Assembly: GCA_947643715.1 (NCBI GenBank) | Contig: CANRXB010000004.1 | Coordinates: 1 to 64,000, forward strand | Length of the DNA stretch: 64,000 bases | Reading direction: 5' to 3' | DNA from: an uncultured bacterium | GTDB taxonomy: Bacteria > Bacillota > Clostridia > Oscillospirales > Oscillospiraceae | Part shown: in pieces, positions 1-64,000 of the stretch | Layout: every line of letters begins with the position of its first letter | Numbering within the stretch: position 1 is the stretch's first letter | Notes under the pieces: generated by a model | Seen by the model: only the letters and a program-made list of their open reading frames with translations | What the model was told of the DNA's origin: nothing | The model's database searches: none | Position numbers and translations under genes: made by a program

Positions 1-392
1 CCTTCTCCATGCGGGAGCTGCTGGCCCGGGTGAAGAGCAATATCCGCCGCACGGAGATGCTGACGAAGGCCGACCCCAGAACCGCTGCCAACCGGCTGGA
101 GCTGGGGCGGGTGCAGGTGGACCTGGACGCTATGCTGGTGTACAAAGACGGCGAGGCCCTGGACCTGACCCAGCGGGAATACGAGCTGGTCAAAACCCTG
201 GCCTCCAGCAGGGGGCAGGCGGTGTCCCGGGAATCGCTGATGGAGCAGGTGTGGAACTACGAGGGTTATGTGGGCGATGTGCGGGCGGTGGACGTGGCCA
301 TCCGCCGTCTGCGGGAGAAGCTGGAGGACGACCCCGCCGACCCCAGGTTCATCGTGACGCGCCGGGGGCTGGGCTATGCCTTCGGCGTGTAG
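1..392 (+). CDS. walR: Response regulator WalR (YycF), C-terminal part
   Basis: The gene is cut by the left edge of the window; the reading frame is open from base 3 and ends at TAG 390-392. What remains is the end of the receiver domain (the KPFS-type stretch followed by MRELLARVKSNIRR) and a whole OmpR/PhoB winged-helix DNA-binding domain ending FIVTRRGLGYAFGV. The family binds promoters of cell-wall hydrolase and wall-homeostasis genes when phosphorylated by its kinase. The identity rests mainly on context: a WalK-type kinase follows 75 bases later and two membrane proteins of the YycH/YycI type follow that. The aspartate that accepts phosphate is outside the window, so function cannot be checked. 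Confidence 0.85.
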   Translation, partial: FSMRELLARVKSNIRRTEMLTKADPRTAANRLELGRVQVDLDAMLVYKDGEALDLTQREYELVKTLASSRGQAVSRESLMEQVWNYEGYVGDVRAVDVAIRRLREKLEDDPADPRFIVTRRGLGYAFGV

Positions 393-467
393 GCCGCGCC
401 CTTCGCCCGCCCGCCGGTAAGGCGTCCGCCCCGAGCGAATCTCACCAGGGAAGAGAGGTCCCCGCCC

Positions 468-2252
468 ATGCGCCGAAGCCTGCATATCAAACTGGTGCTC
501 ATCATGGTGCTGCTCATCGTATCGCTGATGGTGGTGGTGGGCGCGTTCCTAATGAATTCTGTCACCGGCTATTATATCGATGAGTTCTACCAGCAGATCG
601 CCGGCGCGTTCGGCCAGGACAACGTGGACTTCGTCCGGGACCTCCAGACGGCCACCGAGGGCGAAGAGGACGGCGCGGCCATGGTGGGCGAGCTTTTGTC
701 GGCCTATGCGGGCGTGCTGGGGGTGGACGGCCACGACCGCAACTATTACGTGCTGGACGGGGCCACGGGCCGCTGTCTGGCCGGGTCGGCCGCGGAGCCG
801 GACGGGGGCGTGGCGATCACCCCCAACATCTCAACCGCTCTTCTGGGGGAGCCAGGTTTCGACAGCAGCGTCACCGCCGACTACATGGACGCCGCCATCC
901 CCATCACCCGGGGAGGGCAGCCCTACATCGTCTACATTTTGGACGACCGGGAGACCGCCCGGAGCCTGAACGGGGAGATGTTCAACCTCATCATGGAGGC
1001 GCTGGTACTGGGCCTCATCATCTCGGTGCTGCTGTCCTTCCTGCTGTCCAAGACCATGGTCACGCCCCTCCAGCGGCTCACCGACGGCATCGAGGAGGTG
1101 GCCCGGGGGGACTTTTCCCGAAAGCTGGAGGTGACCTCCGGCGATGAGATCGGCCAGCTCACCGAGAGCTTCAACGCCATGGCCCGTCAGCTCCAGACCA
1201 CCGTCGCCGCAGTGGAGAACGAGCGCAACAAGCTGGACACCCTCTTCCTCCACATGGCGGACGGCGTGGTGGCGTTCGACCGCAAGGAGCGGGTGATCCA
1301 CGCCAACCCCGCTGCGGGCAGGCTCCTGGGCCGCTCCTTCACCCAGCAGGACCGCTACGGCGATCTGTTCGGCGATCTGTTCCCCTTTGAGCAGGCGGAG
1401 GCGGCGCCCGGCGGCCTGGCCGGATCGCGGACGGTGGACGGCCGGTATCTGGAGCTGCTGCTCGCCCCCTATGCCCGGGCCAACCAGGGAGGCGTGCTGG
1501 TGCTCATCCACGACGTCACCGAGCAGCGCAAGGCCGAGCAGATGCGCAAGGACTTCGTGGCCAACGTGTCCCACGAGCTGCGCACGCCGCTGACCAATAT
1601 CAAGAGCTATGCCGAGACCCTGTCCGACGGAGTGGGGGAGCTCCCGCCGGAGATGGAGCAGAGGTTCCTGGGGGTCATCCTCAACGAGTCCGACCGCATG
1701 ACCCATATCCTCCAGGACCTGCTCACCCTGTCTCGGTTCGACTCAGGGCGCAGTGAGCTGCGCCTGACCTGGTTCCCCTTCGCTCAAGCGGTGGACGACA
1801 CCTATCAGGCCGTGCTCATGGACGCGCAGAACCATTCCCACACCGTGGAGCTGGCCATGCCGGACCATCTGCCCAAGGTGCGGGCGGACAGGGAACGGGT
1901 GATGCAGGTGATGATGAACATCGTGTCCAACGCGATCAAATACACCCCGGACGGGGGGCATATCGTCATCTCCGCCGGGCTGGCGAAGGACCGGGTGTGG
2001 ATGGAGGTGGACGACAACGGGATCGGCATCCCGGAGGGCGACCGGGAGCGCATCTTCGAGCGCTTCTACCGGGTGGACAAGGCCCGTTCCCGCCAGTCCG
2101 GCGGCACAGGGCTGGGGCTGTCCATCGCTCAGGAGATCATGCTGCGCCACGAGGGCAGTCTGTACCTGGTGGACAAGGACGATCCCGGCCTGACGATCTG
2201 CATGGAGCTGCCCATCCAAGGCCCGCGCAGGGAGGATGCCCATGAGGATTGA
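468..2252 (+). CDS. walK: Sensor histidine kinase WalK (YycG)
   Basis: Membrane sensor kinase of 594 residues. Visible order: first membrane segment at about residues 7-29, an outside sensor region of about 140 residues, second membrane segment at about 173-197, HAMP linker to about 250, a PAS domain at about 255-350, the phosphoacceptor helix with H369 in NVSHELRTPLTNIKSYAETL, and a GHKL ATPase domain with MMNIVSNAIKYTPDGG and DNGIGIPEGD and a GTGLGLSIAQE box. TM-sensor-TM-HAMP-PAS-HisKA-HATPase is the WalK layout of Firmicutes. It phosphorylates the upstream regulator and controls peptidoglycan remodelling. It is co-transcribed with walR and the next two genes, and its stop overlaps the next start. 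Confidence 0.92.
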   Translation: MRRSLHIKLVLIMVLLIVSLMVVVGAFLMNSVTGYYIDEFYQQIAGAFGQDNVDFVRDLQTATEGEEDGAAMVGELLSAYAGVLGVDGHDRNYYVLDGATGRCLAGSAAEPDGGVAITPNISTALLGEPGFDSSVTADYMDAAIPITRGGQPYIVYILDDRETARSLNGEMFNLIMEALVLGLIISVLLSFLLSKTMVTPLQRLTDGIEEVARGDFSRKLEVTSGDEIGQLTESFNAMARQLQTTVAAVENERNKLDTLFLHMADGVVAFDRKERVIHANPAAGRLLGRSFTQQDRYGDLFGDLFPFEQAEAAPGGLAGSRTVDGRYLELLLAPYARANQGGVLVLIHDVTEQRKAEQMRKDFVANVSHELRTPLTNIKSYAETLSDGVGELPPEMEQRFLGVILNESDRMTHILQDLLTLSRFDSGRSELRLTWFPFAQAVDDTYQAVLMDAQNHSHTVELAMPDHLPKVRADRERVMQVMMNIVSNAIKYTPDGGHIVISAGLAKDRVWMEVDDNGIGIPEGDRERIFERFYRVDKARSRQSGGTGLGLSIAQEIMLRHEGSLYLVDKDDPGLTICMELPIQGPRREDAHED

Positions 2253-3507
2253 TCGGCGCTGGATCGAATGGGGGAAGGACGCGCTCATCCTCCTGCTCAC
2301 CCTGTCCGCGGCCTATCTGCTGTCCATGACGCCCTTGGTCCGGGACAGCGGCCTGTCCGACCTGCTCTCGCCTGGGGCGAGCCCCGGAGTGGGGACGGCG
2401 GGCGGAGAGCCGGCGGCGGCCATGCTCCCGTCCCGTCTGGCGATCTGCGCGGAGGGAGGGCGCTTCGGCGTGCAGTATGACGAGGCCCGGCTGGAGGAAT
2501 GCTTCCCGCCCCTGGGGGCGCTGCTGGGAGACGCCCTGGCCTCTGCCGGAGGGGCCCGGGCCATGAGCGAGAGCGAGTGGCAGCGGTGCCTGGGGAGCAA
2601 AGGGGTCTATTTCGATTTCGAAGGCGAGGTGCCCCTGACTGCCTTGGAGCGGTGGCTCCAGGGGACGGGAGCGGAGCTGCTGGACGGGTCGGCGCGGCGT
2701 GTGCTGCTGTGTGCCGGGGAGCAGGACCAGGTGCTCCTGTGCTGGCAGGAGGCGGGCAGCGGCCGCTTCTTCGCCAGTCCTACCGCCCTCACTCAGTCCC
2801 TCCACCTGGATCCGGTGGTGGAGGGAGTGGATTTCAACGGAGCGTATTTCGCGTTCGAGAACGAGGGGCTGAGCGACCTGCTGGAGCCATACACCCTGAT
2901 CACCGAGGGGGAGCATGGGGGAGCGCAGTATGCCGCGTCCATGCCCCTGGCAGGGGAGAGCGAGGTGTGGGCAGTGCTGGAGGCGATGTCCTTCAGCACC
3001 CAGAACCATGCCCCGGTGAGCGGCGGAGAGGTATACTTGGACGGCAGCGACCGCTTGGTGGTGAGCGACAACGGCACCGTGACCTATCGGGCGGCCCAGG
3101 GAGAGAAATATCCGGTGGGAGACGGCCTGGCCGGCGCGGTGGACACGACCCGGGCGCTGGCCGAGCGCACCCTGGGCGCGCTGTGCGGGGAGGCCCGGCT
3201 GTACCTCATGTCTGCCCGGGAGACGGGGGAGACGCTCTGTGTGCGCTTCGGATACCTGCTGGGGGGCGGCGCCGTGCGGCTGGGGGCCGATGGCTGGGCA
3301 GCGGAGTTCTTGGTGCAGGACGAGCATGTGGCCCAGTTCACGCTGCATTTCCGCAGCTACGCCGCCAACGGGGAGCACACCCTGCTGCTGCCCATCGACA
3401 AGGCGGCGGTGATGCTCCCGGACCTGACGGACGGACGGCAGGAGCTGGCGATCCAATACTGGGATGGGGGCGGTACGCTGCTGTCCCCGGAGTGGGTGGC
3501 GAGCTGA
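2242..3507 (+). CDS. WalRK accessory membrane protein, YycH-like
   Basis: A 421-residue protein with one N-terminal membrane segment (about residues 13-31, DALILLLTLSAAYLLSMTPL) and a large outside domain. Position three of a walR-walK operon and this topology match YycH, which with YycI holds or tunes WalK activity at the membrane. Sequence similarity to YycH cannot be judged by eye, so the call leans on position. Two ATG codons lie six bases apart (2236 and 2242). GGGAGG at 2230-2235 touches the first and is six bases from the second, so I chose 2242; the gene then overlaps walK by 11 bases, which suggests translational coupling. Confidence 0.7.
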   Translation: MRIDRRWIEWGKDALILLLTLSAAYLLSMTPLVRDSGLSDLLSPGASPGVGTAGGEPAAAMLPSRLAICAEGGRFGVQYDEARLEECFPPLGALLGDALASAGGARAMSESEWQRCLGSKGVYFDFEGEVPLTALERWLQGTGAELLDGSARRVLLCAGEQDQVLLCWQEAGSGRFFASPTALTQSLHLDPVVEGVDFNGAYFAFENEGLSDLLEPYTLITEGEHGGAQYAASMPLAGESEVWAVLEAMSFSTQNHAPVSGGEVYLDGSDRLVVSDNGTVTYRAAQGEKYPVGDGLAGAVDTTRALAERTLGALCGEARLYLMSARETGETLCVRFGYLLGGGAVRLGADGWAAEFLVQDEHVAQFTLHFRSYAANGEHTLLLPIDKAAVMLPDLTDGRQELAIQYWDGGGTLLSPEWVAS

Positions 3508-3529
3508 GCGGGCGAAAGGGGGGGCGGCC

Positions 3530-4363
3530 GTGGAATGGCGAAAATTGAAGGACCTGATCATCCTGATCCTGCTGGTGGTCAACGGCTTCCTGCTGGTGCT
3601 GGTGGGGGCCCGCCGCGAGGAGTCCGCCAGCTATGAGCGCACGGCGTTGGAGCAGACCGTCCAGGTACTGGAGCGGAGCGGCATCCAGGTAGAGCTGTCC
3701 GCCGTCACCGACGCGGGGGAGCTTTCTCCCATGACGGTGGAGCGGGACCTGGAGCGGGAGGGGAAGCTGGTGCGGGCCCTGCTGGACGAGAACGTCCAGG
3801 GCAGCAACCGGGGCGGAGGTCTGTATCTCTACCAGGGCGGGCTGGGCGAGGTGAGCGTGCGGGCCGGAGGAGAGCTGTCCGCCGAGTTCGAGCAGGACGA
3901 GCACTGGATGACCGACCGTCCGGAGGCCCATGCCGCCGATCTGCTGCGCGGGATGGGGGTGGAGGCGGTGCAGACGGCCTCGGACGTCCGCGGTGCCGAG
4001 ACCGTGCTGCGTTTCCGCCAGAGCTGGAACGGGATGCCGGTGTTCTCCTGCGAGGTGGAGCTGGTGTACCGGGACGGGATGCTGTGCTCCCTGCGGGGGG
4101 CTCTGCTCATGGCGGCGGAGGGGACGGCGGAGACGGGCCGGCCCCTCACCCTGCCCACGGCGCTGATGCGCTTTTCCGAGGCGGTAGGGGCCACCGGCGA
4201 CGTGTGCTCCGCCATCCGGTCCATGGAGGTGGGCTATCGCTCCACCGCGCAGTCCCTGTCCGGCGGGGCCCGGCTGACGCCGGTGTGGCGGGTGTCCACC
4301 AACACGGCGGACTATTATCTGGACTGCGTCACCGGGGCCCTCGCCCGGCTGGCGGATCGATAG
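3530..4363 (+). CDS. WalRK accessory membrane protein, YycI-like
   Basis: A 277-residue protein with a short basic N-terminus (MEWRKLKDLII), one membrane segment at about residues 8-26, and an outside domain. The MxWxxxK start followed directly by a membrane anchor is typical of YycI, the partner of YycH in controlling WalK. I chose GTG 3530 because a GAAAGGGGGG ribosome site lies just upstream (about 3514-3523) and the membrane helix then starts near residue 8; longer starts would put charged residues in front of it. It follows the YycH-like gene by 22 bases and is surely in the same transcript. The last third contains a region with PVWRVSTNTADYYLD resembling PepSY/YycI folds. Confidence 0.72.
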   Translation: MEWRKLKDLIILILLVVNGFLLVLVGARREESASYERTALEQTVQVLERSGIQVELSAVTDAGELSPMTVERDLEREGKLVRALLDENVQGSNRGGGLYLYQGGLGEVSVRAGGELSAEFEQDEHWMTDRPEAHAADLLRGMGVEAVQTASDVRGAETVLRFRQSWNGMPVFSCEVELVYRDGMLCSLRGALLMAAEGTAETGRPLTLPTALMRFSEAVGATGDVCSAIRSMEVGYRSTAQSLSGGARLTPVWRVSTNTADYYLDCVTGALARLADR

Positions 4364-4430
4364 CGCATTTCTGACAAGCCCTCCCTCATAGGATAGACGA
4401 GAAGTGATCCTATGAAGGGGGGCGAGCCTT

Positions 4431-5951
4431 TTGTCTACCATCCTGGCCGGGACTCTGCTGCTCACCGCCACCGGCCTGTTTGCCCAGGTGGTGGGGTTCT
4501 TGTACCGCATGCTGCTCTCCCGGCTGATCGGCGCGGAGACCATGGGGCTATATCAGTTGGTGATGCCGGTGTACTCCATGCTCATGTCGGTGACTGCGGT
4601 GGGACTGACGGTGGCGGTGTCCACGCTGTCCGCCCGGTATCATGCCCTGGGCGACAGCGGCGCGGTGCGGCTGGTGCTGCGGCGGGCTTTGAAGGGCTTC
4701 TTCTTCCTGGCGGTCCCCTTGGGGCTGGCGGTGGCCGTGCTGTCCGACCCCATCTCCGTCTATCTGCTGGGAGACGCCAGGACGCGCCTGGGTGTGGTGC
4801 TGCTGGTGCCGTGTATGCTGCTCACAGGGGTGGAGAACCTCCACAAGCACTGCTTTTACGGCATCGGCCGGGTGTGTCCTCCCGCCGCTGTGGAGACCGC
4901 CGAGCAGGTCATCCGGGCGGCGGCCGTGCTGCTGCTGCTCGTCATGCTGCTGCCCCGGAGCGCTGAGGAGACGGTGGGGATCATCGCCCTGGGCATGGTG
5001 CTGTGCGAGGTGTTCTCCGCCTGCGCCCTCACCCTGCTGTTCCGGAGGCACTGGAAGCGCTTCCCCCCGGGCGGCGCCGGGGAGGAGGTGAGCGGGAAAC
5101 GGCTCATGGCGATCGCCGTGCCGGTGGGGGCCACGTCCCTGCTGGGCACGCTGCTGGGATCGGCCAACTCGGTGCTCATCCCCGCGAAACTGGTGGAGGG
5201 GGGGATGACCCTGTCCGAAGCCATGTCCGAGTTCGGGGTGCTGTGCGGCATGACCCTGCCCATGCTGGCTTTGCCCACCGGGTTCATCGGGGCGCTGTGC
5301 CTGGTGATGGTGCCGGATCTCTCCCGGCGCACCGCTCAAGGGGACCGGCGGGCGGCCGGCGGGTTCCTGGACCGGGTGATGTCCGCGACCTCTCTGCTCA
5401 TGGCTCCGGCCATGGCGCTGCTGGCGGTGATCGGTCCCACGGTGGGGCAGGCCCTGTTCCGAGACCGGCGGGTGGGCGAGCTGATCCTGCCCTTGGCGGT
5501 GGGCACACTGCTGGGATGTTGGCAGTCCGTGCTGTCGGGAGCGCTGAACGGCCTGGGGCTTCAGGGCAAGGGGGCGCGCAACGCCATCATCAGCGACGTG
5601 GTGCAGTTGGCGTTCACCTTTTTCGCCGTGGCCCGGTGGGGGCTGGCCGGGTTTGCGGCGGGGTACGTGGCCTCGGGGCTGGCGGGGATGGGGCTGAACC
5701 TGGCCTCGGTGCTCCGGGCCACCGGGCTGAAGGTGAAACTGTTCGAGTGGTTCGTCCGGCCCCTGCTGGCGGCGGTGCTGATGGGGCTGTGGTGCAATCT
5801 CTTGTTCCAGATCATGATGCGCGCCGGGTGCGGCCACGGTTGGTCGGCACTGGCCTGCACAGGACTGGGGGTGGCCGTGTACGCAGCGGCCCTGCTGGCA
5901 CAGGGGCTGCCGGGCCTGGGCGCATATCTCAAGAGGAAGAGGGGCGTGTGA
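4431..5951 (+). CDS. Polysaccharide flippase, SpoVB/MurJ-like (MOP superfamily)
   Basis: A 506-residue integral membrane protein with about 14 hydrophobic segments across its whole length, of the multidrug/oligosaccharidyl-lipid/polysaccharide exporter fold. Features include FLYRMLLSRLIGAETMGLYQ in the first hairpin, as in SpoVB and related lipid-linked sugar flippases. Such proteins move lipid-linked wall or capsule precursors across the membrane; SpoVB is needed for spore cortex. The start is TTG 4431, eight bases after an AAGGGGGG site. Being directly downstream of the WalRK operon it may be co-regulated with wall synthesis. Substrate cannot be told from sequence. Confidence 0.82.
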   Translation: MSTILAGTLLLTATGLFAQVVGFLYRMLLSRLIGAETMGLYQLVMPVYSMLMSVTAVGLTVAVSTLSARYHALGDSGAVRLVLRRALKGFFFLAVPLGLAVAVLSDPISVYLLGDARTRLGVVLLVPCMLLTGVENLHKHCFYGIGRVCPPAAVETAEQVIRAAAVLLLLVMLLPRSAEETVGIIALGMVLCEVFSACALTLLFRRHWKRFPPGGAGEEVSGKRLMAIAVPVGATSLLGTLLGSANSVLIPAKLVEGGMTLSEAMSEFGVLCGMTLPMLALPTGFIGALCLVMVPDLSRRTAQGDRRAAGGFLDRVMSATSLLMAPAMALLAVIGPTVGQALFRDRRVGELILPLAVGTLLGCWQSVLSGALNGLGLQGKGARNAIISDVVQLAFTFFAVARWGLAGFAAGYVASGLAGMGLNLASVLRATGLKVKLFEWFVRPLLAAVLMGLWCNLLFQIMMRAGCGHGWSALACTGLGVAVYAAALLAQGLPGLGAYLKRKRGV

Positions 5952-6613
5952 TGGGACCGAGGATCTTGATATCCACAGGCGGAGGGGACGCGGCCAATTA
6001 CCTGGCCGCCGTCAAGGCCGCGGGGGGAGAGGGGGAGGCGCGCTATCTCCCCCCGCCGGGACTGCGCTATGACGGATTGATCTTGGCGGGAGGGGGCGAC
6101 ATGGATCCCGCTCTGTTCGGCCAGGAGGACCAGGGGTCCCGGGGAATCGACCGGGCCCGGGACGAGGCGGAGCTGGCCCTGCTGGACGCGTTCCTGGGGG
6201 CGAACAGGCCGGTGCTGGCCATCTGCCGGGGACATCAGGTGGTGAACGTGTGGCTCGGGGGCGATCTCATCCAAGACCTGGGGCCGTCGCTGGTCCCATT
6301 CCATCAGGCCGGGGAGGGCGACCGGATCCATCCGGTGCAGGCGGCGCAGGGCACGCTCCTGCGCCGGCTGTATGGCCCGGTGTTCCCGGTGAACAGCAGC
6401 CACCACCAGGGCATCGGGCGGCTGGGTCGGGGGCTCCGGGCGTCGGCTTGGTCGGAGGGCGGCGTGGTCGAGGCGGTGGAGCACGAGAGCCTGCCGCTGA
6501 TCTGCGTCCAGTTCCATCCGGAGCGGATGTGCGCGGGGCGGGCCCGGCCTGACACGGTGGACGGCGGGGCCGTGTTCCGGGCGCTGCTCCGGATGTGCGG
6601 GCCAGGGCTTTAG
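5951..6613 (+). CDS. Class I glutamine amidotransferase-like hydrolase (peptidase C26, PuuD-like)
   Basis: A 220-residue protein whose ATG shares one base with the flippase stop (TGATG), so it is translationally coupled to it. It shows GLILAGGGDMDPALFG, the nucleophile elbow LAICRGHQVVN with the catalytic cysteine, and the histidine-glutamate pair in VQFHPER. These are the marks of the gamma-glutamyl hydrolase branch (PuuD, gamma-glutamyl-GABA hydrolase) rather than of a synthase-bound glutaminase, because there is no partner subunit. The real substrate may be a gamma-glutamyl amine or a wall gamma-D-glutamyl peptide. The stop codon lies inside the CIRCE operator of the next gene. Confidence 0.85.
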   Translation: MGPRILISTGGGDAANYLAAVKAAGGEGEARYLPPPGLRYDGLILAGGGDMDPALFGQEDQGSRGIDRARDEAELALLDAFLGANRPVLAICRGHQVVNVWLGGDLIQDLGPSLVPFHQAGEGDRIHPVQAAQGTLLRRLYGPVFPVNSSHHQGIGRLGRGLRASAWSEGGVVEAVEHESLPLICVQFHPERMCAGRARPDTVDGGAVFRALLRMCGPGL

Positions 6614-6636
6614 CACTCTCTTGATGAGAGTGCTAA
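6610..6636. promoter_or_regulatory. CIRCE operator (HrcA binding site)
   Basis: TTAGCACTC, nine bases, GAGTGCTAA: both arms match the CIRCE consensus with no mismatch. HrcA binds this to repress heat-shock genes. It overlaps the stop codon of the upstream hydrolase gene and lies 134 bases before clpB. A possible -10 hexamer TATACT is at 6676-6681, but the matching -35 region is poor, so the promoter position relative to CIRCE is unsure. Confidence 0.95.
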
Positions 6637-6770
6637 ACGTTTACAGCCAGTTCATGAAATCTCGGGGCGATGGGGTATACTACTAAGTAAGATCGCAGTT
6701 CGGGACGCGGAGCGGACCTGCGCTGGGACGCATCGCCGTCCCGCGTCCCCATCAAAGGAGAGTGTAGCTC

Positions 6771-9365
<2,595 letters not shown>

Positions 9366-9369
9366 AGGG

Positions 9370-9403
9370 AAAGTCCCGTCCAGTAGATGCTGGACGGGAC
9401 TTT
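9370..9403. terminator. Terminator between clpB and the convergent small gene
   Basis: A perfect 14-bp stem (AAAGTCCCGTCCAG with its complement) closes a six-base loop. It is A-rich on one side and T-rich on the other, so it can work in both directions for the convergent genes ending at 9365 and 9407. Confidence 0.85.
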
Positions 9404-9406
9404 CGT

Positions 9407-9970
9407 TCATTCGGATGGGGCGCCGCCGGTCTCGGCGCCGGACGAGGCCCCGGCGCTGGCGGCAGGGGCCGTCTCTGTGCTGCCCTCCACTGTCCTGGCC
9501 GAGCCGCCGTTCCGGTCCTCGTCGTCCAGGACGCTCTTGCAGTCCTCCGGGTCCTCCTTTGGGTGGCGCATGGCCATGGCCAGCTTATAGCCCTCCGGGT
9601 CGTTGATGATGAGGTACTCCAGGTCCTCTGGGGGCACACGGTCCCCCCGCATGATCCGGGCAGCGATGCGCTGGCACTTGTTCTGGATCTTCAACCGTTT
9701 GGCGGCGGCGTCCAGCTCGGTCTTGCTGCTCTCCAATGCGCTGAGGCTGTCCGACATCCGGGCCTGCCTGCGCTGTTCCCGTTCCTGGGCCTGCTGGAAC
9801 TGCTGGTCCAGGTAGGCCAATGCCTGACGGGACAGGGACAGCTTGTCGGCGGGAGCCTTCTGCTGGGTGGGCTGAGGCTTGGACGAGGTCTTGGGCGGGC
9901 CCTCTTTTTTCGCCGCGGTCTTGTCCAACCGCTCGTTGCGCCGCATCTGGCGGGTGGCGCGCAGTTCCAT
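9407..9970 (-). CDS. Hypothetical charged, coiled-coil protein
   Basis: I do not recognise a named family. The 187-residue product has no signal peptide or membrane segment. Residues 1-60 are basic and low-complexity (MELRATRQMRRNERLDKTAA then a lysine/proline/glutamine stretch). A helical, probably coiled-coil region follows (SRQALAYLDQQFQQAQEREQ), then a more ordered part with EDLEYLIINDPEGYKLAMAM, and an acidic serine/alanine tail. ATG 9970 is chosen because GGAAAGGAG lies nine bases upstream; the open frame extends further but without a site. It stands alone between terminators, convergent with clpB and divergent from the sigma factor gene. Confidence 0.65.
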   Translation of the reverse strand: MELRATRQMRRNERLDKTAAKKEGPPKTSSKPQPTQQKAPADKLSLSRQALAYLDQQFQQAQEREQRRQARMSDSLSALESSKTELDAAAKRLKIQNKCQRIAARIMRGDRVPPEDLEYLIINDPEGYKLAMAMRHPKEDPEDCKSVLDDEDRNGGSARTVEGSTETAPAASAGASSGAETGGAPSE

Positions 9971-10138
9971 ATCCACCGCTCCTTTCCATGTCATCGCTCT
10001 ATAGGACATATCGGAAGGATCTGTGCTCCTGTTAAGCGCAGGGCGGTGCGGGAGGAAAATTTTGCGTCCCTGTCTGTCAGGAATCGCCCCTGCCGGTCGT
10101 ATGCTGAGTGAAGGCGTCTTTGAAAGAGAGGAGCATGT

Positions 10139-10648
10139 ATGGAAGGAATGGACAGGCGGGAGGCGGAGCGGTTGGTGGAGACGTACTCCGACCTCATCCT
10201 GCGGCTGAGCTACACCTGGCTGAAGTCCACCCAGGACGCGCAGGACATCTGCCAGACGGTGTTCCTCAAGCTGCTGACGGGGGACATGGTGTTCGAGGGA
10301 CCGGACCATGAGAAGGCATGGATCGTCCGCACCACCATCAACGCCTGCAAGGACGAGCTGCGGGCGTTCCGCCGCCGGGCCGTCCCGCTGGAGGAGGTCC
10401 CCGAGACGCCGGCCCCGGAGGCTCCGCAGGAGGAGGTGTTGGATGCCGTGATGGAGCTGCCGGCCAAATACCGGGAGGCGATATATCTATTTTATTACGA
10501 AGGGTATTCGATAAGTGAGATCGGAGCGCTGACGGGACGGAGCGAAGCGGCGGTATCCGCCCACCTCAGCCGGGGGCGCAAGAAGCTGCGGACCATGTTG
10601 AGAGGAGACGAACATGAAGCGAACAGAGCAGATGGGACAGGAGTATAG
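10139..10648 (+). CDS. ECF-type RNA polymerase sigma factor
   Basis: A 169-residue sigma-70 family factor with only regions 2 and 4. Region 2 is about residues 8-75 (YSDLILRLSYTWLKSTQDAQ, DICQTVFLKLL, WIVRTTINACKD). Region 4 is about 100-155, with the helix-turn-helix YYEGYSISEIGALTGRSEAA and VSAHLSRGRKKLR. Such factors direct polymerase to stress or envelope promoters and are held by an anti-sigma factor. Its 3' end overlaps the next gene by 35 bases, and that gene encodes a single-pass membrane protein, the usual anti-sigma arrangement. GAGAGGAG precedes the ATG by six bases. I could not identify its own promoter with confidence. Confidence 0.9.
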   Translation: MEGMDRREAERLVETYSDLILRLSYTWLKSTQDAQDICQTVFLKLLTGDMVFEGPDHEKAWIVRTTINACKDELRAFRRRAVPLEEVPETPAPEAPQEEVLDAVMELPAKYREAIYLFYYEGYSISEIGALTGRSEAAVSAHLSRGRKKLRTMLRGDEHEANRADGTGV

Positions 10649-11450
10649 AGCCGCGCTGGACGGCCTGCGCTTTTCGGAGCAGGACAAAGGCCGCATGGTA
10701 GAGGAGCTGATGGCAGGCCGGGAGGTGAGGCGGACGAAACGCCGCGCTCTGCGGCCCTTGCGTGCGGCGCTTGTCGCGGCGTGCTTGTGCCTGGCGCTGG
10801 CGGGGACAGCGCTGGCCGTGGCTCCGGAGGCGGTGGCCCAGCTCATCGAACGGCTGACGGTCCGGGTCTACGCCGATGGTGAGGACAACGGTTATCATGT
10901 GGGCGGCGGCACGATGACCAAGTACCCCCTCAGCGATCTTAGCGAGGCGCTCAACGCCGCCAGCGAGGCCAGGGACGGCCCAGGCGTGGTCCAGCTCCGC
11001 TTCGACCGTTGGGACGAGGTACAGGCTTTTTTGGGGGAGGACGTCCCCTGCATCTGGCCCAACGGCGGCCGGGACTGGGCCAGCCCGTTCTATGTCTATC
11101 TGTTCCATGTCGAGATCGACCGGCTGTGGGGGGTCGATATCAACAGTGTCGATGTGGATCGTGGGGAGGTCTATATCCATATCCGTACAGAGCACTGGCG
11201 GGGTGAGGAGGCGTCCACCGGCCTGAACGGCGATACCGGCGCCATCCAGCAGCTCGGGAGCTATCCCATGGCCAACGGTTCGGTGGCCGAACTGGTCGGA
11301 TACCTGGGGCCGGAGGAGTTCCCCCATGCGTTCTGCAGCGGCCATTTCATGAAAGACGGCATCCTGTATGACGTCACCGCTTTCGGTACGGTGCCCACGT
11401 ATGAGGAGGCCGAGGCCCAGCTCAAGGTCCTTTTGGACAGCTTCGAGTGA
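10614..11450 (+). CDS. Probable anti-sigma factor, single-pass membrane protein
   Basis: A 278-residue protein starting inside the sigma factor gene. Residues 1-45 form a charged cytoplasmic part, one membrane helix spans about 50-70 (ALVAACLCLALAGTALAV), and about 200 residues follow outside. There is no clear ZAS zinc motif, so the sigma-binding mode is unknown. The 35-base overlap with the ECF gene and the topology support a role in holding the sigma factor at the membrane until an outside signal is met. The outer domain is unlike any family I can name. It could alternatively be an effector co-expressed with the sigma factor. Confidence 0.7.
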   Translation: MKRTEQMGQEYRAALDGLRFSEQDKGRMVEELMAGREVRRTKRRALRPLRAALVAACLCLALAGTALAVAPEAVAQLIERLTVRVYADGEDNGYHVGGGTMTKYPLSDLSEALNAASEARDGPGVVQLRFDRWDEVQAFLGEDVPCIWPNGGRDWASPFYVYLFHVEIDRLWGVDINSVDVDRGEVYIHIRTEHWRGEEASTGLNGDTGAIQQLGSYPMANGSVAELVGYLGPEEFPHAFCSGHFMKDGILYDVTAFGTVPTYEEAEAQLKVLLDSFE

Positions 11451-11464
11451 GAAGATCCCCATGA

Positions 11465-11498
11465 AAAAGCGGCCGCTGTCAAGACAGCGGCCGCTTTT
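11465..11498. terminator. Bidirectional terminator, anti-sigma gene / birA
   Basis: A 16-bp perfect inverted repeat (AAAAGCGGCCGCTGTC with its complement) has A and T flanks on both sides. It ends the sigma/anti-sigma transcript and, on the other strand, the birA transcript. Confidence 0.85.
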
Positions 11499-12469
11499 CA
11501 CAGCATCTTTACCGTTCCCGAGGATATGATGTGTTCCTTCCCGTCGTCCCCCGCCACCAGCAGGGCGAAATCGCCGCCCACCCCGGTGACCGTACCGGTC
11601 AAAAGGGTGCCCTCCCCATCGAAGCTCACCCGCCGCCCCAGCGTGACGCAGTGGGTGCGGTAACGCGCCAGATAGTCCGCCCGGTGGGCCGGGAAGTCCC
11701 GGTCGAGCTGGTCCAGCTCCCTCAGCAGGCAGGCGGCGAGGTGGTTGCGTTCCACAGGATAGCCTTCGATGGCCAGAGAGGTGGCGATGTCCTCCAGCCC
11801 CTGGGCGCGGAAGGTGTCGAGGGTCTGGCCCATGTTCACCCCCATGCCAACCACCACGTAGTCCGGTTCCCCACTCTCCGCCAGCAAGGCGAACTCGGTG
11901 AGGATGCCGCACAGCTTTTTCCCGTTGAGGTAGAGATCGTTGAGCCATTTGATGTCCACGGGGGCTCCGCTGGCCCGCTGGACCCCCTCCCGAGCGGCCA
12001 CGGCCACCCAGCCCGTGAGGGTGAGCAGGTCGCTGAGCGGCACCTGGGGCCGGAGGAGCACCGACAGATACAGTCCGTCCCCTTTCGGGGACCGGAAGGA
12101 GCGGCCGTGGGTGCCCCGGCCCCCGCTCTGCTCCTCCGCCAGCAGCGCCCAGCCGGTGGGGGTGGAGGATGCGGCGGCCTTCAAGCGGGTGTTGGTGGAG
12201 TCCACCAGAGCCTCTACCTGGATCTGATCGAAGAACAGATCGTCCTCCCCCAGCAGTGCGGAGATATAGGGGGCGGACAGAGTTGGGGGCGGGCCTGCCA
12301 GACGGTAGCCCTTCCGAGGAGAGGATTGGATGGGCCAGCCGGCCCGACGCAGCGCTTCGATCTCCTTCCACACCGCAGCCCGGGTGACGCCCAGGGCGCG
12401 GCTCATCTCCTCGCCGGAGATATGGCCCTCCGCCCGGGCCAGGAGGGAGGCCACCTGATTGCGTTCCAT
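11498..12469 (-). CDS. birA: Bifunctional biotin ligase / biotin operon repressor BirA
   Basis: A 323-residue protein. Residues 1-60 are a winged helix (ALGVTRAAVWKEIEALRRAG), and about 75-260 are the ligase domain with the biotinyl-AMP loop GGRGTHGRSFRSPKG and the DIKWLNDLYLNGKKLCGIL stretch containing the catalytic lysine region. A small C-terminal SH3-like domain ends it. It attaches biotin to carboxylase carrier proteins and, with the DNA-binding domain present, should also repress biotin genes; no such operator is seen in this window. It is the last gene of a minus-strand run, 12 bases after htrA, and its ribosome site AGGAG overlaps the htrA stop. Confidence 0.94.
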   Translation of the reverse strand: MERNQVASLLARAEGHISGEEMSRALGVTRAAVWKEIEALRRAGWPIQSSPRKGYRLAGPPPTLSAPYISALLGEDDLFFDQIQVEALVDSTNTRLKAAASSTPTGWALLAEEQSGGRGTHGRSFRSPKGDGLYLSVLLRPQVPLSDLLTLTGWVAVAAREGVQRASGAPVDIKWLNDLYLNGKKLCGILTEFALLAESGEPDYVVVGMGVNMGQTLDTFRAQGLEDIATSLAIEGYPVERNHLAACLLRELDQLDRDFPAHRADYLARYRTHCVTLGRRVSFDGEGTLLTGTVTGVGGDFALLVAGDDGKEHIISSGTVKML

Positions 12470-12481
12470 ATCGCTTCGCTC

Positions 12482-13777
12482 CTAGTCCAGCTTCAGGTTG
12501 TCGATGAGGGTGAACGCGATCTCCTGTTCCGCTCCGTTGCGCAGCACGGTACAGGTGAGCTCCCCGTCCACGCCGGTGCGGTAGAGGACCCGGCGGAGAT
12601 CCACCAGGGAGGCCACTGTCGAGCCGTTGGCGGACACGATCAGATCGCCCTTGCGCAGTCCCGCTGCGCGGGCAGGGACGTCGTCGTTCACCTCGGACAC
12701 CTGGATGCCTGGCCGGCCGTCCACGGTGGTGGCGAAGCAGGTGACGCCCATGGCCGGCCTCCAGGTCTCTCCTGTGGCCAGGATGTGGTTGACGAACGGC
12801 ACGGCATCCGACATGGGGATGGCCAAGCCCAGCCCCTCCAGCACCACCGCGTCGTCCACCGATTCACCGTCCTCCCGGACGAGGCCGGTGATCTTGGCGC
12901 AGGTGATGCCCACCACCTGCCCCGATTCGTTGAGCAGGGCCCCGCCGGAGTTGCCGGGGTTGATGGACGCGGACACCTGGATGAGCCCGAGGGCGCTGCC
13001 TGACTCGTCCTCGTCCCGATCCAAGGCGGACACGATGCCCTCCGTCATGGAGCCCATCAGATAGCCCATGGGATTGCCGACGGCGTATACCCGGTCCCCC
13101 ACGGCCAGCTCGTCGGAGCTGCCCAGCATGGCGGGGGTGAGCTCCACCCCGAAGGGATCGAACTTCAGCACCGCCAGGTCGAACTCCTCATCGAAGCCGA
13201 TGACCTGGGCGCTGTAGTAGTCCTTCGAGCCGGACAGGAGCTGGAGCCGGATGGAGACGGCCTCCTCTATGATATGATAGTTGGTGAGTACGTAGCCGGA
13301 GCTGGTGACGACGACGCCGGTCCCCGCGCTGTATTCCGCGCCATGCCAGCGGTCTTTTGGGGCATGGGTGGCCTCGATGCAGACCAGTGAGGGCAGCGTC
13401 GCCTGATATGCCTGCCTGCCGGACATGGCGGGGCCGGAGGGCTGGACCGCTACCTGTACCGAAGGATCCGGCCGGCCCCAAGGCAGGTCCTCGGGGGACC
13501 AGTCGGGCCCGCTGGAGACGTTCCGGCTGATCCAGGGGCGCGGATCTTCCGGAAGGGTGGGTTCAGCGTCGGCCAAGAGGCCGGCGATGCCGTTCACGGC
13601 CCAGAAGCTGATGCCGCCCAACAGAGCCAGGCACAGGATGACGCAGATGGTGGGGACCAGCCAGCGGCGCACGGCGCCTTTCGGCTTTTCCCGGTCCGGA
13701 GCGGCCTGGCGGGAGGGGACGGGGGGCGGCTGGACGCCGGGCCCCTGGGGCCAGCGGTGGGAGAGGTAATTATCCAT
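12482..13777 (-). CDS. htrA: HtrA/DegP-type membrane-anchored serine protease
   Basis: A 431-residue envelope protease. A proline-rich cytoplasmic leader is followed by one membrane segment (WLVPTICVILCLALLGGISF, about residues 40-60), a trypsin-like domain with the triad H168 (TNYHII), D200 (FDLAVLKF) and S277 (NPGNSGGALL), and one PDZ domain at about 340-425 (ARAAGLRKGDLIVSANG). It degrades or refolds damaged exported proteins. ATG 13777 is chosen for its AAGGAGG site eight bases upstream. In many Firmicutes htrA ends the walRK operon; here it sits instead behind a different two-component pair, 97 bases after the kinase, implying control by that system. Confidence 0.93.
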   Translation of the reverse strand: MDNYLSHRWPQGPGVQPPPVPSRQAAPDREKPKGAVRRWLVPTICVILCLALLGGISFWAVNGIAGLLADAEPTLPEDPRPWISRNVSSGPDWSPEDLPWGRPDPSVQVAVQPSGPAMSGRQAYQATLPSLVCIEATHAPKDRWHGAEYSAGTGVVVTSSGYVLTNYHIIEEAVSIRLQLLSGSKDYYSAQVIGFDEEFDLAVLKFDPFGVELTPAMLGSSDELAVGDRVYAVGNPMGYLMGSMTEGIVSALDRDEDESGSALGLIQVSASINPGNSGGALLNESGQVVGITCAKITGLVREDGESVDDAVVLEGLGLAIPMSDAVPFVNHILATGETWRPAMGVTCFATTVDGRPGIQVSEVNDDVPARAAGLRKGDLIVSANGSTVASLVDLRRVLYRTGVDGELTCTVLRNGAEQEIAFTLIDNLKLD

Positions 13778-13874
13778 GGCAGGAAGCCTCCTTACGATTG
13801 GGCGCTGGACCGTCCGGGGCCAGCGCGGATGGGACGCGCATGAGGGCGGGCAGGGTATGACGACAGACAGGGGG

Positions 13875-15299
13875 TCAGGCACGGGTGAGCGTGAACACGA
13901 ACTTGGTCACGCCGTCCTCACTGGTACATACGATGTTCTCCTTATGGCTGTTGAGGATAGTCTTGACGATATACAGCCCCAGGCCCACTCCGTCCCGGTC
14001 GGCGCTGCGGGAGTGGTCGGTCTTGTGGAAGCGGTCGAAGATGAGAGACTGCTCCTCCGGGGGGATGGTCTCGCCCTGATCGCTGATGGTGATAGTGGCC
14101 TTGGCCCCCTTCACGGTCACGCTCAGGCCGAGCACGCCTCCCTCTTTGGAGAATTTGATGGCGTTGTCCAGCAGGTTGTAGCATACCTGGGTGATGGCGT
14201 CCTGGTCCCCCCACACAGGGATAGGCCCGTCGTCAGGGAGCTGGGCGTCCACCTCCAGGTCTTTGGCGTTTACCTTGCTCTCCAGTGTGACCAGGGCCCG
14301 CACCAGGGTCTCGCAGATGTCGAACTGCTGCTGGGCGGCCCGCTCGTCGGACTGGAGCCGGGACAGGTCCAGCATGGAACGCACCAGCCGGGACAGGCGG
14401 CGCGTCTCGGAGGAGATGATCTGGAGATAGTGCCGTTCCTGATCGGCGGGGATGGTGCCGTCCAGGATGCCGTCGGCGAAGCCGGCGATGGTGGTCATAG
14501 GGGTCTTGAGCTCATGGGACACGTTGGCGATGAACTCGGAGCGGCGCTGTTCGCTCTTGGACAGGGAGTCCGCCATGGCGTTGAAGGAGTCCGCCAGCTC
14601 GCCCACCTCGTCCCGGCGGTTGCCCACGTCCACCCGCACGTCCAGTTGGCCCAGGCCGAACTGACGGGCGGCCGCGGCGATCTCCTTGATGGGCTGGGAC
14701 TGGCGCATACTGGTGACGGAGCTGATGATCGCGGCGATGAGCACCACGGCCAGGGCGGTGACCAGCAGGATGGCGAACAGGTCCTGCCACATCCCGCTGA
14801 TGTTGGACGCGGAGGAGGACACCAGCACCAGGCCCTGGAGATATCCCTGGGCGTTGGTGATGGGCAGGCCCACCAGATACCGGGCCTCGTCGTATAGACC
14901 GCCCAAGCTGGTCATGCCCATGAAGGAGCTGGACACGATGCTCCCCACCATGTCCCGGTCCAGGACGGAGTATTGCAGGTCCGTGAGGGCGGGGCCGCCG
15001 CTGGTGGCGTAGACGATGACCCCTTCCGGAGTGGCGACCATGACATGGGAATCGGACACCAGGGCCACCGAGCTGAGGTAGCTCTGGAAAACGGAGGTCT
15101 GCCACACCAGCTCCCCGCCGGATCGGACGGAGTCGGAGGTGAACTGGGCGATGTATTTGGCGTTCCGCTCCAACGTGTCCTTCTTTTCCCGGATGGTGTA
15201 CTGATAGCTCAGCGTTGCGAAGGAGGCCCCCAGCATGAGGAAGGACATCAGCACCATGCTCACCATGGTGGCAAACTGGCGGCCGTACATGGTCTTCAA
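13875..15299 (-). CDS. PhoR/ResE-type sensor histidine kinase
   Basis: A 474-residue kinase with a membrane segment at about residues 12-32, an outside sensor domain of about 130 residues, a second membrane segment at about 165-190 (DLFAILLVTALAVVLIAAII), HAMP, the phosphoacceptor H262 in NVSHELKTPMTTIAGFADGI, and a full GHKL ATPase domain (NLLDNAIKFSKEGG, GVGLGLYIVK). TTG 15299 overlaps the regulator stop by four bases and has GAGGTGA seven bases upstream; ATG 15290 is a weaker option. It is coupled to the regulator gene and followed by htrA and birA. The signal is unknown; an envelope stress role is inferred from htrA. Confidence 0.9.
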   Translation of the reverse strand: MKTMYGRQFATMVSMVLMSFLMLGASFATLSYQYTIREKKDTLERNAKYIAQFTSDSVRSGGELVWQTSVFQSYLSSVALVSDSHVMVATPEGVIVYATSGGPALTDLQYSVLDRDMVGSIVSSSFMGMTSLGGLYDEARYLVGLPITNAQGYLQGLVLVSSSASNISGMWQDLFAILLVTALAVVLIAAIISSVTSMRQSQPIKEIAAAARQFGLGQLDVRVDVGNRRDEVGELADSFNAMADSLSKSEQRRSEFIANVSHELKTPMTTIAGFADGILDGTIPADQERHYLQIISSETRRLSRLVRSMLDLSRLQSDERAAQQQFDICETLVRALVTLESKVNAKDLEVDAQLPDDGPIPVWGDQDAITQVCYNLLDNAIKFSKEGGVLGLSVTVKGAKATITISDQGETIPPEEQSLIFDRFHKTDHSRSADRDGVGLGLYIVKTILNSHKENIVCTSEDGVTKFVFTLTRA

Positions 15300-15982
15300 G
15301 CTGTGGTCACCTCGAATTTATAGCCGACGCCCCAGACGGTCTTGAGGGACCACTGGTCGGAGACGCCCTCCAGCTTTTCCCGCAGGCGCTTGATGTGTAC
15401 GTCCACGGTGCGGGAGTCGCCGAAGTAATCGAACCCCCAGACTTCGTCCAAGAGCTGGTTGCGGGTGAACACCCGATTGGGCGAAGAGGCCAGATGGAAC
15501 AGCAGCTCCAGCTCTTTTGGCGGGGTGTCCACCCGCTTGCCGCCCACCAGCAGCTCATAGGAGTCCAGATTGACCACCAGCTTGTCGAAGCTGAGCCGTT
15601 TCTCCGGCTGTTCCTCCTCGCTGAAGCGGCGCAGCACGGCGTGGATCCGGGCCAGCACCTCCTTGGTCTCGAAGGGCTTGGTGATATAGTCGTCCGCCCC
15701 CATCTCCAGCCCGGAGACCTTGTCCTCCAGCTCGCCCTTGGCGGTGAGCATGATGATGGGGGTCTTCGAGATCTCGCGGATCTTCCGGCAGACGGACCAG
15801 CCGTCCATCCCGGGGAGCATGATGTCCAGGAGTACCAGGTCGGGCTGGACCTGCTGGAACCGCTCCAGGCCCATCAGACCGTCCCCGGCCACATGGCAGG
15901 TCATGCCCTCCTTCTCCAGATAGAGCCGGAGCAGGTCGGCGATGTTCTTGTCGTCCTCGACGATGAGGATGCTGCGAGGCAT
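15296..15982 (-). CDS. OmpR/PhoB-family response regulator
   Basis: A 228-residue regulator. The receiver has acidic residues at VEDDKN, phosphoacceptor D53 in LLDIMLPGMDG and lysine in ITKPFETKEVL; the winged-helix effector occupies about 130-226 (VFTRNQLLDEVWGFDYFGDS, TVDVHIKRLREKLE). ATG 15982 has AAAGGG nine bases upstream; the longer frame from 16003 lacks a site. It leads an operon with its kinase, htrA and birA. A sigma-A-like promoter lies at 16117-16145, giving a leader of about 130 bases. Target genes cannot be deduced, though htrA in cis is the obvious candidate. Confidence 0.92.
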   Translation of the reverse strand: MPRSILIVEDDKNIADLLRLYLEKEGMTCHVAGDGLMGLERFQQVQPDLVLLDIMLPGMDGWSVCRKIREISKTPIIMLTAKGELEDKVSGLEMGADDYITKPFETKEVLARIHAVLRRFSEEEQPEKRLSFDKLVVNLDSYELLVGGKRVDTPPKELELLFHLASSPNRVFTRNQLLDEVWGFDYFGDSRTVDVHIKRLREKLEGVSDQWSLKTVWGVGYKFEVTTA

Positions 15983-16116
15983 TTCGACACACCCTTTCTT
16001 CATGATGGGCTATCCGCCGCTGCGGCAGGGACCGAAAGGCGCCGCAGGCGGAGAAAAGCGTGATGATCTGCGAAGATATTACGATCGGTATCGACCGGAT
16101 GGACCGTCTACTTGTC

Positions 16117-16145
16117 ATTATAGGACGAACAGCGAGAGATTTCCA
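16117..16145 (-). promoter_or_regulatory. Promoter of the regulator-kinase-htrA-birA operon
   Basis: On the minus strand a perfect TATAAT (16122 to 16117) is preceded by a 17-base spacer and TGGAAA (16145 to 16140), four of six matching the -35 consensus. It reads toward the regulator gene with a leader of about 130 bases. Confidence 0.65.
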
Positions 16146-16187
16146 TAGTTTTTTGTAAAATCGTCGATCTCTGGCGCCGAGGCTGGG

Positions 16188-17348
16188 TCACAGGACGTGG
16201 GACCGGTCCACTCCGATGGCGAGCCGGCAGTCCGGTTCCTGAGCCAGCAGCTTTTCGATCAGGGCCTGCCGCACCTGCTCGTCGGAGAGGGAGACGTCAT
16301 AGGGCACCACCACGTCGAACGCCACATGCCCATTCTCGCCGCACCGGAAGTCGTGGACGGTGGCGGCATCGTCCAGCTCCCGGGCCAGCTCCTGGGCCAA
16401 TGTGCGCAGCCGGTCCGCCCTGGGGTCGCCGGTCTCCACCGGATCGAGGTGGATCACGGCCTCCAGGCCGAAACGCCGGCCGAGCTCCCGCTCCGCCCGG
16501 TCGATGACGTCATGGAGCTCCCTAAGAGAGCCGTCGGCAGGGACCTCGGCGTGGACGCTCATCATGCGCCGTCCCGGACCGTAGTCGTGGACGACCAGGT
16601 CGTGTATGCCCAAGATGTGGGGATCGCTGAGGATGAGCTGCTCGATGTCCGCCACCATGTCGGGAGAGGGAGGGGGGCCCAGCAGAGGGTCCAGCGTGTC
16701 CCGGGCGGCGGACCAGCCGGAGCGCAGGATGAACGCCGCCACCAGCAGGCCCAGCCAGCCGTCCAGATCCAGTCCGGTGAAACGTGAGACGACCAGGCCC
16801 ACCAACACCGCCGATGTGGCCAGGACGTCCGTCCGGGCGTCCAGCGCGGCGGCGGACAGGGCGGGGGATGAGATCCGCTTGCCCAGCGCTGCGTTGAACC
16901 AGCCCATCCACAGCTTCACCAGGATGGAGAGCAGCAGGAGAGCTCCAGCCAGAGGGGTGAGGACGGCTTTCTCGGGGCTGAGGATCTTCTCGATGGAGTT
17001 TTGCGCCAGCTCCACCCCCACGAGGAGGATGAGCATGGACACCGCCAGCCCCGCCAGGTATTCCATGCGGCCGTGGCCGAAGGGATGTCGTTCGTCCGCC
17101 CGCTGGGCGGCCAGACGGAAGCCCACTAGAGTGACCGCCGCCCCCGCGGCGTCGGAGAGGTTGTTGAAAGCGTCGGCCGTGACCGAGATGGCGCCGGTGA
17201 GCACACCGGCGCACAGCTTGACGGCGAACAGCAGCAGGTTGAGCCCCAGTCCGGCCGATCCGGCCAGCAGACCGTACCGTTTCCGCACGGCTGGGTCATT
17301 GATGTTCTCATAGTCGGGGACGAAGCGGCGCAGGATGGCGTCCAGCAT
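16188..17348 (-). CDS. Cation diffusion facilitator (CDF) metal exporter
   Basis: A 386-residue transporter with six membrane segments in residues 25-215 and a cytoplasmic dimerisation domain at about 220-300 plus a C-terminal extension. The CDF signature is clear: ITVTADAFNNLSDAAG in the second helix region with metal-binding D residues, then ERHPFGHGRMEYL. The metal-site helix five has ALDARTDVLATSAVLVG. These sites carry Zn, Mn or Fe out of the cell in exchange for protons; the pair in helix two (D and N/D) suggests the MMT1-like group, possibly iron or manganese. GGAGG lies seven bases before ATG 17348. It is monocistronic, separated from the upstream U32 gene by a palindrome. Confidence 0.93.
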   Translation of the reverse strand: MLDAILRRFVPDYENINDPAVRKRYGLLAGSAGLGLNLLLFAVKLCAGVLTGAISVTADAFNNLSDAAGAAVTLVGFRLAAQRADERHPFGHGRMEYLAGLAVSMLILLVGVELAQNSIEKILSPEKAVLTPLAGALLLLSILVKLWMGWFNAALGKRISSPALSAAALDARTDVLATSAVLVGLVVSRFTGLDLDGWLGLLVAAFILRSGWSAARDTLDPLLGPPPSPDMVADIEQLILSDPHILGIHDLVVHDYGPGRRMMSVHAEVPADGSLRELHDVIDRAERELGRRFGLEAVIHLDPVETGDPRADRLRTLAQELARELDDAATVHDFRCGENGHVAFDVVVPYDVSLSDEQVRQALIEKLLAQEPDCRLAIGVDRSHVL

Positions 17349-17411
17349 GGTCCGGCCTCCTCTCAGGCGAAGCGCTATATTTAATAGTATGCCCGGTCAG
17401 GGCGATATAAC

Positions 17412-17441
17412 GATCTGCCTGGGCGGCCGCCCAGGCAGATC
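17412..17441. terminator. 30-base perfect palindrome after the U32 gene
   Basis: GATCTGCCTGGGCGG is followed directly by its reverse complement. It lies 69 bases past the U32 stop on the minus strand and before the CDF gene. It has no T-run, so it is a likely but not typical terminator or mRNA end. Confidence 0.6.
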
Positions 17442-17509
17442 TGTGTTCGTGCCCGGCCCCAGCCGGCTTTCCTTGGCCCACTGTATCCGGTCCGCCGGAC
17501 GCCGCTGCG

Positions 17510-18721
17510 CTAGGAGCTTGGCCGGTGGGCCCTCACGAGGGACAGCGGCGGAACAGGCTTCGGCAGCTTCATGCGGAACCCGGACTGGGGATGGCGGGGC
17601 TCGCTCAAGGGCTGACCGTCCAGGTCCTCCATCATCGGGGCGGTCATGGGGAAGGCGGGCACATCGGGGCCCACCACCTCGATCTCGTCCCCGGCGGCGA
17701 ACTTGTTGCGCAAGGACAACGTGGCGTTCCCGTCCCCGTCACATGCGGTGACGACGGCCAGCACCTGCCAGTCCCGGACGTATCGGGCAGAGTCGGTATA
17801 CTGCCCCGGCTGTCCGAACCAGAAGCCGGTGGAATAGTGCCGGTGGCTGATTTTGTCTACCTCGGCCCGCCAGGCGGGGTCGAGCGCGATCCCATAAGCC
17901 GCCGCGTCCAAAGCATGGCGGTAGGCGGCGGTGGTCATGGCGGCATAATAGGCGCTCTTGGCGCGGCCCTCGATCTTCAGGGAGTGGACCCCGGCGGAGA
18001 TGAGCTCCGGGACGTGGTCGATCATGCACATGTCCCGGCTGTTGAGGATGAAGGTCTCGCCGCCCTCCTCGAACACAGGGAAATATTCCCCGGGACGTTT
18101 TTCCTCCATCAGAGCGTACTGATAGCGGCAGGGCTGGGCGCAAGCCCCCCGGGAGGCGTCCCGTCCGGTCATATAGTTGGACAGCAGGCACCGGCCGGAC
18201 CAGCTCACGCACATGGCGCCGTGGACGAACACCTCCACCTCCAGCCCCCTTGGGGCCTTGGCGCAGATCTCCGCCACCTCGTCCAGCGAGAGCTCCCGGG
18301 CCAGGATCGCCCGGCTGGCCCCCAGCTCGTGCCAGGCCCGGGCCATCTCGTAGTTGGTGATGCCCGTCTGGGTGGACATGTGCACCTGGACGTGGGGGGC
18401 GTGGCGTTTGCACAGCGCCAGCACGTCGGGCCCGGCGGCGATCACCGCGTCCGCGCCCGCGCTGTCCAGGAATTCCAGATATTCCGGGAGCTGGGCGATC
18501 TCGTGGTTCCGGGCCAGTGTGTTGCAGGTCACATGGACCCGCACGCCCTTGGCGTGGGCCAGAGAGATGGCGTCGGCCAGGCCGTCCCGGTCGAAGTTCC
18601 CGGCGAAGGCCCGCATCCCGAAGGCGGGGCCGGCCAGGTACACCGCGTCCGCGCCGTAGGCCAGGGCCATCTCCAGCCGCTCCCGGTCTCCTGCGGGAGA
18701 GAGCAGTTCCGGCTCAGCCAT
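17510..18721 (-). CDS. Peptidase U32 family protein, TrhP-like (tRNA U34 hydroxylation)
   Basis: A 403-residue TIM-barrel protein with the U32 signature EVFVHGAMCVSWSGRCLLS followed by YMTGRDASRGACAQPCRY, whose cysteines match those in TrhP that bind an iron-sulfur cluster. It starts MAEPELLSPAGD, the usual family opening. Although called peptidase, this branch (TrhP/YegQ, YrrN/YrrO in Bacillus) makes 5-hydroxyuridine at tRNA position 34 from prephenate; the collagenase activity once reported is doubtful here. Its ATG lies inside the end of mltG (eight-base overlap), and mltG next to U32 genes is conserved in Bacillus, which supports the assignment. Confidence 0.85.
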   Translation of the reverse strand: MAEPELLSPAGDRERLEMALAYGADAVYLAGPAFGMRAFAGNFDRDGLADAISLAHAKGVRVHVTCNTLARNHEIAQLPEYLEFLDSAGADAVIAAGPDVLALCKRHAPHVQVHMSTQTGITNYEMARAWHELGASRAILARELSLDEVAEICAKAPRGLEVEVFVHGAMCVSWSGRCLLSNYMTGRDASRGACAQPCRYQYALMEEKRPGEYFPVFEEGGETFILNSRDMCMIDHVPELISAGVHSLKIEGRAKSAYYAAMTTAAYRHALDAAAYGIALDPAWRAEVDKISHRHYSTGFWFGQPGQYTDSARYVRDWQVLAVVTACDGDGNATLSLRNKFAAGDEIEVVGPDVPAFPMTAPMMEDLDGQPLSEPRHPQSGFRMKLPKPVPPLSLVRAHRPSS

Positions 18722-19895
18722 CGCCCTGGTAGCGCTGCACCAGCGCCTCGTGCTCGGCGTAGGTGCGGGTGAACTCGTGGCGTTTGGTCTCCGGGTCGAG
18801 GACGTAGAAATAGTAGTTGGTGCTCTCCGGCTCCATGGCGGCGCGCAGAGAGGCCATGCCCGGGTTGGAGATGGGGCCGGCGGGCAGGCCCTGATACAGA
18901 TAGGTGTTGTATGGGGAATCGATGCTGCGGTCGGCCAGGGTGGGCACCTTGCCGCCGTTGATATAGACCAGGGTGGCGTCGATCTGGAGATAGCCCACCG
19001 TCTCCGCCGCAGGGTTGGTCAGGCGGTTGTAGATGACGGAGGAGATGGTGCCGTAATCGGTGCTGTCCGTCTCCTTCTCGATCATGGAGGCGATGGTCAC
19101 GATGTCGTGGAGGGAGTACGGGGCATCCTCAGCGGCCAGGGCGGGCATATACTCGTCCATCTTCGCGTCGAAGTTCACCAGCATCTTGTTGATGACGTAC
19201 TTGGGGTTCTCGCCGAGCTGGAAGGTATACGTGTCGGGGAACAGGTAGCCCTCCAGGCGGTGATAGTCGCCCAAGGGGCGATCCTGGAGCCAGTCGAAAG
19301 CATAGTCATGGTCAGCGGCCATCTCCTGGAGCTTGTCCACCGTGGTGACCCCCCGTTCGTCCAGCAGGGCGAAGATCTGGTCCACGGTGTAGCCCTCGGG
19401 GATGGTGATGTCCGTCTCCTGCCGGGTGGCGGAAGACGAGCCCATGCTGGACACCAGGGCGTGGTAATCCATCTCGGTGTCCAGCTCGTAGGTGCCCGGG
19501 GCGATCTTGCCCTCGGCATGGGAGAACCAGGCGTAGAGCTTGAACAGGAACTTGTACTGGATGAGTCCCTTGTCCTCCAGCATGTCCACCACCGAGGCGA
19601 AGTCGGTGTCCTCCTCGATGGTGACCACGGCGGAGGCGTATTCCTTGTTCAGCCCCAGCAGGTCGCAGGCCCAGACCCAGCCCACCGTGGCCAGCACGGC
19701 GGAGGCGCCGATGACCAGCAGGACGTACAGGAAAGCGCCCGCCACCCTTGCCGCCGCGCTGTGGCGGCGGGGGGGCCTGTGGGACCGGGATCTGGACGGC
19801 TCCCTTTGGGGCGGGGGCTGCCTGTGCTGGGATGGGGAACGCCCGCTCTGGGGCTGCGGCTGGCCGCGCCCGTCGGCGCGATGTTCGTCTGGCAT
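18714..19895 (-). CDS. mltG: Endolytic transglycosylase MltG
   Basis: A 393-residue membrane protein. A long low-complexity cytoplasmic leader rich in Q, P, S and R (residues 1-55) is followed by one membrane segment at about 60-82 (VAGAFLYVLLVIGASAVLAT), a LysM-like part, and the YceG lytic domain with LEGYLFPDTYTF and the catalytic glutamate in IASMIEKETD. It cuts nascent glycan strands next to the membrane and so ends their growth. ATG 19895 has CCAAAGGAG upstream at good spacing; earlier starts lack one. It is first in the operon with the U32 gene. I saw no convincing promoter. Confidence 0.95.
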   Translation of the reverse strand: MPDEHRADGRGQPQPQSGRSPSQHRQPPPQREPSRSRSHRPPRRHSAAARVAGAFLYVLLVIGASAVLATVGWVWACDLLGLNKEYASAVVTIEEDTDFASVVDMLEDKGLIQYKFLFKLYAWFSHAEGKIAPGTYELDTEMDYHALVSSMGSSSATRQETDITIPEGYTVDQIFALLDERGVTTVDKLQEMAADHDYAFDWLQDRPLGDYHRLEGYLFPDTYTFQLGENPKYVINKMLVNFDAKMDEYMPALAAEDAPYSLHDIVTIASMIEKETDSTDYGTISSVIYNRLTNPAAETVGYLQIDATLVYINGGKVPTLADRSIDSPYNTYLYQGLPAGPISNPGMASLRAAMEPESTNYYFYVLDPETKRHEFTRTYAEHEALVQRYQGDG

Positions 19896-20113
19896 GTGGC
19901 TCACTCCTTTGGTTTCGGGCAGGGCCCGGGGCTGGGAACCAAATCTCCGGCTCCCACATAGTATGACGCAGAAACGGGGACGAAGGGCAGCGCGGGGCTG
20001 GCCCGGGCGTCCTCCAGGCCGGGAGACATGGGGCTCGGCTCCGGCGCCGCCGGTCACGACGGCGTCTGAGCCGGTCTCTATGACCGGGACATCAAATGTG
20101 AGGTGACAAAATC

Positions 20114-20329
20114 ATGTGTTTTGGTAACAATGGTGGTTTCGGGGGCTGCTGGTGGATCATCATCCTCATCCTGATCCTGTGCTGCTGCTGTGGCAACGGT
20201 GGGAACAGCTGGGGCGGCAACAATTCCTGCTGCTGCTGCTGTGGCGGCAACAACAACAACTGTGGCTGTGGCTGCGGCTGTGGCTGCGGCAACAACAACA
20301 ACTGCGGCTGCAACGACGGCTGCTGCTGA
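20114..20329 (+). CDS. Cysteine-rich small membrane protein (chorion class high-cysteine HCB 13-like)
   Basis: A 71-residue product with about 20 cysteines, many glycines and asparagines. Residues 1-11 are MCFGNNGGFGG, a short hydrophobic helix follows (WWIIILILIL), then CCCC, a CCCCC block, and repeated CG and NNNN blocks to the end. GAGGTGA lies eight bases before the ATG, supporting this strand; a hairpin terminator follows 16 bases after the stop. Proteins with this look are annotated in databases as chorion class high-cysteine protein, function unknown. The cysteines could bind metal or form disulfide cross-links at the cell or spore surface. The opposite-strand frame is low-complexity V/A/T and is judged false. 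Confidence 0.72.
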   Translation: MCFGNNGGFGGCWWIIILILILCCCCGNGGNSWGGNNSCCCCCGGNNNNCGCGCGCGCGNNNNCGCNDGCC

Positions 20330-20345
20330 ACAACGTACCCAACGG

Positions 20346-20372
20346 GGCGGAGGGGAGACCCTCCGCCCTCCT
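20346..20372. terminator. Terminator shared by the cysteine-rich gene and the folate operon
   Basis: GGCGGAGGG, loop GAGA, CCCTCCGCC then CTCCTTTA. It sits between convergent genes and can act for both. Confidence 0.75.
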
Positions 20373-20900
20373 TTATCCATCGAACAGGACGAGCTTCACC
20401 GGCACGTCGAACGTTTCATGGGGGAGTTCGTCCACCAGCCGCTGCGCAGAACACACGCACACGGTCAGGCCGGCGAAGTCGGCCAGCCAGCGGTCATAGT
20501 ACCCGCCTCCCCAGCCCAGGCGGTAGCCGTCGCGGTCGCACAGCAGGTGCGGGACGAGGACGACGGCGATCTCATGCTTCCCCACGACAGGGCAAGAGCC
20601 GTCCGGCTCCGGGATGCCGTAGCGGTTGGGGATCAGCAGGTCGGGGTCCAGCACGGCCCGGGCCTCCATGCCCCGGTGGGGCAGGCACACGGGCAGGGCC
20701 ACCCGTTTGCCCCGTTCCATCAGGGCGCGGATGAGGGGGAGCGTGTCCGGCTCCCGGGCGGTGCCGTAAAAGACCATCACGGTGTCCGCCTGCTCGACTT
20801 GGGGGAGGGCCAGGAACCGCTGGAACAATGGCCAAGCGTCCGCTTTGGGCAAGGCGGCGGCGTGGCGGCGCAGCTCCTCCTTGCGTTCCTTGATGGTCAT
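20373..20900 (-). CDS. 5-formyltetrahydrofolate cyclo-ligase
   Basis: A 175-residue enzyme that converts 5-formyl-THF to 5,10-methenyl-THF using ATP, recovering folate from an inactive store. It shows the N-terminal basic helix MTIKERKEELRRHAAALPKA, the central VFYGTAREPDTLPLI, and the substrate/ATP loop RLGWGGGYYDRWL near residue 130, all typical of the MTHFS family at normal length. The ATG overlaps the DJ-1 gene stop (ATGA), so the two are coupled. It ends a three-gene minus-strand operon. The relation to the DJ-1 and TagA genes upstream is probably only co-transcription. Confidence 0.92.
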   Translation of the reverse strand: MTIKERKEELRRHAAALPKADAWPLFQRFLALPQVEQADTVMVFYGTAREPDTLPLIRALMERGKRVALPVCLPHRGMEARAVLDPDLLIPNRYGIPEPDGSCPVVGKHEIAVVLVPHLLCDRDGYRLGWGGGYYDRWLADFAGLTVCVCSAQRLVDELPHETFDVPVKLVLFDG

Positions 20901-21454
20901 GATCCGTAATGCAGCCCGGCGCGGACCCGATCGGCGGCAGCGGTGCCCGCCAGCACCTCCACCAAGGCCAGGCCGAAGTCGAACGCGGAACCGGGGGCCC
21001 GGCCTGTGATCAACCGGCCCTGGGCCACCACGCTCCGATCCATCACGGGGACCGCCCCGGCCTGGGACAGCTCGCCCTCCATACCTGGGTAGCAGACGGC
21101 GTGGACGCCGCTGGGGAGCGCCCCGGCCCTGGCCAGCAGGGTGGGGGCGGCGCAGATGGCGGCCAGCCAATAGTCGGGACCTCCGGCGGCCTGACGGATG
21201 AGCGCCATAGCGGCCGGGCTGGTCTCCATGGCGCTCACGCCCCCCATGCCGCCGGGGAGGACCACCATGTCCCCCTCGGACAAAGCCACGGCCTCCACCG
21301 GCAGGTCGGCCTGGACGGTGATGTCGTGCGAACCGGTGATGGTGCGCCCGCCGATGCCGGCCAGCGTGACCGGCAGGTCGGCCCGGCGCAGCAGATCGGC
21401 GCACACCAGAGCCTCGGCTTCCTCGAAGCCGGCGCCTAACAGGATATAGACCAT
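20897..21454 (-). CDS. DJ-1/PfpI family protein (YajL-like)
   Basis: A 185-residue protein of the class I amidotransferase fold. The DJ-1 pattern is present: GFEEAEAL near the start (conserved glutamate), VVLPGGMGG in the middle, and the nucleophile cysteine in LAAICAAPTLLA at about residue 101, with TGRAPGSAFDFGLALVE at the end. Family roles include repair of glyoxal-damaged proteins or chaperone activity in oxidative stress; which applies here is not shown by sequence. The gene lies 35 bases after tagA and overlaps the folate gene. Confidence 0.88.
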   Translation of the reverse strand: MVYILLGAGFEEAEALVCADLLRRADLPVTLAGIGGRTITGSHDITVQADLPVEAVALSEGDMVVLPGGMGGVSAMETSPAAMALIRQAAGGPDYWLAAICAAPTLLARAGALPSGVHAVCYPGMEGELSQAGAVPVMDRSVVAQGRLITGRAPGSAFDFGLALVEVLAGTAAADRVRAGLHYGS

Positions 21455-21489
21455 AGAGCATCGTACCTTTCTTTATATCGTATATGGGT

Positions 21490-22212
21490 TCATTTCCCTT
21501 TGAGCCGCGCCCCGGCGGCGGAGGTGAGGAACAGGGGGAGCTTGGCCATGCGCCCGATGCGGGAGGGCTGCTTGGCGAGCCGGTAGAGCCACTCCAGCCC
21601 CAGTCTCTGGAAGCTCTCCGGGGCCCGCTCCACCTTGCCCGCGAACACGTCCAGCGAACCGCCCAGGCCGACGAGCAGCCGCGCTCCGGTGGCGGCTGCG
21701 TTGGCGGCAATCCACTTTTCCTGCTTCGGGGCCCCCAGGCAGACGAACACGATGTCGGCCCGGGCCTCCCGGATGGCGTCGGCCACCGGACCATCCTCTT
21801 TGAAATACCCGTCGTGAGTGCCGCACACCGCCAGCCCGGGATGGGACGTCTGGAGGCGGATCGCGGCCTGCTGGGCGATCCCCGGCGCCGCGCCCAGCAG
21901 GAAAAGGCGCTTGCCCGTCCCGGCCACCTGGTCCAGCAGGGCGGAGGCGAAGTCGATGCCCGGCACTCGGGCGCGCAGGGGCCTGCCCAAGATCTTGGCG
22001 GCGTAGATGACGCCCACCCCGTCGGGGAGGACCAGGGAGGCGCCGGCCAGGATGCGGGCGAACTCCGGGTCCTGAGCGGCGCGCTGGACGATCTCCGGGT
22101 TGGGGGTGGCCACCAGGTGGGGGCCGTCCTCCTCCAACAATGACAAAGCTCGATCCACCGCCTCGTCCAAGGTCACGTCGTCGAAAGCGACGCCCAACAC
22201 GTCCACCCGCAT
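21490..22212 (-). CDS. WecG/TagA/CpsF family glycosyltransferase
   Basis: A 240-residue GT26 enzyme. It shows VATPNPEIVQRAAQDPEF, the catalytic aspartate in LVLPDGVGVIYAAKILG, and FVCLGAPKQEKWIA with LLVGLGGSLDVFAGKV, the standard order in TagA, which adds N-acetylmannosamine to undecaprenyl-linked GlcNAc for wall teichoic acid or similar polymers. The C-terminal tail ends in a basic, hydrophobic stretch that in TagA attaches the enzyme to the membrane. GAGGAGGG precedes the ATG. It has its own promoter and drives two unrelated downstream genes. The acceptor polymer in this organism is unknown. Confidence 0.9.
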   Translation of the reverse strand: MRVDVLGVAFDDVTLDEAVDRALSLLEEDGPHLVATPNPEIVQRAAQDPEFARILAGASLVLPDGVGVIYAAKILGRPLRARVPGIDFASALLDQVAGTGKRLFLLGAAPGIAQQAAIRLQTSHPGLAVCGTHDGYFKEDGPVADAIREARADIVFVCLGAPKQEKWIAANAAATGARLLVGLGGSLDVFAGKVERAPESFQRLGLEWLYRLAKQPSRIGRMAKLPLFLTSAAGARLKGK

Positions 22213-22254
22213 GGGGATCCCTCCTCTTTGGCATAACGATCCATTTTATGGAGT

Positions 22255-22283
22255 ATTTTAGCACAGCTTTTTGGAAAAGTCCA
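22255..22283 (-). promoter_or_regulatory. Promoter of the tagA operon
   Basis: On the minus strand TGGACT (22283 to 22278), 17 bases, TAAAAT (22260 to 22255). It is back-to-back with the pyrG promoter. Confidence 0.6.
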
Positions 22284-22366
22284 CCCATAAGAGGAAGTAT
22301 TTACAGTCCGTTCATCCTCTGCGGGGGCGCAGGCGTCCCTGGCTCCTGGCCGCGGGGACTTCTCTC

Positions 22367-22395
22367 TTGACTTGCCCCGGCCCGGAGCGTAAAAT
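22367..22395 (+). promoter_or_regulatory. Promoter of pyrG
   Basis: TTGACT, 17-base spacer, TAAAAT at 22390-22395. The predicted start near 22402 has no GGGC run, so the reiterative-transcription control of Bacillus pyrG is not apparent, and no attenuator hairpin is seen in the 60-base leader. Confidence 0.75.
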
Positions 22396-22459
22396 ACGAA
22401 GGTCAGATCGCAGGCAGGGCCGGGCGAAGGGGCCGTGCCTGCCGCAAGGAGGGACCGAT

Positions 22460-24064
22460 ATGGCCATTGGCACGAGATTCGTTTTCGTCACCGGCGGCGT
22501 GGTGTCCGGGCTGGGAAAGGGCATCACGGCGGCGTCTTTGGGACGCCTGCTCAAGCAGCGGGGACTGCGGGTGCGGGTACAGAAGCTGGACCCCTATCTC
22601 AACGTGGACCCGGGCACGATGAGCCCTTACCAGCACGGGGAGGTGTTCGTCACCGACGACGGGGCGGAGACCGACCTGGACCTGGGCCATTATGAACGGT
22701 TCATCGATGAGAACCTCACGGTCAACTCCTCCGTTTCCGCCGGCCAGGTCTATTGGAACGTGCTCAGCCGGGAGCGCGCAGGGGACTATCTGGGGGGCAC
22801 CGTCCAGATCATCCCCCACATCACCGACGAGATCAAACGGCACATCTACTCCCTGGAGGGCCCCGACGTGGACGTGGCCATCGTGGAGATCGGCGGCACG
22901 GTGGGCGACATCGAGTCCCAGCCCTTTTTGGAGGCCATCCGGCAGGTGGCGGCCCAGCGGGGGCGGCATGATGTGATGTTCATCCACGTGTCCCTCATCG
23001 TGTCCATCCCCGGTTCCGGCGAGCTGAAGTCGAAGCCCACCCAGCACTCGGCCAAGGAGCTGCTGTCCCTGGGCATCCAGCCGGACGTCATCATGTGCCG
23101 CAGCGATGCCCCCATCCCGCAGGAGATCCTGGACAAGATCGCCTTGTTCTGCAACATCCCGGAGGACCACGCCATCCCCAACCTCACCGCCGAGCTGCTC
23201 TACGAGGTGCCGCTGATGCTGGAGCGGGAGGGGCTGGCCGACGTGGTGGTGCGGCGGCTGGGGCTGATCTGCCATGCGCCCGATCTCACTGAGTGGGCCA
23301 CTATGGTCCACCGGGCCCGCTGCCCCAAGGGGACAGTGACGATCGCTCTGGTGGGGAAATACGTGGCGCTCCACGACGCGTATCTCTCCGTCGTGGAGGC
23401 GCTGACCCATGGCGGCATCGAGAACGACGTGTCGGTGGAGGTGCGCTGGGTGGACTCGGAGGAGGTGACGCCTGACACGGTGGGCGGCCTGCTGGCCGGG
23501 GTCCATGGCATCCTAGTGCCCGGCGGCTTCGGGGACCGGGGGGTCGAGGGGATGATCGAGGCCATCCGGTATGCCAGGGAGGAGGGAGTGCCCTTCCTGG
23601 GCATCTGCCTGGGGATGCAGTTGGCGGTGGTGGAGTATGCCCGGAACGTGTGCGGCCTCACGGGGGCCCACTCCAGCGAGCTGGACCCCGACGCCCCGTA
23701 TCCTGTCATCGACCTCATGCCCGGCCAGGTGGGGGTGACCGCCAAGGGCGGTACGATGCGCCTGGGCAGTTATCCTTGCCGTCTGGCCGAAGGATCGCTG
23801 GCGGAGGCGGCCTATGGGACCAGGGAGATCCATGAGCGCCACCGCCATCGTTATGAGTTCAACAACGACTACCGGGAGGCGCTGACGAAGGCGGGGCTGG
23901 TCTTGTCCGGCCTGTCCCCCGACGGGAAGCTGGTGGAGATGATCGAGCTGCCGGATCACCCCTGGTTCGCGGCGGGGCAGTTCCACCCGGAGCTGAAGTC
24001 CCGGCCCAACCGGGCCCATCCGCTGTTCCGGGAGTTCGTCAAGGCGGCGAAAGACCGGGCGTGA
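22460..24064 (+). CDS. pyrG: CTP synthase
   Basis: A 534-residue enzyme that aminates UTP to CTP with glutamine and ATP. The synthetase half (1 to about 265) starts with [20 protein letters not shown], the ATP loop, and contains [20 protein letters not shown] and [11 protein letters not shown]. The glutaminase half has the nucleophile cysteine in [10 protein letters not shown] and the His-Glu pair in [11 protein letters not shown]. Length and order are standard. ATG 22460 is chosen because AAGGAGGG lies six bases upstream and the conserved protein begins there; the frame runs further 5' without support. It is followed by a terminator and is monocistronic. Confidence 0.97.
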
Positions 24065-24121
24065 GCCGTTGGCGCTGTGGTGATGCGGGCCGCAGCGCAT
24101 AGCGGACGTCAGAAGGAGAGA

Positions 24122-24149
24122 GGCCCGGGACGGAGCACCGCCCCGGGCC
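24122..24149 (+). terminator. pyrG terminator
   Basis: GGCCCGGG pairs with CCCGGGCC, and an inner CGG/CCG pair is separated by a single mismatch around loop AGCA. CTTGTTGG follows. The rest of the 367-base gap before the CPBP gene holds only a possible promoter near 24344. Confidence 0.7.
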
Positions 24150-24343
24150 CTTGTTGGAAAGAACGGATCGGGCTCCATGCTCCCGATAGAGGCCGACGGA
24201 TCGATGTGTATGGCCGGCATCCATAAAAACGGATACCAACGACAGACAGATGGATGGATCCTCCTTGTTTCGTCATAACGAACCATCGTAGGGCCGTGGA
24301 TCTGGAGAAAACGACGAATCTTCTCGGCAGCAGATCGTTTCTA

Positions 24344-24374
24344 TTGACCTTGCAGTGGGTGAAGGGTCTATATT
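24344..24374 (+). promoter_or_regulatory. Possible promoter of the CPBP protease gene
   Basis: TTGACC and TATATT are separated by 19 bases, longer than ideal. The position, 58 bases before the chosen ATG, fits. Confidence 0.4.
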
Positions 24375-24431
24375 GATCGTGTTCGATTGAGCGATATGGA
24401 TCGTCTGGGAACGATCGGGAGGAGGATGTTC

Positions 24432-25331
24432 ATGGAACGGAGGAAAAAGATCGTCGCGTTCATCTGCATCGAGTTTGGCCTGGTCATCCTGTGTACCCTG
24501 CCGCTGTTCTTGCTGCGCGCTGAGCCGACGAGTCTGCTGGTGCTCCTCACATCGGTGGTGTTCATGTTCCTGCCTGCAATCTCGACCTTGATCGTGAAGC
24601 GTCTGACCCATGACGAGGGAGGGCTGTTCTTACGCCTGAACATACGCAGGGAATGGAGGCGATACCTGCTGGCGGCATTTCTTCCCGGGGCCTTGGAAGG
24701 GATCGGTGTGATATCTTACTTTTTTGTGTTCCCGGATCATCTGGACCTATCTCTGACCACGATAGAACAGCTCCTCGTCCTCAGTGGACGAGAGGCGGAG
24801 CTCCCGCAGCTCACTGTTCCTGCCGCTATAGGCGTTGGACTGCTCCTTGCGGTGGTAGCGCCATCGATCGTCGTGAATCATATAGCAGCTTTTGGAGAAG
24901 AGATCGGCTGGAGAGGCTTCCTCCTGCCATTGCTGGTAGAAGGGCTCGGCGTGCGAAAGGCGGTCTTGCTGGATGGCATCCTATGGGGGATCGCCCACGC
25001 TCCGCTGGTCTGCTTCGGTCTGAACTATACCGGAGATCATCCGGGTGCGCCTTGGACCGGCATCCTGATGATGATACTTTTCGCGACCAGTACCGGGATC
25101 TTCCTCTCCTACCTGACGCTGAGCTCCAAAAGCATCTTCCCCGCCTGCATCGCCCATGGGGCCATCAACGCTATCCGGGAAGCGCCGCTCCTCATCTGTT
25201 TGAACACCTATAACGCTCTTTTGGGGCCGAAGCCGTCAGGCTTGATCGGTATGACCGGCTTCCTGATCGCGGGGGCTGTCATCTTCATCAAGCCCATCCG
25301 ATCCACGGAGATCGAAGCGTCGGCCGGATGA
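24432..25331 (+). CDS. CPBP family intramembrane metalloprotease
   Basis: A 299-residue protein with about eight membrane segments. The CPBP (CAAX protease and bacteriocin-processing, Abi) motifs are present: FGEEIGWRGFLLPLL with the EExxxR pattern, the histidine in LWGIAHAPLVCFG, and IAHGAINAI. Members cut membrane peptides, release prenylated-type tails, or give immunity to bacteriocins. GGGAGGAGG touches ATG 24426 and is six bases from ATG 24432, so the latter is preferred; a TTG at 24387 is also open. It lies just upstream of an AgrC/AgrA-like kinase-regulator pair, so a role in handling a signal peptide is conceivable but unproven. Confidence 0.85.
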   Translation: MERRKKIVAFICIEFGLVILCTLPLFLLRAEPTSLLVLLTSVVFMFLPAISTLIVKRLTHDEGGLFLRLNIRREWRRYLLAAFLPGALEGIGVISYFFVFPDHLDLSLTTIEQLLVLSGREAELPQLTVPAAIGVGLLLAVVAPSIVVNHIAAFGEEIGWRGFLLPLLVEGLGVRKAVLLDGILWGIAHAPLVCFGLNYTGDHPGAPWTGILMMILFATSTGIFLSYLTLSSKSIFPACIAHGAINAIREAPLLICLNTYNALLGPKPSGLIGMTGFLIAGAVIFIKPIRSTEIEASAG

Positions 25332-25535
25332 GCCGTATGCCGGTGCATTTGGCAGGGTAGGAGGTACAGGGCATTTTAGGAGGCTCGGATGCGCATAACC
25401 CAATCTAGGGATGGGGATCGAGGTGCTAGGAGCGCGAAAGCGTATCCGGAAGCTCGGGAGCCGGAGCTGCCGCCCTTGCAGGGGCGTTGGACGAGCATGA
25501 TGTCTTTGGACAGATCCTCTTCGTGTCATAGGAAG

Positions 25536-25565
25536 TAAGTTTAGGTCGTTGAAATGAAAGTTTGC
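25536..25565 (+). promoter_or_regulatory. LytTR-type direct repeat upstream of the regulator gene
   Basis: TAAGTTTAG (25536-25544), exactly 12 bases, AAAGTTTGC (25557-25565). The first copy fits the LytTR consensus [TA][AC][CA]GTTN[AG][TG] fully and the second at all but the last base. The 21-base period puts both on one face of the helix. The repeat lies 20 bases before the -35 box, as expected for an activator that controls its own gene. Confidence 0.65.
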
Positions 25566-25585
25566 GTCAAATATCCCGTTTCAAC

Positions 25586-25614
25586 TTGAAGATATGGAGA
25601 AAGGATGTTATAAA
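25586..25614 (+). promoter_or_regulatory. Promoter of the LytTR regulator-kinase operon
   Basis: TTGAAG, 17-base spacer, TATAAA. Transcription would start near 25621, leaving a leader of only about 14 bases with GGGGGA as ribosome site. The rest of the gap from 25332 holds the LytTR repeat and one doubtful 49-codon frame (25389-25538). Confidence 0.65.
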
Positions 25615-25634
25615 GGAACGGGGGGAAATATAGG

Positions 25635-26363
25635 ATGAAAGTAGTTATCGTTGAGGACGACATGGTGGCAGCCGCCCAGTTCAAGAATTATCTGGAACGG
25701 TACGGGAACGAGTCGGATGTGGAGCTGGAAGTCACGCACTTTACAGATGCTGAGACGTTTTTGAAGAACTACAAGAAAGAGAGGCCGGCCATCGTTTTTT
25801 TCGATATCAATCTGCCGACGATCGATGGCATGGAGGCCGCGCGCAAGCTGCGTGAGCGCGACACCGCCGTGGTGATCGTGTTCGTTACGAAGATGGTCCA
25901 GTACGCGCTGAAGGGCTATGACGTCAACGCGCTGGATTTTTTGGTCAAGCCCGTCTCCTATGCGGAGTTCAAGATGAAGATGCGCCGGGCCGTGAACGTG
26001 GCCAGGGCCAATGAGACCAAGGCCCTCTATGTCCCGGTGGACAGCGGGTTCTACCGCGTCCCCTCGGACAAGATCGTGTTCGTGGAGGTGGAAGGGCACC
26101 GCCTCAAGTACCAACTCGTGGACGGCGTGGTGGAGGCCCGCGGGAGCCTCTCCGACGTGCAGGAGAAGCTGGCGGGGCACGGGTTCCTGCGTTGCAATAG
26201 CTGTTATGTCGTGAACGTGAAATATATCGAGTTCGTGAAGGGGTACGATCTGCACATCAACGGATATAAACTCAAGATAAGCCATCCGCGCAGGAAGGAG
26301 TTCATGAGGCAGCTCATGGACATCTACGCAGGCAGCTTCAGGGAAGATACGGAGGACGGCTAA
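25635..26363 (+). CDS. LytTR (AgrA-like) response regulator
   Basis: A 242-residue regulator. The receiver (1 to about 120) has VEDDMVAA, phosphoacceptor D57 in VFFDINLPTIDGMEA, and LVKPVSYAEF. The LytTR DNA-binding domain spans about 138-238, with KIVFVEVEGHRLKYQLVDG, RCNSCYVVNVKYIEFVKGYD and KISHPRRKEF. LytTR proteins bind pairs of 9-bp direct repeats about 12 bases apart; such a pair lies upstream of this gene and a weaker one upstream of 27876. It is three bases ahead of the kinase gene. The family controls quorum sensing, exoproteins and surface functions. Confidence 0.92.
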   Translation: MKVVIVEDDMVAAAQFKNYLERYGNESDVELEVTHFTDAETFLKNYKKERPAIVFFDINLPTIDGMEAARKLRERDTAVVIVFVTKMVQYALKGYDVNALDFLVKPVSYAEFKMKMRRAVNVARANETKALYVPVDSGFYRVPSDKIVFVEVEGHRLKYQLVDGVVEARGSLSDVQEKLAGHGFLRCNSCYVVNVKYIEFVKGYDLHINGYKLKISHPRRKEFMRQLMDIYAGSFREDTEDG

Positions 26364-26366
26364 GGG

Positions 26367-27713
26367 ATGGACATCTCAACAGTACTGCTGTGGTATTTCT
26401 ATATCCTGCCGCCTTTCGTCCTCCAGCTCGTCGTGACGGAGGCGATGTTCTGTTTCCGTTTGAAACGCAATCCATGGTTCCCGCTCCGCTTGACCGCAGG
26501 CGTCCTGATCTGCGCGGGCGCTCTTTGGTTCGCGGCCTGTGCGATCGCTTTCCTGGGCGCTGTCGGCGCGCACGGGGTGTGTATCGCGCCCGTCTATCTG
26601 GCGATCTTCCTGCTGACGGTGGGCGTGATGAAGATCTGCTTCGAAGAATCTTTCTCCACCCTCCTGTTCTATGGGATCGCGGCCTACGCCACCCAGAACC
26701 TGGCCTACCGCGTCTACAATATGTTCGAGATGCTCGGGCTGATCTGGCGGCTCAACATGCGCATCGGCATCTGGCAGCTCTATCTGCCCTTCCACCTGCT
26801 GGCCTGGTGCGTGGTGTTCGTGGCGGTGGCGGCGGTCGTGTACGTGTCCTTCACCCGCCCCATGATCAGGCGGGACGTGGCCCATCTGCGCGACCTCAAG
26901 GTATATGCCTTGTCCTTCGTCGCGCTGGTCATCACCACCTTCCTGTCCTCCTGGACGGACGCTTACAGTGCGGAGAGCCAGATGCTCACGTTGATCGCCT
27001 ATCTGTTCTCCTGCTGCTGCTGCGTGTTCATCCTCGCCCTGCAATCGGGCATGTTGCACACGGAGGGGATCAAGCAGGACCTCGAGGTGGTGAAGCGGCT
27101 TTGGGAACAGGACAGGAAGCAGTATGAGATCTCCCGTGAGAACATCGATATCATCAACATCAAATGTCACGACCTGCGCTTCCGCCTGCAGTCCCTGCGT
27201 ACTGCGGAGGGGGAGGTCTCCAGGGAGGAGCTGGAGGAGATCGAGAACGCCATCACCATCTACGACAGCCATATCACCACCGGCTGCGAGGCGCTGGACA
27301 CCATCCTCACGGAGAAGAGCCTGTTCTGCAGCAAGAACGATATCAAGTTCACCTGCATGGTGGACGGCAGCAAGCTCTCCTTCATCGTGCCCTCGGACAT
27401 CTATTCGCTGTTCGGGAACATCATCTCCAACGCTGTGGAAGCGGTGCAGAAGGTGGAGGACAAGGAATACCGTCTCATCACGCTGGAGGTCAAGCAGGTA
27501 GGCGACATGCTGCTCGTGGCGATGGAGAACTATTTTTCCGGTTCGCTGATCGTCCGGGCGGGGATGCTCGTGACCAGCAAGGGGAACGAGATCGATCATG
27601 GCTATGGGATGAAGAGCATCCAGATGTTGGTAAAAAAGTACGGCGGAGACATGGATGTGGATGCAAGAGACAATATTTTCACGTTGAAACTGCTCTTCCC
27701 CCTCGCGAGCTGA
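26367..27713 (+). CDS. AgrC/HPK10-like GHKL sensor histidine kinase
   Basis: A 448-residue kinase. Residues 1 to about 230 carry six to seven membrane segments with little outside sequence, as in AgrC-type peptide receptors. A helical linker then leads to the phosphoacceptor helix with H268 in INIKCHDLRFRLQ, followed by a GHKL ATPase domain with LFGNIISNAVEAVQK and DHGYGMKSIQML. A typical HPK10 box has HD followed by aromatic-x-N; here HDLRF departs slightly. It is the partner of the LytTR regulator upstream. The membrane part would sense a small or peptide ligand; no AgrD/AgrB-like gene was found nearby. A terminator follows. Confidence 0.88.
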   Translation: MDISTVLLWYFYILPPFVLQLVVTEAMFCFRLKRNPWFPLRLTAGVLICAGALWFAACAIAFLGAVGAHGVCIAPVYLAIFLLTVGVMKICFEESFSTLLFYGIAAYATQNLAYRVYNMFEMLGLIWRLNMRIGIWQLYLPFHLLAWCVVFVAVAAVVYVSFTRPMIRRDVAHLRDLKVYALSFVALVITTFLSSWTDAYSAESQMLTLIAYLFSCCCCVFILALQSGMLHTEGIKQDLEVVKRLWEQDRKQYEISRENIDIINIKCHDLRFRLQSLRTAEGEVSREELEEIENAITIYDSHITTGCEALDTILTEKSLFCSKNDIKFTCMVDGSKLSFIVPSDIYSLFGNIISNAVEAVQKVEDKEYRLITLEVKQVGDMLLVAMENYFSGSLIVRAGMLVTSKGNEIDHGYGMKSIQMLVKKYGGDMDVDARDNIFTLKLLFPLAS

Positions 27714-27730
27714 GGGCGGCGGGGCCATTC

Positions 27731-27758
27731 ACCCGCGGGCGGCCGCGGGTGTTTTTTT
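27731..27758 (+). terminator. Terminator after the LytTR kinase gene
   Basis: ACCCGCGG, loop GCGG, CCGCGGGT followed by GTTTTTTT. A strong factor-independent terminator that separates the regulator operon from the exported-protein operon. Confidence 0.9.
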
Positions 27759-27767
27759 ATAAAAAAG

Positions 27768-27796
27768 TAAGAATAGGCTCCACGATCGAAGTTTAG
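27768..27796 (+). promoter_or_regulatory. Second LytTR-type site, upstream of the exported-protein operon
   Basis: GAAGTTTAG (27788-27796) matches the LytTR half-site at all but the first base and shares the 11-mer AAGTTTAGGTC with the site at 25537. A degenerate partner TAAGAATAG lies at 27768-27776, spaced 20 rather than 21 bases. The second half-site starts 19 bases before the -35 box, against 29 in the other promoter, a difference of one helical turn. Confidence 0.5.
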
Positions 27797-27806
27797 GTCA
27801 AACCCG

Positions 27807-27835
27807 TTGACGGCGCTCCTTTTTACATATAGTAT
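27807..27835 (+). promoter_or_regulatory. Promoter of the lipoprotein/GH3 operon
   Basis: TTGACG, 17-base spacer, TAGTAT (27830-27835); an alternative TATAGT at 27828 gives a 15-base spacer. It reads into the gene at 27876, whose ribosome site AAGGAGG lies about nine bases before the ATG. Confidence 0.6.
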
Positions 27836-27875
27836 GGATGAGCCAACAGCATGAAAAGAAGGAGGTCATATCCCA

Positions 27876-29336
27876 ATGAAAAAACCAGCATCTCTTTTCC
27901 TTGCAGCGCTCATGCTTTTCGGCATGGCCGGTATGTTCTCGGCGTGCGGAGCCCCTGCTGATACGCCGTCCACACCGGGCACGACGAGCACGCCATCCTC
28001 GGAGAGCGCTGGGGCGGAAATGAATGCGACCAAGGGCTTCATCATCGTCCAGGGCTACGAGTGGGGCCCCGCGATCCCCAAAGTCGTCCTCGAGTTCCCT
28101 GAGGACGTGACCGGCATCGCTAACGATACCTTCGAGGTCAGCTTCGGTTCCACCAAGCGCACCGTGAAAGAGGTATACAACTCCAACGAGGACGGCGAGC
28201 GTTCCGATTCCGCATCCAAGTACGTGACCATCGAGATGACGGTCAAGTCCAATGAAGCGAGTCCCTTTACTTATCAGGATGCCAACATCTGGCTGGACAG
28301 CATCCCCTTCAAGGTCACGGTCGCCCAGGGCAAGTCCTTCACGGTGGGCGGCACCACCTATCAGGGCGGGGACAACTACTCCTACGCCGCTACGGCTGCG
28401 GACCGGAAGGTCCCCCAGACCGCGAGCTGGGTGAAGGACACCGTCGAATATAAAGAAGAGGGGAAGGACATCACCCTTTCCCGCGCGTCCTGGGCTCCCG
28501 AGGGCGCGGACAGCGACAGCGGCAAGAACCCGCTCATCATCTGGCTGCACGGCGCGGGCGAGGGCGGGACCGACATCGACATCGACCTGCTGGGCAACGA
28601 GGTGACGGCGCTCACCACTGAGAACGAGACCAACGTACAGAAGTACTTTGCCACCGACGGGCTGGCCGGCGCTTACGTGCTGGCGGTGCAGACCCCCACC
28701 ATGTGGATGGATGCGGACGGCACCGGTACATATAACAACGAGGGCGCCGGCACCGGGAAGCAGGAGTCCTGGTACACCGGAGCGCTCTGGAAGGCGATCA
28801 CCACGTACGTGGAGAGCAACCCGGACGTGGACACCAGCCGGATCTATCTCGGCGGCTGCTCCAACGGCGGCTACATGACCATGAACATGATGTTCGAGCA
28901 CGGGGACTACTTCGCGGCGTTCTACCCCATCTGCGAAGGATACCTGAACCAGTGCATCTCGGAGGAGATGATCGCGCAGGTGAAGGACTATAACATCTGG
29001 TTCCTCCAGTCTGCGGACGATGCTACGGTGTCTCCCGTCGATTATGGTATGCCCACCTATGTGCGGCTGCTGGAGGCCGGCGCTCAGAACATATGGTTCA
29101 CCCTGACCGACAAGGTGCGCGGCACCGACGATCCCGAGCCCTGGAGCTGGACCGGCACCGGCACCTACGACGGACACTGGAGCTGGATCTACGCGTTCAA
29201 CGACCAAGTGACCACCCGCTTCGATCCCACGACGATCACGTCGGTGGACGACCTCGTCCCCGAGAACTGCACCGTCACGGACGTGAACCTTTGGGCGTGG
29301 ATGTCCGAGCAGCGCCTGGCGGGGAGCACGGAGTGA
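27876..29336 (+). CDS. Exported lipoprotein with esterase/peptidase-like alpha/beta hydrolase domain
   Basis: A 486-residue lipoprotein: signal peptide with lipobox FSAC (cysteine 24), a threonine/serine/proline linker to about residue 45, an N-terminal beta-rich domain to about 190, then an alpha/beta hydrolase. The hydrolase has NPLIIWLHGAGEGG (oxyanion strand), nucleophile S329 in GGCSNGGYMTMNM, aspartate 381 or 382 in SADDATVSP and histidine 434 in YDGHWSW, giving a full triad. The layout resembles secreted esterases related to feruloyl or acetyl-xylan esterases and prolyl-oligopeptidase-like proteins. It is first of three exported proteins and probably removes acyl groups from, or cuts, an outside polymer. 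The substrate is unknown. Confidence 0.8.
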   Translation: MKKPASLFLAALMLFGMAGMFSACGAPADTPSTPGTTSTPSSESAGAEMNATKGFIIVQGYEWGPAIPKVVLEFPEDVTGIANDTFEVSFGSTKRTVKEVYNSNEDGERSDSASKYVTIEMTVKSNEASPFTYQDANIWLDSIPFKVTVAQGKSFTVGGTTYQGGDNYSYAATAADRKVPQTASWVKDTVEYKEEGKDITLSRASWAPEGADSDSGKNPLIIWLHGAGEGGTDIDIDLLGNEVTALTTENETNVQKYFATDGLAGAYVLAVQTPTMWMDADGTGTYNNEGAGTGKQESWYTGALWKAITTYVESNPDVDTSRIYLGGCSNGGYMTMNMMFEHGDYFAAFYPICEGYLNQCISEEMIAQVKDYNIWFLQSADDATVSPVDYGMPTYVRLLEAGAQNIWFTLTDKVRGTDDPEPWSWTGTGTYDGHWSWIYAFNDQVTTRFDPTTITSVDDLVPENCTVTDVNLWAWMSEQRLAGSTE

Positions 29337-29400
29337 GCGTCTGCCCTTAGGGCATAGAAAAGAGAGCAGAGATCGAAAACGATATGTTGCCGACCGGCTT

Positions 29401-29440
29401 TGCCGTATGGAGGGATCGTGAAAAAGATCTCCATACGGCA
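29401..29440 (+). other. Intercistronic hairpin between the two lipoprotein genes
   Basis: A perfect 12-bp stem (TGCCGTATGGAG with its complement) encloses a 16-base loop. No T-run follows, so it is more likely an mRNA stability or partial-termination element than a full stop. The surrounding gap (29337-29487) ends in TAGGAGGA, the ribosome site of the next gene. Confidence 0.55.
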
Positions 29441-29487
29441 TGGTCGTGGCATATAAAATTTTATTCAATCGTAGGAGGAAAAAGGAA

Positions 29488-30111
29488 ATGAAGAAGTTGA
29501 ACAGAGCTTTGGCAGCGGTGACCCTTTCCGCGACGCTCATCGCCTCCCTTGCCGGCTGCGGTGGCTCCGCCCAGGACTATGTGTTCGAGGCTGAGAAGGC
29601 CGAGCTGTCTGCGTCCTGCATGGTCGAGACCGGTCCCGAGTACACCACCGAAGTGACCACCACCGAGGTCACCCAGGTCGGTTACTTCACCACCGCAGGC
29701 GAGACCATCACCTTCAAGATCAATTCGTCCAAGGACTGCTCCGCCACCCTCACCCTGCGCGCGGCTTCCGCGGTCGCCACGTTCTCCGACCCCGTGGTCT
29801 TCGAGGAAGTGGACATGTCCAAGGGCGAGCATGCGGTCCTCTCCGTCAACGGCACCGAGTGCAAGATGGAGGGCGTCCTCCCCGGCCTGGAGGCTCCCAT
29901 GGATTGGGAGGTCTTCTCCGCTTATTATAAGCACTACGGCACTGCTACCGCGAAGATCGACCTGAAGTCCGGCGAGAACGTCATCGTGCTCACCTCTAAG
30001 GGCTATAACGGCGGTGCGGGCGGCATCAACGTGGACAAGATCACCATCAACGCCGCTGCTGAGCTGACCTGGAACGAGACCGACAACTCCGACCGCGTCC
30101 CGCAGCAGTAA
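29488..30111 (+). CDS. Lipoprotein with CBM6/35-like beta-sandwich domain
   Basis: A 207-residue lipoprotein with a textbook signal peptide ending LAGC (cysteine 24). The mature part looks like a single carbohydrate-binding-type beta sandwich: DYVFEAEKAELS near its start, YFTTAGETITFKINSS, then TAKIDLKSGENVIVLTSKG and GGINVDKITI at the end. The opening EAE and the closing NVDKI pattern are usual in CBM6/CBM35 modules. No catalytic domain is present. It lies between the esterase-like lipoprotein and the GH3 protein and is likely to hold a glycan at the cell surface for them. The ATG at 29488 has a GTAGGAGGA site upstream. Confidence 0.78.
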   Translation: MKKLNRALAAVTLSATLIASLAGCGGSAQDYVFEAEKAELSASCMVETGPEYTTEVTTTEVTQVGYFTTAGETITFKINSSKDCSATLTLRAASAVATFSDPVVFEEVDMSKGEHAVLSVNGTECKMEGVLPGLEAPMDWEVFSAYYKHYGTATAKIDLKSGENVIVLTSKGYNGGAGGINVDKITINAAAELTWNETDNSDRVPQQ

Positions 30112-30135
30112 GACGAGCGTTACATCGCCCGATCG

Positions 30136-30174
30136 GGCGTCTCCCGCCGCAGCGATGCTGCGGCGGGAGACGCC
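30136..30174 (+). other. 18-bp perfect hairpin between the CBM lipoprotein and GH3 genes
   Basis: GGCGTCTCCCGCCGCAGC, loop GAT, and the exact complement. There is no T-run after it. It could be a barrier to 3' exonucleases that raises the amount of the upstream lipoprotein mRNA over that of GH3, or a weak terminator. Sixty bases separate it from the GH3 ATG. Confidence 0.7.
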
Positions 30175-30234
30175 GAGACTGAGCAGGCATCCACCTTATG
30201 ATCACGAAAAGACCATTATATAGGAGGGGTTTTC

Positions 30235-33200
30235 ATGGCAAAGGGCAAAAAGAAGAAAATGAGTGCAAAGACGTTCACCGCGATCGTTGCGCCTCTCTTG
30301 GCGATCCTTTTGGCATTCTCCATCGCGCTGCCTGTCGTTTCGATCTCCAGATTCGACCTCGTGTTCCGTGACATCTTCGGCGAGGCGAAATCCAGCAATA
30401 GCGGCACTGATGCCACCCAGGGCGTCGATGCGACCTACTACACCAGGGATTTCACCGATTCCAAGGAGCTCCAGGCGGCCGAGCAGGCTTACACCCGCAA
30501 GGCTGGTGCGGAGGGCTTCGTGCTCCTGTACAACCGCGCTGAGGACGGCAAGGGCCTCCCCGTGGCCAGCGGTTCCAAGCTCAGCCTTTTCTCCGCCTCT
30601 TCCGTGGACCTTCTGGCCGGCGGTACGGGCTCCGGCGTGAGCACCATCTCCAGCGATATGAAGACCGCTCTCACCGAGCAGGGCTTCAGCGTGAACGAGG
30701 CGCTCTGGAAGTTCTATAGCGACAACCATGGCACCTACACCCGCGGCGGCGGCGCTCTCATGTACGGCGGCGCGGAGGACTGGTCCATCAAGGAGGCCCC
30801 CATCTCCGCCATCCCTGAGAACGCCAAGAGCGAGGCGGCCGGCACCACTCCCGTGTTCTTCATCGCCCGGACGGGCGGCGAGGGCCGCGACCTGGGCCGT
30901 TACATGGGCGATTGGACCAGCGTCGCAGAGGACAAGGAGAAGCACTATCTGGAGCCTGACTCCGTGGAGCTGGGCGTCATCCAGTACCTCAACGACAACT
31001 TCGACAACGTGATCATCGTCGTCAACACCAACAACGCGTTCGAGCTGGGTTGGGTGGCGAACTATCCCAACATCACGGCGGTCCTGTGGGCGCCCGGCGC
31101 CGGCGGCGATACCTGCCGTTCCATCGCGGACGTGCTCAGCGGCAACATCAACCCCTCCGGCCATCTCGTGGACACCTTCGCCTATGACGCGTTCTCCTCT
31201 CCCGCCATGCAGAACATGGGCGACATGATGCTGGTCAACGGTGGCAACGACGTCGAAGCCGGCGTTTTCTACGACGAGGGCATCTATGTCGGCTACAAGT
31301 ACTATGAGACCCGTTATTTCGACAAGGTCTTGGGACAGGGCAATGCAGGCGACTATGACTATAACAGCGTCGTGCAGTATCCCTTCGGCTATGGCATCTC
31401 CTACACCACTTTCGAGTGGTCCGATTTCAAGATGGGCGATATGGACGAGAATGGCGACATCCAGATCCAGGTCACCGTCAAGAACACCGGCTCCGTCGCG
31501 GGCAGGGACGTGGTGCAGGTCTATCTGAACGCTCCCTACACCGAGTATGACAAGACCAATCACATCGAGAAGTCCGCTGTCACTCTGGTCGGCTTCGAGA
31601 AGACCGGCGACATCGAGCCCGGTCAGTCCGAGACCGTCACCGTCACTGTGAACCGCAAGGACTTCATCTCCTACGACGACGTGAAGGCCAAGACCTACAT
31701 CCTCGAGGCCGGCGATTATCTGCTCACTGCGGCTGAGAACGCTCACGCTGCTGCCGACAACTTCCTGGCCTATAATGGACAGGCAGTGGACGGCCTGGGC
31801 CTGCTGGGCGGCGCTGACAGCTCCTTCGTGGATAAGTGGACCTACAGCTACTCCGACAACGGCGGCGTGGACAACGTGACGTATTCCAAGTCTGCATCCG
31901 GCGCGGAGATCACCAACCAGTTCGACCACGCGGTCTATGATGAGCTGACTCCCCGTGACAAGTACCTCACCCGTCAGGACTGGGTGGGCACCTTCCCTGT
32001 GACCCACGGCAACCAGGACAGCAAGCGGGCCAGCGGCTTCAGCGAGAAGAACGGCTACACCTGGGAGGTCGAGATCTCCGATACCATCCGGGACAACATC
32101 AAGGCGATCGGCGCCGGGGCGTCTCTCAACCCCATGACGGAGGAAGAGGCTGCCAAGCTGGCGGGCGAGTTCGGCAAAGAGGGCGGTCCTCAGCTCGTGG
32201 ACTTCCGCGGCAGGGACTACGATGAGGTGGATCAGGAAGGCGGCTGGGATCAGCTCGTCGATCAGATGACCACCAGCGAGATCAAGCAACTGATCCGCAA
32301 CGCCGGTTATCAGACCCTGGGTTCCACTGCCATCAACAAGCCTCGGGCCATCGACTTCGACGGTCCTTCCGGTCTGAACGAGGGCGGCGTTTCCCATGAG
32401 CCGTACTCCATCACCTATCCCTGCGCCGCCAACCTGGCCGCGAGCTGGGATCGTGAGAACTCCCGCCTCCATGGTTATTATGTGGGCGAGGACGGTCTCG
32501 CGTCCGACGGCAACTGGGGCAACCACACTTACATCGGCATCATCTCCGGCTGGTATGCTCCCGCTATGAACATCCACAGGACCCCGTTCGCTGGGCGTAA
32601 CTTCGAGTACTATTCCGAGGACGGCTTCATGTCCGGCGAGCTGGCTCGTGAGGCGTCCGTGGCCTGCTCCGAGAAGGGCGTGTACGCTTACATCAAGCAC
32701 TTCGCCCTGAACGACCAGGAGGATCACCGCAGCCATGCTGCGACCTTCGCCAACGAGCAGTCCATCCGTGAGATCTACCTCAAGCCCTTCCAGACCTGCA
32801 TCGAGGAGCGCGGCACCAACACGATCAAGGTCCAGAACTTCGACGAGGAGACTGGCACCTTCACTCAGAGCGAGGTCGAGATCCCTGCGGTCATGGCCGT
32901 CATGACGGCGTTCAACCGCATCGGCTGCACTTGGGCCGGCGGCAACTACAACCTCATCACCGGCGTCCTGCGCAACGAGTGGGGCTTCGACGGTTCCGTC
33001 ATCACCGACTACGACAACGGCGGCGTCATGGATACGGAGCAGTGCATCCGTGCCGGCGGCGACATCAAGCTGACCGCCTATGGCTCCAACGCGCAGTTGG
33101 ATATGGAGAACCCCTCTTCTCAGTACTTTGCCCGTGAGGCTGTGAAGCACGTGCTCTATACCACGGTGAACAGCAACGCCATGAACGGCATCGTGCACGG

Positions 33201-33336
33201 CGTCACCGTTTCCGAGCTCCCGTTCGCGAACTACTACTACATCCTCATCGGCGAGGGCCTGGTCGCGGCCGGTCTCATCGCCTGGGGCGTCGCGGCGATC
33301 GTGCTGCGCTGGAAGAAGGAGAAGCAGGGCGCCTAA
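30235..33336 (+). CDS. Membrane-anchored glycoside hydrolase family 3 with swapped domain order
   Basis: A 1033-residue protein. A lysine-rich start is followed by a membrane segment (about 14-37). Next come the GH3 C-terminal alpha/beta sandwich (about 70-390, with SDMKTALTEQGF, VVNTNNAFELGW, NPSGHLVDTFAYD, YPFGYGISYTTFEW) and an Fn3-like domain (about 410-510). The GH3 TIM-barrel domain comes last (about 690-960, with YIKHFALNDQE, SIREIYLKPF and nucleophile D925 in GSVITDYDNGG), and a second membrane helix ends it (about 1000-1022) before KKEKQGA. The usual GH3 order is barrel first, so this is permuted, as reported for some rumen clostridial beta-glucosidases. Both ends should be inside and the enzyme outside. 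It probably trims beta-linked sugars. Confidence 0.88.
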   Translation: MAKGKKKKMSAKTFTAIVAPLLAILLAFSIALPVVSISRFDLVFRDIFGEAKSSNSGTDATQGVDATYYTRDFTDSKELQAAEQAYTRKAGAEGFVLLYNRAEDGKGLPVASGSKLSLFSASSVDLLAGGTGSGVSTISSDMKTALTEQGFSVNEALWKFYSDNHGTYTRGGGALMYGGAEDWSIKEAPISAIPENAKSEAAGTTPVFFIARTGGEGRDLGRYMGDWTSVAEDKEKHYLEPDSVELGVIQYLNDNFDNVIIVVNTNNAFELGWVANYPNITAVLWAPGAGGDTCRSIADVLSGNINPSGHLVDTFAYDAFSSPAMQNMGDMMLVNGGNDVEAGVFYDEGIYVGYKYYETRYFDKVLGQGNAGDYDYNSVVQYPFGYGISYTTFEWSDFKMGDMDENGDIQIQVTVKNTGSVAGRDVVQVYLNAPYTEYDKTNHIEKSAVTLVGFEKTGDIEPGQSETVTVTVNRKDFISYDDVKAKTYILEAGDYLLTAAENAHAAADNFLAYNGQAVDGLGLLGGADSSFVDKWTYSYSDNGGVDNVTYSKSASGAEITNQFDHAVYDELTPRDKYLTRQDWVGTFPVTHGNQDSKRASGFSEKNGYTWEVEISDTIRDNIKAIGAGASLNPMTEEEAAKLAGEFGKEGGPQLVDFRGRDYDEVDQEGGWDQLVDQMTTSEIKQLIRNAGYQTLGSTAINKPRAIDFDGPSGLNEGGVSHEPYSITYPCAANLAASWDRENSRLHGYYVGEDGLASDGNWGNHTYIGIISGWYAPAMNIHRTPFAGRNFEYYSEDGFMSGELAREASVACSEKGVYAYIKHFALNDQEDHRSHAATFANEQSIREIYLKPFQTCIEERGTNTIKVQNFDEETGTFTQSEVEIPAVMAVMTAFNRIGCTWAGGNYNLITGVLRNEWGFDGSVITDYDNGGVMDTEQCIRAGGDIKLTAYGSNAQLDMENPSSQYFAREAVKHVLYTTVNSNAMNGIVHGVTVSELPFANYYYILIGEGLVAAGLIAWGVAAIVLRWKKEKQGA

Positions 33337-33499
33337 GGCATCCCGTATCTCCCTGAATGAAATGTAGTCTATGTATGTCATGTCCTGCCATCGCGATCGA
33401 TGGTCTGTCCCGTGAGGAAGCCTAGATGAGATGCATGGTGGCCTTTAGGGTCGGAGTTTTGGGCTTGATATGCTAGACGATACCTCCATCCATCAGAGG

Positions 33500-33533
33500 A
33501 AGGCGCCGGGGAGCGTAAGCTCTCCGGCGCCTT
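33500..33533 (+). terminator. Terminator after the GH3 operon
   Basis: AAGGCGCCGG with its complement, an inner GAGC/GCTC pair and loop GTAA, then CTTTC. The gap from 33337 to here holds nothing else that I recognise. Confidence 0.7.
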
Positions 33534-33540
33534 TCGACTA

Positions 33541-33586
33541 AGTCACAGGGCGTGTCCGCCGTTCCCGGAGGACACGCCCTGTGACT
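33541..33586 (-). terminator. Hairpin after the ABC exporter operon
   Basis: A perfect 17-bp stem (AGTCACAGGGCGTGTCC with its complement) encloses a 12-base loop, 36 bases past the ABC gene stop on the minus strand. No long T-run is present. Confidence 0.65.
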
Positions 33587-33621
33587 GCTTTCAAGTGGGG
33601 TGGTGGATGAGCGATTGACGC

Positions 33622-35511
33622 TCATCCCTCCTCCTTCTGATAGTACTGGGCTTGTGCCTCCCAGAGCGTCCGATATTTGCCGTTCGTATCCACCAGTACG
33701 TCGTGGACGCCCTGCTGCACCACTCGGCCCTGGTCGAACACAGCGATCTCATCGCAGAACCGGCAGGAGGACAGCCGGTGGCTGATATAGATGGCGGTCT
33801 TGTCCTCTACGATGTCGTTGAATTTGCTGTATACCTCGGCCTCCGCTTCCGGGTCCAGGGCGGCCGTGGGTTCGTCCAGCACGATGAAGGGCGCGTCCTG
33901 GTACAGCACCCGGGCCAAGGCGATCTTCTGGGCCTCGCCGCCGGAGATCTCCACTCCATCGTCCTCGAAGTCTCGATACAGGCAGGTGTCCAGTCCTTTG
34001 GGGAGCTCGGCCAGCCGCCCCCCGAAGCCCGCCCGCTTCAGGCATTCCTCTGCCCGCTCCCGGTCATATTCTTCTGCCGCGGCCACGTTTTGCCCCAGGG
34101 GCTGAGCCAACAGGCGGAAGTCCTGGAACACCACGGAGAACAGGGCGAGGTAGTCGCCGTACCGGTATTTGCGGATGTCGATGCCGTTGAGCAGGATTTC
34201 TCCCTCGGTGGGGTCGTACAGGCGGCACAGCAGCTTGATGAAGGTGGTCTTGCCCGAGCCGTTCTCTCCCACCACGGCCAGCCGCCGGCCCACGGTGAAC
34301 TTCATGGACACATGGCGCAGCGCCCACGTGTTCGTACCGGGATACCGGAAGGACACGTCCCGGAACTCGATCTCGTACTTCCGGTCGGAACGCTTCTCGG
34401 TGGTGAGGCTGCCTTGATACATCTTATTGGGGATATCCAGGAACCGATAGGTCAGTTCCAGATAGGGGGCGTTGCTCCGCAGCTCGCCTGTGATCTCCAG
34501 CAGATCGGTCAGCCCTCGGGCTAGTCCCGCCAGCGCACCCACGTACTGGGTGACGGAGCCCACCCCGAAGGCCCCGCCCAGGGCCTTCAGCCCGGCGAAC
34601 AGGTAGATGACACCTATGAATGCCTGGGACACCGCCCCTGCGGCGGCGGCGCAGGCCCCCATGGGCCCCCGGCCCCACCTGCCGATGGAGGAGTGGGGGC
34701 CGAAGGAGCTCTCACTATCCATCTCTCTGCTTCCGGAGTGCTCCAAAAATTCGTCTTGGGAATAGATACGGATGTCCGTCCCCCGCTGACGCTCGGCCAT
34801 GGCGATGAAGTAAAAGAAGGAGAAGCCCCGATTGCCCGCCGCGCCGTCGTATCTCCCCCAATAGGAGTTCGACTTGTTCGACAGCGCGCCGGAGAGCAGG
34901 ACCGACAGCACCAGCAGCCCTACCATCCCCGCCAGACAGAGCGGGTGGTCGAGCCAGGCCAGGGAGCTGCCTTCGGGCACCGGCATGATGAACAAGCTCA
35001 CCGACAGGACCGCCGCGCCCAAAATGCGGAACACCGCGCCCACGGCCTGGGAGAAGAGCATGTACAGCTTGTTCAGCCCCCAGCCGTTCCACTGTCTGGC
35101 CTGCTGGATCTGGGTGAACAGAGCTTGGTTCTTGGGATCGTCCACATCACTGAAGTCCATAGCCAGCAGTTTTTCAAAGAAGATGCTGTTCCATGTGATC
35201 CACTGGTGGCCGCGCCGCATGGTCTCGTCCCAGCACCGGGTCGCGGCCAGCAGCGTCCCCACCGCCGCGGTGGAGGCCAGCAGGGCCGCCAGCATGGTCC
35301 AAACCTGCTCCGGGGCCCCGCCCCCGGCAATGGCGTTCACCAGCCGCGCGGTGAAATACAAGGGCAGATAGGGAGCCAGGGCCTCTGCCGCCCGCTGCGC
35401 TCCGGCGGCGATCAAGATCTCCGGCTCGACCCTCCACCAGATGGCCAGGCCCCGGCGGCTGTAGGCCATCACCTTCCGGAAGGAGAGGCGCTCCTTTTTC
35501 GCGTCATTCAT
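33622..35511 (-). CDS. ABC exporter half-transporter (second subunit)
   Basis: A 629-residue fusion of a six-helix membrane domain (about 35-330) and an ATPase domain (about 370-620). It has Walker A VGENGSGKTTFIKLL, signature EISGGEAQKIALARVL, Walker B FIVLDEPTAALD and the switch histidine in IYISHRLSS, all intact. It pairs with the next upstream gene, whose stop it overlaps by eight bases, so the two very probably form a heterodimer. There is no C39 peptidase domain, so any peptide cargo would be cut elsewhere. AAGAAGG lies eight bases before ATG 35511. Being downstream of a LytTR/GHKL pair suggests peptide or toxin export or self-protection. Confidence 0.87.
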   Translation of the reverse strand: MNDAKKERLSFRKVMAYSRRGLAIWWRVEPEILIAAGAQRAAEALAPYLPLYFTARLVNAIAGGGAPEQVWTMLAALLASTAAVGTLLAATRCWDETMRRGHQWITWNSIFFEKLLAMDFSDVDDPKNQALFTQIQQARQWNGWGLNKLYMLFSQAVGAVFRILGAAVLSVSLFIMPVPEGSSLAWLDHPLCLAGMVGLLVLSVLLSGALSNKSNSYWGRYDGAAGNRGFSFFYFIAMAERQRGTDIRIYSQDEFLEHSGSREMDSESSFGPHSSIGRWGRGPMGACAAAAGAVSQAFIGVIYLFAGLKALGGAFGVGSVTQYVGALAGLARGLTDLLEITGELRSNAPYLELTYRFLDIPNKMYQGSLTTEKRSDRKYEIEFRDVSFRYPGTNTWALRHVSMKFTVGRRLAVVGENGSGKTTFIKLLCRLYDPTEGEILLNGIDIRKYRYGDYLALFSVVFQDFRLLAQPLGQNVAAAEEYDRERAEECLKRAGFGGRLAELPKGLDTCLYRDFEDDGVEISGGEAQKIALARVLYQDAPFIVLDEPTAALDPEAEAEVYSKFNDIVEDKTAIYISHRLSSCRFCDEIAVFDQGRVVQQGVHDVLVDTNGKYRTLWEAQAQYYQKEEG

Positions 35512-37387
35512 CCTCCACACCTTCTTTCCCTGCTCCTGCGTCCTGCGGGCGGGGGAGCAGATCGTCCGCAGACTGACTGTAATACTTGCTCTGGATGTCG
35601 AAGAGATAGGCGTACCGTCCGCCGGCCTTGAGCAGTTCCTCGTGGGTGCCCTCCTCGGCGATGCCGCCGTCCTCGATGAGCAGCACCCGGTCGCAGAACC
35701 GGGTGGAGGCCAGCCGGTGGGAGATATACACGCTGGTGCGGTCCCCCGTCAGGTCGCTGTACTTCTGGTACAGGTCGCTCTCCGCGATGGGGTCCAGGGC
35801 GGCGGTGGGCTCATCCAGCACCACCACCGGCGCGTCTTTGTACAGGGCCCGGGCCAGCATCAGCCGCTGCATCTGCCCGCCGGACAGTTCTACGCCGTCC
35901 AGATACACGTTCCGGCCCAGGTGAGTGGCCTCCTTTTGGGGGAGCCGGCGTATCTTGTCCGCCACGCCGGCCCGTTCCAGGCAGTCCCACATCCGGGGCA
36001 GATCCACCTTCTCCGCCGGGACTTGGGCCACGTTCTCCGCGATGGTCCCCGCCAGCACGGAGAACTGCTGGAACACGGCGGAGAAATGCTCATAATAGTC
36101 GCGGCGGTCGTACTGGCGGATATCCTTCCCGTCCAGCAGCACCTGGCCCTGCGTGGGGTCGTACAGGCCGCACAGCAGCTTGATGAGGGTGGTCTTGCCC
36201 GCGCCGTTCTTGCCCACCACCGCCAGCTTCTCGCCGGGGTGGATGATGAGGTCCACATGGGACAGGGTGTCGTTCTGGGCGCCGGGATAGCGGAAAGACA
36301 CGTCCCGCAGCTCCAGCTCATACAGGTGATCTTCCTTCACGGGCAGGGGCTCGCCGTCGGAGAAACGGAACATCTCCGGGATTTCCTGGAATTCCCGCAG
36401 GGTGGACAGCTCCATGCTCTGCCGGTGGAGCTGTGCCAGTTGCTTGAAGATCCCGGTCACCCATTGGCTGAAGCCGCTCACTGCGGTGAAGTACAGCACG
36501 AACTGGGCCGCGTTCAGCTCCCCACGCAGGGCCATGGCGATGAGCAGGCCATAGGCCGCGCCGTTGCGCAGCAGGGCCAACGCCGTGTCCAGCAGGTCGG
36601 CCCACATGTCGTGCCGGAAGGCTTTGGCGAAGAAGTCCTGCATCAGCCGGACGTACTTGCCGTACAGCTCGGTGAGCCAGGGGCCGATGCCGAAGATGCG
36701 GATGTCCTTGGCCAGCTTCATGTCCCGGCTGCGAAAGACCGCATAGTCCGCTTTGTGGAGGAGGGCGGCCTCCTCGTCCCGGCGGCGGTAGCGCCAGGCG
36801 CGGATGGGCTCTCCGGCGAAGTAGCTCGCCGTGGACAGAGCGGCGCACAGCAGCGCCACCCACGGCCCCACCTGAGAGAGCAGCAGCAGGTAGATGACGA
36901 AGCTGATGACGTTGGTGAGCAGCTCCACCATGGTGTTCCAGATGGCCTCCCCGGCGTCGCTGTTGCTGTCCAGGCACTTACTGGCCTTCCCCATCCACTT
37001 GATATAGTCCGGGTCCTCGATGTGGGGGAAGCTGGTCCGGCAGAAGGTCATATGCAGGTCCAGGCACAGCCTGCTGCGCACCAGGACGCGGCCGAAGAGG
37101 GCATTGGTGTCCAGATAGCCCCACAAGGCGCGCACCGCCACCATCCCCAGGGTGAAGCAGGCGATCATGCTCACCAGCTCCCAAGGGCCGGCGCCATTTT
37201 CCAGCGCCGTCAGGATGGCGGGCACCACGAACAGCTCCAACAGGCTGGCTGTCACGCCGCACAGGACGATGCCCGCCGCCACGCTCAGTACGCCCTTGGA
37301 GCCCTGCCACGCCCGGCGGATCATGAAGGCGCAGTTGGAGGCCATCCCATAGGCGGGCCTTCGCGTATCGGTCTTTTGTTTTTCCAT
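35504..37387 (-). CDS. ABC exporter half-transporter (first subunit)
   Basis: A 627-residue exporter subunit: basic leader, membrane domain at about 30-320, ATPase domain at about 360-600. Motifs are Walker A VGKNGAGKTTLIKLL, signature ELSGGQMQRLMLARAL, Walker B VVVLDEPTAALD and YISHRLAS. Both this and its partner keep catalytic residues, so neither site is degenerate. GAGGTGAG lies just before ATG 37387. It is separated from the upstream kinase gene by a strong hairpin, so expression may be lower than, or separate from, the regulators. Cargo is unknown. Confidence 0.87.
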   Translation of the reverse strand: MEKQKTDTRRPAYGMASNCAFMIRRAWQGSKGVLSVAAGIVLCGVTASLLELFVVPAILTALENGAGPWELVSMIACFTLGMVAVRALWGYLDTNALFGRVLVRSRLCLDLHMTFCRTSFPHIEDPDYIKWMGKASKCLDSNSDAGEAIWNTMVELLTNVISFVIYLLLLSQVGPWVALLCAALSTASYFAGEPIRAWRYRRRDEEAALLHKADYAVFRSRDMKLAKDIRIFGIGPWLTELYGKYVRLMQDFFAKAFRHDMWADLLDTALALLRNGAAYGLLIAMALRGELNAAQFVLYFTAVSGFSQWVTGIFKQLAQLHRQSMELSTLREFQEIPEMFRFSDGEPLPVKEDHLYELELRDVSFRYPGAQNDTLSHVDLIIHPGEKLAVVGKNGAGKTTLIKLLCGLYDPTQGQVLLDGKDIRQYDRRDYYEHFSAVFQQFSVLAGTIAENVAQVPAEKVDLPRMWDCLERAGVADKIRRLPQKEATHLGRNVYLDGVELSGGQMQRLMLARALYKDAPVVVLDEPTAALDPIAESDLYQKYSDLTGDRTSVYISHRLASTRFCDRVLLIEDGGIAEEGTHEELLKAGGRYAYLFDIQSKYYSQSADDLLPRPQDAGAGKEGVEDE

Positions 37388-37417
37388 GTTTCTCACCTCG
37401 TGTGATACCATAGCACG

Positions 37418-37446
37418 AAAGCCCCCGGCCGTGTGGGCCGGGGGCT
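37418..37446 (-). terminator. Hairpin between the soluble kinase gene and the ABC genes
   Basis: On the minus strand AGCCCCCGGCC, loop CACAC, GGCCGGGGGCTTT. It may end or lower transcription before the ABC genes. TATGGT further on (about 37409-37414) could be a -10 for them. Confidence 0.6.
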
Positions 37447-37473
37447 GGATCGTCGCTTCTGGGGGCTGGATCG

Positions 37474-38154
37474 TCAGGGGCAGGCCGCTGCGCCCGCCTG
37501 GGGCAGCAGGATCTCCGTGGTGAACGCCCCGTCCTCGCTGTTCCGGCTGAGCCAGCCCCCCAGCCGCTCCACAGTGGCGTCGATGCGCTGGAGGCCGAAG
37601 CCGTGGCCGTCCCCCTTGGTGGAGCGGAAGCGGCCGCCCAGCTTTTTCCGCTTGCCTGCGGCGGTGAGGTTGGTGAAGGAGATATAGAGCTGGGGCCCTT
37701 TCATGTCCATGTACACCCGGACGAGGCGTTCCCCTTCCGGCAGGGCCAGGCTGGCTTCGATGGCGTTGTCGAACAGATTGCCCAGGATGACGCACAGGTC
37801 CAGCTCCGAGATGTCCAGGGCGACCGGGATGCTGGCATCGGCCGTCACCTGGATGTGCTTGGACCGGGCCAGGGAGATCTTGCTGTTCAGGATGGCGTCC
37901 GCCATTCGATTGCCGGTCTTGACCGCCGTGTCCACGGTGGACAGGTCGGTCTCCAGAGTGTCCAGATAGGCGCTCACGGCCTCCCAATCGCCTTGGGCGG
38001 CGTGGGCCTTCATGGCCTGGATGTGGCTGCGGTAATCGTGCCGCCAGCCCCGGATCTGGCGGTACATGTTCTCCACCTCGGCGTAATGGATCTCGATCAG
38101 CTCCCGCTGGTAGGCGGCGATGTGCCTGTCGATCAGTTTGGACAGCAGCGGCAC
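37474..38154 (-). CDS. Cytoplasmic GHKL histidine kinase without membrane sensor
   Basis: A 226-residue protein that begins directly with the dimerisation helix: H39 in RGWRHDYRSHIQAMKAH is the phosphoacceptor, followed by LCVILGNLFDNAIEAS and GDGHGFGLQRIDATVERLGG of the GHKL ATPase. Members of the AgrC/HPK10 class normally carry five to seven N-terminal membrane helices; this one has none, and no upstream open frame supplies them. It may sense a soluble cue, couple to another membrane protein such as the ABC pair, or act as a phosphatase. It is 13 bases after the LytTR regulator gene. Confidence 0.85.
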   Translation of the reverse strand: MPLLSKLIDRHIAAYQRELIEIHYAEVENMYRQIRGWRHDYRSHIQAMKAHAAQGDWEAVSAYLDTLETDLSTVDTAVKTGNRMADAILNSKISLARSKHIQVTADASIPVALDISELDLCVILGNLFDNAIEASLALPEGERLVRVYMDMKGPQLYISFTNLTAAGKRKKLGGRFRSTKGDGHGFGLQRIDATVERLGGWLSRNSEDGAFTTEILLPQAGAAACP

Positions 38155-38167
38155 GGCGTTCCCCTCC

Positions 38168-38866
38168 TCATATCTGCCGGATGATGGCCCGGTTCAGCTT
38201 TTCATACTGTCCCCGAGGCAGGGGGACGCGCTCCCCGGTGGTGAGCTCTGCCTCCGTGCGGGTCACGCGCCGGACGTATGTCAGGTTCAGGATGTAAGAC
38301 CGGCCTATCCGGAAGAACCGTCCGTCCAGCTCCTTTTCCAGCTCGCTCAGCGGGCGCTTCACGGCATGGTCGCGGTCTGCGTGGATCGTGACATAGTTGT
38401 GGAACACGTCCAGGAACCGGATCTGGCCCAGGGGCACCCGCACCGTCTCCCCAGGCAGCTCCAGGGTGAGGGCGGGGGCGTTCCGGGACAAGCGGCCCAC
38501 AGCTCTCGTCAGCACTTGGAACAGCTTGTCCGGGTCCAGCGGTTTGGTGAGGTAGTGGAGGGCGGACACCTCATAGCCTTCGGCGATGTAGTCGGTGTAG
38601 CCGGTGATGAATACGATCTGGATGTCGTCGTTCTCCCGGCGGATGGCCTTGGCCAGCGTGACCCCGTCCATGCCGTCCATCTCCACATCCAGCAGGAGGA
38701 TATCGAAATCCCTGCGCTCCTCATAGCGGAACAGGAACGCCTGGGCAGAGGGGAACAGCTCCGTTTCGGCCTGGGTCTCGGCCGTCAGGGCCCATTGGGC
38801 GGTGAGCCCCGCGACGTACCGCGCATACTCTTCGTCATCGTCGCAGACAGCGAAACGGATGCCCAT
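38168..38866 (-). CDS. LytTR response regulator (second system)
   Basis: A 232-residue regulator with VCDDDEEYARY acidic pocket, phosphoacceptor D60 in LLLDVEMDGMDGVTL, and YLTKPLDPDKLFQVL; its LytTR domain spans about 130-228 (QIRFLDVFHNYVTIHADRD, FFRIGRSYILNLTYVRRV). It heads a minus-strand run with a soluble kinase and two ABC genes. AAGGAGGGATGTC precedes the ATG. No clear LytTR repeat could be seen upstream in 38867-39000, so it may not control itself. It is unrelated in detail to the LytTR regulator at 25635. Confidence 0.9.
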   Translation of the reverse strand: MGIRFAVCDDDEEYARYVAGLTAQWALTAETQAETELFPSAQAFLFRYEERRDFDILLLDVEMDGMDGVTLAKAIRRENDDIQIVFITGYTDYIAEGYEVSALHYLTKPLDPDKLFQVLTRAVGRLSRNAPALTLELPGETVRVPLGQIRFLDVFHNYVTIHADRDHAVKRPLSELEKELDGRFFRIGRSYILNLTYVRRVTRTEAELTTGERVPLPRGQYEKLNRAIIRQI

Positions 38867-38984
38867 ATGACATCCCTCCTTTTAAGGTGACTATCTGACA
38901 TGATAACACACATCGCGCCGGATCTCCAGCCAAAGATCGTGGCCCCGCCGGCGTCCGGATGGGATCGTCCGGCCGGGTTTTTTG

Positions 38985-39013
38985 TTGCAATTCTCCTGCG
39001 CTTACGATATAAT
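38985..39013 (+). promoter_or_regulatory. Promoter of the DUF975 gene
   Basis: TTGCAA, 17-base spacer, perfect TATAAT. It lies 60 bases before the ATG, which follows AAGGAGG. A T-run after a GC-rich imperfect hairpin just upstream (38946-38984) is unexplained. Confidence 0.8.
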
Positions 39014-39073
39014 ATACCAAGCCCTCCAGGGCTATGGGAGCGTTCGCGTTCCGAGAGAGAAGGAGGTAAGACT

Positions 39074-40228
39074 ATGGGATATGACCGTGCGCAAATGAAG
39101 CAGAGCGTGAAGCGAGCCATGAAAAGCACGACCCCGAAGCCCATGCTGGTGACGCTGGCATTCACTGCCATGGTGACGGCGGGCACTTGGCTGATCAACA
39201 CCATATTGGGCCGTTTGCTCACCGGCGGAGCAGGTAACTACTCCGACATGCTCCTGAGCTACGTCCAGCGGGGCTACGACATGGACGAGGCCGTGGAGCG
39301 TATGCTGCTGGAGCTCATGAGCCGGGGCCCGGGGTTCATGCTCGGCGTGGTGTCGGGCGGTATGGTGCTGTCCCTCATCGTCACCCTGTGGCAGAGCACC
39401 ATGAACGTGGGCTATGAGGGCTACTGCCTGTCCATGGTGAGAGGGGAGAGCCCTCCGATCGGCAAGATCTTCTGTGCGTTCCCTCAGTTCGGTCCGGTGT
39501 TCGTCACCCGGCTGCTCACGGAGCTGTTCGTGATCTTGTGGTCGATACCGGTGCTGCTGGGCTTTTTCGTGCTCGTGTTCGTTTTCAGCCTGACGGCGAT
39601 GATGGAGGTGCCCGCGTTCACTATCCTGCTGCTGCTCATCGCCACGGCGGCGCTGGCGTTGGGCATGGTGTGGGTGACGCTGCGCTATGCGCTGGTGGAC
39701 TATGTGGTACTGGACAAGGGCCTCACCGGTACGGAGGCCATCCGGGAGAGCAAACGGCTGATGGCGGGCCGGCTCGGGAAGGCCTTCATGCTGCGGCTGT
39801 CCTTCATCGGCTGGTATCTCCTGATCTGGCTGATCATCTATGGGGGGATCACGGCGGCGTTGCTGACCATCGTGGCCCAGATCGCTTACATGCAGAGCGA
39901 CAGCTTTGCCGGGCTGATCGCCGCGTCCGGCATGGCGCTGGCGATGGTGGCCGCTGTGGTCATCGTCTGTACGGTGATCTCGCTGTGGCTGCGGCCTTAC
40001 GTCACCGGCTCGATGGCCAAGTTCTATGACTGGGCGAAGAGCGAGGCGGACGGTCCCGCTGCCGGCCCTGGGTACGGCGCGGGCCCCAGCGGCTGGGATG
40101 GGCGCACCGATCACACATGGTCCTCCGGTTCCAGCTCCAGTTCAAGCTATGGCACGGGCCTGGGTCCCGCCCCTGGAGGCAGCTCCGAGCGCAAGCCTCC
40201 GAAGCCCAGAGACGATCCCTGGAACTGA
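39074..40228 (+). CDS. DUF975-type integral membrane protein
   Basis: A 384-residue protein with about six membrane segments spread over residues 20-315 and a serine/glycine/proline-rich cytoplasmic tail. The N-terminal MGYDRAQMKQSVKRAMK and the central LRYALVDYVVLDKGLTGTEAIRESKRLM stretch (in two parts) are typical of DUF975/YciC-like proteins, whose role is unknown. ATG 39074 is seven bases after AAGGAGG. It has its own promoter and terminator. I infer no function beyond a membrane location. Confidence 0.75.
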   Translation: MGYDRAQMKQSVKRAMKSTTPKPMLVTLAFTAMVTAGTWLINTILGRLLTGGAGNYSDMLLSYVQRGYDMDEAVERMLLELMSRGPGFMLGVVSGGMVLSLIVTLWQSTMNVGYEGYCLSMVRGESPPIGKIFCAFPQFGPVFVTRLLTELFVILWSIPVLLGFFVLVFVFSLTAMMEVPAFTILLLLIATAALALGMVWVTLRYALVDYVVLDKGLTGTEAIRESKRLMAGRLGKAFMLRLSFIGWYLLIWLIIYGGITAALLTIVAQIAYMQSDSFAGLIAASGMALAMVAAVVIVCTVISLWLRPYVTGSMAKFYDWAKSEADGPAAGPGYGAGPSGWDGRTDHTWSSGSSSSSSYGTGLGPAPGGSSERKPPKPRDDPWN

Positions 40229-40241
40229 ATTTGGACACTGT

Positions 40242-40273
40242 GGCGGGGACGGGCCTTCCGCCCCCGCTTTTTT
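40242..40273 (+). terminator. Terminator of the DUF975 gene
   Basis: GCGGGG (40243-40248) pairs with CCCCGC (40262-40267), followed by six T. The icd start lies 20 bases further on. Confidence 0.75.
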
Positions 40274-40292
40274 ACGAAAGGAACGATGAGCT

Positions 40293-41492
40293 ATGGAAAG
40301 ATTGAAGATGACGACCCCCTTGGTGGAGATGGACGGGGACGAGATGACCCGTATCCTCTGGCAGCAGATCAAGGAGGAGCTGCTGGAGCCCTATATCGAC
40401 CTCAAGACCGAGTATTACGATCTTGGCCTGCCCGAGCGGGAGCGCACCGGGGACCAGGTGACCATCGCCGCAGCCGAAGCCAACAAGAGATACGGCGTGG
40501 CGGTGAAGTGCGCTACCATCACCCCCAACGCCCAGCGTGTGGAGGAATATGGGCTGTCCCAGATGTGGAAGTCCCCCAACGGCACCATCCGGGCCATCCT
40601 GGACGGCACCGTGTTCCGTTCGCCGATCATGGTGAAGGGGCTCTACCCGGTGGTGAAGAACTGGAAGGCCCCTATCACCATCGCCCGCCACGCCTTCGGC
40701 GACGTGTATAAGGCCGCGGAGTACCAGGTCCCCGGCCCCGGGACGGCGGAGCTGGTGTTCACCGGCGAGGACGGGCAGGTCAGCCGCCAGCTCATCCACC
40801 GCTTCGACGGCCCCGGAGTGCTCCAGGGGCAGTTCAATCTGGAGGCGTCCATCCGGTCCTTCGCCCACTCCTGTTTCCAGTTCGCGCTGGATACCAAGCA
40901 GGACCTGTGGTTCGCCACCAAGGACACCATCTCCAAGCAGTACGACCACACCTTCAAGGACGTGTTCGCCGAGGTGTTCGCGGTGGAGTATGCGGAACAG
41001 TTCGAGAAGGCGGGGATCGAATATTTCTATACCCTGATCGACGATGCGGTGGCCCGGGTCATCCGCTCGAAGGGCGGCTTCATCTGGGCCTGCAAGAACT
41101 ATGACGGCGACGTGATGAGCGACATGGTGTCCACCGCGTTCGGCTCCCTGGCGATGATGACCTCCGTGCTGGTGTCCCCCGACGGGAACTACGAGTATGA
41201 GGCGGCCCACGGCACCGTCACCCAGCACTATTACCGCCATCGGAAGGGGGAGCAGGTGTCCACCAACCCCATGGCCACCCTGTTCGCCTGGACGGGGGCG
41301 CTGGCCAAGCGCGGAGAGCTGGACGCGCTGCCTGAGCTGGCCGCCTTCGCCAAGAAGCTGGAGCAGGCTGCGATCGACACCATCGAGAGCGGCGTGATGA
41401 CCGGGGACCTGGTGGGTCTGTGGGAAGGGGACGTGCCCGCCCGGAAGGTGACGGGGCTGGAGTTCCTCCAGGCCATCCGGGCGAGGCTGTGA
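40293..41492 (+). CDS. icd: NADP-dependent isocitrate dehydrogenase (eukaryote-like dimeric type)
   Basis: A 399-residue enzyme that oxidises isocitrate to 2-oxoglutarate and gives NADPH. It opens with TPLVEMDGDEMTRILWQ and carries TITPNAQRVEEYGLSQMW, NGTIRAILDGTVFRSPI and the family signature ACKNYDGDVMSDMV with a FGSLAMMTSVLVS continuation, plus AAHGTVTQHYYRH. These mark the type II NADP-IDH shared with mitochondria and some Clostridia/Bacteroidota, distinct from the E. coli type. It probably supplies 2-oxoglutarate for glutamate in an incomplete TCA branch. The peptidase E-like gene starts three bases after its stop. Confidence 0.95.
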   Translation: MERLKMTTPLVEMDGDEMTRILWQQIKEELLEPYIDLKTEYYDLGLPERERTGDQVTIAAAEANKRYGVAVKCATITPNAQRVEEYGLSQMWKSPNGTIRAILDGTVFRSPIMVKGLYPVVKNWKAPITIARHAFGDVYKAAEYQVPGPGTAELVFTGEDGQVSRQLIHRFDGPGVLQGQFNLEASIRSFAHSCFQFALDTKQDLWFATKDTISKQYDHTFKDVFAEVFAVEYAEQFEKAGIEYFYTLIDDAVARVIRSKGGFIWACKNYDGDVMSDMVSTAFGSLAMMTSVLVSPDGNYEYEAAHGTVTQHYYRHRKGEQVSTNPMATLFAWTGALAKRGELDALPELAAFAKKLEQAAIDTIESGVMTGDLVGLWEGDVPARKVTGLEFLQAIRARL

Positions 41493-41495
41493 TCC

Positions 41496-42212
41496 ATGAC
41501 GTACTTTCTGACCAGCAGCCCTTGTGTGGTGGGGTCCCCGGCGCTGGATCCGGTGAACGGCTTCGTGGAGGAGCTGCGAAAGGCTCTGCCTGAGCGGTGC
41601 TCGGCGCTGTTCGTCTGCTCTGACCCGGATCGGCCCGCCCTCACTTACAGCTTTGCCCAGGACATGCGGGACAGCTTCGCCCAGATCGGCGTCACGTTCA
41701 CCCAGGTCCAGGTGCTGGAGCGGAACGATCAGGAACAGTGCGACGAGCTCGTGGCCGGAGCGGAGCTGATCTTCTTAGTAGGCGGTCACGTGCCCACCCA
41801 GAACCGCTTTTTCCAGCAGATCGGCCTGCGGGAGCGGCTGGCGGGCTGGGACGGCGTGATCGTAGGCGTCAGCGCGGGGAGCATGAACGCGGCAGAGACC
41901 GTATACGCGCAGCCGGAGCTGGAGGGCGAGGCCGCCGATCCAGGCTATCAGCGGTTCCTGCCCGGACTGGGGCTGACCCGGACGATGATCGTCCCGCACT
42001 ATCAGATGGACAAGGACTACACGTTGGATGGGCTTCGTCTGTATGAGGACATCACGTATCCGGACAGTATGGGCCGGCGGTTCTATGCCCTGGTGGATGG
42101 GAGCTTCCTCCTGGGCCGGGACGGCCGGGAGGAGCTGCGGGGCGAGGCGTATCTCATCCAGGATGGGACGCTCACTCAGGTCGGCCGGAAAGGCGACGTT
42201 TTGGATCTATGA
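41496..42212 (+). CDS. Peptidase E-like (S51) amidotransferase-fold protein
   Basis: A 238-residue protein of the class I amidotransferase fold with serine in place of cysteine: IVGVSAGSMNAAE carries the nucleophile serine, ELIFLVGGHVPTQNRFFQ precedes it, and a histidine is in IVPHYQMD. This is the S51 family (dipeptidase E, cyanophycinase relatives) that cuts Asp-X dipeptides. It is co-transcribed with icd but no metabolic link is evident. Length is normal. A terminator follows at once. Confidence 0.85.
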   Translation: MTYFLTSSPCVVGSPALDPVNGFVEELRKALPERCSALFVCSDPDRPALTYSFAQDMRDSFAQIGVTFTQVQVLERNDQEQCDELVAGAELIFLVGGHVPTQNRFFQQIGLRERLAGWDGVIVGVSAGSMNAAETVYAQPELEGEAADPGYQRFLPGLGLTRTMIVPHYQMDKDYTLDGLRLYEDITYPDSMGRRFYALVDGSFLLGRDGREELRGEAYLIQDGTLTQVGRKGDVLDL

Positions 42213-42215
42213 GAA

Positions 42216-42253
42216 GAGGACCCTGGGACCACATCAGTGGCCCCAGGGTCCTC
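42216..42253. terminator. Bidirectional terminator, peptidase E-like / clpE-like
   Basis: GAGGACCCTGGG and its exact complement enclose 14 bases, followed by CGTTTTC. The genes on both sides converge here. Confidence 0.85.
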
Positions 42254-42270
42254 GTTTTCTCGGTCCAAAT

Positions 42271-44826
<2,556 letters not shown>

Positions 44827-44995
44827 CGTGTCGCTCCTTTCGGGGAGAAAAAGTCCCCTCGTTCCTATTTGCAGTTTGCCAGTACCATATCAAATAAATA
44901 TGAACATGTCATGAATTTTAGAGTGGTAATTTTGACGCCGGCAGGGAAAAGGTCCGCACGTTGGAGCCGGTCTGGCAGCGGGACCAGGAAGAGGC

Positions 44996-45673
44996 TCAGA
45001 CGGGGAGATCGTCCAATAGCTCGCCCAGCCGCTGGACGGTGAACAGGGACAGGACGGGGGTGTCCGGCTGAGTGGGCACGAGGCCGGCGGTCTGGCCCAG
45101 CCACACCAGCACGACGGTGAGCAGGCAGCCCTTGACGATCCCCACCAGCGATCCGCCTACTGCGTTCACAGTGGACAGGATGGGGAGCTGGAACGCCAGG
45201 TCCAAGGCGTGGCTGAGGAGGAACCAAGCGATCAGCACGCCCAAAAAGACGACGGCGAACAGCAGCACCCGGGCGACACCCTTGGAGAGATAGCTGGCCA
45301 GGGCCTCCAGAGGGGTGAGTTGGCCGTCCTGGGGCAGATCGTGGTCGGCGATGCCCTGCTCCAGAAAGTCGGAGAAGCCCTCGAACAGCCCCTTCTGCTG
45401 GATGGAGGCCACGAGCTGCTCCACGGTGTACCCCGGCTCCGGGTCTGCGACCACAGGTTCCGCCTCCGCGCCCCGCACGGTCTGGATGATGATGGGCCGC
45501 AGGATGTTGGCCACCGGGGCGCAGAACCGCTCCGACAGGAACTGGGCGGCAAAAAATGCCACGAACACCGCAGCCAGACCACACAGGGACAAGACCAGCC
45601 CCTTGGCCGCGCCCCGCCAGGCGAATAGCACCAGCAGGACCAAGATGATGATGTCAAACAGATACTCTCCCAT
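44996..45673 (-). CDS. CvpA family membrane protein
   Basis: A 225-residue protein with four membrane segments: residues 5-20 (LFDIIILVLLVLFAW), 27-47, 130-152 (LLFAVVFLGVLIAWFL) and 180-200. It begins with the WRGxxKG-type turn (AWRGAAKGLVLSLCG) of CvpA/colicin V production proteins. CvpA is widely conserved; roles in envelope integrity are suggested but its activity is not known. It follows the DUF5711 gene by 43 bases on the minus strand. The 169-base gap after it, before the clpE-like gene, is AT-richer and may hold that gene's promoter, but I could not fix one. Confidence 0.82.
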   Translation of the reverse strand: MGEYLFDIIILVLLVLFAWRGAAKGLVLSLCGLAAVFVAFFAAQFLSERFCAPVANILRPIIIQTVRGAEAEPVVADPEPGYTVEQLVASIQQKGLFEGFSDFLEQGIADHDLPQDGQLTPLEALASYLSKGVARVLLFAVVFLGVLIAWFLLSHALDLAFQLPILSTVNAVGGSLVGIVKGCLLTVVLVWLGQTAGLVPTQPDTPVLSLFTVQRLGELLDDLPV

Positions 45674-45716
45674 AAGCTCCTCCTATCCGTGCCGGATCAG
45701 CCCCCGGAACGCGGTC

Positions 45717-46901
45717 TCAGGGGATATAGAATCCGGCGCTGTCGGCCGAGATCAAGATGGCGGAACCGTCCGCCATGAGCAGCACGACCCGGGCGCCTTG
45801 GGTGCCTTCCAGGCTGTCGTACAGCTCCAGATGGTCGGTGTAGATGTCCAGCCGGTCGCCGGTGAGCACCGCGAGATACCGCCCAGCGGCGGAGATGGAC
45901 ATCACCTGTTCGTTCAGCTCCAGGACGCGGCGATGGCCCTTCTCGTCCACCACCCACAGCTCGGCCTGACTGCCTGCCCGGTACTTGCCCAGCAGCGCGG
46001 CTGCGAAGCCGTCCCCGCTGAGGGTGTACCTCCGCAGGTGCTTGTCCGCCCAGCTCACGCCAGAGGAGCTGCCGTCGTGGTCGGTGATGGTCAGCCCCCG
46101 GTCCCCCAGGGACCAGACCACGTCGGCAGTGTGCCGGGCCTCCAGCACCACGCCGCCGCCCAAGGGGCAGGTGAGGTCGGCCTGATACTCACCGCTGGAA
46201 TAGCTCATGTCGTACAGCTCCAGTCCGGTGGAGAAAGCGCCGCCCGTCTGGCCCACGGTGAGGATGGCCAAGGTATGCCCATCGTCGGACAGAGCGGCGT
46301 CCATGACGAAAGCGGAGGTCAGCTTGACGCTCATCACGGGGGAATAGGTGGCGTCGTACACCGTCACCATCCCGCGGTAGCCGCTGGTCTGGGTGACCAC
46401 GGTAAGCTGCCCGTTCCGGTTCAGCCGGGCGGACAGGATGGATTCCAGGTCCTGGGCGGACCACACCAGCGCACGTTGGCCCAGGACATATATGGAAGAG
46501 CCGCCGGCGTCGTATACCACCGCCAGAGAGCCGTTGGTGTTCACCACCGGGGCCTCCATGTTCACCGATTCGTTGATGTACTGAGCGCCGCTGCCGGAAT
46601 AGAGCGCGATGGTGTTGCGGGAGCACACCAAGAGGTCCCCGTCCAGCACGGCGAAGGTGTCAGTGAGCTCGCCGCCATAGGAGAAGGAGTCCGCCCGGCC
46701 GCTGTCGCTGCGGGTGAGGGAGCGATAGGTGAACCATCGCTTGATGCTGTCCAGGTTCAGACTGTCCCGGAAGGCCACCGCCGCTACCAGGCACAGGGCC
46801 GCCGTCAGCACGGTCAAGGTGGCGGCCAGCCGCACGAAGAAACGGGGGAGTTTTTTCCCGTCTTTGGGATCGTTGGGTCGAATTGGGGTCTGTTCAGCCA
46901 T
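45717..46901 (-). CDS. DUF5711 family membrane-anchored beta-propeller-like protein
   Basis: A 394-residue protein with a short cytoplasmic leader, one membrane helix at about 24-46 (LAATLTVLTAALCLVAAVAF) and an outside domain built of repeated short beta segments such as TFAVLDGDLLVCSRNTIALY, SLAVVYDAGGSSIYVL, LSDDGHTLAILTVG and AAGRYLAVLTGDRLDIY, which suggests a seven-bladed propeller. This matches DUF5711 of Clostridia. Function is unknown; a scaffold or envelope sensor is possible. It lies 12 bases after truA and is co-transcribed with it. Confidence 0.75.
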   Translation of the reverse strand: MAEQTPIRPNDPKDGKKLPRFFVRLAATLTVLTAALCLVAAVAFRDSLNLDSIKRWFTYRSLTRSDSGRADSFSYGGELTDTFAVLDGDLLVCSRNTIALYSGSGAQYINESVNMEAPVVNTNGSLAVVYDAGGSSIYVLGQRALVWSAQDLESILSARLNRNGQLTVVTQTSGYRGMVTVYDATYSPVMSVKLTSAFVMDAALSDDGHTLAILTVGQTGGAFSTGLELYDMSYSSGEYQADLTCPLGGGVVLEARHTADVVWSLGDRGLTITDHDGSSSGVSWADKHLRRYTLSGDGFAAALLGKYRAGSQAELWVVDEKGHRRVLELNEQVMSISAAGRYLAVLTGDRLDIYTDHLELYDSLEGTQGARVVLLMADGSAILISADSAGFYIP

Positions 46902-46913
46902 GATGGAGCCCTT

Positions 46914-47669
46914 TCACAGTACGTCCTCGTCATACCACAGATCGGTCATGTAAAGTCCGTCCGGCGGCGCGGTAGGGCCTGCCAGGGTGCGGTCCCGAGA
47001 GGCGAGGATAGCGGGGATCGCCGCAGGGGTCAGCTTGCCCTCAGCGGCATAGATGCAGGTGCCCACCATGGCCCGGACCATGTTGTAGAGGAAGCCGTCG
47101 GCGCACACCCGGCAGTCGATGATGTCTTCGTGGCGCTGGATCTCGAAATAGTGGACCGTTCGCACCGTGGTGCGGGTCTCGGTGCCCACGGAGCGCACAG
47201 CGGCGAAATCATGGGTGCCCACGAACTGCTGCGCGGCCTCCGACATGATCTTCTCATCCAGGGGCTTGGGGTAGAACCACACCCGGCCCACATAGAACGG
47301 GTCGCGGATGCGGGAGTTGTAGATGCGGTAGGTATATTCTTTCTTTTTGCACGAACCGATGGCGTTGAAGCTGTCGGGCACCACCGTGGCTTTGGACACC
47401 GAGATGTCGTCAGGCAGGCGGGTGTTCACCGCCAGGGGCAGGCGCTCGACGGGGATGCCGGAGGTGGTGCGGAAATTGGCCACGTACACCTGAGCGTGGA
47501 CCCCTGCGTCGGTGCGGCCGGCGCCGGTGACTCTCACCGGATGGCACACCACGCAGGACAGGGCCTTTTCCAGCGTCTCGGCCACAGACACGGCGTTCTT
47601 CTGCACCTGCCAGCCGTGATATGCGGTGCCGGTGTAGCTCAGCCGCAGGGCGATGTTGCGCTGTTCCAT
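46914..47669 (-). CDS. truA: tRNA pseudouridine(38-40) synthase
   Basis: A 251-residue enzyme that changes uridines 38-40 of tRNA anticodon arms to pseudouridine. It shows LRLSYTGTAYHGWQ at the start, the catalytic aspartate in VTGAGRTDAGVHAQ, and CRVCADGFLYNMVRAMVG late in the protein; all TruA landmarks are at normal spacing. It follows ecfT by 22 bases, the conserved ecfA1-ecfA2-ecfT-truA order of Firmicutes. Here the ribosomal protein genes that often flank this block are absent. Confidence 0.96.
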   Translation of the reverse strand: MEQRNIALRLSYTGTAYHGWQVQKNAVSVAETLEKALSCVVCHPVRVTGAGRTDAGVHAQVYVANFRTTSGIPVERLPLAVNTRLPDDISVSKATVVPDSFNAIGSCKKKEYTYRIYNSRIRDPFYVGRVWFYPKPLDEKIMSEAAQQFVGTHDFAAVRSVGTETRTTVRTVHYFEIQRHEDIIDCRVCADGFLYNMVRAMVGTCIYAAEGKLTPAAIPAILASRDRTLAGPTAPPDGLYMTDLWYDEDVL

Positions 47670-47691
47670 GGTGGGGACTCCTTTTCCAAGC

Positions 47692-48498
47692 CTACAGGCC
47701 GAAATGCCCCAGCACGCCGATGGACACGGCCAGGGCCGATGCCCCCAGCATGAACAGCACGTCGCCGGGGCGATAGTGGAGCTGCTTCATCCGGGTGCGG
47801 CCCTCGCCGCCGTGATAGCAGCGGCATTCCATGGCGGTGGCCAGCTCGTCCGCCCGCCGGAAAGCGGAGATGAACAGCGGCACCAGCAGAGGGATGAGGG
47901 CCTTTGCCCTCTGGATGAGGCCGCCGGAATCGAGATCGGCGCCCCGGGCCCGTTGGGCGGACATGATCTTGTCCGTCTCCTCGATGAGGGTGGGGATGAA
48001 GCGCAGGGCGATGGACATCATCATGGACAGCTCATGGACGGGGACGCGGAGCTTTTTCAACGGCCCCATCAGGCTCTCCAGAGCGTCGGTGAGGGCCAGG
48101 GGGGAGGTGGTATAGGTGAGCAGGAAGGTGCAGGAGATGAGCATCACGATACGCACGACCATGAAAAAGGCGTGGAGGATGCCCTCCTTCGTGATGTTGA
48201 AGATCCAAAAGGAGACCAGAGGCTCTCCGGGCGTATAGAACATGTTGAGCACCGCGGTGAACACCAGGATGAACACCACCGGCTTGAGTCCGCGGACCAG
48301 GGCCTTCGGCTTCACGGTGGACACCGCCACCACGACGGCCAGCACCAGGAGCAGGATGGCATAGGTGACGAACCACTGCCCCAGGAACAGGGCCACGATA
48401 TAGCAGACCATGGCGACCAGCTTGGCCCGGGGGTCCAGGCTATGGATGGGGGAGGTCCCGGGGAAGAACTGGCCCAAAGTGATGTCCCGCAGCGCCAT
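47692..48498 (-). CDS. ecfT: Energy-coupling factor transporter membrane protein EcfT
   Basis: A 268-residue protein with five to six membrane segments and the two coupling motifs of EcfT in the long cytoplasmic helices: AQRARGADLDSGG and ATAMECRCYHGGEGRTRM (Ala-Arg-Gly and Glu-x-Arg-x-Tyr patterns). It joins two ATPases to exchangeable S-components that bind vitamins such as riboflavin or folate. The ATG shares one base with the ecfA2 stop (TGATG). It starts QFFPGTSPIHSLDPRAKL, standard for the family. No S-component gene is in the window. Confidence 0.95.
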   Translation of the reverse strand: MALRDITLGQFFPGTSPIHSLDPRAKLVAMVCYIVALFLGQWFVTYAILLLVLAVVVAVSTVKPKALVRGLKPVVFILVFTAVLNMFYTPGEPLVSFWIFNITKEGILHAFFMVVRIVMLISCTFLLTYTTSPLALTDALESLMGPLKKLRVPVHELSMMMSIALRFIPTLIEETDKIMSAQRARGADLDSGGLIQRAKALIPLLVPLFISAFRRADELATAMECRCYHGGEGRTRMKQLHYRPGDVLFMLGASALAVSIGVLGHFGL

Positions 48499-49364
48499 CA
48501 CACCGCCCCCTTTCGATGCAGCGCGGTCAGCACCGCGTCCCGGGCCTGGGGGATGGTGTATACCGAGGCGGGCACGTCCACCCCCATGGACCGCAGCCGT
48601 GCGAACACCCTGGTCATAGCGGGCACGCCCAGGCCCATGGCCTCCAGCTCGTCCCCATGGGCGAACACGTCGCCGGGGGGGCCGGAAAAGGGGATGGAGC
48701 CCTTGTGGATCACCACCAGCCGCTGGGCCTCCCGCGCCACCTCCTCCATGGAGTGGGACACCAGGATGACGCAAGCGCCCTTCTCGTCGTGATAGGTCCG
48801 GATGTTCTCCAGGATCTGAGCCGAGCCGGAGGGATCCAGCCCGGCGGTAGGCTCGTCCAGCACCAGCACGGACGGCTCCATGGCGATGACCCCGGCGATG
48901 GCCACCCGCCGTTTCTGTCCGCCGGAGAGGTCGAAGGGGGACTTGTCCAGCACGCCGGGCTCCAGCCCGACGAACCGGGCGGACTGCTTCACCCGGCGAT
49001 CTACCTCTTCGGGCTCCAGGCCCATGTTCTTGGGGCCGAAGGCGATGTCCTGATACACCGTCTCCTCGAAGAGCTGATACTCCGGATACTGGAACACCAG
49101 CCCCACCTGACAGCGCACCTGCCGGGTGCGCTCCTTGCTCTCCCAGATGTCCGCGCCGTCGAAGAGGACCTGGCCGGAGGTGGGCTTGAGCAGGCCGTTC
49201 AGGTGCTGTATGAGGGTGGACTTGCCCGACCCGGTGCGGCCGATGACGGCCACGTATTCCCCGGCTCCGGCGGAAAAGTCCACAGCGTGGAGGGCGGTGT
49301 GCTCGAAGGGCGTGCCCTGGCTGTAGCAGTGGGTGAGTTGTCTCGTTTCGATGATAGCTGCCAT
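48498..49364 (-). CDS. ecfA2: ECF transporter ATPase EcfA2
   Basis: A 288-residue ABC ATPase with Walker A IGRTGSGKSTLIQHLNGLL, Q-loop VFQYPEYQLFEETVYQD, signature DLSGGQKRRVAIAGV, Walker B VLVLDEPTAGLDPSG and SHSMEEVA. The phenylalanine-rich FQYPEYQLF and the CYSQGTPFEHTALHAVD opening are typical of EcfA2. It pairs with EcfA1 to power vitamin or metal uptake through EcfT. ATG 49364 has AAGGAGT six bases upstream. It is separated from ecfA1 by a small inserted gene. Confidence 0.94.
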   Translation of the reverse strand: MAAIIETRQLTHCYSQGTPFEHTALHAVDFSAGAGEYVAVIGRTGSGKSTLIQHLNGLLKPTSGQVLFDGADIWESKERTRQVRCQVGLVFQYPEYQLFEETVYQDIAFGPKNMGLEPEEVDRRVKQSARFVGLEPGVLDKSPFDLSGGQKRRVAIAGVIAMEPSVLVLDEPTAGLDPSGSAQILENIRTYHDEKGACVILVSHSMEEVAREAQRLVVIHKGSIPFSGPPGDVFAHGDELEAMGLGVPAMTRVFARLRSMGVDVPASVYTIPQARDAVLTALHRKGAV

Positions 49365-49404
49365 GTAGAGACTCCTTGGAATGGGGATGAGATGCAGGGA
49401 TCGC

Positions 49405-49641
49405 TCACAGAGGGACGTGTCGGTCCTTCTCGACCGTTCCCCATATCGCGATGCCAAGACCTATGGACATGATGCCGATGAAGATACACAACGCAGGCAT
49501 GAGGCCGTACTGTGATAGGATCCAAAGCGAGGAACGATACCCATCGATCGTCATACCATTGGTCACGGTCCCCGCAAGGAGGACCGCAACACAAAGCGAT
49601 CCCGCAAGGAACATCACCGAACCTAAGATCGTTTTTTTCAT
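49405..49641 (-). CDS. Small two-helix membrane protein inside the ecf operon
   Basis: A 78-residue hydrophobic protein with two predicted membrane helices, about residues 4-26 (TILGSVMFLAGSLCVAVLLA) and 44-66 (YGLMPALCIFIGIMSIGLGI), and a charged tail. I do not recognise a family. AGAGGAA lies eight bases before ATG 49641. It sits between ecfA1 and ecfA2, which are normally adjacent, 36 bases after the first and 40 before the second. Its base composition is visibly lower in GC than that of its neighbours. It may be a recent insertion or an extra subunit; there is no direct sign of function. Confidence 0.6.
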   Translation of the reverse strand: MKKTILGSVMFLAGSLCVAVLLAGTVTNGMTIDGYRSSLWILSQYGLMPALCIFIGIMSIGLGIAIWGTVEKDRHVPL

Positions 49642-49677
49642 AAGCGCGTTCCTCTGTTCAGATCCCAATCTGCGGCG

Positions 49678-50523
49678 CTACGCCAGCAGCTTTCGCAATA
49701 TGGCCGCGCATTCATCCACCGTCAGCGCGGTGAGGGGCACGTCCACCCCGGCCTGCCGCAGCTCATAGAGCAGGGCCACCGGCTCGGGGACCTCCAGGCC
49801 CAGGGTGCGCAGGCCGTCCACGTTCTGGAACACCAGCTCGGGCCGGTCGTCGGCCACGATATGTCCGTCGTGCATCACCACCAGGCGGTCGGCCTGAGCG
49901 GCCTCGTCCATGTGGTGGGTGATGAGCACCACCGTCATGTCCTGTTCCCGGTTGAGCAGGCGGACGGTGTCCAGCACCTCTTTGCGGCCCACCGGGTCCA
50001 GCATGGCGGTGGGCTCGTCCAGCACGATGCACCGGGGACGCATGGCCAGCACTCCGGCGATGGCCACCCGCTGCTTCTGCCCGCCGGACAGGAGGTGGGG
50101 GGCATGGCGGGCGTACTCGGACATGCCCACGGCGGCCAGGGCGGCGTCCACCCGCTGGCGTATCTCGGCGGAGGGCACCCCCAGGTTCTCCGGCCCGAAG
50201 GCCACGTCCTCTTCCACCACGCTGGCTACGATCTGGTTGTCCGGGTTTTGGAACACCATGCCCACCTGGCGGCGGATGTCCAGCAGGCGGTCCTCGTCGC
50301 AGGTGTCCATGCCGTCCACGTACACCTTGCCCCCGGAGGGGAGGAGGATGGCGTTGAGGTGCTTGGCCAAGGTGGACTTGCCCGAGCCGTTGTGGCCCAG
50401 GACGGCCACGAACTCCCCGGGCCGGACGGACAGGGACACCCCGTCCAGCACGGCAGGGGCCGCGCCCGCTTCGGTGGTGTATCGAAAGACGAGTTTGTCA
50501 GTTCGGATGATGGACTGGGCCAT
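49678..50523 (-). CDS. ecfA1: ECF transporter ATPase EcfA1
   Basis: A 281-residue ABC ATPase with Walker A LGHNGSGKSTLAKHLNAILL, Q-loop VFQNPDNQIVASVVEEDVAF, signature LLSGGQKQRVAIAGVL, Walker B IVLDEPTAMLDPVG and ITHHMDEA. The PDNQIVASVVEEDVAFGPEN run (20 residues) is a good marker of EcfA1. It forms the ATPase pair with EcfA2. It lies 58 bases after the methyltransferase gene. The C-terminal helical domain ends in TVDECAAILRKLLA, usual for the dimerisation part of the Ecf ATPases. Confidence 0.95.
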   Translation of the reverse strand: MAQSIIRTDKLVFRYTTEAGAAPAVLDGVSLSVRPGEFVAVLGHNGSGKSTLAKHLNAILLPSGGKVYVDGMDTCDEDRLLDIRRQVGMVFQNPDNQIVASVVEEDVAFGPENLGVPSAEIRQRVDAALAAVGMSEYARHAPHLLSGGQKQRVAIAGVLAMRPRCIVLDEPTAMLDPVGRKEVLDTVRLLNREQDMTVVLITHHMDEAAQADRLVVMHDGHIVADDRPELVFQNVDGLRTLGLEVPEPVALLYELRQAGVDVPLTALTVDECAAILRKLLA

Positions 50524-50581
50524 GAGTGAGATACCTCGATAAAAAGTAGTCGTAGGAGGGCCGGACGGGAGCGGGGCCGCG

Positions 50582-51445
50582 TCAGTCCGCGCACCAGCGC
50601 CCCGTGGCCCCGCAGGGCAGGGCCAGCCCGGTCGCGGTGACGGGCAGGCCCAGCTCGTCGGAAACGGTGTGACCGCCGAACCTGCCGCCGACGACGGTCT
50701 GTAGGATATAAGTGAGCACCGACGGGGCCAGCCCCGTGGTGTAGGAATTCAAGATCACGAACAGCGGCTCGTCGGACAGCACCCCTGCGACCAGCTCTAC
50801 GAAGGGATACAGGTCCTGCTCCAGCTTCCATATCTCGCCGGAGGGGCCCCGGCCATAAGAGGGGGGGTCCATGACGATCGCGTCGTATCGGTGGCCGCGG
50901 CGTATCTCCCGCTCCACGAACTTGGCGCAGTCGTCCACGATCCAGCGGATGGGCCGTTCCTCCACGCCGGAAGCCTTGGCGTTCTCCCTGGCCCACTGCA
51001 CCATCCCCTTGGCCGCGTCCACATGGCAGACGCTGGCCCCGGCCGCCGCGCAGGCGATGGTGGCCCCGCCGGTGTAGGCGAAGAGGTTGAGCACGCTCAC
51101 CGGCCTGCCGGCGCTCTGGATCTTCTCCCGGGCGAAGTCCCAATTGGCGGCCTGCTCGGGGAACACGCCGGTGTGTTTGAAGTTCATCAGCCCCACATGG
51201 AAGGTGAGGTCCCGGTAGTGGATCTGCCAGCGCTGGGGGACGCCCTTGTCCGCCCACTGTCCGCCGCCGGTGCTGGACCGGGCGTACCGGGCGTGGGGGG
51301 CCTTCCAGCCGGGATGGGCCCGAGGCGTGTCCCAGATGGCCTGGGGATCGGGCCGGACCAGGAGCTTGCCGCCCCAGCGCTCCAGCTTCTCGCCCCTGCC
51401 GCAGTCCAGCAATTCATAATCTTTCCATCGGTCCGCGACCCACAC
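50582..51445 (-). CDS. Class I SAM-dependent methyltransferase, RlmI/RlmL-like (rRNA)
   Basis: A protein of about 287 residues with a Rossmann methyltransferase fold: VLNLFAYTGGATIACAAAGA is motif I and AIVMDPPSYGRGPSG is the catalytic DPPSYG motif found in RlmI/RlmK-type 23S rRNA methyltransferases. The front part (YELLDCGRGEKLERWG, ARYARSSTGGGQW) is also of that group; a PUA domain is missing, so it is a short member. The start is uncertain: TTG 51460 would give only an 11-base leader, while GTG 51445 lies five bases after GGGGGTGG, so I chose it. It leads the ecf operon. Confidence 0.82.
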   Translation of the reverse strand: MWVADRWKDYELLDCGRGEKLERWGGKLLVRPDPQAIWDTPRAHPGWKAPHARYARSSTGGGQWADKGVPQRWQIHYRDLTFHVGLMNFKHTGVFPEQAANWDFAREKIQSAGRPVSVLNLFAYTGGATIACAAAGASVCHVDAAKGMVQWARENAKASGVEERPIRWIVDDCAKFVEREIRRGHRYDAIVMDPPSYGRGPSGEIWKLEQDLYPFVELVAGVLSDEPLFVILNSYTTGLAPSVLTYILQTVVGGRFGGHTVSDELGLPVTATGLALPCGATGRWCAD

Positions 51446-51477
51446 CAGATCCACCCCCAAATACGAAGAATCAAGCT

Positions 51478-51506
51478 ATTATACAACATCGGCACGAAAT
51501 AGTCAA
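51478..51506 (-). promoter_or_regulatory. Promoter of the methyltransferase-ecf operon
   Basis: On the minus strand TTGACT (51506 to 51501), 17 bases, perfect TATAAT (51483 to 51478). It is very close to the sigma-A consensus. The predicted start is about 26 bases before GTG 51445. Confidence 0.85.
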
Positions 51507-51634
51507 ATCTTAAGCGGACGGGGGAGAGGGACCGGCTCTGATGGACCGTGGGGCATGTATCCCCATATCCTGGAGGTCCTACATCTTATTATCGCCTGGT
51601 CCGGCGGACGGACGCGGCGTTTTGGATCGAGCCC

Positions 51635-51663
51635 GTGACAAAACGTCCCAGGTGTGATATAAT
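51635..51663 (+). promoter_or_regulatory. Promoter of the DUF4317 gene
   Basis: GTGACA, 17-base spacer, TATAAT with a TGn extension. The 57-base leader shows no riboswitch-like fold. The region 51507-51634 between the two divergent promoters holds nothing I recognise. Confidence 0.8.
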
Positions 51664-51719
51664 CCCTCCTGACCGCGCCCTTGCCGGGGCGCGCAATCTA
51701 CGACAAGCGAGGGATCCCC

Positions 51720-52874
51720 ATGAACACAAAAGAGCTGAGCGAGCTGCGCCGCCGCTTCCGCCCCAACAAGAACGCCATCAGCCATGTCTACGGCTGCTAC
51801 GTGGGCGCGACGAAAGAGATCATCGCCGAGGTGGACCAATCCCTGGCGCTGCTCAACGAGGACGATGCGTCGAGCTGCCTGGACCTGCTGAAGAAGGTCC
51901 TGTCCGGCAGTCTGGGCCGGAACCTCATCGACGTGGGCTTCACCACCCAGCAGGTGGCGGACGGCGAGGAGCACCGGCTGCTGCGCGCCCTGCGGGACTC
52001 CAAGCTGAAGGATCCCGTCCTGCGCCGGACGTTCTATGAGCGGGTCATCCGGAGCGTGGAGATGGGGGATGAGAGCTATCTCATCCTTTTGGCCCACGAC
52101 ACCTATGACGTCCCGTTCCGCAGCAAGAGCGACGAGCTGCTGGATGACTCCTCTGACACGGTGTTCTCTTACATCGTGTGCGCCCTGTGCCCCATGCGGG
52201 AGGGGAAGCCGGGCCTGGGATACATCCCGGCGGACAACGCCCTGCACCTCAAGACCGCCGGGGCCCTGGCGGCGCCGCCGGAGCTGGGCTTCTTGTTCCC
52301 GGCCTTCGACGACCGGACGGCCAACCTTTACGACGCTTTGTACCATGTGCGCAAGCCGGACTCCATCCATCCGGAGTTCATCGACGGGGTGTTCCAGGCC
52401 CAGCCCCCCATGTCCGCCCCGGAGCAAAAGGAGGCGTTCGAGTCGGCCCTGTCCGACGCGCTGGGGGTGGAGTGCAGCATGGAGCTGGTCCAGGCGGTCC
52501 ACGAGCAGCTCAGAGAGCGCATGGAGCTGCACAAGGAGAGCCAGGTCCCGGAGCCCCTCACCGTCACCGCGAAGGACGTGGGCGGGATGCTGCGGGAGTG
52601 CGGTGTGGAGGAGGAACGGGTGTCCGCCTTCCAGGATTACTGCGGACAGCGGCTGGGAGAGGCCGCCGCGCTGGATCCGGCCAACCTCATCGACAGCAAG
52701 CGTTTCCAGATCAAGGCCGGAGAGATCACCATCACCGTGCGGCCGGAACTCAGCGGCCAGGTGGAGGCCAGGGTGCTGGAGGGGCGCAAGTACATCCTCA
52801 TCCCCGCCGGGGAAGGCGTAGAGGTCAACGGCTTGGCGGTGGAGCTGGAAGCCGAGCCTGCGGCAAAGGTCTGA
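51720..52874 (+). CDS. DUF4317 family protein
   Basis: A 384-residue soluble protein starting MNTKELSELRRRFRPNKNAI and containing HVYGCYVGATKEIIAEVDQS, the usual opening of DUF4317 proteins common in Clostridia. It has no signal peptide, membrane helix or catalytic motif that I can name. The middle part has CALCPMREGKPGLGY and LGFLFPAFDDRTANL; the last 60 residues look like a small beta domain. Its role is unknown. ATG 51720 follows GAGGGA by five bases. It has its own strong promoter and is followed by a terminator. Confidence 0.8.
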   Translation: MNTKELSELRRRFRPNKNAISHVYGCYVGATKEIIAEVDQSLALLNEDDASSCLDLLKKVLSGSLGRNLIDVGFTTQQVADGEEHRLLRALRDSKLKDPVLRRTFYERVIRSVEMGDESYLILLAHDTYDVPFRSKSDELLDDSSDTVFSYIVCALCPMREGKPGLGYIPADNALHLKTAGALAAPPELGFLFPAFDDRTANLYDALYHVRKPDSIHPEFIDGVFQAQPPMSAPEQKEAFESALSDALGVECSMELVQAVHEQLRERMELHKESQVPEPLTVTAKDVGGMLRECGVEEERVSAFQDYCGQRLGEAAALDPANLIDSKRFQIKAGEITITVRPELSGQVEARVLEGRKYILIPAGEGVEVNGLAVELEAEPAAKV

Positions 52875-52983
52875 TATTTAATGCTTTTGTAACATTTTTG
52901 CCCGAACTTTCGTAACGTCTCTCCTCTATCCTAAAACACGTAAGAGATATCCTTTCTTTTTCATTCTATCCTCCATCCTCAGT

Positions 52984-53013
52984 AAAAGACCGGGGCCTGA
53001 GCCCCGGTCTTTT
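52984..53013. terminator. Bidirectional terminator, DUF4317 / fabT-like
   Basis: AAAAGACCGGGGC, loop CTGA, and its exact complement, with A and T flanks. It overlaps the stop codon of the fabT-like gene. The gap 52875-52983 holds nothing else recognised. Confidence 0.88.
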
Positions 53014-53482
53014 ACGCGTTCTGGCCCTGGCATCGCTCCTGGAAGAAGCTGGCGATGCCGCCCAGGCTCCGGAGCAGGACCTCCGCTTCCTCCGGTGAGA
53101 GCCGGTCCACCACCGCGGCCACCAGCTCCTGGTGGAACTGCCGGTGGTGGCACATGGCTTGCCGCCCCTTCTGGGTGGGGAGGAGGCGGACGGAGCGTTT
53201 GTCACTGCCGTCGCGCGCCCGCTCCAGATACCCTTTCCCTTCTAGCTGGTTCACTGCTGCGGTGAGCGTGCCCGCCGTCACCCGCAGAGCGGCGGCCATG
53301 GCGGAGGCCCGGTTGTCACGTCCCTGGTCCACCGCCCGGCACACCTCCTCGATGAGATGGATCTCCCGAAGGGAGAGGTCGGGGCAGTTGGCGGTGACAT
53401 AGAGCTCTTCCGTTTTCAGGATGCCGTTGAACACGTCCACCAGGAAGCTGTTGAGCTCTTCGATATAGCGGTCGTTTTCCAT
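53012..53482 (-). CDS. MarR-family regulator, FabT-like
   Basis: A 156-residue winged-helix regulator. The N-terminal helix YIEELNSFLVDVFNGILKTE followed by DLSLREIHLIEEV resembles FabT of streptococci (INEYLTSIFNNVL, DISIKEMHTI) more than other MarR proteins. The DNA-binding part has VTAGTLTAAVNQLEGKGYLE then DKRSVRLLPTQKGR, also close to FabT. FabT represses fatty-acid synthesis genes when bound to long acyl-ACP. Co-transcription with a DegV/FakB-type protein (six-base gap) and two TTTGANNNTCAAA-type boxes at the operon promoter back this up. The comparison with FabT is from memory, not alignment. Confidence 0.78.
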   Translation of the reverse strand: MENDRYIEELNSFLVDVFNGILKTEELYVTANCPDLSLREIHLIEEVCRAVDQGRDNRASAMAAALRVTAGTLTAAVNQLEGKGYLERARDGSDKRSVRLLPTQKGRQAMCHHRQFHQELVAAVVDRLSPEEAEVLLRSLGGIASFFQERCQGQNA

Positions 53483-53488
53483 GGTCCC

Positions 53489-54334
53489 TCACTCTGCCGC
53501 TATGTAGGCCACTCCGACCGCCCCAGGGCCCACGTGGGTCCCCACTACCGCGCCGATGGACCCGATCACGGCGGGCCGCTGCTGGGGCAGCACCTGCGAG
53601 AGCGCGTCCATGCACATAGGCAGCCGGTCGGGGGAATCGGAGTGGCCGAAGCCCACCAGCCGGGCGGGGTCCGCCGGCTCCTTCCGGATGTGCGCGGCGA
53701 TCCACTCCAGCCCTGCGGCCATGGACCGCGCTTTGCCCAGGGCCTCCACGGTCCCACGGCTGTCCACGCCCACGATGGGCTTGATGCCCAGCAGCCCGCC
53801 GACCGCGGCGGTGGCCGCGGAGATGCGGCCTCCTTTTTTCAGGTAGGTCAAGGTGTCCACCACGGCCAGCAGACGGGTCCGCTGGGCCAGCGCCTCCACC
53901 TGCGCGGCGATCTGAGCGGCGGACATCCCCTCGTCCCGCATAGCGGCCGCCTCCTCCACCAGCAGGGCCAGGGCGAAGGTGACGGTGCGGGAATCCACCA
54001 CATGGATCTCGCCGCCCTCCGCCATGTCCCGGGCGATGCAGGCGGACTGACAGGTGCCGCTGAGCTGGGACGAGATGAAGATGCCCACTACCTGGTCCCC
54101 TTGGTCCGTATAACGCTGGAACAGCTCCAGAAAGTCGTCCGGGTTGAGCTGGGACGTGGTGGGCAGCTCCTCGCTGGAGGCCAGACGGCGGAAGAACTCC
54201 TCCCGGGTGATGTCCACGCCGTCCAGGAAGCTTTCCGGGCCGAAGAACACCCGCATGGGCATGACGTCGATCCCCAGCTCCGCCGCCCTTTGGGCGGACA
54301 GGTCGCTGGTGCCGTCGGTGATGATACGTATCAT
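53489..54334 (-). CDS. DegV family fatty-acid-binding protein (FakB-like)
   Basis: A 281-residue protein of the DegV fold: IITDGTSDLSAQRAAELGID at the start, ITREEFFRRLASSEELPTTS with the SQ/TSQ acid-binding motif, GIFISSQLSGTCQSACIA in the middle and VVGTHVGPGAVGVAYI at the end. DegV proteins hold one fatty acid; FakB members hand it to the kinase FakA for use in phospholipid synthesis. ATG 54334 is favoured by GAGGAG about ten bases upstream. It is the first gene of an operon with a FabT-like repressor, so incoming fatty acid and its transcriptional control are linked. No fakA is in the window. Confidence 0.9.
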   Translation of the reverse strand: MIRIITDGTSDLSAQRAAELGIDVMPMRVFFGPESFLDGVDITREEFFRRLASSEELPTTSQLNPDDFLELFQRYTDQGDQVVGIFISSQLSGTCQSACIARDMAEGGEIHVVDSRTVTFALALLVEEAAAMRDEGMSAAQIAAQVEALAQRTRLLAVVDTLTYLKKGGRISAATAAVGGLLGIKPIVGVDSRGTVEALGKARSMAAGLEWIAAHIRKEPADPARLVGFGHSDSPDRLPMCMDALSQVLPQQRPAVIGSIGAVVGTHVGPGAVGVAYIAAE

Positions 54335-54359
54335 GAGAGCGACAACTCCTCGCATTCGT

Positions 54360-54388
54360 TTTGAAAGCCAAAATATTTGACTCTCAAA
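54360..54388. promoter_or_regulatory. Two tandem FabT-type operator boxes
   Basis: TTTGACTCTCAAA (54376-54388) is a perfect TTTGA-N3-TCAAA dyad, and TTTGAAAGCCAAA (54360-54372) has one mismatch; centres are 16 bases apart. Streptococcal FabT sites are of the form TTTGANNNTCAAA. The first box covers the predicted transcription start of the degV-fabT operon, a position fit for repression. Confidence 0.6.
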
Positions 54389-54390
54389 GC

Positions 54391-54419
54391 ATCATACACA
54401 CATGGACACGGCTTGTCAA
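54391..54419 (-). promoter_or_regulatory. Promoter of the degV-fabT-like operon
   Basis: On the minus strand TTGACA (54419 to 54414), 17 bases, TATGAT (54396 to 54391). It is near consensus and lies just before the FabT-type boxes. Confidence 0.85.
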
Positions 54420-54538
54420 CTACGTTCCTGACGAAAACGGGGGCAGGAGGGCCGTGCGATCGTGCAGATCCTCCGGATCTTTGCTGACAGCGGCGCGATA
54501 TCGACAAAGATCATGCACATTGTTCCAACATACAGGCA

Positions 54539-54568
54539 TTGACAAACCAGGAGAAAAGTGGTTAAACT
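54539..54568 (+). promoter_or_regulatory. Promoter of the Ca/Na antiporter gene
   Basis: Perfect TTGACA, 18-base spacer, TAAACT. The leader of about 62 bases contains a short GGCCCC/GGGGTC hairpin near the ribosome site but no fold I can call a riboswitch. The sequence between here and 54420 holds nothing recognised. Confidence 0.7.
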
Positions 54569-54636
54569 ATAAAGCAGTCTCATCTGCTTGTCCACATCAG
54601 AGCCTGGCCCCGTCGGGGTCTGGGGAGGTATTCCAA

Positions 54637-55605
54637 ATGATCGTCCCGGTCCTTTTGTTCGCGGTTGGGTTGGTGTTCCTCATCAAAGGGGGCGACTGGT
54701 TCGTGGATGGCGCCACCGGCATCGCCCGGCGCTTCCACCTGCCTGAGCTGCTCATCGGCGCCACGGTGGTCTCCATCGGCACCACGCTGCCCGAAGTGAT
54801 GGTGTCCACCACCTCGGCCCTGTCCGGCCACGGCGAGATCGCTTATGGCAACGCCATCGGTTCCATCATCTGCAACACCGCGCTCATCGCCGCCATCACG
54901 GTGGCCGTGCGTCCGGGGAAGGTGGACCCCAGGTCCCTGCGTCTGCCGGTGTGCTTCTTCTTCACCGCCGCCGCCATCTATGCGGGGATCGCTTACACCA
55001 CCGGCTATTTCAGCCAGATCGCCGGAGCGTTCCTGCTCGCTATGTTCGTGGTCTACATGATCGCCATCGTGTGGCAGATGAAGTCTGGTCCCGGATCCAA
55101 GTCCCGTCCTGCCGAGGCCCGGGAGGAGGGCGGCTCCACCCTCAAGGACGCGGGCCTGCTGGTCGTCGGGGCGGCGCTGATCGCCGTGGGCGCGGACCTG
55201 CTGGTGGACAACGGCACCCTCATCGCCCAGATGCTGGGCGTACCTGAATCGGTGATCGCTCTCACGTTCGTGGCGCTGGGCACGTCCCTGCCCGAGCTGG
55301 TCACCGCCATCACGTCCTTGATCAAGGGCCATGGGGCGCTGTCCTTGGGCAACGTCATCGGTGCCAACCTGTTCAACCTGGTGCTGGTGTCCGGCGTATC
55401 GGTGACCCTCGCGCCCTTTTCCATCCCTCAGGCGTCCACCATCGCAGGGCACAACGCCTCTCTGGTGCTGGACATCCCGGTCATGCTCTTCGTCATGGCG
55501 TTCCTCACCGTCCCCGCTCTGGTCTGGGGAAAGCTCAGCCGGGTCCAGGGCATCGTTTTACTGTGTATCTACGCGGCGTTCTGCGCCATCCAGTTCACTA
55601 TTTGA
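54637..55605 (+). CDS. Calcium/sodium antiporter, CaCA family (YrbG-like)
   Basis: A 322-residue transporter with ten membrane segments in two inverted repeats. Each repeat has the alpha motif: GATVVSIGTTLPEVMVSTTS in the first and FVALGTSLPELVTAITS in the second, with the conserved glutamates that bind Ca. The charged loop between the halves (about residues 147-165) is short. It should expel Ca in exchange for Na or protons. ATG 54637 has GGGGAGG eight bases upstream; the longer open frame upstream has no support. The nucleotidyltransferase gene follows after 32 bases. Confidence 0.92.
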   Translation: MIVPVLLFAVGLVFLIKGGDWFVDGATGIARRFHLPELLIGATVVSIGTTLPEVMVSTTSALSGHGEIAYGNAIGSIICNTALIAAITVAVRPGKVDPRSLRLPVCFFFTAAAIYAGIAYTTGYFSQIAGAFLLAMFVVYMIAIVWQMKSGPGSKSRPAEAREEGGSTLKDAGLLVVGAALIAVGADLLVDNGTLIAQMLGVPESVIALTFVALGTSLPELVTAITSLIKGHGALSLGNVIGANLFNLVLVSGVSVTLAPFSIPQASTIAGHNASLVLDIPVMLFVMAFLTVPALVWGKLSRVQGIVLLCIYAAFCAIQFTI

Positions 55606-55637
55606 CCGTGGTCCCAAAAATCGAAGGAGGAGCTCCC

Positions 55638-56549
55638 ATGAAGAAACCAGTCCTTGTCATCATGGCAGCAGGTATGGGCAGCCGGTACGGCGGCCTCAAG
55701 CAGATGGATCCTGTCGGGAGCCATGATCAGGTCATCCTGGACTATTCCATCTATGACGCCCGCCGGGCCGGGTTCGAGACGGTGGTCATCGTCATCAAGG
55801 ACGAGATCGAAGCGGACTTCAAAGAGCGCGTGGGCCGGCGCATCCAGCGGCATATGGACGTGCATTACGCGTTCCAGCGCATGGACGCGCTGCCGGAGGG
55901 ATATGGCATCCCCGCCGGGCGGGTCAAGCCCTGGGGCACCGCCCAAGCTGCGTTGGCCGCGCGGCCCTTCGTGGACGGCCCCTTCGCCATCATCAATTCC
56001 GACGATTTCTACGGCCCGGAGGCGTTCCGGGCGATCTACGAGCACCTATGCGCCCATCCGGAGGGGACGGATTACGCCATGGCGGCCTACCTCCTGGAGA
56101 ACACCGTCACCGACCACGGCCATGTGGCCCGGGGGGTGTGCAAGGTGGGGGAGGACGGCCGGCTCACGGCGATCACCGAGCGGACCCGCATCGAAAAGGG
56201 CCCGCCCCCCCGTTTCACCGAGGACGAAGGGCGGACCTGGACCGAGCTCTCTGGTGACACCAGGGTGTCCATGAATTTCTGGGGCTTCACCCGCACGCTG
56301 CTGGACCAGGCTCAGGAGCATTTCCCACGCTTCCTGGACCGGGCCATGGCGAAGGACCCCTTGAAGGCGGAGTATCTCTTGCCCACTCTGGTGGGCGAGC
56401 TCGTCGATGGGGGACAGGCCACTGTGTGGGCCCTTCCCTCCGGGGACAAGTGGTACGGCGTCACCTATCGGGAGGACAAGCCTGCGGTGGCGGCGGCCAT
56501 CGCGCGGATGACTGCCGAGGGGCTCTATCCCGACGCGCTGTGGCTCTGA
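55638..56549 (+). CDS. Sugar nucleotidyltransferase family protein
   Basis: A 303-residue enzyme starting VLVIMAAGMGSRYGGLKQMD, the nucleotide-binding signature (GxGxRxxxxxK) of sugar-1-phosphate nucleotidyltransferases, with metal-binding IINSDDFYGPEAFRAIY and WGTAQAALAARPF in the substrate site. The C-terminal part lacks a left-handed beta-helix, so it does not make UDP-GlcNAc in the GlmU way. Being convergent with galT-galK, it may supply UDP-sugar (for example UDP-glucose from glucose-1-phosphate) to the Leloir pathway, but the nucleotide and sugar are not settled by sequence. AAGGAGG lies seven bases before the ATG. Confidence 0.8.
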   Translation: MKKPVLVIMAAGMGSRYGGLKQMDPVGSHDQVILDYSIYDARRAGFETVVIVIKDEIEADFKERVGRRIQRHMDVHYAFQRMDALPEGYGIPAGRVKPWGTAQAALAARPFVDGPFAIINSDDFYGPEAFRAIYEHLCAHPEGTDYAMAAYLLENTVTDHGHVARGVCKVGEDGRLTAITERTRIEKGPPPRFTEDEGRTWTELSGDTRVSMNFWGFTRTLLDQAQEHFPRFLDRAMAKDPLKAEYLLPTLVGELVDGGQATVWALPSGDKWYGVTYREDKPAVAAAIARMTAEGLYPDALWL

Positions 56550-56556
56550 AACGTCA

Positions 56557-56594
56557 CGAGAGCGGACCGAAGAGGATCGGTCCGCTCTCGTTTT
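56557..56594. terminator. Bidirectional terminator, nucleotidyltransferase / galT
   Basis: CGAGAGCGGACCGA, loop AGAGGA, and the exact 14-base complement, then TTTTCG. The genes on both sides converge. Confidence 0.88.
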
Positions 56595-56597
56595 CGT

Positions 56598-58088
56598 TCA
56601 CAGCGTATCCAGGAAACGCAGGAAGGCTCGCTTCCCCTCCGGGGTGCGGGCGTATACGCCGCAGTGCTCCAGCACCTTGGCGAACACGATGCCGGTCTCC
56701 TTCTTCACGATCTCCAGGGCGTTGTCTGCGGTGATCGTGTAGTTTTTGGCGAAACCCTCCGCCCAATCCGCATGTTTGGCGGTGAGGTCCCCGCTGCGCA
56801 GGTCCGCGCCGGACGCCAAGGCGTCCGCCACGGCTCCCAGCTCGGCCTTCAGCCGGGCGGGGAGCACGGCCAGCCCCATCACTTCGATCAGGCCGATGTT
56901 CTCCTTCTTGATGTGGTGCAGCTCCGCATGGGGATGATAGACCCCCATGGGGTGCTCCTGGGTGGTGATGTTGTTGCGCAGCACCAGATCCAGCTCGAAC
57001 TTGCCCTCCCGCATCCGGGCGATGGGAGTGATGGTGTTGTGGGGCTCGCCGTCCGTCTCGGCGAAGATGAAGGCGCTCTCGTCGGTGTAGCCCCGCCAGG
57101 CGGCGAGGATCTTGTCCGCCAGGTCGGTCAGCCGGAACGGATCTGCACAGGAGATGCGTACCACCGACATGGGCCATCTCACGATGCCCGCCTCCACGTC
57201 CTCGAAGCCGGGGAAGGGGAAGGGGGTCTCCACCGGGGCCTTGGCCATGGCGAACTCGTAGTGCCCGCCCTGGAAGTGGTCGTGGGCCAGGATGGAGCCG
57301 CCCACGATGGGCAGGTCGGCGTTGGAGCCCACGAAGTAGTGGGGGAACTGGCCCACGAAGTCCAGCAGCTTGCCGAAGCAGGCCCGGTCGATCTTCATGG
57401 GCACGTGCTGGCTGTTCAGGCAGATGCAGTGCTCGTTGTAATACACATAAGGGGAGTATTGGAGGAACCAGGGGGACCCGTGGATGGTGATGGGCACGAT
57501 GCGGTGGTTCTGCCGCGCGGGATGGTCCACACGGCCCGCATAGCCCTCGTTCTCCGCGCAGAGCTGGCACCGGGGATAGGCGGAGGCGGGGAGGTCCTTC
57601 GCTGCCGCGATGGCCTTGGGGTCCTTCTCCGGCTTGGAGAGATTGATGGTCACGTCTAGGTCGCCATACTCGGTGGGCGCCTTCCACTGGATGTCTTTGG
57701 CGATGCGGTCCCGGCGGATGTAGTTGGTGTCCTGGCTGAAGCGATAGTACCAGTCGGTGGCCTTTTCCGGGCCGTGCTGGTAGAGATCCCAGAACCGCTC
57801 GATCACCTGGGCCGGCCGGGGAGCGAGACGGCCCATGATCTCCGTGTCGAACAGGTCCCGGTAGGCGACCGAATCCTCCGCCAGCACGCCCCGCTCGTGG
57901 GCGTCGTCCAGGAGCTCCTCCAGCACCGGGGCCAGCTCCACCGGGCCGGGATCTCGATCGATCTGCGTATAACTGTTGAGTTTCAATACATCTAGTATCG
58001 TGTTGACGGCCCAGTCCCGCTCGCAGGGCTCTATGAGGCCGGTCTGGAGCGCATAGGAAACGAGCTTGGAAACAGCGGTGTCGATCAT
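56598..58088 (-). CDS. galT: UDP-glucose--hexose-1-phosphate uridylyltransferase (type 2 GalT)
   Basis: A 496-residue enzyme of the Gram-positive GalT type, longer than the E. coli form. It has LCAENEGYAGRVDHPARQNH, VPITIHGSPWFLQYSPYVYY, the active region FPHYFVGSNADLPIVGGSIL then AHDHFQGGHYEFAM with the HxHxQ-like histidines, and TTQEHPMGVYHPHAELHHIK. It swaps UMP between UDP-glucose and galactose-1-phosphate. It lies 18 bases after galK in the same transcript. An epimerase gene (galE) is not in the window. Confidence 0.95.
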   Translation of the reverse strand: MIDTAVSKLVSYALQTGLIEPCERDWAVNTILDVLKLNSYTQIDRDPGPVELAPVLEELLDDAHERGVLAEDSVAYRDLFDTEIMGRLAPRPAQVIERFWDLYQHGPEKATDWYYRFSQDTNYIRRDRIAKDIQWKAPTEYGDLDVTINLSKPEKDPKAIAAAKDLPASAYPRCQLCAENEGYAGRVDHPARQNHRIVPITIHGSPWFLQYSPYVYYNEHCICLNSQHVPMKIDRACFGKLLDFVGQFPHYFVGSNADLPIVGGSILAHDHFQGGHYEFAMAKAPVETPFPFPGFEDVEAGIVRWPMSVVRISCADPFRLTDLADKILAAWRGYTDESAFIFAETDGEPHNTITPIARMREGKFELDLVLRNNITTQEHPMGVYHPHAELHHIKKENIGLIEVMGLAVLPARLKAELGAVADALASGADLRSGDLTAKHADWAEGFAKNYTITADNALEIVKKETGIVFAKVLEHCGVYARTPEGKRAFLRFLDTL

Positions 58089-58106
58089 CTTATGTACCTC
58101 CTCCGA

Positions 58107-59405
58107 TCATCGTGCCACGACACACCCGCCCTGGGGACGGATATGCAGGACGTGGCATCTGCCTGTGCCCAACAGGGCCTCCATGCCGGACTTGAACTGG
58201 GAGAGCTGCTCCTCCGGTACGAATGCCTGGATGGTCCCCGCGAAGCCGCCGCCGTGGACCCGGATGGCTCCCGTCCCGTCCAGCAGCTCCGCCCCCACTG
58301 CCAGGGCGAGCGGGATGGCCTGCTGGGCGGGGTCGGAGATGGACCAGGTGTTTTGCAGATGGAGACAGGAGGACACGCCGGAGGCGTTCACCAGGGCCAG
58401 GAAGCGGCGGAAGTCGCCGGCGCTCAGGGCCTGGGCCTGCTGCGCGGCCCGGCGGTCGTCGGCATAGAAGTGCATGGCCCGGAGCACCGCCCGGTCGCCG
58501 CATATGGAGCGCAGGGCGGGGATAGCGGCCCGGAAGCGGTCCTCCGGCACGTCCCGCAGGACGCTCTTCCCGAAGTGAGCGGCCACCGCCCCCATCTCTC
58601 GGGTGATATCGGCATAATCGTCGGTGAGGTCCCCGTGGCTGGAAGCGGTGTCCACGATGCACAAGGCGTGGCCGGACTTGGAGAAATCGTAGTCCACCCG
58701 TTCCACCACCGGGTCGGAGGGATCGGCGAAGTCGATGGACACCGCGCCCCCCACCGACGAGCCCATCTGGTCCATCAGGCCGCAGGGCTTCCCGAAGTAT
58801 ACGTTCTCGGCATACTGGCCGACCTTGGCGATGGTGATGGGCCCCAACGTGCCGTTGCAGCAGAAGTGGTCGAAGATGTTGCCCACCAGCGTCTCGTAAG
58901 CGGCGGAGGAGGACAGTCCGGAGCCGGACAGCACCGTAGAAGTGGCGCAGGCATCGAAGCCGGACAGGGGATGGCCCAGCTCCTTGAGCCTGGCCGCCAC
59001 CCCCCGCACCAGGGCGGCGGAGGTGTTCTCCTCCTCCTTTTTGGGGGACAGGTCGTCCAACGCGATCTCCACGTCGGGATATCCTTCAGAGGCGATGCGG
59101 ACCAGGCCCGAGCCGTTGGGGGCGGCACAGGCCAGCATGTCCAGGTCCACGCTGGCGCACAGCACCCGGCCGTGCTGATGGTCGGTGTGGTTGCCGCCGA
59201 TCTCGGTGCGGCCGGGGCCGCTGAACATGGCCGCGCCCTGCGCGCCGGCCCCGAAGCGCTGGACGAAGGACCCCACGGTGCGCACGGCCCGTTCGCGGGC
59301 CTCCTCCAGCCGCTGGGCGGGACCGTCCGGCGCGTAGAGGGCTGCCAAGGACCGGTCGTGGGCCCCGCCCTTCAAAGCGTTCAAAAGCTGGGAACAGTCA
59401 GACAT
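58107..59405 (-). CDS. galK: Galactokinase
   Basis: A 432-residue GHMP kinase. The galactokinase signature is PGRTEIGGNHTDHQHGRVL, the ATP loop is VLSGSGLSSSAAYETLVGN, and the third motif is IRVHGGGFAGTIQAF. It phosphorylates galactose at C1 as the first Leloir step. ATG 59405 is chosen for the GAGGTGAG four bases upstream; the frame is open seven codons further. It leads the galK-galT operon behind a promoter at 59482-59510. A broader hexosamine substrate is possible but the signature is that of galactokinase proper. Confidence 0.95.
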   Translation of the reverse strand: MSDCSQLLNALKGGAHDRSLAALYAPDGPAQRLEEARERAVRTVGSFVQRFGAGAQGAAMFSGPGRTEIGGNHTDHQHGRVLCASVDLDMLACAAPNGSGLVRIASEGYPDVEIALDDLSPKKEEENTSAALVRGVAARLKELGHPLSGFDACATSTVLSGSGLSSSAAYETLVGNIFDHFCCNGTLGPITIAKVGQYAENVYFGKPCGLMDQMGSSVGGAVSIDFADPSDPVVERVDYDFSKSGHALCIVDTASSHGDLTDDYADITREMGAVAAHFGKSVLRDVPEDRFRAAIPALRSICGDRAVLRAMHFYADDRRAAQQAQALSAGDFRRFLALVNASGVSSCLHLQNTWSISDPAQQAIPLALAVGAELLDGTGAIRVHGGGFAGTIQAFVPEEQLSQFKSGMEALLGTGRCHVLHIRPQGGCVVAR

Positions 59406-59481
59406 CGCGCTCACCTCGTTCGTCATTCATTTGGGCGCAGCGAGGGCGGTCGGGACCGCCTGCGCGTCCATCCTGATATAG

Positions 59482-59510
59482 ACTGTATCACACCGGGCAG
59501 ATTTTGGCAA
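59482..59510 (-). promoter_or_regulatory. Promoter of galK-galT
   Basis: On the minus strand TTGCCA (59510 to 59505), 17 bases, TACAGT (59487 to 59482) with a TGn extension. No clear operator dyad is seen next to it. Confidence 0.75.
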
Positions 59511-59543
59511 GGGCGGCTTCGATCGCCCCCGGACGCTCCGGCA

Positions 59544-60344
59544 TCAGCTCTCCAAGAAGCGGTATATCCGGTCGTTGTGATCGGGCGCCTCTTCATAGGC
59601 GGCGTGCCCCAAGCCGTCGTACAGGTAGAGCTCACAGCCGATCTTGGCGGCGATCTCCTCCGACGCTTCGCCTGTGACCACGCGGTCTCGTCTCCCGCCG
59701 ATCACGAACACGGGGCAGGCGATCTTTTGCAGCTCCGGGTATGCCTCGCAGGTCAGGCAGGCTTTGGCGAGGGCGATGAAGCGGCCGAACTCCTTTGGCC
59801 GGCCGATCCTGGACAGGATGGGGAAGGCCCATCCGTATCTTTTGAGGTAGGCCGCGGAATACATCCTATGGAACATATCGATGACCAAGGCATCATATGC
59901 GCCGCGCTCGGCCATATCGATCCAATCGCCGATCGTGGCTTCCATGGTCTCGTTCCGCCTCGACGCCGTGACGCTGAGCACGAGCTTGTGGACGAGATGG
60001 GGGTGGTCGATCGCGAGGTACTGCGCGATCATACCGCCCTGAGAGACGCCGAATACGTCGGCAGAGGAGAGATGCAGGCGTTCCATGGCCCGGGCGGTGT
60101 CGTCCGCCAGGTCCCTGATGGTGTGGCCCTCCGGGACGGCCGCTTTCTTGTCGATGACATAGACGGTATATCTTTTTGAGAAGATCCGGTACATATAGGC
60201 CAAAGGGAGGGCGGCTCCCTTCACCCTTTGGAAGCTGAGGCCCGGGATCAGGACGAGGGGGTCGTCCCCGGTCCCGAAGCGGACGCAGTCCAGGTCCGTC
60301 CCGTCGATCTTCAACGGCAAGCTCTCCACGTGCCTCGCCCACAT
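59544..60344 (-). CDS. Alpha/beta hydrolase
   Basis: A 266-residue soluble hydrolase with LVLIPGLSFQRVKG (oxyanion region), the nucleophile elbow VFGVSQGGMIAQYL, the acid in VIGGRRDRVVTGEAS and the histidine in LYDGLGHAAYEEAPDHNDR, a complete Ser-Asp-His triad in the order of the fold. The lid helices do not point to a known substrate; related proteins are esterases or C-C hydrolases. AAGGAG precedes the ATG at good spacing. It is separate from hslO, whose terminator lies between them. The 3' end is 34 bases from the galK promoter. Confidence 0.83.
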   Translation of the reverse strand: MWARHVESLPLKIDGTDLDCVRFGTGDDPLVLIPGLSFQRVKGAALPLAYMYRIFSKRYTVYVIDKKAAVPEGHTIRDLADDTARAMERLHLSSADVFGVSQGGMIAQYLAIDHPHLVHKLVLSVTASRRNETMEATIGDWIDMAERGAYDALVIDMFHRMYSAAYLKRYGWAFPILSRIGRPKEFGRFIALAKACLTCEAYPELQKIACPVFVIGGRRDRVVTGEASEEIAAKIGCELYLYDGLGHAAYEEAPDHNDRIYRFLES

Positions 60345-60382
60345 AGCTCATATCTCCTTCCTGCCGGGATCCCTCCGGCCTC

Positions 60383-60417
60383 AAAAGGAACGCGCCGCAG
60401 AGGGGAGGCGCGTCCTT
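60383..60417 (-). terminator. Terminator of the yerC-methyltransferase-hslO operon
   Basis: On the minus strand AAGGACGCGCC pairs with GGCGCGTTCCTT (one bulged T), ending in TTTT. It lies about 40 bases after the hslO stop. Confidence 0.7.
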
Positions 60418-60454
60418 GGTGCGGCTCCCCGTCCACGGCGCGAGCGGACGCGCT

Positions 60455-61336
60455 TCATCTCACGGCTTCCTCCAACAGCCGGCGCAGGTCGTCGGCGGAG
60501 AAGCGGTACACTTCATCACAGAACTGACAGGTGAGCTCCGCGCCCCCCTGCTCTTCGATCAGCGAGGTGAGCTCGTCCCGGCCCATGCTGATCAGGGCCC
60601 GGCTCACCCGCTCCCGCGTGCAGTAGCAGCGGTACTCCACCGGGGCGGTCTCCAATACCTCCAGCTCGAAGCCGTCCAGCGCCTCCCGCAGCAGGTCCAG
60701 GGGATCCATCCCGGCGTCCAGCCGGGCGCTCACCGCCCCCAGCCGGGCCACGCCGCGCTCCACGGCGGATATCACCTCGTCGTCCGCTCCGGGAAGGAGC
60801 TGGATGAGGTAGCCCCCGGCGGCCTGGACCGTCTGATCCGGCGCGATGAGCACGCCCAGGGCGCAGGCCGTGGGCACCTGCTCGCTCTCCACGAAATACG
60901 CCGCTATGTCCTCGGCGATCTCGCCCCCCACCAACTGTACCGAACCCACATAGGGCTCTTTCATCCCCAGGTCCCGGATGACGGTGAGCTCGCCGTCCGC
61001 GCCCACGGCGGCGCCCACGTCCAGCTTGCCCTTGGCTTTCCGGGGCACGTCCACGGCGGGTTCCTGCACGTAGCCGCGCACGTTCCCGCGGCTGTCGGAC
61101 ACGGCGGTGAGGACGCCCAGTGGTCCGCCGCCCTTGACGCGCAGGGTGACGGAGGCGTCCTCCTCCTTCATGGCCGCGCCCATCATCGACGCGGCCATGA
61201 GCAGCCGGCCCAAGGCGGCGGTGGCCACCGGCCAGCAGTCGTGGATGGCCCGGGCGCGCTCCACGGCGTCCCGGGCGGAGATGGCCATCGCCTTGACAGG
61301 CGCGTCCTTCGCGATGACGCGAACGATCAGATCCAT
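60455..61336 (-). CDS. hslO: Redox-regulated chaperone Hsp33
   Basis: A 293-residue chaperone that becomes active when its zinc-bound cysteines are oxidised. The four cysteines are in YRCYCTRERV and LTCQFCDEVYRF near residues 230-275, and the N-terminal domain has GRLLMAASMMGAAMKEED and ALGVLIAPDQTVQAAGGYLI. The length and order are standard. It lies four bases after the methyltransferase gene. With clpB, the clpE-like gene and htrA it adds to the protein-quality genes of this window, though it is not linked to them by a visible operator. Confidence 0.95.
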   Translation of the reverse strand: MDLIVRVIAKDAPVKAMAISARDAVERARAIHDCWPVATAALGRLLMAASMMGAAMKEEDASVTLRVKGGGPLGVLTAVSDSRGNVRGYVQEPAVDVPRKAKGKLDVGAAVGADGELTVIRDLGMKEPYVGSVQLVGGEIAEDIAAYFVESEQVPTACALGVLIAPDQTVQAAGGYLIQLLPGADDEVISAVERGVARLGAVSARLDAGMDPLDLLREALDGFELEVLETAPVEYRCYCTRERVSRALISMGRDELTSLIEEQGGAELTCQFCDEVYRFSADDLRRLLEEAVR

Positions 61337-61340
61337 TTCG

Positions 61341-62084
61341 TCATGACTCCTTCCTCGCGGTGAAAAAGACCCGCTGTGCCCCTTCCTTTGGGGCGGACAT
61401 CACTTTGTCGCCATATCGCTCGATATGCCGGAAGCCGGCTCCCAGCAGGGCGGACTCCAGCTCGTCCATGGTATAGGCGCGCTCTTCGTGGTATTCGCTG
61501 CTCCGGCTCCAGCTCCCGTCCTCCTCCCGGACGAACAGGTCCAGGCCATAGCCGCACACCCGGCGGCGGGGGCTGTATTCCCCGCGCCAGACACAGAACA
61601 GGTCGTCGTCCTCATCCAGATAGGTCTGGCCGCCGGCGGACTCCAGGGCCAGCGGGGTCTTCACGTCGAACGCGAACAGCCCGCCGGGGACCAGGGCCTC
61701 GTGCACCCGCTGGAAGGTCCGCTTCAGGTCGGCGGGGCGGGTGACGTAGTTCAGGCTGTCCAGACAGGAGACCGCCGCGTCCACCGGCTCCAGCAGCCTC
61801 AGCCGGGACATGTCCTGACACAGGAACAGGACCTCCAGCCCCTGACACTTCTGATCGGCGATGCACAGCATGTCCGGGGACAGGTCCACGGCGGTCATGG
61901 CATATCCCCGCTGCGCCAGCAGCCTGGTGAGGCTCCCTGTGCCGCAGCCCAGCTCCAATACCCGGGAGATGGGCCGGCCGGACCGGCGGAAGAGCCGCTG
62001 CAGATGATCTGCCCACTTGTCGTAGCTCACGTCCGAGGTGAGCCGGTCGTAGCACCGGGCCAGCGCCGTATATGCCTGGGTCAT
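61341..62084 (-). CDS. Class I SAM-dependent methyltransferase
   Basis: A 247-residue methyltransferase with motif I VLELGCGTGSLTRLLAQRGY, acidic loop VDLSPDMLCIADQ, and AAVSCLDSLNYV. It starts MTQAYTALARCYDRLTSDVS, the usual opening of small-molecule or peptide methyltransferases near hslO in Firmicutes; the substrate is unknown. The ATG overlaps the yerC stop (ATGA), so expression is coupled. The second half (LFVREEDGSWSRSSEYHEER) is a beta-rich region as in the YdaC/UbiE-like group. Confidence 0.85.
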   Translation of the reverse strand: MTQAYTALARCYDRLTSDVSYDKWADHLQRLFRRSGRPISRVLELGCGTGSLTRLLAQRGYAMTAVDLSPDMLCIADQKCQGLEVLFLCQDMSRLRLLEPVDAAVSCLDSLNYVTRPADLKRTFQRVHEALVPGGLFAFDVKTPLALESAGGQTYLDEDDDLFCVWRGEYSPRRRVCGYGLDLFVREEDGSWSRSSEYHEERAYTMDELESALLGAGFRHIERYGDKVMSAPKEGAQRVFFTARKES

Positions 62085-62365
62085 CTCGCCAGCCTGGGCA
62101 GCACGGTCTTGTAACCGTCCGCGCCGTATTGCAGCGCACGGTTCACCCGGCTGATGGTGGCGCTGGACGCTCCGGTGCGCTGGAGGATGTCGTTGTAGAT
62201 GAGGCCCTGGTCCAAGAGCTGGGCCACCTCCAGCCGCTGGGCCATGGCCCGCAGCTCGGACACCGTGCACAGGTCCTGGAAAAAGGCGCGGCACTCGTCC
62301 TGGTCCTTCAAGGCCAGGATCGCCTCGAAGAGCAAGGCGTTGCGGTCGGATGAATCTTTTTGCAT
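62081..62365 (-). CDS. YerC/YecD family TrpR-like protein
   Basis: A 94-residue all-helical protein with the Trp-repressor fold: FFQDLCTVSELRAMAQRLEV and LLDQGLIYNDILQRTGASSA then TISRVNRALQYG form the helix-turn-helix. YerC proteins are thought to be DNA-binding regulators, with no agreed targets. ATG 62365 has AGGAGG seven bases upstream. It heads an operon with a methyltransferase and Hsp33; the inverted repeat over its own -35 box may be its operator. Confidence 0.88.
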   Translation of the reverse strand: MQKDSSDRNALLFEAILALKDQDECRAFFQDLCTVSELRAMAQRLEVAQLLDQGLIYNDILQRTGASSATISRVNRALQYGADGYKTVLPRLAR

Positions 62366-62430
62366 GGCATGTCCTCCTGTAAAAAGGCCCGGAGGGCGCC
62401 TTGGAGGCCCCTCGAGACCGTAACGGGGAT

Positions 62431-62460
62431 ATTTTAGCACGCCGCTTTACGGAAGTAAAG
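62431..62460 (-). promoter_or_regulatory. Promoter of the yerC operon with an inverted repeat on the -35 box
   Basis: On the minus strand TTTACT (62459 to 62454), 17 bases, TAAAAT (62436 to 62431). CTTTAC-GGAA-GTAAAG (62445-62460), a perfect six-base dyad, covers the -35 and may be an operator. Confidence 0.55.
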
Positions 62461-62591
62461 AGAAAACGCGAAAAAGCGTGATGCGCGCCGGATATCCTCC
62501 CAGGGACGGGCCGGGACCGGGCATGTGGCGGTCCTTCCCGACGGCCGGTCTGCCGGACCGGAAATTTCAATAAATTTTCATAAATTCATTC

Positions 62592-62620
62592 TTCCCCTAG
62601 GGGAAAAATTATGGTATAGT
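62592..62620 (+). promoter_or_regulatory. glf promoter with a 14-bp palindrome
   Basis: An extended -10 TGGTATAGT (TATAGT 62615-62620) has a poor -35. At the -35 position lies the perfect palindrome TTCCCCTAGGGGAA (62592-62605). The AT-rich stretch before it (62559-62591) stands out. The remaining gap (62461-62558) shows nothing recognised. Confidence 0.55.
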
Positions 62621-62681
62621 TGCAAAAGGGCGGGGCCCGGTCCCCGCCCCGATCCTTTCAAAGAAACGATGTGATCGCTGT

Positions 62682-63857
62682 ATGAATCATGACGCGTTGA
62701 TCGTGGGGGCGGGCTTCGCCGGCGCGGTGGCCGCCCGCCGTCTGGCGGAGGAGGGCGGCAGGCGTGTGCTGGTGCTGGAGCGCCGGAGCCATGTGGGCGG
62801 CAACGCCTACGACTGTCTGGACGCTGCCGGGGTGCTGATCCACCAGTACGGCCCCCATATCTTCCACACCAACGACCGGCGGGTATTCGACTACCTGTCC
62901 CGGTTCACGAAGTGGCGGCGATACCAGCACGAGGTGATCGCCGATCTGCCAAAGGACGGCCCCGGGGAGGCAGGCGGCCGCCTGACCTTCCCCGTCCCCT
63001 TCAACCTGGACTCTCTGCGGGCCGCGTTCGGCGAGGAGGAAGGGGAGCGGTTGGGCAAAAAGCTGCTGGCCGCTTATCCCGCCCAGAGCCAGGTCACCAT
63101 CCTGGAGCTGCGGCAGGATCCGGACCCGGAGATCGCCGCCATCGCGGGGTATGTGTACGAGCATGTGTTCGTACACTACACCATGAAGCAGTGGGGGCAG
63201 ACCCCGGAGGAGATCGACCCCGCCACCACAGCACGGGTGCCGGTGCGCCTGTCCCGGGACGCGCGGTATTTCCAGGACGCCTATCAAGGGATGCCTTTGG
63301 AGGGCTACACGCCCATGTTCGAAAGTATGCTGGACCACCCGGGCATCACCGTGGAGCTGGGGACGGACGCTCTGGACCGGCTGACGCTGGCGGACGGCGG
63401 GATCGAGCTGGACGGCCGGCCCTTCGCCGGCCCGACGATCTATACCGGCCAGGCAGACGAGCTGTTCGGATACCGCTTCGGTCCCTTGCCCTACCGCACG
63501 CTGGATTTCCGGTTCGAGACCATGCCCCGGGACTTTTTCCAGACCCATGGCACGGTGAATTACACCGTGGACGAGGACTTCACCCGCATCACCGAGTTCA
63601 AGCGCCTCACCGGCCAGGAGAAGCCCGGCGTCACCACCATCATGAAGGAGTACTCCAAGGCCCATACCGGGGCGGAGGGGGAGATCCCTTACTACGCCAT
63701 CATCAATGAGCGGAACAGCGCCTTGTACGCCAGATACGCCGCTCAGGCCGCGCGGTATCCCGGCCTGCATCTCCTGGGCCGTCTGGCCGAGTACCGGTAC
63801 TACAACATGGACGCCATCGTGGCCAGGGCGCTGGCGCTGACCGACAGCCTGCTGTGA
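62682..63857 (+). CDS. glf: UDP-galactopyranose mutase
   Basis: A 391-residue flavoenzyme that turns UDP-galactopyranose into UDP-galactofuranose. It starts with the FAD loop ALIVGAGFAGAVAARRLAEE, then ERRSHVGGNAYD, and HQYGPHIFHTNDRRVFDYL, with the conserved YTGQADELFGYRFGPLPYR and YYAIINERNSALYARYAA (binding of the UDP-sugar). The family signature is plain and the length is standard. It supplies galactofuranose for a surface polysaccharide; a glycosyltransferase gene follows. Galactose metabolism at 56-59 kb could feed its substrate. Confidence 0.97.
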   Translation: MNHDALIVGAGFAGAVAARRLAEEGGRRVLVLERRSHVGGNAYDCLDAAGVLIHQYGPHIFHTNDRRVFDYLSRFTKWRRYQHEVIADLPKDGPGEAGGRLTFPVPFNLDSLRAAFGEEEGERLGKKLLAAYPAQSQVTILELRQDPDPEIAAIAGYVYEHVFVHYTMKQWGQTPEEIDPATTARVPVRLSRDARYFQDAYQGMPLEGYTPMFESMLDHPGITVELGTDALDRLTLADGGIELDGRPFAGPTIYTGQADELFGYRFGPLPYRTLDFRFETMPRDFFQTHGTVNYTVDEDFTRITEFKRLTGQEKPGVTTIMKEYSKAHTGAEGEIPYYAIINERNSALYARYAAQAARYPGLHLLGRLAEYRYYNMDAIVARALALTDSLL

Positions 63858-63922
63858 GCCTGGGCCCTGCGGTCCGCCCCGTCTCGGGGAACATTCAGAA
63901 GTTAGATTTGGAGAGAAGGATC

Positions 63923-64000
63923 ATGGACAAACTCATCACGTTCGCTGTCCCCTGCTACAACTCCGCGGCTTATATGGACCACTGTGTGGAGACCCTGCTG
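63923..64000 (+). CDS. Family 2 glycosyltransferase, N-terminal fragment
   Basis: Only the first 26 codons lie in the window. The product starts MDKLITFAVPCYNSAAYMDH, the GT2 opening (VPCYN with the following acidic/polar turn) of GT-A enzymes that build surface polysaccharides. GAGAGAAGGA precedes the ATG by three to five bases. It follows glf by 65 bases, consistent with a galactofuranosyl-containing polymer cluster that continues past 64 kb. The acceptor, donor and remaining domains are not visible. Confidence 0.8.
   Translation, partial: MDKLITFAVPCYNSAAYMDHCVETLL

Follow-up and report, generated by a model that had tools for sequence, protein, structure and literature searches.

A predicted LytTR-controlled switch for a surface esterase–CBM–GH3 operon in an uncultured Oscillospiraceae bacterium

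In the 64,000-nucleotide stretch of an uncultured Oscillospiraceae genome analyzed here (the window), a LytTR response regulator and a GHKL sensor kinase are encoded directly ahead of an operon for three exported proteins, and a candidate LytTR operator precedes the promoter of each unit. We consider it probable that this locus is a positively autoregulated two-component switch for the digestion of beta-glucosides or beta-glucan at the cell surface. The genes, their predicted topology, the operators and their conservation, the pairing of operators with regulator lineage, and a third operator site are read from the sequence itself, and binding, activation, ligand, and substrate are what we infer from them.

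The regulator–kinase pair, the operon, and their operators, promoters, and hairpins all lie on the + strand, and the initial annotation had called the five genes with correct coordinates. The regulator (25635–26363) contains a receiver domain (Response_reg, 70.2 bits) and a LytTR domain (53.6 bits), both above the Pfam cut-offs. The kinase (26367–27713) has six hydrophobic stretches within residues 5–225 and a HATPase_c_5 domain (Pfam, 75.7 bits), and its residues H268, D269, N351, and N355 are invariant in an alignment of 23 kinases. A terminator-like hairpin with a 9-bp stem and a T run (27730–27758) divides the two transcription units. The operon that follows encodes two lipoproteins and a domain-swapped GH3 whose two ends each have a hydrophobic helix, as initially described. 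The esterase lipoprotein (27876–29336) combines an EstA Ig-like domain with an alpha/beta hydrolase, and its closest solved structure is the EstA-type esterase 3doh, which shares the Ig-like domain. For the small lipoprotein (29488–30111), the predicted model (pLDDT 86) has a CBM35/CBM6-like fold: its beta-sandwich matches the CBM35 structure 2w1w as the top Foldseek hit (E 1.5e-7; TM-score 0.74 by target length and 0.48 by query length), and Pfam CBM_6 scores 23.1 bits, under the 28.9 cut-off. Carbohydrate binding by this protein is putative. Outside the window genome, it was matched in 2 of 118 relatives (strongly in the congener G021, weakly and partially in G064) and is therefore no guide to the wider family. 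The GH3 (30235–33336) has its C domain first, followed by Fn3 and the N domain, an order shared with the GH3 structures 5k6l and 5wug; both GH3 domains exceed the Pfam cut-off, and the terminal helices span residues 17–35 and 1005–1023. Moreover, E216 and D925 are invariant in 8 sequences and align with the motifs of beta-glucosidase 2x40, which we take to be those of the catalytic acid/base and nucleophile. The domains and motifs predict a beta-glucosidase, and beta-glucoside hydrolysis is putative. A whole-GH3 AlphaFold prediction (8 sequences) reached a mean pLDDT of 38 and was set aside. In contrast to 3doh, 5k6l, and 5wug, the proteins of the window have either a lipoprotein signal or membrane helices, and one operon encodes them.

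Each transcription unit is preceded by a direct repeat. Operator 1 (25536–25570), which the initial annotation had recognized, consists of TAAGTTTAG and AAAGTTTGC separated by 12 bp (21 bp start to start) and lies ahead of the regulator gene. Operator 2 (27768–27801), ahead of the exported-protein operon, had been described as a site sharing the 11-mer AAGTTTAGGTC; the shared 11-mer at 27789 was confirmed, but the site is a full direct repeat rather than a single half-site, with TAAGAATAG and GAAGTTTAG separated by 11 bp (20 bp start to start). The 2.63-Mb assembly contains just two copies of the 11-mer, at 25537 and at 27789, both ahead of these genes. An exact-seeded repeat tool detects operator 1 and misses the more divergent operator 2. 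A matrix built from 15 sites of 8 other loci (the effector site of L128 was omitted) gives the two operators scores of 38.2 and 31.2 and the next separate site in the window 13.4; ten simulated 64-kb control sequences gave at most 13.5. A generic LytTR consensus, scanned over 75 regulator–kinase pairs, lacked discrimination, with top scores of mostly 13–16 of 18 throughout; the class-specific matrices alone told the systems apart.

The regulator–kinase promoter (TTGAAG-17-TATAAA, 25586–25614) starts 20 bp past the proximal 9-mer of operator 1, and the operon promoter (TTGACG-17-TAGTAT, 27807–27835) starts 10 bp past that of operator 2. The ten-base shift of one helical turn, proposed initially, thus holds in the window and in 9/9 loci of its operator class, where effector promoters have a 10-bp gap and TTGACG and regulator promoters have a gap of 20–21 bp, measured to the best-scoring promoter within 40 bp. 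The effector promoters therefore fit the LytTR rule of 9-bp direct repeats 11–13 bp apart and about 10 bp before the −35 element, and the regulator promoters lie one turn further. A generic sigma-70 scan found 3 promoters against 2.8 expected, not above chance, and included 27807 but omitted 25586; the promoter calls rest on the conserved spacing.

The repeats are also present in relatives. Both operators and their geometry recur in eight loci of other species whose regulator is related to that of the window, and these nine systems, window included, form one regulator clade (SH-aLRT 98 in a quick tree). Leave-one-out operator scores ranged from 21.0, for the L128 effector site, to 39.3; independence among the nine is incomplete, and the near kin L138/L139 and L131/L136 were excluded from each other's training. 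In the 48 other regulator–kinase–GH3 systems, no score exceeded 9.6 ahead of the regulator gene or 14.8 past the kinase gene. Furthermore, the matrix from other species found a third operator copy in the window genome, on contig C64 before tandem distant esterase paralogues (81% identical), with a 10-bp gap to −35 as at operator 2. The C64 site and 27789 are the only mismatch-free occurrences of the operator plus −35 in the genome. Of 60 loci whose flank reaches 6 kb or more, 52 have the regulator–kinase pair upstream of the GH3 and 8 lack it upstream on the same strand; of the 78 loci, 16 with a short upstream flank and no pair fall outside this count, as do L107 and L109 (less than 6 kb of flank, pair present), whose inclusion gives 54/62. 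Gemmiger, a culturable relative, also has regulator, kinase, and GH3 (L106, L109, and L110).

Based on these observations, the kinase would respond at the membrane to an outside cue and phosphorylate the regulator, which would bind the direct repeat (two 9-mers, 11–12 bp apart) at two promoters. The likeliest cue would be an aglycone or a soluble product derived from a beta-glucoside or beta-glucan. At its own promoter, the regulator would exert positive feedback. It would also activate the esterase–CBM–GH3 operon, whose site lies 10 bp before −35 as in other LytTR-activated promoters, and probably the two C64 esterase paralogues. Activation rather than repression is suggested by the position of the operator relative to −35. 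On the cell surface, the esterase would deacylate a putative substrate, not necessarily the polymer of the GH3, the CBM lipoprotein would hold the polymer, and the twice-anchored GH3 would free terminal glucose at the membrane. No transport system lies between 25536 and 33336, and an ABC pair (33622–37345) is on the opposite strand beside a different kinase–regulator pair; because the operon lacks a transporter, product uptake is unexplained.

The enzymes of related loci bear on the substrate. Of 79 regulator–kinase pairs, 75 remained once duplicates were removed, and 57 entered the trees and counts; the other 18, without a strong GH3 (score >900) within 4.5 kb in the fetched stretch, were excluded, and distant GH3 types are thus under-represented in these counts. 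A GH16 glucanase is encoded between kinase and GH3 in 25/57 systems. A membrane GT2 synthase, EpsU-like under the cut-off and distantly resembling cellulose synthase, occupies this position in 11/57, and LytTR regulators control exopolysaccharide in other systems. Both facts favor envelope or exopolysaccharide remodeling, in which the enzymes would trim the cell's own glucan. We regard this reading as rather unlikely, since the window operon has no synthase and the GH16 proteins tested (L097 and L100) exceed the cut-off of the NCBI model for the beta-glucanase BglS (468.8 and 468.9 against 300 bits). The exopolysaccharide-linked GH16 model ExoK matches too, at 287.9 bits, under its 350 cut-off. 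BglS is an enzyme of mixed-linkage glucan breakdown.

Glycan sensing by the kinase is plausible. Quorum sensing, which the initial annotation had offered as well, is not supported. In an Agr-like system, the kinase would detect a secreted peptide and the operon would be a density-dependent surface program. AgrCA is among the LytTR–GHKL pairs of this shape, its regulator having a GHKL kinase partner and controlling its own operon, and a gene for an Rce1-like CPBP protease (24426–25331) lies immediately upstream of the regulator locus. Additionally, short ORFs before the regulator are alike in class-B loci and in three pairs of class-A loci (30 matches among 194 small ORFs in 14 loci). However, none of the 30 matches involves the window or joins the two operator classes, and no small ORF common to the window and a relative was found before the regulator; most matches fall within 200 bp of the regulator gene, a stretch whose conserved operator and promoter sequence could itself produce them. 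No peptide gene was recognized at this locus, the NCBI AgrA equivalog model scores 46.9 bits against a cut-off of 400, and relatives often encode GH16 glucanases beside the GH3. Collectively, these observations leave the Agr-like reading improbable.

The closest comparison comes from the congener G021 (locus L082), whose GH3 is the nearest kin of the window GH3 (89% identical; sister placing in the FastTree GH3 tree with support 93, not starred), whereas the two regulators are 35% identical. In G021, both promoters have an operator of a second type, which the four relatives of its regulator share, and the G021 genome yielded no window-type operator at under three mismatches. By sequence comparison, the regulator and both operators have changed together on one GH3 cassette, because an 89%-identical cassette is paired with a different regulator and, at each promoter, a different operator. 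Within the LytTR domain, a stretch that presumably touches DNA, as judged from AgrA, has the sequence SHPRRK in the window, SRMRKK in G021, and SRPRRA in 9/10 aligned regulators of a third clade. That the operators serve another LytTR regulator, the adjacent pair being incidental, is very improbable: although the genome encodes 16 LytTR domains and the broad consensus is shared, operator type tracks the adjacent regulator lineage rather than the enzyme cassette. This natural change offers a direct way to compare DNA specificities of LytTR regulators.

We know of no name for this regulator–kinase–GH3 system, in line with the initial annotation. The pairing itself is already known: in Butyrivibrio proteoclasticus B316, LytTR regulators of PUL7, 21, and 33 adjoin secreted GH3 enzymes with a C-terminal transmembrane helix, as noted in 2010, and the sensory proteins of these PULs were expected to detect carbohydrate linkages (PMC2914790). 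The cited passages of that account mention neither operators nor an N-terminal anchor nor an esterase–CBM cassette, all of which the window has. The operators and their change together with the regulator look new; in the open-access papers searched, operators of this family were not found. Defined operators turn the 2010 remark into a testable rule for gut bacteria that are mostly uncultured and in which glycan regulation is poorly known. Similarly, gpPULs, as described in part of their source, place a regulator beside glycan enzymes, and Ros-7 includes a LytTR response regulator and a histidine kinase (PMC5320581). The window shares this joining of degradative enzyme and regulator, but the definition quoted there requires a transport system (PMC5320581), which the window operon lacks. 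In passages on the Streptococcus mutans LRS, direct repeats (9-12-9) lie near −35 with a bias to 10 bp, repeats placed roughly 10 bp ahead of −35 are described as usual for LytTR systems, and positive autoregulation by HdrR is demonstrated (PMC6193735). The LRS of these passages comprises a LytTR protein and a membrane inhibitor, in contrast to the receiver-domain regulator and GHKL kinase of the window. In the cited portion on Staphylococcus aureus AgrCA, the LytTR regulator acts on direct repeats that precede two promoters with −35/−10 spacers of 18 and 20 bp, against 17 bp at both window promoters (PMC4227749).

As a tentative extension, with the odds well against it, the kinase, LytTR regulator, and paired operators may form an interchangeable cartridge in clostridial and related gut bacteria, swapped whole between conserved surface cassettes that are built around a doubly anchored GH3. 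The GH3 or its membrane product would serve as a local signal to its own kinase, and in some lineages a pair of complementary-loop hairpins would set the CBM and GH3 dose.

Within the operon, one RNA hairpin lies between the esterase and CBM genes (29389–29449; z −3.9 for 29340–29487) and another, with an 18-bp stem and no T run, between the CBM and GH3 genes (30136–30174; z −5.4 for 30112–30234). A strong hairpin also lies past the operon (33498–33535; z −6.6 for 33490–33545). Rfam gave no match in 24000–35000 and nothing but a tRNA in five relatives. Relatives have two intercistronic hairpins whose loops are conserved and complementary to each other.

The system studied here lies on the forward strand and opens with a LytTR response regulator (25635–26363) and a GHKL kinase (26367–27713), which are followed by a terminator-like hairpin (27730–27758), an EstA-like esterase lipoprotein (27876–29336; nearest solved structure 3doh), a small lipoprotein (29488–30111), and a GH3 enzyme (30235–33336). 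The lipoprotein label is based on a hydrophobic N-terminal start and a subsequent LFSACG or LAGCG-like box. The GH3 enzyme runs from its C-terminal domain through Fn3 to its N-terminal domain, a swapped order that its alignment to the solved structures 5k6l and 5wug also follows, and it has one hydrophobic helix at each end (residues 17–35 and 1005–1023). Against Pfam CBM_6 the small lipoprotein stays under the cut-off, but its predicted structure (pLDDT 86, 14 sequences) resembles those of CBM35 and CBM6 (best hit 2w1w, E 1.5e-7); it is called a putative CBM here. No transporter is present in the esterase-CBM-GH3 operon.

As the initial annotation claimed, an 11-mer is shared before both promoters; AAGTTTAGGTC is found twice in the whole 2.63-Mb assembly, exactly there. 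Its description of two related LytTR sites holds in that each promoter has a direct repeat; however, the second site, of which it had noticed only half, is a full repeat. In the genome, the pattern AAGWWTAGG, 10 to 13 bases, AAGTTT matches at the two window operators and nowhere else. On a matrix trained on 15 sites from eight loci of other species, with the window excluded, these operators score 38.2 and 31.2; no other separate site in the 64 kb exceeds 13.4, and the maximum in 10 first-order simulated sequences is 13.5. On this evidence, both window sites are real. On contig C64 of the same genome (L083, 5027–7972), a third operator of the window type stands ahead of a tandem pair of esterase paralogues that share 81% identity with the window esterase. 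Its matrix score, 22.9, ranks first of the 13 further stretches scored in this genome, ahead of 15.1, and its promoter is TTGACG-TATAAT; in the window genome, the operator and −35 occur together without mismatch only at this site and at 27789.

Operator type follows regulator lineage in a tree of 57 regulators (quick search, SH-aLRT support). Nine systems, the window among them, carry the window-type operator and form a single clade (SH-aLRT 98). Five systems carry a second operator type, with AAAGTTGCGGAACCGACCGAAAAAGTTTTG downstream of the kinase and a partner site upstream of the regulator, and form a separate clade (SH-aLRT 100). In leave-one-out scoring, with near kin also omitted, all 18 promoters of the nine systems score 21.0–39.3, and the 48 other systems reach at most 9.6 and 14.8 on the window-type matrices. 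None of 200 shuffles per region reached the observed score in any of the 18 regions, the nearest being that before the regulator of L131 (24.3 vs. 30.7). The proximal 9-mer lies 10 bp upstream of TTGACG in the promoter of the exported-protein operon (9/9), likewise in the C64 copy, and 20–21 bp upstream of the best −35 in the regulator promoter (9/9), with −35/−10 spacers of 16–18. A distance of 10 bp is described as favoured in published LytTR systems in a passage of PMC6193735. We infer that the regulator activates at both promoters, its own operon being positively autoregulated.

The congener G021 (locus L082) carries a near-identical cassette under another regulator. The GH3 enzymes of the window and G021 are sisters in a FastTree phylogeny (support 93, not starred), and identity is 89% for GH3, 84% for the CBM, and 73% for the esterase, but 35% for the regulators, which fall into different clades. 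Scored with matrices built from the four relatives of its regulator, the G021 operators reach 40.1 and 31.6, against 9.5 and 9.4 for the systems ranked next. No window-type operator is found in G021 at fewer than three mismatches, and three matches occur at three mismatches vs. five for the reversed-pattern control. Since sister cassettes thus have different regulator clades and operator types, the regulator, kinase, and both operators have changed together on a kept cassette.

When a GH3 alignment was scanned against a collection with one genome for each species, 274 stretches were confirmed, the best of which were returned as 78 loci. By record title, these 78 belong to Oscillospiraceae, Gemmiger, Lachnospiraceae, and other Clostridia, with a few Bacilli/Erysipelotrichaceae plus Olsenella, Thermophilibacter, and Tractidigestivibacter. 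Sixty of them have 6 kb or more of upstream sequence, and in 52 of these a regulator and kinase lie upstream of GH3, on its strand and no more than 8 kb away; the kinase precedes the regulator in L178 and L179, and a further GH3-type gene lies between the pair and GH3 in L150, L178, and L179. The other eight are L137, L141, L145, L146, L148, L164, L173, and L174, and in L141, L164, and L173 a pair lies downstream or on the opposite strand. Fifty-seven systems with a strong GH3 were kept from the best loci, ten others, and the window. Both GH3 helices are present in 53 of them, the exceptions being L129 and three that are truncated where the contig or stretch stops (L098, L133, and L118). Between kinase and GH3, 10 of the 57 have an esterase and CBM lipoprotein, 25 a GH16 (11 also with a GT2 synthase), one a CBM-like gene alone, and the remaining 21 none of these. 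In L098, a further LytTR-kinase pair is followed by a lipoprotein-like gene (5931–7703) whose product carries BspA-type leucine-rich repeats. In the window genome, 6 of 16 LytTR genes, paired or single, adjoin a GH3-type gene (the window's own, two on C31, and one each on C16, C13, and C30), the C1 copy being judged from a 3-kb stretch only. The C16 locus (L085, 3981–10001) is a parallel cassette of LytTR regulator, kinase, esterase lipoprotein of another kind (Hydrolase_4), 202-aa lipoprotein without a Pfam match, and GH3.

GH3 identity to the window enzyme is 73–82% in 15 of the 25 GH16-bearing systems and 43–46% in 10, and the two GH16 proteins tested each match the beta-glucanase model BglS twice. 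These associations point to beta-glucan or beta-glucoside oligosaccharides as the target, and the esterase, nearest to 3doh, suggests an acylated substrate. The kinase ligand may be a hydrolysis product. In Butyrivibrio proteoclasticus, LytTR regulators have been noted next to secreted GH3 enzymes that carry a C-terminal membrane helix (PMC2914790). A LytTR regulator is listed in gpPUL Ros-7 in PMC5320581. For mixed-linkage glucan use by Blautia producta, PMC10318527 describes different regulators and cytoplasmic GH3s.

Twelve relatives with the esterase-CBM-GH3 cassette (L122, L123, L125, L127–L132, L136, L138, and L139), eight of the window-type regulator clade and four in which the contig breaks off short of a complete regulator-kinase pair, have hairpins in both gaps flanking the CBM gene (for example, L131:7083–7145 and 7906–7957). 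The esterase-CBM hairpin carries a 14-nt loop on a varying stem; the loop is GAGTCGTGATGGTA in 10 of 12, one letter off in L130 and two in L122. With L122 excluded, an alignment of the other 11 relatives (10 of them distinct) shows two-sided changes at 8 of 12 stem pairs; pairing holds in 90.8% of cells, vs. 34–49% in slid registers. None of 500 shuffles was as high on two-sided changes, pairing percentage, or covariation score, and 39 of 500 were as high on the number of pair types. The CBM-GH3 hairpin has the loop RCATCACG in 12 of 12 and looks terminator-like; in 10 of 12 a T run (at least 5) follows within 15 nt. The loops share 7-nt complementarity (CGTGATG/CATCACG) and could form a kissing interaction that spans the CBM gene. 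Of 191 loci, 11 contain the first motif, AGTCGTGATGG, and 12 contain the second, GCNCATCACGGC, each single-copy per locus except for a second copy in L125. An Rfam search of five of the 12 hairpin loci matched only tRNA. Strong hairpins also occupy both gaps in the window, but their loops are not those conserved in the relatives.

Approximately 5 kb from the studied system, the window holds a second LytTR pair with a different partner type: on the minus strand (33622–38866), two ABC transporter genes lie downstream of a GHKL kinase (37474–38154) and a LytTR regulator (38168–38866). Additionally, a 71-aa Cys/Gly/Asn-rich ORF at 20114–20329 has a hydrophobic stretch and coding-like codon use.
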